Below, in pieces: positions 1-48,902 of a stretch of DNA of 48,902 nucleotides (positions are counted from its first letter, which is position 1; every line of letters begins with the position of its first letter). Location: contig CAKMJS010000044.1 in the NCBI GenBank assembly GCA_927405585.1, forward strand, positions 1-48,902. Direction: 5' to 3'. The notes under the pieces are model-generated. The model ran no database searches. It saw nothing but the letters and a program-made list of their open reading frames with translations, and had not been told where the DNA came from. The stretch comes from an uncultured Desulfosporosinus sp. (GTDB lineage Bacteria; Bacillota; Desulfitobacteriia; Desulfitobacteriales; Desulfitobacteriaceae). Position numbers and translations under genes: made by a program.

Positions 1-408
1 CTGCGGGTTGCTCAAATTGCTTATAACTGGTCTATACGGCTTGAAAGAAGACTCAAATTTGATACCCATGCGGTCACTCGTGGTGCCTTGCTGCATGACT
101 TTTTCTTATATGATTGGCATCAGATGAGACCCGACGGAGCAAGATGGCATGGATTTCGCCATCCTCGTATAGCTTGCCAGAATGCAGAGCGTTGCTTCAT
201 TATTAGTGAAAAGGAAAAGGACATTATCTTAAGCCATATGTGGCCACTCACCGTCCGAATGCCCCGGAGCCGGGAGGCCTTTCTCGTTATGATTGCTGAT
301 AAATTTGCCTCGATACAAGAATTTAAATTTAAATTTAAACGTCACCTTCCACCCAAGGAACGATACACCACTCTTCGCCTTGTAATACATGATAAGGAGA
401 CTAATTGA
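1..408 (+). CDS. HD-domain phosphohydrolase, C-terminal part (5' end outside window)
   Basis: The reading frame is open from base 1, so the gene starts upstream of the window; the TTG at 88 is internal. The visible 135 residues contain GALLHDFFLYDWH, which fits the His-Asp metal-binding step of an HD phosphohydrolase, then a conserved-looking HPRIACQNAE and SHMWPL segment with a second histidine. HD proteins of this type are metal-dependent phosphohydrolases, usually of nucleotides or cyclic nucleotides; the substrate cannot be told from this fragment. The gene is followed closely by a strong hairpin terminator at 425-459, so it ends its transcription unit. Confidence 0.65.
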   Translation: MRVAQIAYNWSIRLERRLKFDTHAVTRGALLHDFFLYDWHQMRPDGARWHGFRHPRIACQNAERCFIISEKEKDIILSHMWPLTVRMPRSREAFLVMIADKFASIQEFKFKFKRHLPPKERYTTLRLVIHDKETN

Positions 409-424
409 TCAGTGACCTAACTAC

Positions 425-459
425 AATGGCATGCTTTATCTTCTAGCATGCCATTTTTT
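425..459 (+). terminator. Rho-independent terminator after the HD-domain gene
   Basis: A perfect 11-bp stem (AATGGCATGCT paired with AGCATGCCATT) with a 9-base loop is followed by a run of six T residues. It sits 17 bp after the stop codon at 406-408. Confidence 0.9.
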
Positions 460-497
460 GTGCATGGATAGCTGCATCCAGTTTGAGGAGGTAACCG

Positions 498-1151
498 TTG
501 ACCAAGAAGAACTTTTCCTTTTTGACATTGCTAATATCCCTCTCGATCGTGATTTTTCTTTACCCGAAGCTGCAGAACCCCTCTGACTTACAGGCGTTTG
601 TCACACAGTGGGGATTATTAAGCATCTTCATGGACCTTACCCTCATTATTATTTTGGCGCTCTTTCCAGTGGTACCCTTTGTCTTAATAGCTGGAGTTAA
701 CACTCTTCTTTACGGGTGGATTGCTGGTTTTATGCTTTCCTTAATTGGAAGCTTGTTAGGCGCTTCTTTGGGTTTTTGGTTAGCTCGTACGCTTGGACAA
801 GCGTGGGCGCAGCCAAAGGTGGCCAAGCTTGGAAAATGGGGCGCTCTTCTGAGAGGTAATAGCTTTACAGTGGTCTTTTTTTCGCGGCTTATACCGATAC
901 TTCCCTCTGCAGCTGTGAATTATGCTGCTGGCTTATCCCTAATGACCTATCCATCGTTCTTCTTAGCTACACTGCTCGGCAAAATACCCATGGTTATTTG
1001 GGAATCATGGGTAGGTCATGACTTATGGCAAATCTCACATCATCCAGGTCGCTTATTATTAGCCTTAGCGATCGGTGCTCTCTTGTTTAGTTCCGTAGGC
1101 CTTTATTGGTATTTTTCAAAAAAATTTCCGAAGGCTCCTCACGTACAGTAA
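498..1151 (+). CDS. TVP38/TMEM64 (DedA-like, VTT domain) membrane protein
   Basis: The 217-residue protein is strongly hydrophobic with about five or six membrane segments. It carries the VTT/SNARE-associated domain layout: a hydrophobic hairpin at residues 50-75, a glycine-rich GSLLGASLGFWLAR segment, then FFSRLIPILPSAAVNYAAGL, in which the F-R-x-x-P-x-x-P pattern is typical of the family. Bacterial relatives act in membrane homeostasis or lipid scrambling; the exact role here is unknown. The TTG start is preceded by GAGGAGGT at 486-493 with good spacing. It converges on the SGNH hydrolase gene, whose stop is only 7 bp away, and no separate terminator is visible between them. Confidence 0.85.
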   Translation: MTKKNFSFLTLLISLSIVIFLYPKLQNPSDLQAFVTQWGLLSIFMDLTLIIILALFPVVPFVLIAGVNTLLYGWIAGFMLSLIGSLLGASLGFWLARTLGQAWAQPKVAKLGKWGALLRGNSFTVVFFSRLIPILPSAAVNYAAGLSLMTYPSFFLATLLGKIPMVIWESWVGHDLWQISHHPGRLLLALAIGALLFSSVGLYWYFSKKFPKAPHVQ

Positions 1152-1158
1152 AATCTCA

Positions 1159-1782
1159 CTACCGCGCAAACGCCTTTGCAATTGCCTGATAACCTGCCAC
1201 GCTGGGATGTCCATAATCCGGGCCGATTAGAGACCGCTCCTTACCTCTAATTTCACGATCTAAATCAACTAACACAAACCCATATCGTCTCGCCCAAGTG
1301 ACAATAATAGCATTGGCCGAGTCAATAATTCTTTGTCCATGTACATAATACTGGGAGTAAGGCCCTGCTAGCAGAGGATTATATAAAGTGGCCACTTTTA
1401 CGATCGCCGTCGGATTGAGCTGCCGAACTACGTTTCCTACTTGATCAAGAGTTTTTCCCATGTTACTCAAGATCAAAGGTAACTGTGATGTGATAATAGA
1501 GGGACTCGAGTTCCTCATAAGATGAAGTAAATCATTGGACCCAATCGTAATTGTGATTAAAGCAGCCTGAGAAACAAGCTGACGCAAGCTGCGATTAAAC
1601 CGTAATATCTTAAGCAGTCCCTGAGTCATTAATCCGTTGAGGCCTAGATTATGAACACTCAATTCTGAGTTATGCCTCCTAAGGAAATTTCCATAGATAG
1701 TTGGGAAAGAAAAGGGACTTCTAACACCATACCCCGCTGTAATCGAATCACCCAACGCCAAATATAAACTCATCCTTATCAT
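1159..1782 (-). CDS. SGNH/GDSL-type hydrolase
   Basis: Block I (LALGDSITAGYG) provides the nucleophilic serine at about residue 13. A glycine (LGLNG, block II), ITIGSNDLL (block III, Asn) and DYGHPSVAGYQAIA (block V, Asp and His) follow in the order expected for an SGNH esterase/lipase. Length (207 aa) is normal. There is no clear signal peptide, so it is probably cytoplasmic, although a start further upstream cannot be excluded. The start could be the ATG at 1782 or the one at 1773, three codons later; GAAGG lies just upstream. The natural ester substrate is not predictable. Confidence 0.85.
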   Translation of the reverse strand: MIRMSLYLALGDSITAGYGVRSPFSFPTIYGNFLRRHNSELSVHNLGLNGLMTQGLLKILRFNRSLRQLVSQAALITITIGSNDLLHLMRNSSPSIITSQLPLILSNMGKTLDQVGNVVRQLNPTAIVKVATLYNPLLAGPYSQYYVHGQRIIDSANAIIVTWARRYGFVLVDLDREIRGKERSLIGPDYGHPSVAGYQAIAKAFAR

Positions 1783-1916
1783 CGCCTTCAGTCCATGTTG
1801 ATTCTCTACAGTATAAAATATGTTTACTTATTTAGATCTGTCACGTTCAAGGAATAAACCCTACAAATAATGGGATGCTAAATAACTAAAAACATTAAGT
1901 TATTTTAGCTATCGCG

Positions 1917-1938
1917 CCCTAGTAGGAAACTAAGGGGG
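1917..1938 (+). promoter_or_regulatory. Hairpin overlapping the Shine-Dalgarno sequence of the CDF gene
   Basis: CCCTAGT and ACTAAGGG can pair around an AGGAA loop, with one bulge, and the right arm contains most of the AAGGGGG ribosome binding site of the transporter gene that starts at 1944. This could lower translation initiation. It does not match a metal riboswitch that I recognise. Confidence 0.3.
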
Positions 1939-1943
1939 TCTTT

Positions 1944-2930
1944 ATGATTAAAGTTTGGGATCTTATTCAAAAAGGAAATACATCCTCATTTTACGCCGCT
2001 CTAGGTAATATCGCCCTAGTCATACTTAAGGGAACTGCAGCCACATTAAGCGGAAGCGGCGCAATGTTTGCCGAAGCAATGCACACAGGTGCCGATGCCA
2101 TCAATCAAATTTTCGTCTTTGTCGGGAGTATTCTTGCGGAGCGGAAACCCACGCCTCGTTTTCCGACTGGCTTTGGACGTCTGATCAATGTCTTCTGTAT
2201 GGGAGCAGTGATCATCGTCACGATCATGGCTTACGAAACGATTCTCGAAGGGATTCATTTGATCCAACACCCAGTCCCCATCAGTAATTTAGGGCTGATC
2301 ATCTTCAGTCTAGGCACTTCCATGGCTATTGATGGATTCGTCTTATTCAAGGCAATGCGTGAAATTTCGCGGGAAACCCGTTCCGAAGCAAAGGGATTTT
2401 CCCTAATCCTCAACGCTTTGAAAAATGTAGGTAGAGCCTCTCCAGCCACCCGCCTAGTCTTCTACGAAGACCTTGTAGCCACATTTGGAGCTGTGTTGGC
2501 CCTCGGGGCTGTACTCGTAACACGCTTCACAACGATTAAAACCTTAGATGGATTCGCCGCGATCATCATCGGACTTCTCATGGGCTGGGTTGCTTATCGA
2601 GTAGGCTATGACAACATGGTCGGACTCATCGGTGTTTCTGCTCCGAAGGAGGTCGAAGATAAAGTCTGCGAAATTATCTTGTCCGCCTCCGAGGTGACCG
2701 ATATCAACAAAATGCGTATCCTTCAAGAAGGGCGTTTTTATCACGTTGAAAGCTACATAGAACTGCGATCGGGCTTAACCTTGGCCACAGCTGATAGCAT
2801 TAAAGCTAGAATTCGGGATCAGCTCTTGGCTTATCAAGATATCACGGATGTCACATTGGGGATTATTGAGGATACTGGCGAGAAGGATTGGCGACCTACA
2901 GAACCTTCCACCGAACCAAAAAAGAGCTAA
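1944..2930 (+). CDS. Cation diffusion facilitator family transporter (SLC30A9/ZnT9-like)
   Basis: The 328-residue protein has about six membrane segments and a soluble C-terminal domain from about residue 225. The second segment contains AMHTGADAINQIFVFVG, the HxxxD metal-site pattern of cation diffusion facilitators. The fifth contains YEDLVATFGAVLAL, where the usual His is replaced by a Glu-Asp pair, as in SLC30A9-like members. Such proteins export divalent cations (Zn, Fe, Co, Mn or similar) in exchange for protons, and the altered site makes the metal uncertain. AAGGGGG lies 7 bases before the ATG. The stop codon lies inside the left arm of the terminator at 2922-2964. Confidence 0.88.
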   Translation: MIKVWDLIQKGNTSSFYAALGNIALVILKGTAATLSGSGAMFAEAMHTGADAINQIFVFVGSILAERKPTPRFPTGFGRLINVFCMGAVIIVTIMAYETILEGIHLIQHPVPISNLGLIIFSLGTSMAIDGFVLFKAMREISRETRSEAKGFSLILNALKNVGRASPATRLVFYEDLVATFGAVLALGAVLVTRFTTIKTLDGFAAIIIGLLMGWVAYRVGYDNMVGLIGVSAPKEVEDKVCEIILSASEVTDINKMRILQEGRFYHVESYIELRSGLTLATADSIKARIRDQLLAYQDITDVTLGIIEDTGEKDWRPTEPSTEPKKS

Positions 2931-2964
2931 AACGCACCTTCTAAGGGCTTGCGTTTTAGCTCTT
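2922..2964. terminator. Bidirectional terminator between convergent CDF and GNAT genes
   Basis: A perfect 15-bp stem (AAGAGCTAAAACGCA with TGCGTTTTAGCTCTT) overlaps the stop codon of the transporter. On the minus strand the hairpin is followed by a T run, so it is a better terminator for the GNAT/glycosylase operon than for the plus-strand gene. Confidence 0.8.
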
Positions 2965-3028
2965 CGTTCTAGCTCTCGTTTAAGCTCTTAGTTTAAGCTC
3001 TTAGTTTAAGCTCATTGTTTTAGTTCTT
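2952..3028. repeat. Six degenerate 13-bp tandem repeats
   Basis: Units of the form GTTTAAGCTCTTA are repeated head to tail about six times, one of them 12 bp long. The first unit lies in the right arm of the terminator hairpin and the last overlaps the final codons and stop of the GNAT gene. The middle copies are nearly identical and the outer copies are diverged. Confidence 0.75.
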
Positions 3029-3529
3029 GTTGACCTTAACTAATAATTTATCGTAACAATAAAAAGGAGTTTCTTTTCCTAAGAACTTCATTTCTGCAAT
3101 AAATTTGTACCCCGATTTTAGAAATAAGGCCTTCATCTTCTCATTGATCGAATTTGTGTCTGTCTTTAGATACTCAATATTTCTTTTCAGAGCTAAGTCC
3201 TCAGCAAAGGTCATAAGCTCCCTTCCCACACCCTTTCGTCGGTGCTTCGGATGGACAGCCATTCTGTGGATGACCATTACGTCTTTGCTTGACGACCAAT
3301 CAAGCCCACAATATTCAACTGGCTCACTCTTGTTAACACAGACAAAACCAACCAGCTTTCCATCATGTTCGGAAACATAGAGCTCCCCTTCGTTAATATC
3401 CGCCAGGAAATCCTTTTCCAGAGGATAACTATCATCCCATTGATAATTGTGGTAAGCATGCATCTCCGTTACTGTCAAGGTAATGATGGTCATGATGTCC
3501 TTGATATCCCTTAATACGGCTTTTCTCAT
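3020..3529 (-). CDS. GNAT family N-acetyltransferase
   Basis: A 169-residue single-domain GNAT protein. The acetyl-CoA binding motif A appears as VMVIHRMAVHPKHRRKGVGRELMTFAEDLA (the key R-x-x-G-x-G/A pattern is RRKGVG), followed by LKTDTNSINEKMKALFLKSGYKF, the usual motif B region. The substrate is unknown. The preferred start is the ATG at 3529, which overlaps the TGA of the upstream glycosylase gene as ATGA, implying translational coupling; a TTG at 3541 is the longer alternative. The stop codon lies within a tandem repeat. Confidence 0.85.
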   Translation of the reverse strand: MRKAVLRDIKDIMTIITLTVTEMHAYHNYQWDDSYPLEKDFLADINEGELYVSEHDGKLVGFVCVNKSEPVEYCGLDWSSSKDVMVIHRMAVHPKHRRKGVGRELMTFAEDLALKRNIEYLKTDTNSINEKMKALFLKSGYKFIAEMKFLGKETPFYCYDKLLVKVNKN

Positions 3530-4122
3530 GAGGATGCCCAAAGATACAACGAGGCTACTGAGCCATAAGGGGAATACCTTTTTCTATAGCGCTCAAACTT
3601 TTCCTTGGGAAGCTCTTTAAGCCCATATATATTCATCATACCTCGACAGATTGCCAGATCCTTAAAGCTCAGCACATCCGGACGGTTAAGAGAAAATATA
3701 AGCAGCATTTCGGCTGTCCAAACACCCACTCCATGCAGCGAAGACAGCTTTTTAATAATTTCCTCATCTGACAAGGTATGGAGCGTCTTGAAATCTACGC
3801 TTCCAGATAAGGCTGCCTCTGCTATCCCCTTAATGTAACTAGCCTTTCTCTCTGACATGCCACATGCTTTAATGTCTGACAAGTCCACCTGAGCAATACT
3901 TTTTGGGGTCATCTCGATGAGCAGAACACACAATCTATTCCATACTGTTTCAGCAGCCTTTTTTGAGATTTGTTGGCTAACCACACTAGAGACCAAGGCT
4001 GTGAACGGATCAGGAGTAATCTCACGCTGGATTATGCCGATTCTATCAATAGCTGCACCCAGCTTTTTATCTTTGAGTTTTAAATAGTCCATTTCCACTT
4101 GTCCATAGTCAAAAATTGGCAT
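3526..4122 (-). CDS. HhH-GPD DNA-3-methyladenine glycosylase (AlkA-like)
   Basis: The 198-residue protein has the helix-hairpin-helix element LSSLHGVGVWTAEMLLIF, about residues 127-144, and the catalytic aspartate in DVLSFKDLAICRGM. It corresponds to the catalytic core of AlkA without the N-terminal beta domain. It should excise alkylated purines such as 3-methyladenine in base excision repair. GAGGAG lies 10 bases before the ATG. It forms a two-gene operon with the GNAT gene through a 4-bp ATGA overlap. Confidence 0.88.
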   Translation of the reverse strand: MPIFDYGQVEMDYLKLKDKKLGAAIDRIGIIQREITPDPFTALVSSVVSQQISKKAAETVWNRLCVLLIEMTPKSIAQVDLSDIKACGMSERKASYIKGIAEAALSGSVDFKTLHTLSDEEIIKKLSSLHGVGVWTAEMLLIFSLNRPDVLSFKDLAICRGMMNIYGLKELPKEKFERYRKRYSPYGSVASLYLWASS

Positions 4123-4210
4123 GGTTATTTAACTCCTCTTCACTCTATTGCAACTCAATACCCTTCATCCAAGCTTGAGACTCCCGCTTCTACAAGTGGT
4201 AGTTGTACTA

Positions 4211-5062
4211 CTATACATTTTGGATATTTTGAAACCCTTTCCCTAAAACCTCATGCGCCTCACTTACAATAATAAAGGAATCCGGATAATTCTTCTTAAT
4301 ATAGGTTCTAAGTTTTATGAGTTGTGTTCTGTCCATTACAGAATAAATCACAGAATTTTTATCTCCAGAGAACCCCCCTTGTCCTTCAAACGCAGTACAT
4401 CCTCTGTCGATTTCATTAATAATATATTTTTGAATCTGCTTATTATCATTGGAAAACACCATCACAGCCTTCACAGAAGTAAAGCCTTCCAGCACCTTAT
4501 CAATGATTACTCCATTCAAAAGCACACATACCACTGAGTATAATGCTGTTGCAATACCAAAGGTAAGCGCAGCAAAGAGCACGACAATAAAGTCCACAGC
4601 TTGCATCGATTTTCCCAAATTGTAATGTAAATATTTATTTAGGATTTTAGCAACTATATCGGTTCCGCCTGTGGAAGCGTTTTGAGAAAAAACGATCCCT
4701 AGGCCGGTTCCGAGTAATAAGGTTCCAATGATCGCAGAGAGTAACACGTCCTGGGTCAGTGCCTGTGGTTTCATCACCACTTCTATTAACCACATGGTAC
4801 CAGAAACACCAAAGCTTGCATAAATCGTCTTAGCTCCAAAATTACCCCCGATGACTAAAAAACCAATAATGAATAAAACTACATTCATGACCGACATTAA
4901 CATACCAATCGGCAAGGAAGGCATATGAAAGTTAATTATAATCGCGATGCCGGTTATCCCGCCACCCGTTATATGAGCGGGTACATAGAAATACACCACC
5001 GCACAACTAACTAAAATAACCCCTAGAGTTATGATCAAATACTCTTTAATAGTCTCTTTCAT
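4211..5062 (-). CDS. YitT family membrane protein (DUF161/DUF2179)
   Basis: Five to six membrane segments occupy residues 8-180, including YVPAHITGGGITGIAI and GIVFSQNASTGGTDIVAKIL, both characteristic of the YitT family. A soluble C-terminal DUF2179 domain with GFTSVKAVMVFSNDNKQIQKYI and RGCTAFEGQGGFSG follows. Length (283 aa) is standard. The function of the family is not established; a transport role is often assumed. The gene appears to stand alone. Confidence 0.9.
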   Translation of the reverse strand: MKETIKEYLIITLGVILVSCAVVYFYVPAHITGGGITGIAIIINFHMPSLPIGMLMSVMNVVLFIIGFLVIGGNFGAKTIYASFGVSGTMWLIEVVMKPQALTQDVLLSAIIGTLLLGTGLGIVFSQNASTGGTDIVAKILNKYLHYNLGKSMQAVDFIVVLFAALTFGIATALYSVVCVLLNGVIIDKVLEGFTSVKAVMVFSNDNKQIQKYIINEIDRGCTAFEGQGGFSGDKNSVIYSVMDRTQLIKLRTYIKKNYPDSFIIVSEAHEVLGKGFQNIQNV

Positions 5063-5249
5063 GATGCAAATAACCTCTTCTTGTTTTTATAGGCATTATA
5101 ACACAGTATGCTACTCGCTCTCATCTATTTGTAATCACAATAGAGTAAAACCCGCTATTGCAGGTTTCTGTTCCTTTTCATGAATAATAGTTTAACCTTA
5201 CAGAAACGATAACTTAATTCCAAGACAATAAAACATTTACAAATTAAGA

Positions 5250-5291
5250 AACCATTTACAAATCAACCTAAAGATCGACTTGTAAATGGTT
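5250..5291 (-). terminator. Probable terminator after the MetH-activation-like gene
   Basis: A perfect 12-bp inverted repeat (AACCATTTACAA with TTGTAAATGGTT) lies 45 bp past the stop codon at 5336, followed on the minus strand by TCTTAATTT. The T run is only moderate. Confidence 0.55.
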
Positions 5292-5335
5292 CTCTTGCGT
5301 TACTTCCTGCAATTCCAATACTTCTTTCTAAAACG

Positions 5336-6049
5336 CTAAAGTAGCTCCAACTTCACACTTTGCGATTTCATGGCATACTTCTCCTGAAATAATTTTTCAT
5401 TATACGGAGCTTTTCTTCCTGGACATACCCCTCTCGGACAGAGCATGCAATTTTCATAGTTGGTTTCTGCTGGGAAAAATATGCCCGAAACCGATTTAAT
5501 AGGTGTCATCAGAAAGCTAGCATTAAGCTCCACCCCAACTAATTGCTTATGGTCATCTAGGAGTTGAAAGAGTTCCTTTTGCTGACTAATTGGCCAGTCT
5601 CCCAAAGAACCAGGATTCATATTTGCCATTTTACCCAGTTCATATTTCTCAGTTAAATGCTTTGTAAGAGCAGTTCTTGCTGATTTTAGCGCTAATTCTT
5701 TAATGGTATCTAACCAAAAAACTTCAAGCATATCTGAAAAGCCTTTTGACCAATTCTCTAATTCGTGCCCACAGGTAACAACATAAGCGAATACTCTGTT
5801 AGCTTTATCTAAGTTAACCCGTAGGATCCGACTGGAAAACTTTACACCATCAATCACAACCGAATCATCATCTTTATCTTCTATATAGGCCAGCTTATAT
5901 AGCGCTTTTAGATTTGCGTGCATTGCTGCTTCCTGGACGAGTTCTTCTAACCGTTTTTCATAACTACTACCATTTTTGATACACAATCTCTTCTGTAAGT
6001 CTGCAAAGTCTAAGTTAAATTCAATATTATTTAATACGGTACAGCTCAA
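5336..6049 (-). CDS. Vitamin B12-dependent methionine synthase activation domain-like protein
   Basis: The 237-residue protein resembles the stand-alone form of the MetH reactivation domain: KMANMNPGSLGDWPISQQ corresponds to the family's G-Y-G-D-W-x-x-x-x-Q region that contacts S-adenosylmethionine and the corrinoid. The C-terminus carries CMLCPRGVCPGRKAPYN with three cysteines, a common ending in clostridial versions. It is expected to help reactivate an oxidised cobalamin methyltransferase. No methionine synthase or corrinoid protein lies in the window, so the partner must be elsewhere. The TTG start is preceded by GGGGG. Assignment is by motif recognition only. Confidence 0.75.
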   Translation of the reverse strand: MSCTVLNNIEFNLDFADLQKRLCIKNGSSYEKRLEELVQEAAMHANLKALYKLAYIEDKDDDSVVIDGVKFSSRILRVNLDKANRVFAYVVTCGHELENWSKGFSDMLEVFWLDTIKELALKSARTALTKHLTEKYELGKMANMNPGSLGDWPISQQKELFQLLDDHKQLVGVELNASFLMTPIKSVSGIFFPAETNYENCMLCPRGVCPGRKAPYNEKLFQEKYAMKSQSVKLELL

Positions 6050-6123
6050 AGTAATATCCCCCTATAATTCTTCTTATCTCGATGGTTACTCGTGACCACA
6101 CAATTCATCCCCTACAATAAACA

Positions 6124-7884
6124 CTAGCGGAATTTTGAAGTCGTGTTCACCTGCGCATAAATCTGTGAGGTTAAGGAATTTCCTTCTACAAAACTTCGGA
6201 TTAATAGATACGTATCAGTAATATTTCTAAATCTAAAATCAAAATAGGGAAAGTTTACGGTAGCATCCTGCCCTGGTGGCACATAATTCACGGGCAAGGA
6301 ATGATGATGCCTTTCTAGAATTTCTAATTGGGCAAGCACAGCGACATTATAAAGTGTGGAAGAAACTTGACAAATACCTCCACCAAGCCCTGGTACATAG
6401 GTTTTTCCTACAATGATCATCGCTTCTTTATAGCCCGCTTCAACCGTTCGTTGTCCAACAGTCTTATTGAATGAGAACCGTTCGCCGGGGGCTAATAGTT
6501 TTCCGTCGAGAGCCTTTGCCGCTAAGCGAATGTTCTCCGACCGATTAATAATGCTTGCGTCAAAGTAAGTAGTGTATTGAGCGATTGGCCCGGGTTCTTT
6601 GACAGTAAGTTTTAGTTTTATTGGTTTGCCATATCCATCGACAACGCCCTCATAAACACTCGACCCTACACTGCTAGTATCGACAGTCGTGGGATTCCAC
6701 TTCACTGGCACAACGATCGCATCGCTGTTGTATAGCTTAGCTTGAACAAAGGTAGGTAAAGAATAGTCTTCACGTTGAGTAACTGATGCCATGACTTCGG
6801 CTATAGAATAAATACTACTCTCTTCGACTGCTCCTGAAATTAAGTCACTTGAACTTTTTATGATCTCATCCGTTACAACTCCACTGCCTCCAAACGAAAC
6901 TAGGTTTGGACTCAACTTGCTTGCATAAAGTTTTTCCAAGTATCGGGCTACGGACTTTGGCAAAGTTGGTTCAGAGGGGTCTATAAATATAATTGGATCT
7001 CCATTTCGGGCCGCCACAGCACTACCTGCCAGAGCATCAGCAAAACCGTAACCTGTGGCAATATATAGTGTTGATGGACTCAAGGCAAAGGTTTCTGCAA
7101 TGAGTGCATTCGTATCAAATCGAGATTGTCCCATCAGCCGTTCTGTACTAGCCTGAGGTAACAAACCACGTATTTCGGATACCACTTGCTCAGAAATTAC
7201 TCCTTCCCCCCCAGTTATAAATACTTTCGATGGCTTCCTCTCCAGTAAATAGTTTTTAATATCTTCCTGAAGTGCATCACGAGGAGATAACAAGATCGGC
7301 CAGCCTTTATTAGCAGCAAAACTAGAGATACTTAAGGCATCAGGATATTGTTCTCCTGACGATATCACGACCGTTGATACATTAATGTCATGAAGTGAAC
7401 TGGCTACTTTAGACGATGTATCATACCTGTTCATACCAGCAATTCTTACAATATTTATAAAGCCAAGCTCAGTCAGTTTCGTCTCGAATTCTCTGCCAAT
7501 AACGCCGTCCCCGCCAATGATATAAACCGTTCCCGTTGGCTCAAGGTGCTGGATGACATAATCAAAGGCAGCCTTAGAGCTATCGACAGTAGCATCTACT
7601 AATAGGATAGGGGCTTCTATATGATGGGCAAGGACACTGGCAGATAATGCATCTGCAAATTGATTACCCGTAGTAAGAATTACGTTCTTAACTGCTCCGC
7701 TGCGATAATACTCAGCAATAACCTTGGCAGTTTCAAATCGTGTCTGCCCTGAAAGCCTGCTCGTATTAATAATATGGGGGGCTTCAGTTGCTGTACTCAG
7801 GTCATCAGTTGCTGCAATTGCTGGTGTTCCTGCAAATAGGCTGAAACCCAAAATTAAGCTTAATGTAATTATCGATTTGTTCAT
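6124..7884 (-). CDS. Secreted CWB2 repeat / Ig-like / VanW fusion protein
   Basis: A signal peptide covers residues 1-25 (hydrophobic, ending GTPAIAA). Three cell wall binding repeat 2 units follow at about 42-140, 140-245 and 245-350, each opening with a R-x-x-G-x-x-R-F/Y-(D/E)-T pattern and containing ADALSAS/PDALSIS-type segments. A Big_4 Ig-like segment (about 360-430, VPVKWNP and YEGVVDG) precedes a VanW domain (about 445-575) with LAPGERFSFNKTVG and GGGICQVSSTLYN. CWB2 repeats bind anionic cell wall polymers; the VanW function is not settled. The protein is most likely displayed on the cell wall. The order of domains is unusual but seen in Peptococcaceae. Confidence 0.88.
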   Translation of the reverse strand: MNKSIITLSLILGFSLFAGTPAIAATDDLSTATEAPHIINTSRLSGQTRFETAKVIAEYYRSGAVKNVILTTGNQFADALSASVLAHHIEAPILLVDATVDSSKAAFDYVIQHLEPTGTVYIIGGDGVIGREFETKLTELGFINIVRIAGMNRYDTSSKVASSLHDINVSTVVISSGEQYPDALSISSFAANKGWPILLSPRDALQEDIKNYLLERKPSKVFITGGEGVISEQVVSEIRGLLPQASTERLMGQSRFDTNALIAETFALSPSTLYIATGYGFADALAGSAVAARNGDPIIFIDPSEPTLPKSVARYLEKLYASKLSPNLVSFGGSGVVTDEIIKSSSDLISGAVEESSIYSIAEVMASVTQREDYSLPTFVQAKLYNSDAIVVPVKWNPTTVDTSSVGSSVYEGVVDGYGKPIKLKLTVKEPGPIAQYTTYFDASIINRSENIRLAAKALDGKLLAPGERFSFNKTVGQRTVEAGYKEAMIIVGKTYVPGLGGGICQVSSTLYNVAVLAQLEILERHHHSLPVNYVPPGQDATVNFPYFDFRFRNITDTYLLIRSFVEGNSLTSQIYAQVNTTSKFR

Positions 7885-8012
7885 GATTATCCATCACACT
7901 CCTACTTCTCTCACCGGGTAATTATCTCATGGAGAAGAAGTGAAGCATGTCGAAAGGTGTTCGGTATTTCACATACTTTTATATGAAAATTGTCGTCCTG
8001 TCTCTTGGGACC

Positions 8013-10370
8013 TCATTTCCCCTGACCATACACCCATTTTTCAACGAGTGTATACAAAGCAATGGCCTCAATAGGTTTTGATATGTAATCATCCATTCCC
8101 GATTCTAGACATTTTTCTCTGTCACCCTTTAATGCATAGGCAGTCATCGCAATAATGGGTTTATAAGTTCCTGTCTGTCTCTCCATCCGTCTGATTAATC
8201 CAGTGGCTTGGTAGCCATCTAAAACAGGCATTTGAACATCCATCAGAACCGCATCAACACGATTAGTTCGATAAGCCTCAACAGCTTCTTTGCCATTTTC
8301 GACCGATATAACCTGCCAACCTTTTAGCTTTGCAAATTTTTCTATTACCATTCGACTTATTACATCATCCTCAACAACTAGAAGCTTCACTGGCTCTTCT
8401 TTTATGAAGCAGTCTTCGATCTTCGGAGCAACTTTTAGAACAGTGCTATCTTCTTCCTCCAAATTATCTAATACACAAGTGAAATAAAAAGTGCTCCCTT
8501 CCCCTTCTATGCTTTCTAACCATACTTCTCCTTGCATAAGCTCCACTAAACCTTTACAGATAGAAAGTCCTAGTCCAGTACCACCATACTTTCTAGTAAT
8601 AGAACTGTCGGCCTGACCGAAGCTCTTGAAGATATCCTTTTGGTTATTCTGACTTAACCCAATTCCGGTATCCCTCACCACCCATTCTAGCTTAACTTCC
8701 CTCGTACTTCGCTCAAGCACCCTTACAATGAGTTCAACTCTTCCCTTCTGAGTAAATTTAATGGCATTACCGATCAGATTAGATAACACCTGTCTCAACC
8801 TGAAAGAATCACCTACAAGCCTCAGAGGCACATTATCTTCAATACGCACCTTCAAGGCTAGACCTTTTTCCAAAACAGAAGGCTTAAACATGATTTCAAT
8901 CTCACGAATAAATTCTTCGAGATTAATTTGGAGTTTCTCAATCTTAATATTCCCGGCCTCAATTTTTGAGTAATCAAGGATATCATTAATTACCTTTAGC
9001 AGCGAATCGGACGATTTCTTAGAAATTTTTATATAGTCAGCCTGTTCTCTGGTCAAGTCTGTCATCTGCAAGAGCTGCAACATGCCCATCAAACCGCTCA
9101 TCGGTGTCCTGATTTCATGAGACATATTGGCTAGAAATTGACTTTTGGCAATATTTGCTGCCTCGGCTTTCTCCTTTGCTTCTATTAATTCCTGTTCACC
9201 TAGTTTGATGTCGGTGATATCATAATTAATACCCGTCATCCGCAGTGGTTTACCGTCAGAGTCTCTGGATATCAGAGAGTAAACTTTGAGATAATGAATT
9301 GTTCCGTCCGGCCATACCACGCGCAACTCGGTATCATAGTCTCTTTCACTGCTCAGGGCTAACGCTAACTCATCGGCTACAGCACTTTCATCGGGGTGGA
9401 TACCGGAGAACCAGGCTTCGTTAGCACTGGCAAAATCCGATCGCTTGATCCCATATAGTTCGTACATTCGGTCATCCCAAATCAGTTCATTCTTCTGGAC
9501 GTCCCAATCCCAAATCCCCAAATGGCCCGCCCTGATTGCCATGTCCAAACGGTCAAGTGTCTTGGTGAGCCTTTCTTCGACCAACTTACGTACAGTGATA
9601 TCTCGGCTAATACATAAAACCGAACTTACCTTTCCGTCTACATCAAATTCCGGGACTCCACGCCACTCGTAGAGTCTTCTTCCACTTGGGGTTGTAAAGT
9701 AACGTTCTTTGTCAAAAGGAGCTGCAGTATTAAAGACCTCTTGAAGATCTTGCTCCCATAGATCACACTGGTCGGCAGGAAAATCAAGCTGACGAAAGGT
9801 TTTCCCTATGAATTGATGATTCTTAATATCAAATAATTGAAAAAATCGTTCCCTTACATATTTATTAGCGAAAAGAATTTGATAATCACAGTCGTAACGG
9901 ATAATATTCACGGGACAGTTATCCACTAACGCTCTGAATTTTTCTTCACTCGCCAGCACCGCTGCCTCTGCATCCCACTTATCTGTAATGTCATAAGCCG
10001 TGCCTCTCGTCCCAATAATTAGACCCTTCTCGCTGCGAACGAACGTTGCATTGAATAACAAATGGATTACCCTACCTGATTTCGCCAAATGAATTGTTTT
10101 ATACTCTTTGACATTTTCTCCCTTCATAAGACGAGTGAATTTCTCTAAATCTCGTTCGGCAACTTCCGGAGCTTGAAAGTCTGAGAAACTCCTCCCAAGC
10201 ATCTCTTTGCGAGAGTAACCAAAGGTAGTCTCCCAGGCTGGATTAAGATAGGTATATCGACCTTTTGAATCGCACTGCCACATCAGATCTTGGGACGTTT
10301 CTACGAGATCTCGGTATAATCTCAACTGATCATATAGGGCAGCTAATTCGGAAGTCTCTATCTTCGTCAT
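8013..10370 (-). CDS. Hybrid sensor histidine kinase with three PAS domains and receiver
   Basis: The 785-residue protein has no membrane segment. PAS domains lie at about 15-130, 140-265 and 270-395. The dimerisation/phosphoacceptor domain has NMSHEIRTPMSGLMGML near residue 430. The HATPase domain shows N (NLIGNAIKFTQ), G1 (DTGIGL) and G2 (GGTGLGLSI) boxes. A C-terminal receiver starts LLVVEDD with phospho-acceptor Asp in VLMDVQMPVLDG. It should sense a cytoplasmic or redox signal and phosphorylate itself, but no partner regulator lies nearby. The ATG at 10370 has AAAGGAG 7 bases upstream; the longer ATG at 10418 has no such site. It follows the hydantoinase-like genes in the same direction after a 200-bp gap. 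Confidence 0.92.
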   Translation of the reverse strand: MTKIETSELAALYDQLRLYRDLVETSQDLMWQCDSKGRYTYLNPAWETTFGYSRKEMLGRSFSDFQAPEVAERDLEKFTRLMKGENVKEYKTIHLAKSGRVIHLLFNATFVRSEKGLIIGTRGTAYDITDKWDAEAAVLASEEKFRALVDNCPVNIIRYDCDYQILFANKYVRERFFQLFDIKNHQFIGKTFRQLDFPADQCDLWEQDLQEVFNTAAPFDKERYFTTPSGRRLYEWRGVPEFDVDGKVSSVLCISRDITVRKLVEERLTKTLDRLDMAIRAGHLGIWDWDVQKNELIWDDRMYELYGIKRSDFASANEAWFSGIHPDESAVADELALALSSERDYDTELRVVWPDGTIHYLKVYSLISRDSDGKPLRMTGINYDITDIKLGEQELIEAKEKAEAANIAKSQFLANMSHEIRTPMSGLMGMLQLLQMTDLTREQADYIKISKKSSDSLLKVINDILDYSKIEAGNIKIEKLQINLEEFIREIEIMFKPSVLEKGLALKVRIEDNVPLRLVGDSFRLRQVLSNLIGNAIKFTQKGRVELIVRVLERSTREVKLEWVVRDTGIGLSQNNQKDIFKSFGQADSSITRKYGGTGLGLSICKGLVELMQGEVWLESIEGEGSTFYFTCVLDNLEEEDSTVLKVAPKIEDCFIKEEPVKLLVVEDDVISRMVIEKFAKLKGWQVISVENGKEAVEAYRTNRVDAVLMDVQMPVLDGYQATGLIRRMERQTGTYKPIIAMTAYALKGDREKCLESGMDDYISKPIEAIALYTLVEKWVYGQGK

Positions 10371-10501
10371 TTCTTTACTCCTTTTAACTAATACATTTTT
10401 CAGAGCTTCAGCTGTCATTTTATGTCAAGTACATTATTTTCCAATTTAATAGTCAATTTCGACATTTCATATTAATAATCCTTCTAAAATAATCACACCT
10501 T

Positions 10502-10552
10502 TCAAATGTTATCTGGATCACAGAAACAAGGATACTCCACAATAGAAACCAT
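10502..10552 (-). CDS. Candidate 16-residue small ORF downstream of the hydantoinase-like gene
   Basis: A short ORF encoding MVSIVEYPCFCDPDNI is preceded by GGGAGGAG at 7-base spacing, a ribosome binding site as strong as that of any gene nearby. It begins 19 bp after the stop codon of the 10572-12539 gene. It has two cysteines close together (CFC). No family is recognised; it could be a leader peptide or chance. Confidence 0.3.
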   Translation of the reverse strand: MVSIVEYPCFCDPDNI

Positions 10553-10571
10553 GAATATTCTCCTCCCAAAC

Positions 10572-12539
10572 TTAGAATTGTGGGTATCCAGAGGCAACGA
10601 TTTCAAAACATTCGCTAAGAAAAACCTTGCCAAAATCCGTTTCGCATGAAGAAACATCATGATAAACCACAAGCTCGGGATTAAATACCCCAGCTTTTTG
10701 AGCATTTTCTAAGACTCTCTCCTTACCTTGGGTAAGAATTCTATTCCGAGCATCTTCAATGTCCAAATATGTTTCACACCCCCAGGGAGCATGCACATTA
10801 AACCCTGGTTTAATGATTACAGTCACACGTTCACTAACTTTTCCCACTGCCGCTCCAACTGCATTGGCGACCTCACTGTGTTCAGGAATAATTACCTCGC
10901 TATTTAACAACTTTCCTACAGCAGGTAAATACGCTTCAACAGGAGCACCGATGGCTACAATGGGATAATTCAGTCCTACTTGGATACTAAAGTCTTGATC
11001 CGTCTTATCTTGCTTAAAGACTGGCTCCATCACAAAATTATAATTAGAATCACTCTCAACGGTTAGCGTGTGACCTTGTTTTAAAGCGATACTCTGCATG
11101 GCTGTATGCGTCAGCGAACGAGTTATCTGTTCGAGGCATTTTGCGGCAAAACTTTCTTTCGGGCAACCATATTGTTGCGCGAGAATTCTGGCCCCTTCAA
11201 GGGACGCTTCACTATTCCATTTTTGAAGAAGACCAAGGCAATGTAAAACATCGGTAGGGGTAAAAGAGACTCGGCCAATAATCCGAGCTTGTTCAAGCGA
11301 CCTCAAGGCAAAAGGGCTTAGACCCTCAGCAACGAGCGTCTGTAATGTTAATACGTTGTGTGGTCTTTCTTTGAGTGCCGTTACGATGGCCTGTTCTTCG
11401 GGACGTAAACTTTCAAGGTTTTCAGGATGTTTCACCATCATCCAGCAATCGACAGCTTGTCCTTGATAAACAGTACGCTTTCCCTTAATCGACCTAAGTT
11501 CTTCAACTAGATTAGGATAATTCATACTGACAATGCACAAAGGCCATACCCTTAACGGCCCTATATGCAATTTTCCTTTCTTAGAGTCTCTAATATAACT
11601 CTCTCCATCGACCCGGATATAGCTATCTCCACCGATCCCAAAGGTACTAATTTCAGCCGTATTGATATGCGTTCTCCAGCCCGCCACGGTTGCTCCCTTT
11701 TCATTCATTCGCCAACGATTATTTTTAACGATCCCTATATCGGTTGTCGTCCCTCCCATATCAAGCGTCATAACCGTCTCAATCCCGGTCAAAAACGTTG
11801 CCCCGACCACGCTTGCCGCTGGCCCGGATAGAATCGTCTCAATGGGTTTTTCAAATGCCTTTTCCTCACTGATTAGTGAGCCATCCCCTTTGACAACCAT
11901 GACCGGAGCATCAATATGATGATCCTTCAAAACAGTTTTAACTGCCACCAGTAATTCATGGATGATAGGCAATAGCCTTGCATTTAAACAAGCGGTCACA
12001 GTCCTCTCATAGTAACCTAATTTCGAACTCAGTTCGTGCGCACAGACAATTGGCACCTTCCACTCTCTCCGCACAATCTCTTTTGCTTGATTCTCATGGT
12101 CCGGATTTCTATTGCTTAAATGCCCAGAAATGGCAAGGGTTTCAACTTCCCCTTTCATTTGAGCAATCACTTTCATTAACTCATGAGTATCCAGTTCACC
12201 ATTAGGTATTCCATAGAGATCATGCCCACCTGATACCATGGCTTGCTTTTGGGCGGGCAAGTTCCCCTTCGGCTTTCGATGACCAATCAGGATTAAGCCT
12301 ACTCTACCGCCTCGCCCTTCTACAATCGCATTGGTTGCAAGGGTCGTGGATAAAGAAACCATACTAATCTGTAGTGGATCGATCGTTCCCAAATTATGGA
12401 TACATCCCTTAATCCCTATAGCCAAATCCTGAGGTGTTGTAAAAGCTTTCGCCTTCGAAACGACAACCTTGTCCTCGAAATTCAAAAGTACACCATCCGT
12501 ATAAGTTCCTCCGGTATCAATCCCCAATATATAGGACAC
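10572..12539 (-). CDS. Hydantoinase/oxoprolinase (HyuA-type) family protein, copy 1
   Basis: The 655-residue protein starts with an ASKHA-type phosphate-binding motif YILGIDTGGTYTDGVLL (hydantoinase A N-terminal domain, about 3-170). It continues with MVVKGDGSLIS, ETILSGPAASVVGA and TLDMGGTTTDIGIV, the second nucleotide-binding half (about 190-290). Family members use ATP to open or carboxylate cyclic imides, hydantoins or ketones, usually with a HyuB partner, which is absent here. The start is taken as the GTG at 12539, where AGGAG is correctly spaced; the same GAGGAGTGATA arrangement is found before copy 2. It lies 91 bp after copy 2 and is probably co-transcribed with it. Confidence 0.85.
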   Translation of the reverse strand: MSYILGIDTGGTYTDGVLLNFEDKVVVSKAKAFTTPQDLAIGIKGCIHNLGTIDPLQISMVSLSTTLATNAIVEGRGGRVGLILIGHRKPKGNLPAQKQAMVSGGHDLYGIPNGELDTHELMKVIAQMKGEVETLAISGHLSNRNPDHENQAKEIVRREWKVPIVCAHELSSKLGYYERTVTACLNARLLPIIHELLVAVKTVLKDHHIDAPVMVVKGDGSLISEEKAFEKPIETILSGPAASVVGATFLTGIETVMTLDMGGTTTDIGIVKNNRWRMNEKGATVAGWRTHINTAEISTFGIGGDSYIRVDGESYIRDSKKGKLHIGPLRVWPLCIVSMNYPNLVEELRSIKGKRTVYQGQAVDCWMMVKHPENLESLRPEEQAIVTALKERPHNVLTLQTLVAEGLSPFALRSLEQARIIGRVSFTPTDVLHCLGLLQKWNSEASLEGARILAQQYGCPKESFAAKCLEQITRSLTHTAMQSIALKQGHTLTVESDSNYNFVMEPVFKQDKTDQDFSIQVGLNYPIVAIGAPVEAYLPAVGKLLNSEVIIPEHSEVANAVGAAVGKVSERVTVIIKPGFNVHAPWGCETYLDIEDARNRILTQGKERVLENAQKAGVFNPELVVYHDVSSCETDFGKVFLSECFEIVASGYPQF

Positions 12540-12630
12540 GGCTATCACTCCTCGTACACTAAGTGAACCGACCATCGTTCGTAAATGCTTAATAGTTCAT
12601 AGCTAATGATTAAGATTAATGCTTTAGTGT

Positions 12631-14586
12631 TCACTCCTCTTGACGGTATCCAGAGGCAATGATCTCAAAGTACTCCTCGATAAAAATTTCTCCAAAATTC
12701 GTGTCACTGGTAACTCTATCTTGGTTCACGGTAATCTCAGGGTTCATTATGCCAGCTTTTTTTGCATTTTCCGAGACAATTTCTTTACCCTTGGTCAGAA
12801 TTCTATGCCTAGCATCGTTAGAATACATAAATGTTTCGCAACCCCAAGGTGCATGAACTTTATAGCCAGGCTTTATAATAGCGGTAATTTTTTCGGCTAC
12901 TTTTCCCATTGCAGCGCCTACAGCACTGGCAACTTCACTATGCTCAGGAATAATAATCTCGGTTTTAAGTAAGATACCCACCTCTGGTAAATAGGCACGT
13001 ACAGGAGCACCAATGGCGACAACGGGGTAATTTAAGCCAATCGGCACACAAATATCTAAATCCCTTTTCGATTGTTTGAAAAAGGGTTCTAGGAAAAACT
13101 TCAAGTTCTCTTCCTTTGTAATATCGAAGGTGTAGCCTTGTTTCGTAGCAACACTCTGAAGTATGACAAGCGCTATTGATTGAGTCATTGTCTCTAAGCA
13201 CTGTTTTGCAAAGTTTTCAATACTTGCTCCATAAGTAGTAGCGAGAATTCTAGCCCCTTCTAGGGAAGCTTCAACATTCCATTGTTGCAACAACCCAAGA
13301 CAATGTAGTGCATCGGTAGGAGTAAATGAAATCCGCCCAATAATCCGAGCCTGTTCGAGGGACTTAAGTGCAAATACACTAACGTAATTTCCAATTCGTT
13401 CTTTCAAATATTGAACATTATGTGGCCCATCTTCAAGTCCCTTGAGTATGAGCTGTTCATCGCGACTTAAGCTCTCCAGGGAATTAGGCCGTTTAACGAT
13501 CATCCAACAATCAAGTGTTTGTCCGTCAAAGAGGGAGCTATTGAGTGCTTTAGATCGATGAATTTCGCGCAGCTCCTTAATTAGATAGGAATGGCACGAT
13601 CCGATATAACAAAGAGGCGTAACCCGTGTCGGTCCAATGCAAAGTTGACCCTTGCGCTCAACTTTGATATAACTATCTCCACCGAGCCCAAAGGTGCTGA
13701 TCCCTGCTGTATTAATATGTGTTTTCCACCCGGTCACTATTGCCCCTTCCTCATGCATTCTCCAATATTTATTTTTGACGATTCCGATATCAGTGGTGGT
13801 ACCTCCCATATCGAGAGTTAAGAAGGTTTCCATGCCCGACAAAAACATTGCACCAACCACGCTCGCCGCAGGGCCTGACAGGATTGTTTCGATGGGTCTT
13901 TCGAGTGCTTTCTCCTCGCTAATTAGAGACCCATCACCTTTTACCACCATCAGCGGAGCATCAATCTTTTTCCTCGCCAGTACTCCTTTGACAGCCACTA
14001 ACAATTCCGAGATAACAGGCAATAATTTTGCATTCAAGCAAGCCGTTACCGTCCGTTCGTAGTGACCAATACTTGAACTTAATTCGTGAGCACATATTAT
14101 GGGCACATCCCAAGCTCCTCGTACTAATTCTTTTGCCTGATTCTCATGTTCAGGATTACAAATACTAAAGATTCCAGATATTGCCAATGTGTCAACTTTG
14201 CCTTTCATCTGACCGATAACCCTCTTAAGTTCTTCTGTGTCAAGATCACACGTTGCCGTTCCAAGCGCATCATGACCACCTGAAACAATGCTCATCATTT
14301 GTGCTGGAAATTTTCCAGTGGGTCGATAACCGATTAAGATTAATCCCACTTTGCTGCCACGCCCTTCAACGATCGCATTGGTAGCGAGTGTCGTGGATAG
14401 AGAAACCATCCTAATCTGATTAGCAACGATTTCTCCTAAGTTATCAATACATTCCTCAATCCCAATCGTCAAGTCTTGCGGTGTGGTAAAGGCCTTAGCC
14501 TTCGCAACAACGACCTTGGCCTCAAAATTCAAAAGCACGCCATCCGTATAAGTCCCTCCGGTATCAATACCTAAGATATAGGGCAC
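12631..14586 (-). CDS. Hydantoinase/oxoprolinase (HyuA-type) family protein, copy 2
   Basis: A 651-residue paralog of the next gene, collinear throughout with long identical stretches such as YILGIDTGGTYTDGVLLNFE and MVSLSTTLATNAIVEGRG. Motifs are GIDTGGTYTDG, GDGSLISEEKAL, SGPAASVVGA and LDMGGTTTDIG, all of the ATPase core kept intact. No HyuB-type subunit is adjacent, so the reaction is unknown. The GTG at 14586 has AGGAG at proper spacing; the GTG at 14595 overlaps that site and is less likely. A sigma-54-type promoter lies at 14629-14644, just upstream, so this pair is probably under enhancer-dependent control. Confidence 0.85.
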   Translation of the reverse strand: MPYILGIDTGGTYTDGVLLNFEAKVVVAKAKAFTTPQDLTIGIEECIDNLGEIVANQIRMVSLSTTLATNAIVEGRGSKVGLILIGYRPTGKFPAQMMSIVSGGHDALGTATCDLDTEELKRVIGQMKGKVDTLAISGIFSICNPEHENQAKELVRGAWDVPIICAHELSSSIGHYERTVTACLNAKLLPVISELLVAVKGVLARKKIDAPLMVVKGDGSLISEEKALERPIETILSGPAASVVGAMFLSGMETFLTLDMGGTTTDIGIVKNKYWRMHEEGAIVTGWKTHINTAGISTFGLGGDSYIKVERKGQLCIGPTRVTPLCYIGSCHSYLIKELREIHRSKALNSSLFDGQTLDCWMIVKRPNSLESLSRDEQLILKGLEDGPHNVQYLKERIGNYVSVFALKSLEQARIIGRISFTPTDALHCLGLLQQWNVEASLEGARILATTYGASIENFAKQCLETMTQSIALVILQSVATKQGYTFDITKEENLKFFLEPFFKQSKRDLDICVPIGLNYPVVAIGAPVRAYLPEVGILLKTEIIIPEHSEVASAVGAAMGKVAEKITAIIKPGYKVHAPWGCETFMYSNDARHRILTKGKEIVSENAKKAGIMNPEITVNQDRVTSDTNFGEIFIEEYFEIIASGYRQEE

Positions 14587-14628
14587 AGTTATCACTCCTC
14601 AGTAAGCTCGCACTCCTAAGATGTTTGT

Positions 14629-14644
14629 TGCAATTTTCATGCCA
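14629..14644 (-). promoter_or_regulatory. Sigma-54 (-24/-12) promoter for the hydantoinase-like pair
   Basis: On the minus strand TGGCAT-GAAAA-TTGCA has GG and GC separated by exactly ten bases, matching the TGGCAC-N5-TTGCA consensus except for one base. The predicted transcript would begin about 30 bases before the GTG start at 14586. Confidence 0.65.
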
Positions 14645-14848
14645 TACTCTCACTTGTAAGGTAACCTTTTAATAACACCACAGTTATAGCCAGAATTGGC
14701 TGTATTTTCCTCGGGTCATGATCTGTGAAACAATGCCTCAGCCCCACAAAATGCTTTTCGAGGTAAAATCAGTCTTGTATTCTTCTTGAACGATAACTTC
14801 AAAACGCATTTCTAAGTCAATAGTAACTTGTGCATCCAAGAGAAATTG

Positions 14849-15754
14849 TCAGAACCACCTCCGCCCCCCCAATTTCCTTTTAGATAGAAAGACTTGTAAT
14901 TGATTGAATAGTCCCCAGAGAACAAGAAGCTCCAGCCCAACTCCAATCCAAATTGATATCGGTGCGTACCATGTGATAAGCCAAACCATTCCTCCAGCTA
15001 AACCCGTCAACCATCTATTCCAGGTAAGTGGGCGAATGAGCAATGAGCATAACGTTACCATATAGATCAAAGCAGCCATCACATAAACCGCGAACTCGGT
15101 GTTAAGTTTAGCCATAGTTTCTATTTGGTTTTCTACACGCCCTTTTACTCCTTGTAAAATTTCGCGGACAGCAAGGTAATCGGTGAATTCTGTGAATAAG
15201 TCAAGAGATAGTAAACTAGGCTGTGTCCAATGAAAAGACCAGCGGATGCGACTAACTAAACGGGTATGGCTCTCATCTACAGGATATAAGGCCCAGAGAA
15301 AACTGCCTTTTTGATTTGTACCAGTCCAAATTATGTGACGGTTTGGTTCTATAGCAAAGAATTCCATCTTGGCTACCGAACTTATCGGAACTTCATCGCC
15401 AACTTTAAATTCCTGGAACTCCGGTATGATACGGTCAGCACTGGCAATTCCTCGCGGACTTCCTAGGTTTTCCAGGATATCATAGCCGTAGTACCCAGCT
15501 CGACCATATCCCATCTGTAGTAGCCAAGGCCAGATTTCCTCGGGTGTCCCCGCGATAGTAATCGCCCGGGTAGCGAAGAATTCTGGGTTGGGATCCAGCT
15601 GATCTCCCGGCATGTCTTGTATCATTTCCTGCTCCGATGCGCCCCAACTAAGCTGATAAGGACGTGCCCAGATCAGATATACACCCATTACCAAGGCAAT
15701 TATGGTCAAGGTAGCCAGAATCCTTTTAATCATTGAACTTGCAAAGAATTTCAT
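14849..15754 (-). CDS. Membrane-anchored SRPBCC (START/polyketide cyclase-like) protein
   Basis: A membrane segment at about residues 9-28 is followed by an SRPBCC-like domain (about 60-195) with IAGTPEEIWPWLLQMGYGRAGYY and FLWALYPVDESHTRLVSRIRW, patterns typical of the SRPBCC ligand-binding fold. Two further hydrophobic segments lie near the C-terminus (about 220-290). The ligand and role are unknown. GGGCGG lies 7 bases before the ATG. It is followed on the same strand by nothing obvious within the operon, and upstream lie two small genes and a LuxR-type regulator. Confidence 0.75.
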   Translation of the reverse strand: MKFFASSMIKRILATLTIIALVMGVYLIWARPYQLSWGASEQEMIQDMPGDQLDPNPEFFATRAITIAGTPEEIWPWLLQMGYGRAGYYGYDILENLGSPRGIASADRIIPEFQEFKVGDEVPISSVAKMEFFAIEPNRHIIWTGTNQKGSFLWALYPVDESHTRLVSRIRWSFHWTQPSLLSLDLFTEFTDYLAVREILQGVKGRVENQIETMAKLNTEFAVYVMAALIYMVTLCSLLIRPLTWNRWLTGLAGGMVWLITWYAPISIWIGVGLELLVLWGLFNQLQVFLSKRKLGGRRWF

Positions 15755-15829
15755 CGTTTTTTCCGCCCAATCATTATTTATTAAATTTCATAGAGGGTTA
15801 CATGGGTTACATTCGCCTTACCCCTAATA

Positions 15830-16021
15830 CTACCTCCGTGATAGTACGATGGAAACCGTTACGAATATGACTGTTAGAATGGCAATAATAAGGTGGAAAT
15901 TAACTGAGCTATTATAATCCACAATTTTATCTTTGGCATAATGGATGTAAAGCCCACAAATCGTAGTTGAAAATAGAAGCATTAATGTGATTACGTTGAT
16001 GATTGTTCTTGTGATATTCAT
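15830..16021 (-). CDS. Small two-helix membrane protein
   Basis: A 63-residue protein of two hydrophobic helices (about 5-24 and 40-60) joined by a short polar loop with YAKDKIVDYNSSVNFH. The ATG at 16021 has GAGGAGATG 8-9 bases upstream, while the longer frame starting at 16042 has no binding site. No family is recognised with confidence. Confidence 0.6.
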   Translation of the reverse strand: MNITRTIINVITLMLLFSTTICGLYIHYAKDKIVDYNSSVNFHLIIAILTVIFVTVSIVLSRR

Positions 16022-16074
16022 TGACTGACATCTCCTCTTCATTCGAATTATTTATCTACCCTTTTGACCCAGTT

Positions 16075-16278
16075 TCAACCATCAGTGCCTTGTACCGATA
16101 ACAGTTCGATGCCCATATCTCGGACTCTGTTTAGGATACCGTGCAGGGCTGCCTGATCCACAACCTCCCCAGATAAGCGACTTTTTCCCTCCGGAAGATG
16201 AGTTATCTCCAGTCCTTCAAACCTGTCTGCCCTATGCAGGTCAATGTGGCCTCTGACAATAATCTCGTAATAATGCAT
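16075..16278 (-). CDS. Small conserved protein next to LuxR-type regulator
   Basis: A 67-residue soluble protein: MHYYEIIVRGHIDL, FEGLEITHLPEGKSRLSGEV and VDQAALHGILNRVRDMGIELLSV. The pattern I-x-G-x-(V/I)-x-D-Q-A-A-L-H-G-x-L is one I recall from many Actinobacteria, Chloroflexi and Firmicutes small proteins of unknown function that often sit beside MalT-like LuxR regulators, as here. AAAGGTGGT precedes the ATG. The region upstream carries a TATAAC -10 like element and two direct repeats that may bind the regulator. Confidence 0.75.
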   Translation of the reverse strand: MHYYEIIVRGHIDLHRADRFEGLEITHLPEGKSRLSGEVVDQAALHGILNRVRDMGIELLSVQGTDG

Positions 16279-16339
16279 CTATTCACCACCTTTCTCTTAC
16301 ACTTAAGTTATAAACCATGAGAGTTATTGAGAAACCTCT

Positions 16340-16377
16340 CGAAAGTAAGGTTTTCCCACTATCCGAAAGTAGGGTTT
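16340..16377 (-). promoter_or_regulatory. Two 14-bp direct repeats, candidate LuxR/MalT-type operator
   Basis: CGAAAGTAAGGTTT and CGAAAGTAGGGTTT occur 24 bp apart (16340-16353 and 16364-16377), in the same orientation. They lie 60-100 bp upstream of the small gene that starts at 16278 and just upstream of a possible -10 element near 16306-16311, a position suited to activation. Binding by the adjacent MalT-like protein is inference. Confidence 0.45.
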
Positions 16378-16401
16378 CTAGACTTGATGTGATAATGAAG
16401 C

Positions 16402-16440
16402 AAAAAAAGAGGAGTTCTGCAAAAACAATTGCATAACTCC
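16402..16440 (-). terminator. Terminator after the MalT-like LuxR regulator gene
   Basis: GGAGTTCTGCAA and TTGCATAACTCC form a 12-bp stem with one mismatch, followed on the minus strand by CTC and seven T residues. It lies 74 bp after the stop codon at 16514. Confidence 0.85.
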
Positions 16441-16513
16441 AAAGTTATCTCACCTATTAATATAAATTCGTTCTTAACAATACATCACCCTAAACCGGTA
16501 TTTCACTTTTCCA

Positions 16514-19174
16514 CTACGAATTAGTAGTTATGCCAAGTAGCCCCATTTTCTGGGCACTAGCGACTGCTTGAGTCCGATTTCTGACCTCTAACTTACCAAA
16601 TAGGTTCTTAACGTGCCATTTAACAGTCCCTAGCGAAATAAATAATCTTTGACCTATCTCTTGGTTAGAAAGTCCGGTCGCCAGCAGCTTGAGAACCTCT
16701 AGTTCACGCTCGCTTAATGCTTCGATCATAGCAGGCAAGGTTGGACGAGTATGCGCCTTCTCACAGGGATGAGTAAAACACGCGAGCAGAGTGGTTATGA
16801 ACTCCGGTCGTTTCGACTCAATGGTAAGCAGCAATTCTCTAACTTCTGGACCTTCACTCAGAAAAGGACGCACATATCCCTCGCCAATCGCCAAGTTCAC
16901 CGCCTCTTCCATTGCCTGCATAGCTTCCTGTCGCCTGTAAAGAGCCTTCAATACCAAAGCTTCAACAATTTTTACATAGATTAATCGGCCCTTTCTTCCC
17001 CTTTCAATATCAAACTGCCGGATCTCGTTCAATAATTCCAAGGCCTGCTCGTACCGCCCTACTCGATATAATGTCCTGACTACAACCATATACGGTATCT
17101 CTTTAAAAGAAGTAATGCTGTCCACCGGATACAAGCCTGATTGTTCTACCCAAGCTAGAGCTTCCGCCAAATCCCCTTGTTTCAATAAGAGATAAGCTTC
17201 AAAAGCCTCATACCTGCCCTTTATTATCGGGAAAGCGTTGACATCGATATTATTTTTAGCCTTTTTCAAAAGATCCATGGCCTTTGGCGCGTCACCCAAG
17301 GCGCAGTACACTAGGGCGAGAGTCTGTTCAGCATCGCCACCCAATATTCGATTTAATCCCACTCCATGGCTGGCGGCAATCCCTTTTTCAAGGCATTCTC
17401 GGGCAAGCTCCAGGTCGTTACCCTCATAATGAAGAATACCTAACGGTATATTCAATAATTCAGCCATCTGCAGAGGTTTCCCCTGGTTGTCCACATAGTC
17501 CTGAAGGGCCTGGTTACACAATCCCATTGACTGCTTGCGCCCACCCTGAATCACTAAATTCATGCTGATATCCAGCAAGGCAGCTAAGCTGGTAAACATA
17601 TGCCCAGCGACTCGCGCTGTGTCATAGGCCATGTACAACGTCTCCGTAGATTGCCCCATTGGGTCGTTTTTCCTTTGGGCATGGCCTAGGGAGAGTAGAG
17701 CAACTTCTCGAAAAAAGGGGTCCCGATCCCCAATCCGCTCAATAGCCTTCTGGGCTATTTGCTTGGTTCGAGGGTCATCATGGTAATTTGCAATCCAACC
17801 ACGAAGTGCCAATAGTCTCCCCTCAGTAAGTTCGTCGCTGTTTTCAGGCGAAATTTGCTCCGCCCTGGTTAGACAATGTACTGCTTCTTCGCTTTTACCT
17901 AGTAAAAATAAGGACCAAGCTTTATAACTAGCCAATTCTCCACTCGTATTGACCAATTCTACCGGCAGAGAACTAAGCCAATCGATAAGCGTGACCACCT
18001 CTCCTCTTTGGAAGATTAGGGATGCTTGGGACTTAAGTAATTGACTAGCTAAATCGTAAACCCCGGCAGCCAGGGCATATTTAATACCCTCTTCCGGCAT
18101 CCCATTCTCAGCAAACCATAATGCTGCTCGGTTTTGAAGGCCATTGAGCTCGACTTTTGTTAATTCCGTCCGTAGAAACTCTCCAAATAGGTGGTGATAC
18201 CGGTACCACTGGCGCTCATTATCCAAAGGAATTAAAAATAAGTTAGCCTGTTCTAGCTTAGCAATAATCGCTCGTGCGTTACTCTGACCTGTCAGCTCAT
18301 CGCCCAATTTTGCATTGAACCGATCCATAACCGCAGTTCGGGTCAGAAATACTTGCACCTCCGAGTCGGTGCGCTTAACTACCTCTTCCATGAGATAGTC
18401 TATGATATAGCGGTGGTTTCCGCTAAATGCCTTAATAAACCCATCGACTTGCTCTACAGCCAATCCATTAATTGAAAGAGCCGCCAATTGCAAGCCGGCT
18501 ATCCAGCCTTCCGTTCGGGCTTCAATCGCCGAAATCTCCTCGTGTTTGAGCTTAACGCTCACTGAGGATGCTAAGAAGTCCCCTGTCTCCCCCAAATCGA
18601 AGCGTAGGTTATCCATCCGTATTTCCGTCATTTGGTTGCGGACACGTAAACGTGGGAGGGAAAGGGCCGGATCCTCTCGCGTTATCATGACAAGGTGCAT
18701 ACAGGGCGGATGGTTATCCAATAAAGCCTGGACTACATGAAATACTGAATCGTGCCTAATCACATGAAAATCATCCAGAATAAGAATGAACGGCTCTCTT
18801 GCTGCCACAATCTCATTAATCAGGGTAATCACTACAGCGTGCACTGGCAGCATAGCGGACCCCGATATCAACCTCGAGGTCTCAAGACCGATATTCTTAT
18901 CGACTTTTTGCAGAGCAGCAATAAGGTACCCGATAAACCTAACCGGGTCATTGTCATGTTCATCTAAGGAAAGCCAGACCTTTACCCGGTTAACCCTCTC
19001 AAGCCAGTCCACGACCAGGGTTGTCTTTCCGTAGCCGGCTGGCGCAGAGATTAAGGAAAAAGGTCTACCCATATGCAGTCCCTCACTCAGCTTTGCCGAT
19101 AGCCTCGAACGCCTAACTACGCCCAGTATTGGTCTGGGTATGTGTAGTTTAGTTTTTAGTAGTTCACTCCCCAT
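16514..19174 (-). CDS. MalT-like LuxR family ATP-dependent transcriptional regulator
   Basis: An 886-residue protein with the signal-transduction ATPase (STAND) layout. Walker A is SAPAGYGKTTLVVDWL near residue 42, Walker B is FILILDDFHVIRH near 130, and a long TPR-like helical repeat region occupies about 350-780. A C-terminal LuxR helix-turn-helix (about 820-880) contains LSERELEVLKLLATGLSNQEI and GTVKWHVKNLFGKL. Such proteins oligomerise with ATP and an inducer, then activate nearby promoters. The inducer is unknown. GGGAG lies 6 bases before the ATG. The small gene downstream (16075-16278), with direct repeats in its promoter region, is the obvious local target. Confidence 0.93.
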   Translation of the reverse strand: MGSELLKTKLHIPRPILGVVRRSRLSAKLSEGLHMGRPFSLISAPAGYGKTTLVVDWLERVNRVKVWLSLDEHDNDPVRFIGYLIAALQKVDKNIGLETSRLISGSAMLPVHAVVITLINEIVAAREPFILILDDFHVIRHDSVFHVVQALLDNHPPCMHLVMITREDPALSLPRLRVRNQMTEIRMDNLRFDLGETGDFLASSVSVKLKHEEISAIEARTEGWIAGLQLAALSINGLAVEQVDGFIKAFSGNHRYIIDYLMEEVVKRTDSEVQVFLTRTAVMDRFNAKLGDELTGQSNARAIIAKLEQANLFLIPLDNERQWYRYHHLFGEFLRTELTKVELNGLQNRAALWFAENGMPEEGIKYALAAGVYDLASQLLKSQASLIFQRGEVVTLIDWLSSLPVELVNTSGELASYKAWSLFLLGKSEEAVHCLTRAEQISPENSDELTEGRLLALRGWIANYHDDPRTKQIAQKAIERIGDRDPFFREVALLSLGHAQRKNDPMGQSTETLYMAYDTARVAGHMFTSLAALLDISMNLVIQGGRKQSMGLCNQALQDYVDNQGKPLQMAELLNIPLGILHYEGNDLELARECLEKGIAASHGVGLNRILGGDAEQTLALVYCALGDAPKAMDLLKKAKNNIDVNAFPIIKGRYEAFEAYLLLKQGDLAEALAWVEQSGLYPVDSITSFKEIPYMVVVRTLYRVGRYEQALELLNEIRQFDIERGRKGRLIYVKIVEALVLKALYRRQEAMQAMEEAVNLAIGEGYVRPFLSEGPEVRELLLTIESKRPEFITTLLACFTHPCEKAHTRPTLPAMIEALSERELEVLKLLATGLSNQEIGQRLFISLGTVKWHVKNLFGKLEVRNRTQAVASAQKMGLLGITTNS

Positions 19175-19298
19175 ATTGATCTCCCTCGCTATTCGAACTC
19201 ATGAAACCCTTGAGAAAGGAATAATAATACCCATTTTACTTCTAATCTGACAGTAATTCTAGCTGGACACTCATGAACCTCTTATTTAAGGGTTATGG

Positions 19299-19736
19299 TT
19301 ACAAATATTTTTTAAATCCTTGAACATTATCTAAGTTGTAGCCAATTGCTTCATAGAACTGGTGTGCATCCTTCCGATGACCTCCAGAAACTAACATAGT
19401 AAAATAACAGTTTTCTTTCCGGCCAATTTCTTCGATTTGTTCCATAAGCTTTGCCCCAATTTTTCTTCCACGACAAGCGCTTGCCACCACCACATTTTCA
19501 ATGAGCATAAATGGCCTGCACTTGCCGACTAATTCTAGACATATAATTCCCATCGCTGATCCAATTAGTAAGTTATCTTCTTTGGCAGTCAAGACAAAAT
19601 AATTAGGATTTGACTCCATCCATTTGAAATTCTCTCTCATCTTATAAAAATCGGTTTGCTCGTCAACGAGTTCTTCTTCATACAGACGAGCTAACGATTC
19701 TAAATCATCGACGGAAACAATCTGAAATGTTACCAC
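19299..19736 (-). CDS. GNAT family N-acetyltransferase
   Basis: A 145-residue single-domain GNAT protein. Acetyl-CoA motif A is seen as LIENVVVASACRGRKIGAKLMEQIEEIG (pyrophosphate loop CRGRKIG), followed by CYFTMLVSGGHRKDAHQFYEAIGY, the typical motif B with the F-Y-x-x-x-G-Y ending. The substrate is unknown. It begins with GTG, preceded by GAGGGGG at 9-base spacing, and appears monocistronic. Confidence 0.85.
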   Translation of the reverse strand: MVTFQIVSVDDLESLARLYEEELVDEQTDFYKMRENFKWMESNPNYFVLTAKEDNLLIGSAMGIICLELVGKCRPFMLIENVVVASACRGRKIGAKLMEQIEEIGRKENCYFTMLVSGGHRKDAHQFYEAIGYNLDNVQGFKKYL

Positions 19737-20148
19737 AAGGAACTACCCCCTCTTTCAACTTGTCAGACCATTTCTGATGTAAACTCAAAAATGTCTTGTT
19801 TTTTATCACCTATTAGCTATATTTTATTTCAGTGTATCACAGTTGTATATCAGTCTGAAGAAATTCTAATTTCGCCTCATACTCCCCTACAACAAAAGTA
19901 AAGATGCATTAAAAACGGTTTTAAGCTTTCTCGCAAGAAACACATCACAGTTTTGGGCATGATCTTGAAGGAGAAACCTGGAGTTGACCCTTGAATAGAA
20001 TCATACCAAGCATAGCAGCAAGATGACCTCTCGCGGACTCTATTACAAACGAAATGCCCCAGAATATTTCTAGGGCATCTTGTCTCAAAAATGCAGACTT
20101 GCTGATGATACAGTTATAATTGGATATTGAATCAAGTTATAAATCATC
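19737..20148. other. Intergenic stretch without recognised gene
   Basis: No convincing coding region is seen. A 10-of-11 matched hairpin (ATGCCCCAGAA with TTCTAGGGCAT, 20054-20078) could terminate the decayed small ORF at 20149-20278. The only other landmark is an isolated CCTGGAGTTGACCC near 19978, which faintly resembles a MerR-type half site. Confidence 0.4.
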
Positions 20149-20278
20149 CTAGTTCTTACCCTTTTCTTTCGTTTTTCCTTTTCGTGGTCCAGCCCCTTTA
20201 TTTTGTCCTTTTCCTGGCCCATTTCCACTGTCTTTGGCGCATTTCAAGGGGTCGCCACAAGTGCGGTATAACCTTCAT
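20149..20278 (-). pseudogene. Small Gly/Lys-rich protein gene with probable +1 frameshift
   Basis: Read on the minus strand, one frame encodes RTCGDPLKCAKDSGNGPGKG followed by a Gly-Lys-rich tail ending in TAG at 20149-20151. The sequence looks protein-like (two cysteines, regular G-P-G/K pattern) but no start codon lies in frame, because TGA is met just upstream. An ATG at 20278 (ATGAAGG) is one base out of frame; loss of one G there would join them into a 42-residue protein. The family is not recognised. It could be a decayed gene, or a sequencing error. Confidence 0.35.
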
Positions 20279-20368
20279 TCTACTTAATCGGTTGGCGTTC
20301 GGTGTATAATTAAGGTGATGCTTCCCTATACTAATCGAAGTAATTTACTTGAAAGGTGGTGATTGCCC

Positions 20369-22525
20369 ATGACGACTACAAATACACCCAATAGATTAAC
20401 CAAGGAAAAAAGTCCATACCTTCTCCAGCACGCGAACAACCCGGTCAACTGGTTTCCTTGGGGCGAAGAAGCGTTTGAAACTGCGAAGGTAGAAAACAAG
20501 CCTATTTTCCTATCTATTGGGTATAGCTGATACTAGGTCACGAAAAACACTTGCCATTGGTGTCACGTCATGGAGAGAGAATCCTTTGAAGACCATGAAG
20601 CTGCAGCTGTCCTCAATCGCTACTTTGTCTGCGTAAAAGTTGACCGAGAAGAACGTCTCGATGTTGACCATTTGTATATGGCCTTTTGTCAAGCTCTTAC
20701 AGGAGCTGGCGGTTGGCCGCTGACCATTATTATGACGCCTGAGAAAAAGCCGTTTTTTGCAGGAACCTACTTCCCGAAAACTGAGCAATATGGGCGCCCT
20801 GGCGTGATCCAGCTCTCAGAACAAGTTGGGGCTCTCTGGAGCACGAGCGAAAGCAAATTGCGAGAATCTGCCGATAAGATTGTCGATGCGGTCCATTCCG
20901 GGCGCACTCGGACAAATAAACCAACAATCGATTCTGCCCCTTTGGTCAGCGATATTTCTCTGAAAACCGCTGAGGGCTCCCCTTCCGAATCCTTTCAAGC
21001 ATGGGCGGAGCATACGATTAATACAGCTTATCAGAACTTAGCCAGCAGCTTTGATGCACGATATGGAGGATTTGGCCAGGCCCCAAAATTCCCTACGCCG
21101 CATACCTTGACCTTTCTCCTACGTTATGCAGAGGACCATCCCCAGGACAAAGCCTTAGAAATGGTCCAAAAAACCCTCGACGGAATGGCCTTGGGAGGAA
21201 TCTATGATCATATTGGCTTTGGATTTGCGAGGTACAGCACGGACGAGAAGTGGTTAATTCCCCACTTTGAAAAAATGCTCTATGATAATGCTCTCCTCGC
21301 ACAGGCTTACCTAGAGAGCTATCAGGTCGAGCACCGCCCTCAAGATGCCCAAAAGGCCAAAGAAATTTTCACCTATGTCCTTCGAGACATGACCTCCCCC
21401 GAAGGTGGTTTTTACTCCGCGGAAGATGCCGATGCTGAAGGGATAGAAGGAAAATTCCATGTTTGGACCCCGGAGGAAGTTGAAGCCGTACTGGGCAAGG
21501 AAATTGCCACAAAGTACTGCGCTGTGTATGATATCTCCTCTAACGGTAACTTCGAAGGAAAAAATAATCCCAACCTATTACTTGGAGCCTTATCGAAAAT
21601 CGCACAAGACAACGGCCAGACCAAAGATGAAGTATTGAGATCCTTAGAAAATGCACGCCTTAGCCTATTTGCAGCACGTGAACAACGAATTCACCCACAT
21701 AAGGACGATAAAATATTAACTGCCTGGAACGGATTGATGATCGCTGCCCTCGCGAAAGGAGCACAAGTTCTCGGAAAGGACTCCTATCTGGAAGCGGCGA
21801 CCAAGGCCACAGATTTCATTCTCTCTCAGCTTGTGCGTCATGACGGGCGCCTCTTGGCCCGTTACCGCGAAGGGGAGGCAGCCTATCTTGGTTACTTAGA
21901 CGATTATGCCTTTTTCATTTGGGGACTTCTAGAGCTTTACTCAGCTAGTGGAAAACCTCAATATCTGCAAACAGCACTCCACTTCCAAGAAGAACTGGAA
22001 GGGCTCTTTATGGATGAAGAAAGCGGAGGGTACTTTCTTACCGGATCGGATGCCGAAGAGCTTATCTTCCGTCCCAAGGAAAGTTATGACGGGGCGCTCC
22101 CTTCTGGTAACTCAATCACTGCGCTCAACCTACTTCGCCTAGCACGCCTGACCGGCGATCAACGTTGGGATAAGAAAGCGGAACAGCAACTACTTGCCTT
22201 TCGCCCCGTTTTAGAAGAACATCCCTCAGGCTATACAGCCTTTCTCCAAGCCCTACAGTATGCTCTGCACCCCAGTCAGGAATTAATTTTAGCAGGCTCG
22301 CTCGAAAGCGCAGAGCTTCCGAAGATGCGTCAAATCTTCTTTTCCGAGTTTCGCCCCTACTCTTCTGTTCTTTACCAAGAAGGAAGCCTGCCTGATATTA
22401 TTCCCTGGACCAAGGATTACTCACTTGATCCAAGTCATATCACAGCCTATCTTTGTCAAAACTTTACTTGTCAGCGCCCCGTTCAGCAGATTGATGCCTT
22501 TAAATCCCTTTTAGAAAAGTCTTAA
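20369..22525 (+). pseudogene. DUF255 thioredoxin-like/six-hairpin glycosidase-like (YyaL family) gene interrupted by a 21-bp insertion
   Basis: The true start is the ATG at 20369 after AAAGGTGGTGATTGCCC, giving [20 protein letters not shown] and IFLSIGYS, the conserved N-terminus of the family. The next codon is TGA (20528), then TAC, TAG (20534) and four more codons before TCHWCHVMERESFED resumes in the same frame. The intact family reads GYSTCHWCH, so 20528-20548 is an in-frame 21-bp insertion with two stops immediately before the redox CxxC. The remaining 651-codon frame from the ATG at 20570 is otherwise undamaged through DUF255 and the alpha-barrel region (WLIPHFEKMLYDNA, EDADAEG), suggesting a recent lesion or restart. 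Confidence 0.8.
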
Positions 22526-22563
22526 AAAACCCACCTCCACTCAAGTGAGGTCATATTTAACGA

Positions 22564-22605
22564 GAATAAAAAATAGGCCTTGGAAAGTAGGCCTATTTTT
22601 TATTC
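22564..22605. terminator. Bidirectional terminator between convergent genes
   Basis: A perfect 17-bp inverted repeat (GAATAAAAAATAGGCCT with its complement) and an 8-base loop, A-rich on the left and T-rich on the right, separates the YyaL-like gene from the convergent HD-GYP gene. Confidence 0.92.
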
Positions 22606-22622
22606 TTGCTGAAGGAGTTCAA

Positions 22623-23690
22623 CTAGCGATTCTCGACTGCAACAATCATTAGTGAGGGTTGATCGATCAGATTATAATCGATCGGAGCAGGTAGAGTTTC
22701 TTCACCTTGATAAAAAACCCTTACTAAAGGTCGATTAGGGAAAGCTGGGTTTTGTTTCACGACATTCCCTCTTTGACCATTACTTAATAGGATTCCTGAC
22801 CCAGAAGGATAAATGGCAATGTGTCTCTTAAAGATTTCTAAGACCTGAGGGTCAAAATGTTTATTCGATTGAGAGATAATATACTCGAAGGCATCATTGG
22901 GTTCGATTGCCTTCCTATAAACGCGCCTACTGGTAAGTGCTTCATACACATCAGCGACTGCCGCTAGTTTTCCGTATTCATGAATTTCGTTTCCTTTAAG
23001 CCCTCTCGGATAACCGGACCCATCCCATTTCTCATGATGTTGAAAAGCAACATGGGCGGAAAGTAAGCTAAAATCATTATTTCTACGCAAAATGTCAAAC
23101 CCGATAGTAGAATGTCGCTTGATTTCCTCAAACTCCTCAGCTAATAACGGTGTTTTCTTGTTTAAAATACTCGCTGGGACTTGAATTTTCCCGATATCAT
23201 GCATCAGGACGCCCATCCCAAATTCAAGCAACTTATGTTCGGAAAACCCGGAGGCAAGGCCCAATACCAGCGCCATAATGGTTGTATTGATTGAATGATG
23301 GAAGGTGTAGTCATCATATCCCTGAATCTCCGTCAAATTACCGAGGATATCAGAACTAAATAAGAGATCATTCAACATTTGCTGAATCGTCTCTCGGATA
23401 CTAACTGCTTTTAGAGCCGACTCATTACCGCTCTCAATATACTTACTTACGTTTTCAATGGTCTTATAGGCCGCTTCGCGAGTTTGACCAGTAATGGACA
23501 TATGAAATTCAACGTCCTCTAGTCGGTCGTCTTGAATAAACAACACATCATAGCCCATGGCCATTAAACGTCCAATATATGAAGCTGTCACGCGAACACC
23601 TGACTGCAATAAAATCCGACCAGATGAGTTGATAACTGGACGTGCTAAGACGGATCCTTCCTCGACATACCGTGTATTAACCAAACGCAT
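22623..23690 (-). CDS. HD-GYP domain cyclic di-GMP phosphodiesterase-like protein
   Basis: The N-terminal 100 residues form a small sensor-like region (VEEGSVLARPVINSSGRILL). The HD-GYP domain follows with LMHDIGKIQVPASILNK, EFEEIKRHSTIGFDIL, HVAFQHHEKWDGSGYPRGL and ISQSNKHFDP; the HD and HHEKWDGSGYP signatures are intact, so a cyclic di-GMP phosphodiesterase activity is likely. The preferred start is the ATG at 23690, preceded by AGGGTGAGA; a TTG at 23711 is an alternative. There is no membrane segment. The neighbours do not reveal its pathway. Confidence 0.9.
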   Translation of the reverse strand: MRLVNTRYVEEGSVLARPVINSSGRILLQSGVRVTASYIGRLMAMGYDVLFIQDDRLEDVEFHMSITGQTREAAYKTIENVSKYIESGNESALKAVSIRETIQQMLNDLLFSSDILGNLTEIQGYDDYTFHHSINTTIMALVLGLASGFSEHKLLEFGMGVLMHDIGKIQVPASILNKKTPLLAEEFEEIKRHSTIGFDILRRNNDFSLLSAHVAFQHHEKWDGSGYPRGLKGNEIHEYGKLAAVADVYEALTSRRVYRKAIEPNDAFEYIISQSNKHFDPQVLEIFKRHIAIYPSGSGILLSNGQRGNVVKQNPAFPNRPLVRVFYQGEETLPAPIDYNLIDQPSLMIVAVENR

Positions 23691-23842
23691 GAATGCTCTC
23701 ACCCTATCCAATTTACTACCTATAAACTGCCTATAAACTGCTTAAACGATTTACTTCGTCATAATTTATCTAAATCCTCTTGAATAGTAGATTTCCTAAA
23801 AATTTTCCCTTAGGTCCTATTGCCTAATTAGTACCGAATAAA

Positions 23843-25231
23843 TTATTGATTGATGAAAGAAATAATGGGTTTAATAAGATCTAACCCCGCCAATAGCACG
23901 AGAACAATTGCAATCGGCACAATAAATTTCACCAAAAACATATAAATCCGTACTAATTGATCATTCTTTAACTGTCCGTCGTTGGACATTTCTTGTTTCA
24001 CGTTGGCATATCCCCACTGCCAACCTACAAATAATGCGATGAAGATACCACCAATTGGCAGCAAAACATTAGACGTTGTAAAATCAAAGAAATCGAAAAA
24101 CGTCCTCCCAAACACAGTAACCTTGGCAAGAATACTATTAGAAAGTGTCGCTGTGGACCCAAGAGAACCAATTCCTAAGATAGTTACCAAGGTCGCTTTC
24201 CGTCTCGTCCATTGATACTGCTCTGTTAAGTAGGCCACCGGAACTTCCAGCAAGGAGAGCATAGCACCAGTTGCTGCGATCGCAGTGAGAACGAAAAATA
24301 AAGCCATAAATACCCTGCCAAAAGGCATAGCATTAAAGACGGTTGGTATTGTAATGAATAATAATGATGGTCCGGCATCGGGCTTAAAACCAAACGCAAA
24401 AACCGCAGGAAAAATTGCAATACCAGCCATTAGTGAAACCAAGGTATCCGCCAGTGCGACTCTAATGGCCATCTTCGGTAGATTTTCGTTTTTGCTGATA
24501 TAACTTCCATAGGTAATCATCGCGCCCATCCCTACACTGAGCTTAAAAAAGGCCAAACCAAGAGCAGCTAAGATTACCCCGACCGTTATTTTAGAAAAAT
24601 CGGGTTTGAATAAAAACGCAAGCCCTTCTCCAGCACCTGGAAGCGTCAAGGACCGAATATCCATAATAATAAGCAGTACAAAGAGAAGGGGCATTAGGAC
24701 TTTTGTAACTCGTTCAATCCCTTTGGTCACGCCAGCCATAATAATTGTTCCCGTCACAAGCAAAACAAATATTTGCCAAAACAAGGGTTCTCCCACACCT
24801 GATACGAGAGTGTTAAAAACTAAGGAAGTATCCTCCGGGTTTGCAGTCAGAAGCGCACCTCCTGCTGCTTTAAAAATATAAGCATACACCCAACCCGCAA
24901 CCGTAGTATAGAAAGCCATAATCAGAAATGCGCTTAGTACGCCTGCTCCTCCGACTAAAAACCAAGGACGCCTCGGTTGTAATGCTTTAAAGGCGCCCAC
25001 CGCATTGGCTTTTGTATGACGGCCAATCAAATGCTCGGATAACATCACCGGTATTCCAACCAAGGCAAGGCACAGCAAATACACAAGGATAAAGGCAGCC
25101 CCTCCATTAGCACCTGTAACATAGGGAAACTTCCAAATGTTTCCTAGTCCAACTGCCGAACCAAGGACAGCAGCGATAACTCCTATACTACTGGAAAAAC
25201 CTTCTCGTTTGTGGTATTTCTCTTTATTCAA
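23843..25231 (-). CDS. Sodium-dependent transporter, NSS/SNF family
   Basis: The 462-residue protein has about twelve membrane segments and the LeuT/MhsT-type first helix GVIAAVLGSAVGLGNIWKFP with the unwound G-N-I-W-x-F-P substrate/sodium site, followed by ANGGAAFILVYLL. Family members import amino acids (often hydrophobic or aromatic) with sodium; the substrate here is not certain. The TTG at 25231 has GGAGGT at 7-base spacing. The in-frame ATG at 25246 forms part of that binding site and is rejected as the start. It lies downstream of the purine cluster but is separated from ade by a terminator. Confidence 0.9.
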   Translation of the reverse strand: MNKEKYHKREGFSSSIGVIAAVLGSAVGLGNIWKFPYVTGANGGAAFILVYLLCLALVGIPVMLSEHLIGRHTKANAVGAFKALQPRRPWFLVGGAGVLSAFLIMAFYTTVAGWVYAYIFKAAGGALLTANPEDTSLVFNTLVSGVGEPLFWQIFVLLVTGTIIMAGVTKGIERVTKVLMPLLFVLLIIMDIRSLTLPGAGEGLAFLFKPDFSKITVGVILAALGLAFFKLSVGMGAMITYGSYISKNENLPKMAIRVALADTLVSLMAGIAIFPAVFAFGFKPDAGPSLLFITIPTVFNAMPFGRVFMALFFVLTAIAATGAMLSLLEVPVAYLTEQYQWTRRKATLVTILGIGSLGSTATLSNSILAKVTVFGRTFFDFFDFTTSNVLLPIGGIFIALFVGWQWGYANVKQEMSNDGQLKNDQLVRIYMFLVKFIVPIAIVLVLLAGLDLIKPIISFINQ

Positions 25232-25315
25232 GGCTATGACCTCCATTATCCTACTGTTTATAGTTTCTTCGCAGGTTCCCCCGATAGGTAATTTCTTTAT
25301 TATCCCCTTTGAAGC

Positions 25316-25361
25316 AAAAACAAGTCATCTCAAGTCAGTAATTCTAACTTAAGATGACTTG
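25316..25361 (-). terminator. Terminator after ade, end of the purine cluster
   Basis: CAAGTCATCT pairs with AGATGACTTG, with further AAGT/ACTT pairing inside, and is followed on the minus strand by five T residues. It lies 34 bp after the ade stop at 25396. Confidence 0.85.
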
Positions 25362-25395
25362 TTTGACAGTTTCTAAAAATATTGTGTCTACAATT

Positions 25396-27126
25396 TTATA
25401 AGACCGTTTTAATTAATTTAAAATGTTCCACATCGACCAATCCTAAATCCGTTAGCTTTAATACCGGAATCACTGGTAAAGAAAGAAAAGCCAAAGACAT
25501 AAATGGATCGACCGTATCACTAATGCCAAGACAATGTGCCTTCATATGTAACTCGCCGAGAGTTTTAGCGACGGCTTCAGCCTCTTGATCCGTCATGAGA
25601 CCTGCAATCGGTAAAGGGAGCTTGCCGATCACCTGATCCCCATCCACGACGCAAAGTCCACCACCCATCTCTACACAGATCTGAATAGCTAGATTCATTT
25701 CTTCATCGCTCATTCCCACAACAACTAAGTTGTGTGAATCATGGGCAATTGTTGAAGCGATGGCCCCTTTTTTCAAGCCTAATCCCTCGACGAACCCGAC
25801 ACCGACGTTCCCAGTCTCATGATGGCGTTCGAGCACCGCTAGTTTGGCAATTCCTTGGGTGAGGTCTGTTCGAACGAGTCCATCCATTACCGGCAGTTCA
25901 CGTATCAAGGCGGACGTGACTAGCGAATGCCCCTGAACTCCAATAACCCTTACCAGTGCGACACGAGTCGATTCAGATTCCTCATTGGCAAAGACTCTTA
26001 GTTTAGTCGGGGACCATTTCCCGAGATGTACGCTCTCTGTAAGTCCCTTGTTACCACTTCGCTGAAAGTGTGGACGCTCTCCTCTTTTGCTTTGTCTTAC
26101 CCCTCTCCAATAGACTTCCTCGATATCAAATCGATTGAGGTCTTTCAAAATAACAAAATCAGCTTGATACCCTGGAGCCACTGCACCCAGTTGGGGGAGC
26201 CCGATTGCCCGTGCCGCATTTATCGTCGCCATTTGAATCACCTGAATGGGATCCATACCTGCCCCAATCGCTAAACGCACAAGGTGATCCACACTTCCTT
26301 CTTGGAGCAGGTCAATAGTATGACGATCATCCGTCACCAGGAGGAATTGTCCCGAATTCCCAAAAGTGACCGCTGGCAGAAGATCCAAGAGATTTTTAGC
26401 AGCGCTTCCTTCGCGGAGCATCACATGAAAGCCCCGTCGCAAGCGGTCTCTGACCTCTTCTAGTGTAGTACACTCATGTTCAGTATGAATTCCCGCAAGA
26501 TAATAAGCATTAAGATCCTGCGGAGATATTCCAGGCGCATGACCATCAAGGAAGCACACAGGGAGTTCTAATTTTTCCACCATATCTGGCTTTGCTTGTA
26601 TTACTGCTTGGAAATCCATAACCTCCCCTAATCCGATCACCTTGGGGTGAGCTATAAATTCATATAAATCTTTCGCTCCCAGGTGAGCCCCGGAGGTCTC
26701 TAAATCCGTTGCTGGAACACAGGAAGGGAGGGCTACAAACGTATTAAAAGGTAAATTCTCAACACTATCAAGAATATAACGAATCCCTTTACTACCGAGG
26801 ACATTGGCGAGTTCATGGGGATCTACAACAGCCGTTGTAACTCCATGAGATAGGAGGAGAGAACAAAATTCTTCTGGACAAAGGTGAGAGCTTTCAATAT
26901 GTACATGACCGTCAATAAGCCCAGGAACAACATAGTTTCCACCCAAATCTAGTTCCTTCTCCACATGCTCGAACGTCCCAATCCCGACAAAGTATCCCTG
27001 ATGAATCCCTATATCCGTCTCATGGATTTCTCCCGAGAACACATTAACCAACCTGGCGTTCCTCAGAACAAGGTCGATTTTAACAAGCCCCCTGGCCTCA
27101 TCCATCCTCTGCTTAAAACTAGACAT
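25396..27126 (-). CDS. ade: Adenine deaminase
   Basis: A 576-residue amidohydrolase-superfamily protein matching adenine deaminase in length and order. Metal ligands are in VPGLIDGHVHIESSHLCPEEF, VVDPHELANVLG, FLDGHAPG and HTEHECT, and ATINAARAIGLPQLGAVAPGYQADFVIL marks the end of the barrel. The C-terminal domain includes VVVGMSDEEMNLAI. It converts adenine to hypoxanthine and ammonia, feeding the xanthine dehydrogenases encoded upstream. The ATG at 27126 with GGAG 8 bases before it is chosen; a frame extending to 27231 runs into repeat-like DNA and lacks a ribosome binding site. Confidence 0.95.
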   Translation of the reverse strand: MSSFKQRMDEARGLVKIDLVLRNARLVNVFSGEIHETDIGIHQGYFVGIGTFEHVEKELDLGGNYVVPGLIDGHVHIESSHLCPEEFCSLLLSHGVTTAVVDPHELANVLGSKGIRYILDSVENLPFNTFVALPSCVPATDLETSGAHLGAKDLYEFIAHPKVIGLGEVMDFQAVIQAKPDMVEKLELPVCFLDGHAPGISPQDLNAYYLAGIHTEHECTTLEEVRDRLRRGFHVMLREGSAAKNLLDLLPAVTFGNSGQFLLVTDDRHTIDLLQEGSVDHLVRLAIGAGMDPIQVIQMATINAARAIGLPQLGAVAPGYQADFVILKDLNRFDIEEVYWRGVRQSKRGERPHFQRSGNKGLTESVHLGKWSPTKLRVFANEESESTRVALVRVIGVQGHSLVTSALIRELPVMDGLVRTDLTQGIAKLAVLERHHETGNVGVGFVEGLGLKKGAIASTIAHDSHNLVVVGMSDEEMNLAIQICVEMGGGLCVVDGDQVIGKLPLPIAGLMTDQEAEAVAKTLGELHMKAHCLGISDTVDPFMSLAFLSLPVIPVLKLTDLGLVDVEHFKLIKTVL

Positions 27127-27581
27127 ACTACACACTCCTCTCCGATGGATGCAAGAAGGGACGGTTCTTTCCCACACATTCCCCCAATGCAAAATAAGGG
27201 AGTGTTCTCCGAATTGCATACCCGAATGCATGCTCTATTTCCACCCGAAAGCTTCCTCAAATACAAAACGATGCACATAAAATGTGCCGTCTCCCCAAAG
27301 CACAAAACTCGCAGACCTAACTATCATCCCAGAGCACCACTAAAAGTCTCTCCGTTCTCAACCCCGGGACGCAGTGTGACACGAGCGCGAGGTCTTTACG
27401 AAAGCAGATTAGCAAACTCCGTGAAAGCGACCCCAAACCGGGACAGTGCCCAAGGACGGGCACTGCCGCCACTGCGCCACGGACGGCGCATTTGGCGGGC
27501 ATCCCGTACCCAGAGGAAAAAGCTTGAACGGCTAGTTTGCTCTGTGACGTATGCACCTCGCGCTGTGTCACACTGCGTCCC
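27127..27581. repeat. Repeat-rich intergenic region between the dadD-like gene and ade
   Basis: No gene is seen. The half nearest ade holds a GGGACGGTTCTTTCCCACAC segment (27158-27177), which resembles the GGGACGGTTCTTTTTGT-type repeats common in clostridial genomes. The other half is the large inverted repeat at 27364-27580. Several reading frames pass through but have skewed composition and no ribosome binding sites. Confidence 0.6.
27364..27580. repeat. Long GC-rich imperfect inverted repeat with internal hairpins
   Basis: The ends, GGGACGCAGTGTGACAC and GTGTCACACTGCGTCCC, are exact complements and the pairing continues through GCGCGAGGT/ACCTCGCGC with one bulge, then more loosely. The centre has two further hairpins: CAGTGCCC-AAGGAC-GGGCACTG and TGCGCC-ACGGAC-GGCGCA. 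The outer edge touches the stop codon of the dadD-like gene at 27582. It is clearly richer in GC than its neighbours. It may be a MITE-like or REP-like element or a structured RNA. Confidence 0.75.
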
Positions 27582-28913
27582 CTACAACAGACCTACTCGA
27601 CCCATGACCCGATTCAGACTCTTCGTCGAACTCACCTTAAGCCTTGGAACATCAATCGTCAGAAGCTGCCGATCTTTCATCACTATTTGTCCGTCTACCA
27701 TCGTAAGACGAACATCGGAGGCAGTCGCTTGATAAACCAGCTGTGAATAAACATCGACATGTTCTTTCGGCCAAGTGTGTAAACCCTGCAGACTAACGAC
27801 TGCCAAATCTGCTTTCTTTCCAACTTCTAAACTTCCCAGATCATGTTCATGCCCAATAGCACGAGCACCACCAAGTGTAGCGAGCTCAAACACGCTTTTT
27901 GCAGGCATAGCAGTAGGTCCATGTAAGGGCTTTTGAATCAACGCCGCGTGTCGCATTTCCCTGAACGCGTCCAAGTTATTATTGCAGGGTGCCCCATCTG
28001 CACCGATGGAAACCTCTGCTCCACGTCTCATCATTTCCGGAATGGGCGCAATCCCCGAGGCAAGTTTGAGGTTTGAGGTTGGACAATGTGAAATTCGCGT
28101 CTTAGTCTGGATCAAGATATCTTTTTCAGCATCATCCAGCCAAATGCAGTGAGCGAGGATGAGTTTCGGGCCCGTCAAGCCAACCTTATCTAAGTAGGTG
28201 ATATTGCGCATCCCGCGCGTGTTCTCCACAATCTGAATTTCTCCAAGATTTTCTGAAGCGTGTGTATGAACAAAGGCATTTTTCTCTCGAGCAATTCGTG
28301 AAACTTCTCTTAATAGCGTGTCGGTGCAGGAGACAACGAAACGAGGCGTGAAAGCAACTTCGAGACGTCCATTCCCTTTACCGTGATATTTTTCATATAA
28401 GTCAACGCTTTCTTGGACGGACGCGTCTGTCGACTCCCGTAAAAAAGCTGGAATATCCTTGTTGCAATCATCCATCATCACCTTGCCAGATAAGGCTCTC
28501 AAACCACTCTCCAGAATCGCTTCAAAAGCGTGTTCTGTGTGATGTACGGTTTCCATATCCACAATCGTCGTTGTTCCTCCAAGGAACAATTCCCCAATCC
28601 CAAGCAATGCGGAATCATAGAGGGAGTCTGGATCATGCCCGCCTTCTAGCGGCCAAACTTTTAATTTCAGCCAATCCAATAATTCCAAATCATCCGCCTG
28701 TCCTCGAAACAAGGTCTGGCAGAGATGGATATGGGTTTGAATTAAGCCGGGAATCAGTAAATCACCGTTGAGCTCGATCACTTGATCGGCAGGTTGGTCA
28801 ATGACTCCCCCGAGCGCTACAATTTGTGATCCATCGACGAGCAGATCACCCTGTATAACCTCACGCTCTGGATTCATGGTTACGATCGTTGCATTTTTAA
28901 AGAGACTACGCAT
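27582..28913 (-). CDS. 5'-deoxyadenosine/SAH/MTA deaminase-like amidohydrolase (dadD/ATZ-TRZ family)
   Basis: A 443-residue protein of the ATZ/TRZ amidohydrolase family. Metal ligands: LIPGLIQTHIHLCQTLFRG (HxH near residue 60), FVHTHASENLGE, ILAHCIWL and SIGADGAPCNN with the catalytic Asp. The sequence matches the group annotated as 5'-deoxyadenosine or MTA/SAH deaminase (once called N-ethylammeline chlorohydrolase). Placed between ade and a purine permease, it could act as a guanine or other aminopurine deaminase, filling the place of SsnA/GuaD; this is inference. GGGGGAC precedes the ATG with 5-base spacing. The stop codon abuts a long inverted repeat. Confidence 0.85.
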   Translation of the reverse strand: MRSLFKNATIVTMNPEREVIQGDLLVDGSQIVALGGVIDQPADQVIELNGDLLIPGLIQTHIHLCQTLFRGQADDLELLDWLKLKVWPLEGGHDPDSLYDSALLGIGELFLGGTTTIVDMETVHHTEHAFEAILESGLRALSGKVMMDDCNKDIPAFLRESTDASVQESVDLYEKYHGKGNGRLEVAFTPRFVVSCTDTLLREVSRIAREKNAFVHTHASENLGEIQIVENTRGMRNITYLDKVGLTGPKLILAHCIWLDDAEKDILIQTKTRISHCPTSNLKLASGIAPIPEMMRRGAEVSIGADGAPCNNNLDAFREMRHAALIQKPLHGPTAMPAKSVFELATLGGARAIGHEHDLGSLEVGKKADLAVVSLQGLHTWPKEHVDVYSQLVYQATASDVRLTMVDGQIVMKDRQLLTIDVPRLKVSSTKSLNRVMGRVGLL

Positions 28914-29000
28914 TTATTGTCCCCCTTTTCCTTCTTGCGAAAGGATTTTCCACATCGAAAAGCGCATAGCTTTTCGTACGTCGTGTTTCAAACTTGCTTA

Positions 29001-29028
29001 CTCAGTGGAGTTTTTGAACTCCACTGAG
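29001..29028. terminator. Strong hairpin between the permease and dadD-like genes
   Basis: CTCAGTGGAGTT and AACTCCACTGAG form a perfect 12-bp stem about 65 bp after the permease stop codon. There is no T run on the minus strand, so it may be a processing or stability element rather than a full terminator. A second hairpin (CGAAAAGC/GCTTTTCG) lies at 28958-28978. Confidence 0.5.
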
Positions 29029-29093
29029 CCAAGTTGATTTCTCAAAACCTCACACCTCGCCCATCACTCCTAGTCAGGTTATAACAATTACGA

Positions 29094-30479
29094 CTAATGG
29101 CTACCAAGTATAAAGTGTAAGATAAAGAGAATCGTGAAGACATACATGACTAGATTGTTCTCCTTATGCCGTCCTGAGATCAATTTAATGATCGTATAAG
29201 ACATGAAACCAAACGCGATACCTTGAGCAATGGAGAACGTTAAAGGCATCATCACGATAGTCATAAAAGCAGGTAAAGCTTCTGTAAAGTCATCAAACTT
29301 GATTTTAACTACGTCACTCATCATCATGACACCCACCAGTATAAGAACGGGTGCAGTTGCTTCTCCGGGAATCAACATGATTAGTGGTGCAAAAATAAGT
29401 GAAACCACGAAGAGACCCGCAACTACGACTGCAGTCAATCCAGTTCTTCCACCCTCGGTCACCCCGGAGGCACTTTCAATGTAAGAAGTGACAGTAGGCG
29501 TTCCCACGGCTGCTCCAAACATTGTCCCAACAGAGTCTGCCATTAAGGCTTTTCCAGCACGAGGTAAATGACCGTTTTTGTCCATAAGGCCTGCTTTACG
29601 CGATACTCCGATTAGTGTTCCAATATTATCAAATAAATCCACGAGCGTGAATGCAAATAATATTGAAATTAAGCCATAGCTTAAAGCTCCTAAAATATCT
29701 AGTTCAAATGCCACCGGGGCAATGACTTCGAACGGATTGGTAACTGCTACAAAACTAGACAAACCAGTTGGTAATGGAGAATAGCCCATAAGCATACTGA
29801 AAAGCGTTGTAGCTACAATCCCGAACAGTAAGCCCCCTTTGATCTTTCTAGATATAAAAAATCCAGTTACGATCAAACCAAAAAGGGTCACAATTGCACT
29901 TGCTGACTTCATGTCGCCCAGTTTTACAAAGGTGACGGCGTCACCAATAACAATCCCACCATTTTTCAATCCAATAAAGGCAATAAATAAACCAATACCT
30001 ACTCCAATGGAGAGACGAAGTACCTCAGGAACACCATCGATAATCCATTCCCGAACTTTCGTGACGGTCATCAGGAAAAAGACAACGCCTGAGATGAAAA
30101 CCGCACCAAGTGCCGTTTGCCAAGGAAGTCCCATGCCAAGAACGACGGTGTACGTAAAGAACGCATTAAGCCCCATACCAGGTGCCAAGGCAATCGGATA
30201 GTTCGCGTACAAACCCATAATCAGTGTGCCGAACGCTGCAGCAATCGCCGTTGCAGCAAACGTTGCATTAACTGGCATCCCGGCGTCCGCTAAAATGTTA
30301 GGGTTTACAAACAAGATATAAGCCATGGTCACAAACGTAGTGAGTCCAGCTACGATTTCCGTACGCACGTTGGTACCCATTTCTGTCAGGTGAAAGAAGC
30401 GGTCCAATAAGCCACTAGGTTTACCCTCTGGAAGCTTTGTATCTTTAACTTCTTTAGTTTTTCTTGTATCGTTTGACAT
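29094..30479 (-). CDS. NCS2 family purine permease (PbuG/AzgA-like)
   Basis: A 461-residue polytopic protein with about 12-14 membrane segments. Family hallmarks include VAGLTTFVTMAYILFVNPNI near the start, GMGLNAFFTYTVVLGMGLPW, DLFDNIGTLIGVSRKAGL and GTPTVTSYIESASGVTEGGR. This branch of NCS2 imports hypoxanthine, guanine or adenine with protons. It lies directly after the xdhB-xdhC-xdhA genes (98-bp gap) and before the two deaminase genes, which fits uptake of the pathway substrates. The ATG at 30479 has GGGAGGG 6 bases upstream; an ATG at 30494 lies inside that site and is rejected. Confidence 0.92.
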   Translation of the reverse strand: MSNDTRKTKEVKDTKLPEGKPSGLLDRFFHLTEMGTNVRTEIVAGLTTFVTMAYILFVNPNILADAGMPVNATFAATAIAAAFGTLIMGLYANYPIALAPGMGLNAFFTYTVVLGMGLPWQTALGAVFISGVVFFLMTVTKVREWIIDGVPEVLRLSIGVGIGLFIAFIGLKNGGIVIGDAVTFVKLGDMKSASAIVTLFGLIVTGFFISRKIKGGLLFGIVATTLFSMLMGYSPLPTGLSSFVAVTNPFEVIAPVAFELDILGALSYGLISILFAFTLVDLFDNIGTLIGVSRKAGLMDKNGHLPRAGKALMADSVGTMFGAAVGTPTVTSYIESASGVTEGGRTGLTAVVVAGLFVVSLIFAPLIMLIPGEATAPVLILVGVMMMSDVVKIKFDDFTEALPAFMTIVMMPLTFSIAQGIAFGFMSYTIIKLISGRHKENNLVMYVFTILFILHFILGSH

Positions 30480-30577
30480 GAATAGCCCTCCCATTAAATA
30501 ATTATATTAATTATTTTCTGTTTATTACCCTGCCCTACTATTCGTCCTAAAACGCCAACGTAGCACTTTAACCTAAG

Positions 30578-32935
30578 TTACCCCAATTCCTCCTTTTTAT
30601 CTGCAAGTGCAGCGAGAATCTTTTCTGGTGTCGCTGGTAGTGACGTGATCCTTACTCCTACGGCATTATTGATGGCATTGATGACAGCAGATATCGTCGG
30701 AAGCATCGCAGGTTCACCGAGTCCTTTAGCGCCAAAAGGGCCGGTGCATTCTGGGTCTTCCACGAAGAATGCTTCTATGTTAGGCACATCTAAGGCCGTG
30801 GGAATCAAATAACTAGAAAATGCGGGATTCTTGATTTTTCCCTCGTGCAATTCAAGCTCCTCAAGCAACGCATACCCAATTCCTTGGGTCACTCCGCCAG
30901 CAATTTGCCCTTCTACTTGCGTGGGGTTTAAGGCTTTTCCTACATCATGAACCGCCACTACTCTGAGGACACGGACCAGCCCTGTTTCCGTATCAACTTC
31001 AACCTCGGCCATCTGGCAGCCAAAAGCATACGGCCAGTAAGGAGCTCCCTGCCCTGTTTCTAGGTCAACCGGCGTTGAAAGCGCCGTCGAACTCTCGGCA
31101 CTGATAAAGCGTTCCCCCTGCAAACGGGCTTGAAAGACCATGTCCTCCAGAGGCATCCTGCGTGAAGGATCACCCTTTACCCCAATAAACCCTGCTTCGA
31201 GTTCAATTCCCTCCGCAGTGGGACAGGAAAACTTATGAGCAGCATAATCCAATAAACGGACTTTTGCTTGGCGAACCGCTTTCAGAACTGCATTCCCAGT
31301 ATTATAGGTTTGACGTGTTGCTGCGGTAGTCCCAGAGTCCGGTGTTGCGTCTGTGTCTCCCGTATAAACACAGATATCTTCAGACTGCAGTCCCAGTTCT
31401 TCTGCAACGATTTGGGCATAAATTGAATTGCTACCCTGTCCAACGTCCACGGCCCCAGTTAGTACCGTTGCTGAGCCGTCATCATGTATTTCCACAAAGG
31501 CACTCGATACATCAGGAAATCCGTTACCGTATCCAGTTCCGTACCAAGCACATCCTAAGCCAATTCCTCGCCTTTTCATTCTATGACTAAGCTTCCTGCT
31601 ATTAACAGTGGGCGTTCCCTGCTCTGCTTCGGTGGGAGTAGACTCCCCGATATTTAGCTTTAGCTGAACCAGTTCACTGTCCACGCCGCTTTGGAGATAC
31701 GGTGAAATCTTCTCTAAACACTGGTCGAGTGGGACGCTACCAGTCAGCACTTGTCCTGTCGCCGTGGTACTCCCCACTTTAAACATATTGCGTTGCCGTA
31801 TTTCCAACGGAGAAATCCCCAACGCTTTGGCCAAGAGGTCCATTTGACTCTCATAAGCCAGCACGGTCTGAGCCGCTCCGAAACCACGCATGGCCCCGGA
31901 AAACGGATTGTTGGTAAATACGGCATAACTATCAACAGAAACATTCGGGATCTCATACGGCCCAGTAGCATGGACAGCGGACTTTCGCAAAACATTGATG
32001 CTCCACGATGCATACGCACCCGCATCGCCAACAATTCTCGCTTCCATAGCCACTAGTTTGCCATCCTTCGTCGCACCTGTTTTATAATGCATTTTCATCG
32101 GATGACGTTTGGAATGAGAATAAAAGGATTCTTCCCGAGTGTTTTCCATTTTAACCGGACGCAAGGTCGTCCAAGCCATTAAGGCCGCCATAATTTGCAG
32201 AGAGATATCCTCGCGCCCTCCGAAAGCTCCTCCTACAGCCATAGTTTTAACTTGAACCTGACTAAAGCGGAGACCTAAGGCTTGCGCGATTTCGCCTCGA
32301 TCATAGTGTGCGTATTGGGTCGCTGTCTGCACCACCATATGCCCACGTTCATCCACATGAGCCAGCACAGCCTCTGGTTGCAAGAACGCATGGTCGACAT
32401 GCTGAGTACTATACTCTTGCTCAACCACCACATCCGCTCTGGCCCAGCCCTCCACCATGCTTCCGCGACGGATCGGCATGTGGTAGAGAACATTGGTCGG
32501 ACGAAGCGCTGGATGAAGAGGAAGTACGTCAGGAGTCATAGCTTCCTCTGGGTCAAACACCGCCGGCAACACCTCGTAATCCACGACTACTAGGTTTGCT
32601 GCAGCGCGGGCAAGTTCTAACGTTTCCGCCCCGACTACAGCTATTGGGTCGCCGACCATTCGAATATATTCTGCCAGGACCGGTTGATCCCGAAATAGGA
32701 CTCCGTGAGAGTTACTGGGAACATCTTTTGCTGTCAAGACCGTCACCACACCAGGTAATCCCATCGCCTGTTCAATGACTACGCTCCTAACCCGAGCATG
32801 GGGATGTGGGCTTCGAACGACCACCCCATATAGTTGATCCGGCAAATTGACATCCGCTGGGAATTTAGTCTGTCCGAAAACTTTACCCCAAGCGTCTTCT
32901 CTTACAACCCTTGAACCTACGACTCTTGTATTCAT
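30578..32935 (-). CDS. xdhA: Xanthine dehydrogenase molybdenum-binding subunit
   Basis: A 785-residue molybdopterin subunit of the xanthine oxidase family. Visible signatures are the small hammerhead domain at 15-120, VGGAFGGREDISLQ, SGAMRGFGAAQT (equivalent to the substrate-site Arg loop), DVGQGSNSIYAQIVAEEL, and GPFGAKGLGEPAMLPTISAV, which contains the catalytic glutamate in GLGE. It should hydroxylate hypoxanthine to xanthine or related purines together with the two genes before it. The ATG has GGAGGGGGA upstream and overlaps the stop of xdhC by four bases (ATGA), indicating coupled translation in a B-C-A order. Confidence 0.94.
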   Translation of the reverse strand: MNTRVVGSRVVREDAWGKVFGQTKFPADVNLPDQLYGVVVRSPHPHARVRSVVIEQAMGLPGVVTVLTAKDVPSNSHGVLFRDQPVLAEYIRMVGDPIAVVGAETLELARAAANLVVVDYEVLPAVFDPEEAMTPDVLPLHPALRPTNVLYHMPIRRGSMVEGWARADVVVEQEYSTQHVDHAFLQPEAVLAHVDERGHMVVQTATQYAHYDRGEIAQALGLRFSQVQVKTMAVGGAFGGREDISLQIMAALMAWTTLRPVKMENTREESFYSHSKRHPMKMHYKTGATKDGKLVAMEARIVGDAGAYASWSINVLRKSAVHATGPYEIPNVSVDSYAVFTNNPFSGAMRGFGAAQTVLAYESQMDLLAKALGISPLEIRQRNMFKVGSTTATGQVLTGSVPLDQCLEKISPYLQSGVDSELVQLKLNIGESTPTEAEQGTPTVNSRKLSHRMKRRGIGLGCAWYGTGYGNGFPDVSSAFVEIHDDGSATVLTGAVDVGQGSNSIYAQIVAEELGLQSEDICVYTGDTDATPDSGTTAATRQTYNTGNAVLKAVRQAKVRLLDYAAHKFSCPTAEGIELEAGFIGVKGDPSRRMPLEDMVFQARLQGERFISAESSTALSTPVDLETGQGAPYWPYAFGCQMAEVEVDTETGLVRVLRVVAVHDVGKALNPTQVEGQIAGGVTQGIGYALLEELELHEGKIKNPAFSSYLIPTALDVPNIEAFFVEDPECTGPFGAKGLGEPAMLPTISAVINAINNAVGVRITSLPATPEKILAALADKKEELG

Positions 32936-33396
32936 ACGTCCCCCTCCTCCGCGACGCGCTTTACGGCACGAAGAATTTTATCATAGCCCGTACACCGGCA
33001 AAGATTTCCTGACATGGCGATACCAATCTCCTGATCACTTGGGTGAGTGATCTTATCCAGCAAATTTTTGGCGGATAACACCATGCCAGGCGTACAAAAA
33101 CCACATTGCACCGCTCCTACTTCCACAAAAGCCTTTTGAACTGGATGAGGAGAGCGCCGATTCCCTACCCCTTCGATTGTGGTGATGTCACACCCGTCAG
33201 CCTGAGCCGCGAGTAGAAGACAGGAATTGACCGTTTTTCCATCAATAATCACGGTGCATGCCCCGCATTCTCCTTCACCACAGCCCTCTTTGGTTCCCAT
33301 GAGCCCTATCCGATTGCGCAAGACATCTATTAAACGTTCTCTTGGGTCGACATTCAAGGTGTAGGGTTTCTTATTCACCACAAATTTTATATCCAT
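32932..33396 (-). CDS. xdhC: Xanthine dehydrogenase iron-sulfur subunit
   Basis: A 154-residue two-[2Fe-2S] subunit. The plant ferredoxin-like cluster is bound by CGEGECGACTVIIDGKTVNSC and the second cluster by CGFCTPGM and CRCTGY. It passes electrons from the molybdenum site to the FAD subunit. The ATG at 33396 overlaps the TGA of xdhB as TGATG; a GTG one codon earlier is possible. It is flanked by its two partner subunits with overlapping stop/start codons. Confidence 0.95.
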   Translation of the reverse strand: MDIKFVVNKKPYTLNVDPRERLIDVLRNRIGLMGTKEGCGEGECGACTVIIDGKTVNSCLLLAAQADGCDITTIEGVGNRRSPHPVQKAFVEVGAVQCGFCTPGMVLSAKNLLDKITHPSDQEIGIAMSGNLCRCTGYDKILRAVKRVAEEGDV

Positions 33397-34238
33397 CACA
33401 CCATTGACCCTCCTTCTGGAATGAAAGAAGCCACAGCCTCCCGGAAAACCCCAGCAACCGCCACTCGTTTATAGGGTGCTGACGCACGGTCTCCTAGAGC
33501 AATGCGCACAACCCTTTGAACTTCTTCGACCCCTTTTTCGATCCAAGCCTCATTTAATTCCTGACCGCTTAAGGCCAGACCAAGGGTTTCACTCAAGAAA
33601 GCACGTCTGCCCACCGCGCCTAAAGCAACGCTAACCTTTCCTACCTGCTTACCCTTTACTTCTATAGCTACAGCAACACTTAGGCGAGCAATCGCTAACG
33701 CTTGTCGTCGCCCAAGTTTGGCAAATCCACTTTGTAAACCCTTCCGTGGGATACGAAAGCCCCGTATCAGCGTATCTTGAGGCACGAGAGGAGTACTAAT
33801 AAGTAAGCTGGCTAGCGGAATAATCTCCTCGCCCTCTCTCGTAATCAGGTGTACTTCTGCCCCCAACGCTAGTAACGGTGGTAAGCCGTCGGCCGCGGGA
33901 GAGCAATTTCCTAAATTACCGCCCAAGGTTGCCTTGTTTCTGATTTGAGGGGAGCCCATCGTTTGACAAGCTTGCCATAAGGCAAAAGCATTTTGCGAAA
34001 CGAGATTACTTTGTCCGATTTCTGCAAAGGTTGCCATACTTCCGATCTCTAAATAGTCTTCGGCTTCTATGATTTCGCGAAGTTTTGCAATCTTACCCAG
34101 ATCGATAAGGGCCTTGGGCTGGACTTTACCCGTCTGCATGTGCAACACAAGATCCGTTCCTCCTGCCAAGAAAGAAGACTCAGTTGTCCGGGCTAACTCT
34201 ACTGCTTCACTCACGCTCCGTGGTTGAAAATACTTCAT
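33396..34238 (-). CDS. xdhB: Xanthine dehydrogenase FAD-binding subunit
   Basis: A 280-residue protein of the CO dehydrogenase flavoprotein family. FAD contacts appear in FLAGGTDLVLHMQ near residue 25 and in MGSPQIRNKATLGGNLGNCSPAAD near residue 100; the CO dehydrogenase flavoprotein C-terminal domain fills about 170-275. The ATG at 34238 follows AGGGGTGA; a frame running to 34277 is rejected because it enters the leader and lacks a site. It is the first gene of the xdhB-xdhC-xdhA unit and sits behind a purine riboswitch. Confidence 0.94.
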   Translation of the reverse strand: MKYFQPRSVSEAVELARTTESSFLAGGTDLVLHMQTGKVQPKALIDLGKIAKLREIIEAEDYLEIGSMATFAEIGQSNLVSQNAFALWQACQTMGSPQIRNKATLGGNLGNCSPAADGLPPLLALGAEVHLITREGEEIIPLASLLISTPLVPQDTLIRGFRIPRKGLQSGFAKLGRRQALAIARLSVAVAIEVKGKQVGKVSVALGAVGRRAFLSETLGLALSGQELNEAWIEKGVEEVQRVVRIALGDRASAPYKRVAVAGVFREAVASFIPEGGSMV

Positions 34239-34267
34239 TATTTCACCCCTTTTATATATAAGCACAC

Positions 34268-34316
34268 AAAAAAACAACCCTATCGCAAAACCCTATAAAC
34301 CATCCCTGGCTCATAG
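34268..34316 (-). promoter_or_regulatory. Candidate expression platform of the purine riboswitch
   Basis: On the minus strand CTATGAGCC can pair with GGTTTATAG (9 bp, two G-U pairs, loop AGGGAT; 34293-34316). The left arm of this stem reuses the 3' strand of aptamer helix P1, so the two structures exclude each other. GGTTTTG follows at once and a run of seven T residues lies 18 bases further on (34268-34274). If the stem is a terminator, ligand binding would raise expression. The sign is inferred. Confidence 0.4.
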
Positions 34317-34374
34317 AGAAGCAATTACGGTTGCCTCGTAGAAACCCTTGATCCTATTATCAAGGTTATATGAG
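34310..34374 (-). promoter_or_regulatory. Purine riboswitch aptamer upstream of xdhB-xdhC-xdhA
   Basis: Read on the minus strand: P1 CTCATA/TATGAG; P2 CCTTGAT/ATCAAGG closing a loop with AATAGG; the J2/3 core GTTTCTAC; P3 GAGGCAA/TTGCTTC closing loop CCGTAA. The GG in loop 2 and CC in loop 3 can form the kissing contact. The specificity base equivalent to position 74 is C (at 34316), the guanine/hypoxanthine-type letter, not the adenine-type U. The base equivalent to 73 is U instead of the usual A. It sits about 70 bp before the xdhB start. Confidence 0.88.
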
Positions 34375-34575
34375 TAACTAATCATTATTCAAATTTTCTA
34401 AAAATCAATCTGACATTGTATATATTCGCGATCTATTTGTATTCTCCTACCTGAAAACACAAAATATTTAATTTCCAATTTTTCCTAATCTATGAGTTCA
34501 CGTTCTATCCGTGATTCTCTAGGCTAACCTAGTCAGCTGAGCTGTGCTCTGTTGTAATCTACATTTCAATTATAT

Positions 34576-35427
34576 TTATTCTTTGGCACACAGAGAGTTA
34601 ACTATCCCACCTTCTAGAATACCGAGCAATACTGCGCCTCCAAGTGCCCTAGCTTTCTCAGTAATCGTCCAGCAGTATTCCTCTTGTCCGCGAGGATCAA
34701 TATCCCCAATTTTAACCTGCACGGCGACTGGAGTCTCTGATCGCAATAGTCCTCTTAGAACACCATTGCAGGACGCAAAGACTTCTTCAGGTCGAATCCC
34801 GTCATCTATCTCACCCAAACAATCCCCCACTGAAACATGTTCACCAATAGCCCGCTTGGCTCTAAAAATTCCCGTCTTGGAAGAATAAATAACACGTTCT
34901 CTTGAGATACCCGCTACTTCTCCCGGAACGCCTGTATTCGGCTGGGCCGCTCCGTCATAGATCAGGCGCGCTAGATGATGCCCACGATTTGTTTCCACGA
35001 CGACATCGACATCCACCCCTGCCGTGAAACCTGGCCCCAAACCAAAGGTCCGAAGAGCCATACTCCGCTTTGTCCCTAAGTTACGTTTGGCCATGATAGC
35101 ATCTACCAAGACTAACGGGTTCAGTACTGACAGACCCTCCAGCTCAGGATCGACTAAGACGGGTATTTCCCCCGCACGCCACGCTGCATCGCATTCTATC
35201 GGATTCTCAACACCTCTTGCCCTAATCCCTTCAACTTCCCATCGCCCTTCCGATATGGCTGTCCCAAAGCAGACAGGCCAACGAACCATCAGGGGCTCAG
35301 CCACTTCCGTCATCACCACTCGAAAACCTGCTTTTGCTAGCACCCAGCCCACTCCGGTGGCTTGTTCTCCAGCTCCGCGAACTAAAACCACCGGCCCCTT
35401 CATGACGAGTTTGTTTGTCATTCGCAC
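34576..35427 (-). CDS. yqeB: YqeB, selenium-dependent molybdenum hydroxylase maturation protein
   Basis: The 283-residue protein opens with VVLVRGAGEQATGVGWVLAKAGFRVVMTE, a nucleotide-binding-like fold, and contains LRTFGLGPGFTAGVDVDVVVETNRGHHLAR and RAKRAIGEHVSVGDCLGEI, which match the EF2563/YqeB family. Family members are found only with selenium-dependent molybdenum hydroxylases and are believed to help install the labile selenium of the cofactor. Start is GTG 35427 or ATG 35421 after GGGGGGAG. It follows mocA by 13 bp and is the last gene before the riboswitch. Confidence 0.9.
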   Translation of the reverse strand: MRMTNKLVMKGPVVLVRGAGEQATGVGWVLAKAGFRVVMTEVAEPLMVRWPVCFGTAISEGRWEVEGIRARGVENPIECDAAWRAGEIPVLVDPELEGLSVLNPLVLVDAIMAKRNLGTKRSMALRTFGLGPGFTAGVDVDVVVETNRGHHLARLIYDGAAQPNTGVPGEVAGISRERVIYSSKTGIFRAKRAIGEHVSVGDCLGEIDDGIRPEEVFASCNGVLRGLLRSETPVAVQVKIGDIDPRGQEEYCWTITEKARALGGAVLLGILEGGIVNSLCAKE

Positions 35428-35440
35428 GATTCTCCCCCCA

Positions 35441-36094
35441 TCACACTGGTGCCTTACCTATTTGACCCAGTAACGCCTTGTATTCCTCCGGAGTGTCCAC
35501 ATCTAGAAAAAACATATCCTCCACCGGATACTTACACCATCGTTCTGGATACCGGTATAAAACTTCTCTACCACCCTGTTCCCCTTGTAGTGCCAAAAGT
35601 TCTGGAAGGTATCGCTTATGAAAAAAAACTGGTGATCCGGCTTTATCCCCAGACATCGGTACCAGAAAGTCTGGAGAAACCTGTTGCACGTGATCTAGAC
35701 AGTCGGCAAGTCCTTGAGCCGTAATTCCAACCTGATCCCCGGGCAGAAATCCGATCGACTGAACCTTACTGCTCAAATCTTGTAAACCATAACGAATCGT
35801 CTCCGCTAGCGGTTTGGAACTGGGAACTTGAAACCAAACCCCACCATACCTATTAAACATCTTGATACGATCTTCCTTGAGATAGGCTTCGATAGGATGT
35901 CTGGCCACAACGTAAATTTCTGCGAGCAATAAGCTTAAGTCTTTACTTGATGAATGACGCCCTTGAAGTGTGATAGCCTCCAGGACAATCTGAAGAACAT
36001 TACCGAGCACTGTCGTATCCTTCCAGGGTAGCACGAGCTTATCTTGTCCCATCCGGGTCGCTTTACCAGCAGCCATTACCACAAATCGAACCAC
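35441..36094 (-). CDS. mocA: MocA-like molybdenum cofactor nucleotidyltransferase
   Basis: The 217-residue protein has the MobA/MocA nucleotidyltransferase start VVMAAGKATRMGQDKLVLPW, an intermediate FLPGDQVGITAQGL (in the place of the GDqP motif), KAGSPVFFHKRYL and the terminal FFLDVDTPEEYKALL. Relatives convert Mo-molybdopterin to the cytosine dinucleotide form used by xanthine dehydrogenases; YgfJ in E. coli is the equivalent. The GTG at 36094 has AAGGAGGGG at 8-base spacing and overlaps yqeC by 19 bp. A frame reaching 36187 is rejected as it overlaps yqeC widely. Confidence 0.85.
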   Translation of the reverse strand: MVRFVVMAAGKATRMGQDKLVLPWKDTTVLGNVLQIVLEAITLQGRHSSSKDLSLLLAEIYVVARHPIEAYLKEDRIKMFNRYGGVWFQVPSSKPLAETIRYGLQDLSSKVQSIGFLPGDQVGITAQGLADCLDHVQQVSPDFLVPMSGDKAGSPVFFHKRYLPELLALQGEQGGREVLYRYPERWCKYPVEDMFFLDVDTPEEYKALLGQIGKAPV

Positions 36095-36951
36095 TGTAGT
36101 TTCCCCTCCTTGGCATCCCCCGCTGCTATTCGCAAATGGTTTGGCCGATAGTCCAAGCTTTTGACCTCCTGTTGAATTTCGGTCCACCTCTGCTTTAACT
36201 CAAGCAAAGGCTCGAAGCGCTCCAGCAAATCCTCGTTCTTTGCCTCTTCTCCATGACAATTCAGGAGAATAACCCAGGACATTTGATCATATCGGGGAGA
36301 AAAAACAGGAGATCTCAAGAAATAGTGCCATGCACTCTCAGCATCCCAAACCCGACCAAGCAGTTCCAGACAACTAGTCGATCTATGTACTTGTTCGACC
36401 TGTAAGACACTCCCCCACAAACCACCATCTAGCACTAATACGACACAATCCGATTTTAGAGGAATTTGTGGCTCATGAGGTTCCCAGCATTTTAACTTAA
36501 GCCTCTTAGCCCCATCCCCTTCTATCACCCAATACAATCCGGCATGCAAGTCAGGCACCACTCTCTGACTCATGGGTAGGGGCAACTCATGAATTGCCCC
36601 TACCTCCGGAATGGCCCCCCCACTTGCGATAGCATCATCCACCGTTTGAACTGAAGGGCCCAGCCATTTCCCGCTTTCAGCTTCAATATTAGTATACCAA
36701 AAGCAAGCATCTTGTTCACTCAGCGGTGGAGTGCGACTTTTCCAACTCATCATTGATTGCTCGGGAAAGACTTTCGTCGTGGTTGTTGCGATCACCCGAT
36801 GCCCAGCGGCGTCAATTTCTCGAGTAAGCGATCGAAGACAGGTTGTCTTCCCTCCTGCTCCGATGAACGTGACAACTCTCACATATTCTGTCAAGTTCCA
36901 CAAACTACCACTTGCCCAACTGTTTGGTAACCCGGTCTCTGAACTTGCCAA
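36076..36951 (-). CDS. yqeC: YqeC, selenium cofactor biosynthesis protein, with repeat inserted in frame
   Basis: The 291-residue protein has the P-loop VVTFIGAGGKTTCLRSL near residue 32, then VIATTTTKVF, and VIEGDGAKRLKLKCWEPHEPQIP, the characteristic YqeC core. It is a presumed NTP-dependent factor in making the selenium-containing molybdenum cofactor. The TTG at 36951 has TAGGAG at 7-8 base spacing; a TTG at 36978 lies within repeat DNA and is rejected. Residues about 116-126 (EVGAIHELPLP) are encoded by a 30-bp palindromic repeat at 36575-36604 that also occurs three times just upstream of the gene, so the repeat has inserted into the coding region without breaking the frame. Confidence 0.88.
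   Translation of the reverse strand: MASSETGLPNSWASGSLWNLTEYVRVVTFIGAGGKTTCLRSLTREIDAAGHRVIATTTTKVFPEQSMMSWKSRTPPLSEQDACFWYTNIEAESGKWLGPSVQTVDDAIASGGAIPEVGAIHELPLPMSQRVVPDLHAGLYWVIEGDGAKRLKLKCWEPHEPQIPLKSDCVVLVLDGGLWGSVLQVEQVHRSTSCLELLGRVWDAESAWHYFLRSPVFSPRYDQMSWVILLNCHGEEAKNEDLLERFEPLLELKQRWTEIQQEVKSLDYRPNHLRIAAGDAKEGKLQWFDLW
36575..36604. repeat. Palindromic repeat inside yqeC
   Basis: GGTAGGGGCAA and TTGCCCCTACC are the outer arms of a 30-bp near-perfect palindrome (centre CTCATGAA). It belongs to the same family as the copies at 36969-37082 and is read through by the yqeC frame. Confidence 0.85.
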
Positions 36952-36968
36952 TGTTTTTCTCCTACCGT

Positions 36969-37082
36969 GGGAGGGCAATTCGTGAATTGCCCCTACCTCT
37001 TAATTTTTCTCCCGTACGAACAATTCACGAATTGCCCTACCTCTTATTATTCTCCCGTAGGGGCAATTCACGAATTGCCCAC
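36969..37082. repeat. Three tandem palindromic repeats upstream of yqeC
   Basis: Three copies of a GGGCAATTCACGAATTGCCC palindrome, spaced about 42 bp, with conserved spacers of the type CTACCTCTTATTATTCTCCCG. The middle copy has a damaged left arm (GAACAATTC). The array ends just before the TAGGAG ribosome binding site of yqeC and separates it from the stop of the selenium-dependent dehydrogenase gene. Confidence 0.85.
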
Positions 37083-37157
37083 CTCCAAGAATCCCATCTC
37101 AAGGACAATGACCCATAGGAATGCACTCCATCTACTTCTACTTCTACCCTCTTACTT

Positions 37158-39710
37158 TTACTTCTTATAGGGGGTTTCACGTAGGGGGAGAGAACACCTA
37201 TGCTTGCCGTCAAACTTGTAGTAAGCTGAGGCCACCGCAGGTGCTGTGGGAATCGAAGCAATCTCGCCTACTCCTTTAGCTCCGTAGGCTAATGCTGAGT
37301 TATTCTTTTCAATAATGATGCTCTCGATCTCGGGCACTTCCGTCGAACGGAAAAGACCCAGCGTTCCAAACTTGGCGGTTGGCACACCTTTCTCAAGTGG
37401 GAAATCCTCACGCAAGGCATACCCTAATCCCATGGTAACCCCGCCCTCGATTTGCCCTTCAATTGCCTTCGGGTTGATCGCTCTACCCACGTCATGAGCT
37501 GCCACAACCTTTTCAACTTTTCCCTGTTCATTGAGTAAGACCACATGAGTAGCATAACCGTAAGCTACGTGACTGATTGGGTTAAGCTTATCCGAATTCA
37601 TGGGATCGGTTTTTCCGCTGTACTCACCGGAAAATTCGTTCCCTTCCAAGGTCTCCAAAGCGGAATTATGCAAGGCATGTTGCAATTTTAGTGAGGCCTG
37701 ACGGACTGCCTCACCGGTAAACATTGTCTGGCGAGAAGCGGTTGTCGTGCCAGAATTAGGCGTCATCGAGGTATCCGGAGCCTCTACTTCGATTAGGTTA
37801 ATCGGCAACCCAGTGGCCTCATGAACAATCTGAGTGGCAATGGTGGCAAAGCCTTGCCCAATACAAGCAGCACTGGTGAGTACCACGACTTTTCCTTTGA
37901 GAACTTTAAGTATCACCCGACCAGTATCAGGAAGACCGACCCCAATTCCGGTGTTTTTCATACAACAGGCAATCCCTGCAGCATGTGGATGGGATTCATA
38001 TACATCACGAACCGCGAGCAGAGTTTCCTTAATCGCCGTCCCCTCATCAACAATCTGACCTGTAGAATTAATCATTCCCGGTTCCAGCGCATTGAGGTAC
38101 CGAATCTCCCAGGGTGAAATCCCTACCTTTTCCGCTAAGAGATCCAAGTTAGTTTCCGCAGCAAAAGCAGACTGCGGTACACCAAAGCCCCGAAACGCTC
38201 CAGCCGGAGGATTATTCGTATAGACACAGAGCCCGGTAATATCGACATTCGAAACCTGATAAGGGCCACTCGCATGGGTGCAAGCCCTCTGCAAAACTGC
38301 CGTGCCAAGAGAGGCATAGGCTCCCGTATCAGCTACGATATTAGCCACCATAGCCGTCAATTTCCCCTTCTCATCGCACCCGGTCGTGATATCTAATTCC
38401 ATGGCATGCCGCTTCGGGTGAACTAAGAGACTTTCCTTACGAGATAATGTGAGTTTCACTGGTTTTTGGGTCTTAATGGCAAGCAATGCCGCATGGTGTT
38501 GGACGCTTAAATCCTCTTTACCACCAAACCCGCCACCAACTAACTTACTGATCACACGCACTTTTTCCGCGGGTAGCCCGAGCATTGCCATGATCCCATG
38601 TTGATCATCATAAACGCTTTGATCCGCGACATAGACCGTGATTCCGCCGTCTGCCTGAGGTATCGCTAAGGCACTTTCCGGTTCCATGAAGGCATGTTCC
38701 GTTGGAGGCGTCGAATAATGATGGGTGACGACATGAGCCGACTTAGAAAGGGCTTCCTGGGCATTCCCTCGATTAATTTTCGTCGTGCTTAATAAATTAC
38801 CCTTGGGATGAATTTTATAAGCTTGCTCAGCAAGCGCTTGGGTCGGGCTAAGTATCGGTTCTAACTCTTCATAGTCAACTTTAATCAAGTCTAAAGCTTC
38901 GCGCGCCTGCCGCTTAGTTTGGGCTGCCACTAAAACAAGGGCATCCCCGATATAACGTGTCTCTTGCCCTACAGAAACTAGCGTTGGCCAATCATGAAAA
39001 ATATGACCGTGATTATGCTCCCCAGGAATGTCCTCCGCTGTCAAGACGGTTTCTACGCCAGGATAGACCTGTGCCGCCGAGATATCGATAGCTTTCACAA
39101 GCGCTCGAGGATATTGCGTCCTCAACACCGCAGCGTGGAGCATCTGATCCACGTGCATATCATCGACATAATGTCCCGTCCCCAGGACTTTCTCACGAGC
39201 ATCCACACGATGGATACTTGTCCCAATCCCAGCCCCCGATTGAGCGTTCGCTTGAAGTTCTCCACGTAACACTTGAGCCGCTAACATAATTCCCTTTTCG
39301 ATCTTCACATAGCCCGTACACCGACAAATATTGCCGCGAATGCTCTGTTTAACCTCTTGGGGAGTGGGGTTCGGCGACTTATCGAGCAAGGCTTTGGCAC
39401 TAATCACCATACCAGGTATACAGAAACCACATTGAACGGCTCCAGCTTGGGCAAATGCCCATACATAAGCTTCTCGCTCGCGTTCCGATAACCCTTCTAC
39501 GGTCACAAGCTTTTTCCCCGCGGCCTTGGCGACGGTCAATAAACAAGCCCTCATCGCCTTGCCGTCCATGAGTACCATGCACGCGCCACAAGACCCTTCA
39601 CCACACCCATTTTTCAGGGACGTAATCTGAGCCTCGTCACGCAAAAAATCTAATAGTTTCATATTCTCTTGTACAGTGTAGACTGTATCGTTGATGTCAA
39701 TGTTAAACAT
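37158..39710 (-). CDS. Selenium-dependent xanthine dehydrogenase (fused Fe-S and molybdenum subunits)
   Basis: An 850-residue fusion. Residues 1-160 form the iron-sulfur part (CGEGSCGACMVLMDGKAMRAC, CGFCIPGM, CRCTGY). The rest is the molybdenum part, with VGGGFGGKEDLSVQ, AGAFRGFGVPQSAF, CIGQGFATIATQIV and AYGAKGVGEIASIPTAPA, the last holding the catalytic Glu. There is no FAD domain. The architecture matches the selenium-dependent xanthine dehydrogenase family, in which a labile selenium replaces the cofactor sulfur, rather than selenocysteine. YqeB, YqeC and MocA genes follow directly, as expected. The ATG at 39710 overlaps the hydA stop by 8 bp; a TTG at 39719 is the alternative. Confidence 0.92.
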   Translation of the reverse strand: MFNIDINDTVYTVQENMKLLDFLRDEAQITSLKNGCGEGSCGACMVLMDGKAMRACLLTVAKAAGKKLVTVEGLSEREREAYVWAFAQAGAVQCGFCIPGMVISAKALLDKSPNPTPQEVKQSIRGNICRCTGYVKIEKGIMLAAQVLRGELQANAQSGAGIGTSIHRVDAREKVLGTGHYVDDMHVDQMLHAAVLRTQYPRALVKAIDISAAQVYPGVETVLTAEDIPGEHNHGHIFHDWPTLVSVGQETRYIGDALVLVAAQTKRQAREALDLIKVDYEELEPILSPTQALAEQAYKIHPKGNLLSTTKINRGNAQEALSKSAHVVTHHYSTPPTEHAFMEPESALAIPQADGGITVYVADQSVYDDQHGIMAMLGLPAEKVRVISKLVGGGFGGKEDLSVQHHAALLAIKTQKPVKLTLSRKESLLVHPKRHAMELDITTGCDEKGKLTAMVANIVADTGAYASLGTAVLQRACTHASGPYQVSNVDITGLCVYTNNPPAGAFRGFGVPQSAFAAETNLDLLAEKVGISPWEIRYLNALEPGMINSTGQIVDEGTAIKETLLAVRDVYESHPHAAGIACCMKNTGIGVGLPDTGRVILKVLKGKVVVLTSAACIGQGFATIATQIVHEATGLPINLIEVEAPDTSMTPNSGTTTASRQTMFTGEAVRQASLKLQHALHNSALETLEGNEFSGEYSGKTDPMNSDKLNPISHVAYGYATHVVLLNEQGKVEKVVAAHDVGRAINPKAIEGQIEGGVTMGLGYALREDFPLEKGVPTAKFGTLGLFRSTEVPEIESIIIEKNNSALAYGAKGVGEIASIPTAPAVASAYYKFDGKHRCSLPLRETPYKK

Positions 39711-41106
39711 TTCCCCCAACCTTTCTCTTAAGAAATGGCTTCCGAGATAAATATATCCCTGTGGGTCTTGTCCCTTGAAGCTGACTGTCCTTCACCACGT
39801 GTTGACCACGGAGAAAGACGTGTTTGGCTTGGCCCTTCTGTGTGAAACCTTCGTACGGAGTATAATCAACCTGCTGATGCAGCGCTTCCACCGTTATAGT
39901 CGAGGAAGTCCGGGGATCCCAGACCACGAGGTCCGCATCACTTCCAGGAGCGATCGTTCCTTTGCGAGGGAACAATCCGAATAATTTTGCCGCATTCGTC
40001 GAAGTCAGGGCCACGAATTCGTTCAGCGTTAATTTGCCGGTCATCACTCCATAGGTGTAAAGCAATCCCATTCGCGTTTCCACCCCAGGAGCCCCACTTG
40101 GAATTTTACTAAAATCGCTTAATCCTAGTTCCTTTTGCCCTTTATAATTGAAGGAGCAATGGTCCGTGGCGACAACTTCTAAGTTCCCTGTGTGTAAACC
40201 CGACCACAACTCCTCTTGGTGATGAGCCGGTCGCAAGGGCGGTGAGATGACATACTTAGCGCCTTGAAAACCTTCTGAACGATAATAGCTTTCATCGAGC
40301 AAGAGATATTGCGGACAGGTTTCGGCATAAACCTCTAATCCCTTTAATTTAGCTTCTACCACGGCTTTGAGTGCTCCACTACAGGTAAGATGAACTATAT
40401 AGAGAGGGGCCTCGGCAAGCTGGGCCAGCGTTATAACGCGGTTGGTTGCCTCTGCTTCCACTTCAGGTGGCCTAGTCAGCGGGTGAAAATATGGAGCAGT
40501 CTGCCCTTGAGCCCGCGCTTCCTTCACCAAGTAATCGACGACATCCCCGTTTTCACAATGTACACAAACCAGTGCTCCGCACTCTCCTGCCTGACGCAAA
40601 GCCTGCAATAATGCGCCATCATCTACTTGCAGGATATTTTTATAAGCCATATACAGTTTAAAGGAAGATACGCCTGCCTGGTCCACTAACTCGGTCATTT
40701 CCTGGGCAATTTGGGCGTTCCAATCAGTGATTGCCATGTGAAAACCAAAGTCTACATAACATTTGCCGTCGGCTTTGGTGTGCCAATTTTCTAAGCCCGT
40801 TTTCAGAGTTTCCCCTTTAAACTGAGTGGCATAATCCAGGATGGTTGTTGTTCCACCCAGCACCGCTGCCTTCGAGCCCGATAAGAAATCATCCGAGGTA
40901 GAAAACGTTCCCATCGGGAGATCAAAGTGGGTATGCGGATCAATCCCTCCAGGGAATAGCAAGCAGCCGTCCACATTTATCACCTGATCCTCAGGTTGCT
41001 TAATCTCATGACCCATGGCCACAATTTTCTCGCCTTCAATGCGGACGTCTGCTTGATACGTATCTGCAGCCGTAACAACAGTTGCACCGTTTAACACTAT
41101 ACCCAT
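39703..41106 (-). CDS. hydA: Dihydropyrimidinase / D-hydantoinase
   Basis: A 467-residue cyclic amidohydrolase. Zinc ligands are in FPGGIDPHTHFDLPMG, the carboxylated lysine is in SSFKLYMAYKN, and further ligands are in VCVHCENGDVVDYL, YIVHLTCSGAL and VVATDHCSFN. Length and motif order equal dihydropyrimidinase. In the purine cluster of gut bacteria and E. coli this position is held by HyuA, thought to open a cyclic ureide intermediate. It overlaps the following xanthine dehydrogenase gene by 8 bp. GGGG lies 9 bases before the ATG. Confidence 0.93.
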   Translation of the reverse strand: MGIVLNGATVVTAADTYQADVRIEGEKIVAMGHEIKQPEDQVINVDGCLLFPGGIDPHTHFDLPMGTFSTSDDFLSGSKAAVLGGTTTILDYATQFKGETLKTGLENWHTKADGKCYVDFGFHMAITDWNAQIAQEMTELVDQAGVSSFKLYMAYKNILQVDDGALLQALRQAGECGALVCVHCENGDVVDYLVKEARAQGQTAPYFHPLTRPPEVEAEATNRVITLAQLAEAPLYIVHLTCSGALKAVVEAKLKGLEVYAETCPQYLLLDESYYRSEGFQGAKYVISPPLRPAHHQEELWSGLHTGNLEVVATDHCSFNYKGQKELGLSDFSKIPSGAPGVETRMGLLYTYGVMTGKLTLNEFVALTSTNAAKLFGLFPRKGTIAPGSDADLVVWDPRTSSTITVEALHQQVDYTPYEGFTQKGQAKHVFLRGQHVVKDSQLQGTRPTGIYLSRKPFLKRKVGGNV

Positions 41107-41166
41107 GATAAAATTCCCCCATCCAGTCTCTGGCCTCTGGCTTCTGACCTCTGATTTCTGAAAATG

Positions 41167-41202
41167 GCGCAGAGTGCTTCCCGTCTGGGAACGTCTCTGC
41201 GC
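41167..41202. terminator. Hairpin between arcC and hydA
   Basis: GCGCAGAG and CTCTGCGC form the outer stem and TTCCC/GGGAA an inner stem. It lies 42 bp after the arcC stop on the minus strand. There is no clear T run, so partial termination or mRNA processing between the ureide and carbamate genes is more likely than full termination. Confidence 0.45.
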
Positions 41203-41244
41203 TCATTCTTTTTCACTTCAGAATTAGTTTTAACATTAGTTTAC

Positions 41245-42180
41245 TTATCTCTTAATTACTGTACCAGTCTTGCCGTTAATTCCGTCCTTTGCTTTTTCAA
41301 GCAGCGTAATGAGAGCTGTTCGATTGTCTCCTGAAGCTGCAAATTCAACTGCTGCCTGAACCTTAGGCAACATAGATCCAGGTGCAAAATGCCCTTGGTT
41401 CATGTATTCATTTGCTTCGTCTGTTGTAATGCTCTCAAGCCATTTTTCGCCAGGTTTTCCGAAATTAATTGCCACTTTTTCTACGGCAGTCAAGATGATC
41501 AGGTAATCAGCATCAACTTCCTGCGCCAAGACACTGCAGGCAAAATCCTTGTCAATGACAGCGCTTACGCCTTTTAAATGGTGTCCTTGTCTGATAACAG
41601 GTATACCTCCACCTCCGCAGGTAATGACGATCTCACCGGAATTCAATAAATTTTTGATTGTTTTAATCTCAATGATTTCTTTAGGAAGCGGGGAGGCTAC
41701 AACCCTACGGTAGCCTCTTCCCGAGTCTTCGATTACTTGAAAGCCTTTTTCCTTCGCAAACTTAAGCTCTTCTTCGTTCATGAAATGGCCAATCGGTTTT
41801 GTAGGATTTAGAAACTTAGGATCATCCTCATCCACCCGAACCTGAGTGATTACTGTGGTAATAGACTTTTCTATGCCACGGTCCAACAGTTCTTCCCTCA
41901 AAGCATTCTGCAAATCATATCCTATATAGGCCTGGCTCATTGCGACACAGACTGACAGGGGAGTGAAGGTTGGATGCATTGGATTTGAACGCCCATATAC
42001 ATCCATAGCCTCATGAATCATTCCAACCTGTGGCCCGTTCCCGTGGGAAATCACTACGTCGTATCCTTCTTCGATCAAATCAGCAATAGCTTTGGAAGTA
42101 TTTTTGACTGCGATCATCTGCTCAGGCAGATTGTTACCAAGTGCATTTCCGCCTAAGGCAATAACAACTCTTTTTTTCAT
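41245..42180 (-). CDS. arcC: Carbamate kinase
   Basis: A 311-residue protein that fits carbamate kinase throughout: VVIALGGNALGN, VVISHGNGPQVGMIHEAM, ITCGGGGIPVIRQG, VIDKDFACSVLAQEV and GSMLPKVQAAVEFA. The reaction carbamoyl phosphate + ADP to ATP + carbamate (then ammonia and CO2) is the energy-conserving end of the pathway. It follows ygeW by 41 bp, the same pairing as ygeW with yqeA in E. coli. There is no arginine deiminase gene in the window, so the carbamoyl phosphate must come from YgeW. Confidence 0.95.
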   Translation of the reverse strand: MKKRVVIALGGNALGNNLPEQMIAVKNTSKAIADLIEEGYDVVISHGNGPQVGMIHEAMDVYGRSNPMHPTFTPLSVCVAMSQAYIGYDLQNALREELLDRGIEKSITTVITQVRVDEDDPKFLNPTKPIGHFMNEEELKFAKEKGFQVIEDSGRGYRRVVASPLPKEIIEIKTIKNLLNSGEIVITCGGGGIPVIRQGHHLKGVSAVIDKDFACSVLAQEVDADYLIILTAVEKVAINFGKPGEKWLESITTDEANEYMNQGHFAPGSMLPKVQAAVEFAASGDNRTALITLLEKAKDGINGKTGTVIKR

Positions 42181-42221
42181 GATGTTAGTTCAGTCCTTTT
42201 TATTAGTCTTAGGCAAACGTC

Positions 42222-43415
42222 TTAGTCTGACTTTCTTTGCTTTGCGGCTGTCTCCAAGGCTTTTAAAGTAGCCTGTGGATTTTCAAATTTGCTTAAGAAT
42301 ATCATAGCAGCAATAACATAAGGCTTGTAGCTTGCTTCCTTGTATAGCGGAATACGATATCGATCAAATACGCTGGCATCGACTTCGCCTTCTTTACAGC
42401 TTACACCCGTGATATCCGCAGGCAGACAATGCATATAGGTGGCTTTGCCAGCCTTTGTCAACTTCATCATTTCTTCTGTGCAAGCCCAATCTTTATGCTC
42501 TGCGTTCTGGGCCAGTAATTCTTTTTCAAGAGCCTTGATCCCATCCGAATCGCCTTTCTCATATAAATCAGTACGTTTTTCCATCGCTACAAATGGAGCC
42601 CAGCTCTTTGGATAAACGATGTCGGCATCTCTGAATGCTTCTTCCATGCTGTTTGTTTTTGTGAAAGATCCTCCTGATTTTGCAACATTTGCCTTGGCAA
42701 CGTCTTCTACCTCTGACATGATCTCATATCCTTCAGGATGTGCAAGGACTACATCCATTCCCATACGAGTCATTAAACCGACGATACCTTGAGGCACAGA
42801 AAGCGGCTTTCCGTAGGAAGGTGAGTAAGCCCATGACATGGCAATTTTCTTTCCTTTTAGGTTCTCTATGCCACCAAATTCATGAATGATATGCAGCATA
42901 TCGGCCATTGACTGAGTAGGGTGATCTATATCGCATTGCAGGTTTACTAGGGTAGGTCTTTGCTCCAAGATTCCATCCTTATTTCCTTGCTGTACAGCCT
43001 CGGAAACTTCACGCATGTAGGCATTTCCCTTGCCGATATACATATCATCACGAATACCAATGATATCTGCCATAAAGGAGATCATATTTGCAGTTTCACG
43101 AACTGTTTCGCCATGAGCTATTTGGGATTTCCCTTCATCCAAGTCCTGAACCTCAAGTCCAAGAAGATTACATGCCGATGTGAAGCTGAAACGGGTACGG
43201 GTAGAGTTGTCACGGAATAAAGAAACCCCAAGTCCGCTTTCAAAAACCTTAGTTGAGATATTGTTTTCTCTCATAAAGCGAAGAGCGTCAGCAATAATAA
43301 ATACAGCTTCTAACTCATCATCAGATTTTTCCCAAGTCAGCAAAAAGTCATTGTTGTACATTTCTTTAAAATTCAACTTATTTAATTTTTCAATGTAATC
43401 ATTCAGTGTTTTCAT
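42222..43415 (-). CDS. ygeW: YgeW knotted carbamoyltransferase
   Basis: A 397-residue transcarbamylase. The carbamoyl phosphate loop is SLFRDNSTRTRFSF; DEGKSQIAHGETVRETANM, QCDIDHPTQSMADMLHI and YMHCLPADITGVSC follow. Length and the HGETVRET and DIDHPTQ blocks point to YgeW rather than ornithine or aspartate carbamoyltransferase. The physiological acceptor is unsettled; in purine clusters it probably runs backwards, producing carbamoyl phosphate for ArcC. The ATG at 43415 follows AAGGAG at 7-base spacing. It is separated from ygeY by a 281-bp inverted repeat. Confidence 0.93.
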   Translation of the reverse strand: MKTLNDYIEKLNKLNFKEMYNNDFLLTWEKSDDELEAVFIIADALRFMRENNISTKVFESGLGVSLFRDNSTRTRFSFTSACNLLGLEVQDLDEGKSQIAHGETVRETANMISFMADIIGIRDDMYIGKGNAYMREVSEAVQQGNKDGILEQRPTLVNLQCDIDHPTQSMADMLHIIHEFGGIENLKGKKIAMSWAYSPSYGKPLSVPQGIVGLMTRMGMDVVLAHPEGYEIMSEVEDVAKANVAKSGGSFTKTNSMEEAFRDADIVYPKSWAPFVAMEKRTDLYEKGDSDGIKALEKELLAQNAEHKDWACTEEMMKLTKAGKATYMHCLPADITGVSCKEGEVDASVFDRYRIPLYKEASYKPYVIAAMIFLSKFENPQATLKALETAAKQRKSD

Positions 43416-43501
43416 AATCAATCTCCTTATTCTATAATTATTTTTGATAGTTTGTAGGATGTGCGAAGGTTATTCACGCTTCTCCCCCGTCGTCCCAGCC
43501 A

Positions 43502-43782
43502 GGCGAGGCGTTATTACAGAGAGAGCATTAGTGGCGTCGCGTCAAAGGAGATTAGTGCTGAAGCGTTAAGAAACGGCAACTGGCTTGTCCATGACTCAAA
43601 CAGGACGTTTGAGATTAGAGCATCGCCATGGATGGCTAGATGCCGTGATGGACTGATGCCGCGGTGCCATGGATGGCAAGGAGCGGCGCACATGCAGAAA
43701 GCAGCGGGGTTTTGACGTTTTAGCTTCAGCGCTAAATCGGAGTAGCGACAAAACGTTGCGATCGGCGTAATCACGCCTCGCC
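43502..43782. repeat. 281-bp imperfect inverted repeat between ygeY and ygeW
   Basis: The outer arms GGCGAGGCGTTATTAC and GTAATCACGCCTCGCC match at 15 of 16 positions. Pairing continues, about 70 percent by eye, over roughly 75 bases (for example GATTAGTGCTGAAGCG against CTTCAGCGCTAAATC). The centre has two direct copies of GCCATGGATGGC. The right arm ends one base before the ygeY stop codon. It looks like a MITE-like or other non-coding repeat element; frames crossing it have no ribosome binding site. Confidence 0.75.
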
Positions 43783-43783
43783 C

Positions 43784-45034
43784 CTACTTAATTTTGACTA
43801 AATTCTCCGTATCCTCAGGCATCTTATCCGCATACTTCTGAACAAAAATGCTCGGAATCATCGCATACATGGCCGCGCAATCCACCAGTTCTTTTTTCCA
43901 GGTCCGTTCATTGGGAGCGTGGGCTTGATCTTCGTGACCAGGTCCAAAACCAATGCAAGGGATACCGTATCGTCCCATGATGGAAACGCCGTTTGTGGAG
44001 AACGTCCACTTGTCTACGATTGGATCTTTCCCGAATAATCCTTTATAAGCATCTTCCAGAGTGCTCGTTACAGGATGTCCTTCTTCGATCAGCCAAGTTG
44101 GGAAATAGCATTCTGTTGGATAGACTAGGTCAGTATAGGAAGGTCTATCATACATGTACATCGTAACTTCTGCTCCGGCAGCTTTGACGGAAGGAAGATT
44201 TTTGATTTGTTGAACTGCATATTCCCATGACTCGCCAGCAGTTAAGCGACGATCAACAGAAATCCAGCAGCTATCAGCAACAGCGCAACGCGACGGGGAA
44301 GTATGGAAGATTTCTGATACTGTTAAGCTTCCTTTACCAAGGAACGGATGATCCATGAGGTTCTCATGTAGGCTACGCAATTCTTGAAGAATCGGAGCCA
44401 TTTTGTAAATTGCATTGTCACCACGTTCAGGAGCTGAACCATGACAACTAACACCTTTTGTCAATACCTTGATTTCCATCCGACCACGATGCCCGCGATA
44501 AATCTTGCCATCAGTGGGTTCAGTTATGACCACGAATTCCGGTACGATTTTATCTTCTTTAATAATGTACTGCCAGCATAATCCATCACAATCTTCTTCC
44601 TGCACAGAACCAACCACAACTAATGTGTAATCGCCTTCTAAGCCAAGATCTTTAATGATTTTTCCAGCGTAAACCATCGATGCCATTCCACCAATTTGGT
44701 CAGAGGCACCTCGGCCGATAATGATCTCATCATCTTCAAAACCTTTATATGGGTCATACTGCCAATTTTCCAGACTACCTACGCCTACTGTGTCAATATG
44801 GGCATCCATGGCAATCAGATGTTTACCGTGACCGACATAACCGAGAATGTTACCTTGCGGATCAATCTCAACTTTATCAAAACCGACTTTTTCCATCTCT
44901 TCCTTGATTCGAAGCACTGTTCCTTTTTCATCACAACTTTCGCCTGGGATGGCGATAAGGTCTCGTAAAAACCGACTCATTTCTGGCTCATATTTTTTGG
45001 CAAGGTCAAGAACTTTTGCAAAATTAGTATCCAA
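43784..45034 (-). CDS. ygeY: YgeY, selenium metabolism-linked M20-family hydrolase
   Basis: A 416-residue M20 metallopeptidase-like hydrolase. Metal and catalytic residues are in [50 protein letters not shown] and the final [15 protein letters not shown]. It matches YgeY, which co-occurs with YgeW, DpaL and selenium-dependent hydroxylases; a ureido or amide intermediate is the likely substrate. The TTG at 45034 (AAAGGGG 9 bases upstream) gives the normal family N-terminus; the frame from ATG 45082 adds 16 residues without a spaced binding site. A sigma-54 promoter lies at 45114-45130. Confidence 0.93.
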
Positions 45035-45113
45035 AACTAAATTCCCCTTTCGAACATTTGGTTTAATAATTGGTCTGATCATCCTTTAGTATGATCCTTC
45101 TGGTACTACTTTA

Positions 45114-45130
45114 ATGCAAGAACAATGCCA
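45114..45130 (-). promoter_or_regulatory. Sigma-54 (-24/-12) promoter of ygeY
   Basis: On the minus strand TGGCAT-TGTTC-TTGCAT, with GG and GC ten bases apart, one base from consensus. It stands between the terminator of the sigma-54 activator gene and ygeY, so it should drive ygeY-ygeW-arcC and perhaps the genes beyond. Confidence 0.8.
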
Positions 45131-45165
45131 ATTATATTATTTCTTAAAAACTACCCTCCAACCAT

Positions 45166-45195
45166 AAAATTACCACTTCTATAAGTGGTAATTTT
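45166..45195. terminator. Terminator after the sigma-54 activator gene
   Basis: AAAATTACCACTT and AAGTGGTAATTTT form a perfect 13-bp stem around CTAT. Weakly T-rich sequence is present on both strands. It isolates the activator gene from the ygeY promoter. Confidence 0.75.
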
Positions 45196-45205
45196 TATGT
45201 CACAG

Positions 45206-45218
45206 TCTCAAATTGAGA
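45206..45218. promoter_or_regulatory. Candidate upstream activator site of the ygeY promoter
   Basis: TCTCAAATTGAGA is a perfect 13-base palindrome about 75-90 bp upstream of the -24 element, the usual distance for an enhancer-binding protein. A related AGTCTCGAAATTGAA lies in the dpaL leader at 48722-48736. A second loose inverted repeat, TGTGTA-N16-TACACA, is near 45280-45308. Assignment to the adjacent activator is inference. Confidence 0.35.
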
Positions 45219-45363
45219 ATTTAAATTGTCCAAACTAGCAACCCTATCTCTCTGGAACTGCGCCGATTCGACAATCTGTGTAGTGAGTCTCATTTCGATA
45301 CACAAGTCTAGCTTTGATACACCATTCTAAGATAATTATTAGTACTTTACGACTGCCTGCCAT

Positions 45364-47127
45364 CTAGATAAACGTTTTAGTTTCACTAATTTCATATTCC
45401 TTAATCTTCCGATAGAGAGTAGCTCTGCTGATTCCTAGTAATTTTGCCGCATCGTCCTTATGCCCCCCACGATCAACGAGTGTTAAGGCCTTTGTGATTG
45501 CTTCTCGCTCCAACAATCTTAAGTTAAGCAATGAGTTTTTAGACTCTGGTTTATGGACATTTTTAATACGTTGGGGCAAGATGTCAGAGGTGATCTCCCC
45601 GCCTGCCACCATAGTAACGCAGTATTCAACGATATTACCTAGTTCGCGGACATTACCTGGCCATGGATAGCTAGCTAGGATATCGATCGTTTCCTGGGTG
45701 ATACCACTCACTGACCTGTCGGTTACCGTTGAGTAATAATCCAGATAGTATTGCACCAAAATCGGCACATCCTCTAGACGATCACGAAGCGGAGGAATCG
45801 TTAAAGGAATCACATTTAAGCGATAATAAAGATCTTCCCTAAACTCTCCCGTTTTGACCATAGCGTCTAAGTTTCGATGCGTTGCAGCAATTATTCTCAC
45901 ATCAATGGGGATTGAGCGCGAACCACCGACGCGTTCTACTCGTCTTTCTTGCAAGACTCGTAGTATTTTGACCTGTAAGTGCAGTGGCATGTCTCCGATC
46001 TCGTCTAAGAAAATCGTCCCGTTATGCGCAATCTCAAATTTCCCAAGTTTGCCACCCCGTCTAGCTCCCGTGAACGATCCTTCTTCATACCCGAATAACT
46101 CACTTTCCAGTAAATTCTCAGGAATAGCCCCGCAATTGATAGCAATAAAGGCATGCCCTTTTCGCTTACTACTCTGATGAATCGCCCGAGCTAATAATTC
46201 TTTACCCGTGCCGCTTTCTCCTTGAATCAAGAGGGTTGCCTTACTTGGGGCCACATGCAAGGCCATCGTTTTTAGCGCCTTCATTTTAGGAGAATCACCG
46301 ATAATCTGCGAAAGATGAGTTTCAATCTCACTCACCGTTGCCTCTTTAACCAGCTTTTTAATTTGCTTAATATCTTTTACTGAAATGACGGCGCCTTCAA
46401 TAACCCCATTATTCTTAATCGGGACAACATCACAATAAAGTTGTGTGGCCACCCGCTTGCCTTGGATCGGACCAGAAAACGGTTCTCCACGCTCTACCGC
46501 AAGCCATAGTGTTTTATCATCCAATAATTGAAACAAAACCTGATCCTGTGTTTCATCAATATCCAGCAATTTAGCAGCCAATGTATTGTAATTCGTTACT
46601 TGCTGCTGATCATTGATCAGTAAAATCCCGTCATGCAAGAGATTTAAGACGGTGAGAAGTTGGCTCGTCATCAGATCTCGTTCATAGGTTTTCTCATTTT
46701 CAATGACCTTTCCGACCAGGAGTTCGGCCATCTTTTCCAGAAAGAGCAGCAGCGATTCCTTATTATCAATCAGGCGTTTGGTTTGCTCTTCATTGAAGCT
46801 TACTAAGCCAATCACGCCAATAATCTCGTCTTCAACCCGTATGGGTATCGCTACTTCTGCATACTCTTGACATTTTCCACTGCGAGGACAAGGTTGGCAG
46901 AGCTCATTAAATCCAGGATTATCAATAATAACCGATGCCCCCGTGGACATCACATGCCGAAATACAAATCCATCATCCATCGGACCACCGCATCGACTCT
47001 TATACTTTCCCGTTCCTGCAACCCGAATAAGATCAGCGTCGGCAATTTCCACTTCGATTTTTAATGCTGCAGCGATCGCGTCTGCAGTCTGTTGTACTGT
47101 GCTCACTATATCGCTAAGGTGATACAT
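45364..47127 (-). CDS. Sigma-54-dependent transcriptional activator of the purine cluster
   Basis: A 587-residue regulator. The N-terminal sensor (about 1-140) is GAF-like with CGG at residues 41-43 and CQPCPRSGKC near 77-86. A PAS domain spans about 155-260. The AAA+ domain (about 270-505) has Walker A GESGTGKELLARA, the sigma-54 contact loop GSFTGARRGG (variant of GAFTGA), Walker B GTIFLDEIGDM and the R-finger region. A Fis-type helix-turn-helix ends the protein (AAKLLGISRATLYRKIKEY). It should activate the -24/-12 promoters before ygeY and dpaL. The four-cysteine sensor could bind a metal or Fe-S cluster. AAGGGGT precedes the ATG. Confidence 0.93.
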   Translation of the reverse strand: MYHLSDIVSTVQQTADAIAAALKIEVEIADADLIRVAGTGKYKSRCGGPMDDGFVFRHVMSTGASVIIDNPGFNELCQPCPRSGKCQEYAEVAIPIRVEDEIIGVIGLVSFNEEQTKRLIDNKESLLLFLEKMAELLVGKVIENEKTYERDLMTSQLLTVLNLLHDGILLINDQQQVTNYNTLAAKLLDIDETQDQVLFQLLDDKTLWLAVERGEPFSGPIQGKRVATQLYCDVVPIKNNGVIEGAVISVKDIKQIKKLVKEATVSEIETHLSQIIGDSPKMKALKTMALHVAPSKATLLIQGESGTGKELLARAIHQSSKRKGHAFIAINCGAIPENLLESELFGYEEGSFTGARRGGKLGKFEIAHNGTIFLDEIGDMPLHLQVKILRVLQERRVERVGGSRSIPIDVRIIAATHRNLDAMVKTGEFREDLYYRLNVIPLTIPPLRDRLEDVPILVQYYLDYYSTVTDRSVSGITQETIDILASYPWPGNVRELGNIVEYCVTMVAGGEITSDILPQRIKNVHKPESKNSLLNLRLLEREAITKALTLVDRGGHKDDAAKLLGISRATLYRKIKEYEISETKTFI

Positions 47128-47245
47128 GCTCTACCCCTTACATTAATTTGCTTTAACCTATATTATATACCATTTTCCCTTTCATTTCCCTTACTCCTCT
47201 CGATAAGTAACCCTTAACTTGGATAATTTATAGTAAATAAAAAGA

Positions 47246-47275
47246 CGCACCTTATCTCAAATGAGATAAGGTGCG
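47246..47275 (-). terminator. Terminator after dpaL
   Basis: A perfect 13-bp stem (CGCACCTTATCTC with GAGATAAGGTGCG) is followed on the minus strand by TCTTTTTATTT. It separates dpaL from the activator gene. Confidence 0.93.
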
Positions 47276-47276
47276 C

Positions 47277-47338
47277 TGGCCATGAGTGGTCAAAGATATT
47301 TTGAGATTAGACTGCCATGGATTGGCAAGGTGCCGTGA
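47277..47338. repeat. Fragment related to the ygeY-ygeW inverted repeat
   Basis: This segment aligns with 43581-43648. Shared words include TTGAGATTAGA, GCCATGGAT and TGCCGTGA in the same order and spacing. It lies 18 bp after the dpaL stop codon. Confidence 0.6.
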
Positions 47339-47356
47339 GAAGGGACCGCCCTATAA

Positions 47357-48580
47357 TTATTTACCCGTTGACGGTAATTCCCCATCCCATACGATGCTAC
47401 GCCATTTATACGGATCGGTATTCCCTTCGGTATTAAAGATTAAGATCTGCGAGTCTGCATTCAGGCCTAAGGCTTCCCGGGCCCCTTGGAAGTCTTCATC
47501 TAGCAAAATTGAACTGAGCAACCCTGCAGTGACAGCACCAGATTCACCCGATATAACTTTTGGATCTCCGTGTAGAGGATTCGCTAAAACCCTCATCCCC
47601 TTGGCAGCTACCCAATCAGGGCAAGAAACAAACAGATCGCTGTAATCGCGCAAAATATTCCACCCGATAAGATTGGGTTCTCCACAAGCCAATCCCGCCA
47701 TTACAGTAGCCATGGCTCCGCCGACGATCCGAGGTTTGCCATCCCCTGCTAGGGCTGATTTATATAAACAATCGGCTTGGTTGGCCTCAACAACCACGGT
47801 TTTTGGGCAATCTTCTTTAAATATGGAAGCAAAATAACCTTGTACCGATCCTGCTAAAGCTCCGACCCCTGCCTGAACAAAAATATGAGTTGGTTTCTCG
47901 ACACCAAGGGAATTCAATTCTTCTAAGGCTTCGGCTGACATTGTCCCATAGCCTTGCATAATCCAGCTTGGAATTACCTCGTACCCTTCCCAAGAAGTAT
48001 CTTGGACAATCACCCAGCCATTTTTTTCAGCTTCTACAGCCGTCATACGCACGGCATCATCGTAGTTCATATCTGTAATCTCAGCCACTGCACCTTCTTC
48101 TCTGATCTTATCCAGACGGTACTGAGAAGAACCCATAGGCATATAGACAACGGATTTTTGGCGCAATTGCCGAGCAGTCCAGGCAATACCCCGACCATGA
48201 TTTCCGTCTGTGGTGGTGGCAAAGGTGATGTCCCCTAATTGTTCCTTGATCTCGGGCGAGGTGAGAACATCGAACGGTAAATCGCTAATATCTTTGTTCA
48301 GTCTTTGAGCAAGGTATCTACCAATCGCATAGGATCCCCCTAAAGCCTTGAATGCATTCAAGCCAAAACGATACGACTCGTCTTTAACGTAGATTCCACC
48401 AACGCCTAAATTATTTGCTAGTTTCTTGAGCTGGCGTAATGGGGTCGGTAGATAATCAGGAAAGGTACGGTGGAAATTCAGAGCTTTATCTATTTCCGAC
48501 TTACTAAAAAGTTCGGTTGATACACCCGTTCCTATTTCCTTCTGCATCGTGTTTTGTATCCAGCGAATTTTTTCATTCAT
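47357..48580 (-). CDS. dpaL: Diaminopropionate ammonia-lyase
   Basis: A 407-residue PLP enzyme of fold type II. The cofactor lysine is in FGLNAFKALGGSYAIGRYL near residue 75, substrate and phosphate contacts are in FATTTDGNHGRGIAWTA, and the C-terminal SGESGAVTAGLLSSIL is typical. DpaL (YgeX) converts 2,3-diaminopropionate to pyruvate and two ammonia. In purine clusters it is thought to act on the last carbon-nitrogen fragment, yielding pyruvate for fermentation. GGAGAG lies 6 bases before the ATG. It has its own sigma-54 promoter and terminator. Confidence 0.95.
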   Translation of the reverse strand: MNEKIRWIQNTMQKEIGTGVSTELFSKSEIDKALNFHRTFPDYLPTPLRQLKKLANNLGVGGIYVKDESYRFGLNAFKALGGSYAIGRYLAQRLNKDISDLPFDVLTSPEIKEQLGDITFATTTDGNHGRGIAWTARQLRQKSVVYMPMGSSQYRLDKIREEGAVAEITDMNYDDAVRMTAVEAEKNGWVIVQDTSWEGYEVIPSWIMQGYGTMSAEALEELNSLGVEKPTHIFVQAGVGALAGSVQGYFASIFKEDCPKTVVVEANQADCLYKSALAGDGKPRIVGGAMATVMAGLACGEPNLIGWNILRDYSDLFVSCPDWVAAKGMRVLANPLHGDPKVISGESGAVTAGLLSSILLDEDFQGAREALGLNADSQILIFNTEGNTDPYKWRSIVWDGELPSTGK

Positions 48581-48773
48581 ATTAATCTCTCCTATTCTTA
48601 GATATTTTGTTTCAAACGAGTTTGTTTAATACTCTATTGGAAAAAACAATTTCTTGTTTAGTGTTCTTGCTACTATCTCCCCCTAAAAACAAATTGAACG
48701 AAGTGTGAGACTCCCCACCGAAGTCTCGAAATTGAACTTAATTGAGCGACTTAACTGCAATGCTTTAATTTAA

Positions 48774-48789
48774 TGCAATTACTGTGCCA
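48774..48789 (-). promoter_or_regulatory. Sigma-54 (-24/-12) promoter of dpaL
   Basis: TGGCAC-AGTAA-TTGCA on the minus strand is a perfect match to the -24/-12 consensus. The predicted leader is about 180 bases and holds a GAGACT/AGTCTC hairpin at 48707-48727. Nothing coding is seen between 48581 and 48902. Confidence 0.88.
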
Positions 48790-48822
48790 ATAACTCCTAT
48801 AAACTAGTCTGCAAAATAAAAA

Positions 48823-48855
48823 CCCTCCCTAAGCCATTTATTTTGGCCAGGGAGG
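48823..48855 (-). terminator. Terminator of a gene beyond the right edge
   Basis: CCTCCCT and AGGGAGG with extra internal GCC/GGC pairing form a hairpin followed on the minus strand by GGTTTTTATTTT. A minus-strand gene must end to the right of this point, so dpaL is not read through from it. Confidence 0.8.
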
Positions 48856-48902
48856 CTGACATTTTACAACATACTATCGTTTTTGTTTTGCCACTTCGAT
48901 AC

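Follow-up and report, generated by a model that had tools for sequence, protein, structure and literature searches.

The pbuE gene encodes an efflux pump and is preceded by an adenine riboswitch. In this element the terminator overlaps the aptamer, 'extending through the P3 helix', and control is ON (PMC9756952). Two other branches of the purine family come close to the case considered here: xanthine-II riboswitches, which combine U51G with insertions in J2-3 and J3-1, lie before xanthine dehydrogenase among other genes and were given an ON architecture by their authors, while guanine-II riboswitches retain U22, U51 and C74, have one base inserted in J2-3, are predicted to be ON and most commonly precede phosphoribosyltransferase genes (both as described in PMC9295807).

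Here we analyse a purine riboswitch from an uncultured Desulfosporosinus sp., located in a stretch of 48,902 nucleotides (the whole of it being 'the window' hereafter). We propose that it is, with good probability, a transcriptional ON riboswitch, in which a guanine-type (C74) purine aptamer sits on a pbuE-type expression platform and controls purine catabolism. The aptamer, the terminator, their overlap, and the conservation and covariation of both were computed.

The aptamer and the genes downstream

A preliminary description of this DNA had reported a purine aptamer with helices P1, P2 and P3, a GUUUCUAC core and a contact between GG in L2 and CC in L3. All of these parts are present: the Rfam model RF00167 (Purine) matches positions 34294-34393 of the minus strand with 69.2 bits (gathering score 37, E 3.2e-10) over all 102 model positions, and no other Rfam match was found in the window at gathering thresholds. 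The preliminary description gives no strand. In both the Rfam alignment and the MFE fold of the aptamer, P1 is formed by 34374-34369 with 34315-34310; folded alone, the aptamer reaches -20.0 kcal/mol and gives P1, P2 and P3 (Table 1). Base numbers (U22, U51, U73, C74 and so on) are taken here to follow xpt. The same genome contains two further RF00167 matches, one (L001) before purE-like and purB-like genes (read by eye) and the other (L071) before a second, different XDH-family set.

Table 1. Elements of the riboswitch and genes following it (positions in the window)
Feature	Position	Strand	Basis
Purine riboswitch aptamer, flanks included	34294..34393	minus	RF00167 match over whole model
P1, 5' strand	34369..34374	minus	Aptamer MFE fold and Rfam alignment
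P2 and loop L2, with the GG of the loop-loop contact in L2	34346..34365	minus	Aptamer fold and Rfam alignment
J2-3, GUUUCUAC; U51 and A52 kept, without insertion	34338..34345	minus	Rfam alignment
P3 and loop L3 (CC); P3 5' strand GAGGCAACC also pairs with terminator 3' arm	34318..34337	minus	Folds and arm matching
J3-1, U73 C74; the ligand is expected to form a Watson-Crick pair with C74	34316..34317	minus	Rfam alignment
P1, 3' strand, common to aptamer and terminator core hairpin	34310..34315	minus	MFE folds
Intrinsic terminator stem, mutually exclusive with P3, J3-1 and P1	34271..34337	minus	Predicted folds
Terminator outer helix	34337-34329/34279-34271	minus	Predicted fold
Terminator core hairpin	34318-34307/34302-34291	minus	Predicted fold
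U7 tract of terminator	34268..34274	minus	Sequence
Shine-Dalgarno-like AAGGGGTG	34244..34251	minus	Sequence
xdhB-like, FAD-binding subunit, 280 aa	33396..34238	minus	PF00941, PF03450
xdhC-like, 2Fe-2S subunit, 155 aa	32932..33399	minus	PF01799, PF00111
xdhA-like, molybdopterin subunit, 785 aa	30578..32935	minus	PF02738, PF20256, PF01315; below equivalog cut-offs
Xanthine/uracil permease family protein	29094..30494	minus	PF00860
Amidohydrolase; best curated model 5'-deoxyadenosine deaminase	27582..28913	minus	Curated model, 671.6 against cut-off 522
Adenine deaminase	25396..27231	minus	TIGR01178, 593.4 against cut-off 472.5

The order xdhB-xdhC-xdhA given in the preliminary description is borne out by the Pfam domains, which identify FAD, 2Fe-2S and Mo subunits in turn. 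The name 'xanthine dehydrogenase' used there is right at the family level, but XdhA stays below the cut-offs of the curated models for named xanthine dehydrogenases (599.4 against 783.65 for pucD, 551.1 against 780 for XdhA). Beyond the amidohydrolase, genes for the adenine deaminase and a sodium-dependent transporter follow on the strand of the aptamer. The cassette genes downstream of the aptamer would form a single transcript. Elsewhere in the window, the minus strand at 36076-41106 encodes YqeC, a MobA-like protein, a selenium-dependent xanthine dehydrogenase (1422.2 bits against 830.45) and a hydantoinase/dihydropyrimidinase, and a carbamate kinase follows this group at 41245-42180; together they look like an anaerobic purine-breakdown island.

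The predicted terminator and its overlap with the aptamer

Positions 34269-34341 fold into a long interrupted hairpin ending in U7 (MFE -32.1 kcal/mol, z -6.14, 0 of 200 shuffles as good). In the outer helix of this terminator, the P3 5' strand GAGGCAACC, including the CC of L3, pairs with GGUUGUUUU; in its core, the end of P3, J3-1 and the P1 3' strand pair with the downstream strand. The predicted terminator consumes all of P3, L3, J3-1 and the P1 3' strand, so that aptamer and terminator are mutually exclusive. When the whole element is folded (-40.7 kcal/mol, z -5.56), P2 survives and P1 and P3 are replaced. A competing hairpin at 34293-34316 had been noted in the preliminary description: it exists (-10.9 kcal/mol alone) and does use the P1 3' strand, but it is part of the terminator core and covers only about a third of the full stem at 34271-34337.

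In folds of the growing transcript, taken in steps of 3, P1 belongs to the MFE structure with the RNA end at 34309-34300 and is absent from 34297 on, and at 34270 the outer helix of the terminator is fully formed (MFE folding leaves out kinetics and the kissing loop). The leader between the separately folded aptamer and the U tract is almost unstructured, with only -0.7 kcal/mol, and therefore no terminator is predicted that tolerates the bound aptamer. As predicted, the overlap of aptamer and terminator is the layout of an ON switch, as described for pbuE. An automated scan of 34200-34600 on the minus strand showed no sigma-70 promoter; the corresponding terminator scan returned no terminator and missed the one at 34271-34337 because it permits loops of 3-8 and is blind to an interrupted stem.

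The switch would then work as follows. Without ligand, the nascent RNA would refold past about 34300: the P1 3' strand would first pair into the core hairpin, GGUUG-UUUU would next pair with the P3 5' strand GAGGCAACC to give a strong terminator with its U7 tail, and transcription would halt ahead of xdhB. If a purine base filled the junction while the polymerase moved on by a few tens of nucleotides, the loop-loop contact would hold together with P1 and P3, the terminator would be blocked by the ligand-held aptamer, and the purine-catabolic cassette would be transcribed. That a ligand binds, which ligand it is and in which direction control runs in the cell is what we infer.

Conservation with the cassette and the putative ligand

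When an XdhB alignment was run against named genomes, 28 loci came up, 19 with an identity of at least 50%; they include Desulfosporosinus loci (D. fructosivorans, metallidurans, lacus, nitroreducens, hippei and acididurans among them) and others from Paradesulfitobacterium ferrireducens, Acididesulfobacillus acetoxydans, Peptococcaceae bacterium CEB3 and several MAGs. Among 73 genomes of the order, a search retaining matches at E <= 1e-60 identified 24 xdhB orthologues, one per genome, scoring 430-510 bits (the next match has 237.5). An RF00167 aptamer lies just upstream of all 24 (coordinates compared by eye with the RF00167 table), which are far from 24 independent cases since they are related, 17 coming from one genus. 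All 24 retain C74 and, in J2-3, GUNUCUAC; positions 48, 73 and 24 vary. The switch is also found before the permease gene (in L057) and before the amidohydrolase (in L051, where one core base is lost, L052, L060 and L061, and with A73 in L067). As judged from these sequences, the switch tracks the catabolic cassette rather than any single gene. Two more loci (L041 and L042) keep the riboswitch in a stretch from which xdhB, xdhC and most of xdhA are absent; a short xdhA remnant is followed by the permease.

Which purine would this aptamer recognise? C74, U51, U22, a J2-3 of 8 bases and a J3-1 of 2 bases without insertions are as in guanine-I, and from the retained C74, U51 and U22 one would expect a guanine-like ligand: guanine is most likely and our first guess, with xanthine or hypoxanthine possible. 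At position 73, which we do not claim as a ligand contact, the consensus A73 of RF00167 is absent and replaced by U73, accompanied within the genus by a G54-C72 pair. The U had been correctly read in the preliminary description; the altered ligand preference suggested from it fares less well. Seventeen of the 24 xdhB-linked switches have U73 and seven, all outside the genus, have A73. Of 82 genomes of the class, 21 carried a U73 sequence pattern, every one from the genus of the window; in a phylum sample of 398 genomes it was found in 3 (the window's own, G272 and G451) and the A73 pattern in 31; both patterns require exact CATATA and TTTCTAC, and divergent members are missed, including U73 members of the genus itself (L046, L047 and L049). 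The two U73 switches from outside the genus precede a purC-like gene (111.3 bits, below the cut-off of 189.9) and an IMP dehydrogenase gene (guaB), and taken in that order they score OFF and unclear in the fold test described below. We therefore gave up, as a main claim, the idea that U73 marks a new ligand class: since orthologous switches have A73, and since U73 precedes guaB and a purC-like gene, it is by itself a poor indicator of a new ligand.

It is possible, though we rather doubt it, that the same ON switch has a pocket (U73 in the genus, U24 in many) preferring xanthine or hypoxanthine, the likely enzyme substrates, over guanine. Such a preference would suit an XDH-family cassette, U24 (CATATAT) is present in 23 of 33 cassette loci versus 6 of 88 other rows of the fold test, and a guanine-type OFF riboswitch, CD2704 of C. 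difficile, is reported to be xanthine-specific (PMC11477304, a review). Against it stand the guanine-I character of C74, U51, U22 and the junction lengths, the seven orthologous switches without U73 outside the genus, and the U73 switches of guaB and the purC-like gene. A further step, which seems to us unlikely, would be a distinct ON class of C74 aptamers attached to purine-catabolic genes of Desulfosporosinus and its relatives; with a pocket modified by U24 in many members and by U73 in one genus, it would sense xanthine or hypoxanthine and not guanine. For the 8-oxoguanine riboswitch, pocket changes have reportedly been described by Breaker's group.

Covariation and direction of control

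In the 24 xdhB loci, the P3 5' 9-mer matches the terminator 3' arm at 9 of 9 positions in 19 cases, 8 of 9 in four and 7 of 9 in one (L068); the scan takes the maximum over positions. The arm register is shifted by one base for L065 and L068, giving 8/9 and 7/9; for L068 the scan itself picks another 9-mer, rich in T, at 8/9, and 7/9 is the value for the homologous arm. The same scan gave mostly 5-7 for loci outside the cassette, with 8 in L063, L064, L114 and L125. Within the genus the arms are mainly GAGGCAACC with GGUUGYUUU, outside it CGGAUGACC or CGGAUAACC with GGUCAUCCG or GGUUAUCCG, and the P3 5' strand and terminator arm show compensatory changes between genera. The 32 loci yield 13 distinct arm pairs, in which standard pairs make up 94.9% of cells (32-56% in slid registers), and 6 of the 9 pairs are changed on both sides. 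When arms were reshuffled, 1 of 5000 shuffles was as well paired; the count of doubly changed pairs, reached in 214 of 5000, is less telling, since there are two groups of sequences. When the leaders were aligned with MAFFT, the 3' arms of some rows came out shifted by one column, and neither pair counting nor a terminator covariance model was based on that alignment. In each of the 32 rows the P3 5' strand also forms 7 of 7 pairs with the P3 3' strand, so that it is held to two partners.

These two partners bear on the idea of a constitutive or otherwise controlled attenuator, in which the hairpin alone matters and the aptamer no longer senses a ligand. The terminator is indeed predicted to exceed the aptamer in stability by a wide margin (-32.1 against -20.0), and the relative L051 has lost a core base. 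However, the terminator needs no J2-3, yet GUNUCUAC and C74 are kept in 24 of 24, and the 7/7 pairing between P3 strands persists in every row, so that we hold this explanation to be improbable.

Direction of control was compared across purine riboswitches by a fold test, in which the 13 bases before the U tract pair either with the aptamer (ON) or downstream of it (OFF); thresholds were set after a first look at leader folds. The test covered 121 rows, with at least two places entered twice (L002/L071 and L023/L118), comprising most low-scoring RF00167 places and a choice of high-scoring ones. L031, whose core was not found, was excluded; of 43 A73 places in the phylum sample 30 were read as loci, and L194-L200 (7), members of the order already covered, were left out of the test. 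Switches linked to xdhB score ON in 22 of 24 cases, the other two (L033 and L109) having no scorable tract, and so do 8 of 9 other cassette loci; the ninth, L067, has an arm match of 9/9, yet the test prefers another hairpin and scores it OFF. The remaining 88 rows comprise 52 OFF, 16 unclear, 15 without tract and 5 ON (L054, L114, L062, L063 and L108), with L117 and L208 (guaB-like by eye) near the ON threshold. First open frames after riboswitches in the phylum sample are mostly xpt-, guaA-, guaB- and pur-like, along with permeases (by eye; the two U73 ones were model-checked).

Two genomes, G008 and G014, combine an OFF-scoring copy before a purE-like gene (by eye) with an ON-scoring copy before xdhB; in the window's genome the xdhB copy is ON, that of the second XDH set OFF and the purE-like one not scorable. 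The guanine-type aptamer appears to be wired both ways within some genomes of the genus, which would make these a clean natural system for the evolution of riboswitch polarity, the change here being a P3 5' strand made complementary to a terminator arm. The ON switch advanced in the preliminary description is thus supported, as a prediction, by anatomy, conservation in 24 of 24, compensatory change and the contrast with other purine riboswitches.

Several other loci deserve mention. The second XDH-family set has standard A73 guanine-type aptamers upstream in L071 (the window's genome), L069, L070, L115, L121 and L125, an aminotransferase-like gene coming first in L069 and L070 (by eye); as L071 scores OFF and the others OFF, unclear or without tract, the two XDH-type sets may be wired oppositely. 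The ON-scoring L054 and L114 are U74 adenine-type aptamers, each followed by a gene that matches the adenine deaminase of the window at 38-40% (confirmed by model for L054); they would repeat the catabolic ON logic with the other purine. Xanthine-II-like aptamers, with U51G and a longer J3-1 and with no J2-3 insertion seen in the three, lie before a different XDH-type gene at L062:501-603 (+), L063:4001-4103 (-) and L064:4001-4104 (-); the gene of L062 is a bona fide XdhA (1233.8 bits against 780), and L062 and L063 score ON, L064 having no tract. Paenibacillus, Propionispira and an unnamed Clostridium are named as variant carriers in PMC9295807. Finally, at L108:4001-4101 (minus strand, genome G066) a C74 aptamer carries G73, has a terminator that scores ON and precedes the gene, at 2347-4011, for a methyl-accepting chemotaxis protein.

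That our locus is instead an OFF switch, with a ligand-free antiterminator and a ligand that favours termination, would agree with most guanine riboswitches, guanine-I being described as OFF with expression lowered when guanine is plentiful (PMC9295807), and with the 52 of 88 other rows scoring OFF; the nearly unstructured leader beyond the aptamer, with no predicted terminator compatible with the bound state, makes it very unlikely. Control mainly through translation, which would likewise be ON, is hardly to be expected, for although the Shine-Dalgarno site is partly paired in the bound and the unbound prediction alike, with its G run somewhat freer in the former (pairing from about 0.8 to about 0.5), an intrinsic terminator with a U7 tail lies ahead of it.

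How does the ON switch that we favour relate to known systems? It differs from the pbuE (ydhL) adenine riboswitch of Bacillus subtilis in having C74 in place of the U74 of adenine riboswitches, and in preceding catabolic genes instead of an efflux pump gene. What the two share is a three-way junction purine aptamer, a terminator that overlaps it (here in predicted folds) from the P1 3' strand through P3, and ON control, predicted in our case (PMC9756952). With guanine-I (xpt, yxjA) it shares C74, U51, U22, the junction lengths and the RF00167 match, but the predicted direction of control is opposite, the leader (-0.7 kcal/mol) has no predicted terminator that could coexist with the bound aptamer, the genes are catabolic and U73 is present in this genus. 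Like xanthine-II, it lies upstream of xanthine-dehydrogenase-type genes with an ON architecture; unlike xanthine-II, with its U51G and insertions, it has U51, GUUUCUAC as J2-3 and a 2-base J3-1. Guanine-II is set apart by its inserted base, J2-3 having the RF00167 consensus length here. Purine-oxidation genes are common to Xanthine-I (NMT1), which is a distinct motif of Proteobacteria and OFF (PMC7373994). Our search of the open-access literature found no account of a C74 guanine-I riboswitch that acts as an ON switch ahead of such genes. We class the element as a variant of a known riboswitch, because it has the sequence features of the guanine-I aptamer except A73, lacks those of xanthine-II, guanine-II and adenine riboswitches, and has a pbuE-type platform. 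It would extend to ordinary-looking guanine aptamers the ON control of xanthine-dehydrogenase-type genes known for xanthine-II, and it warns that an RF00167 match need not mean repression.
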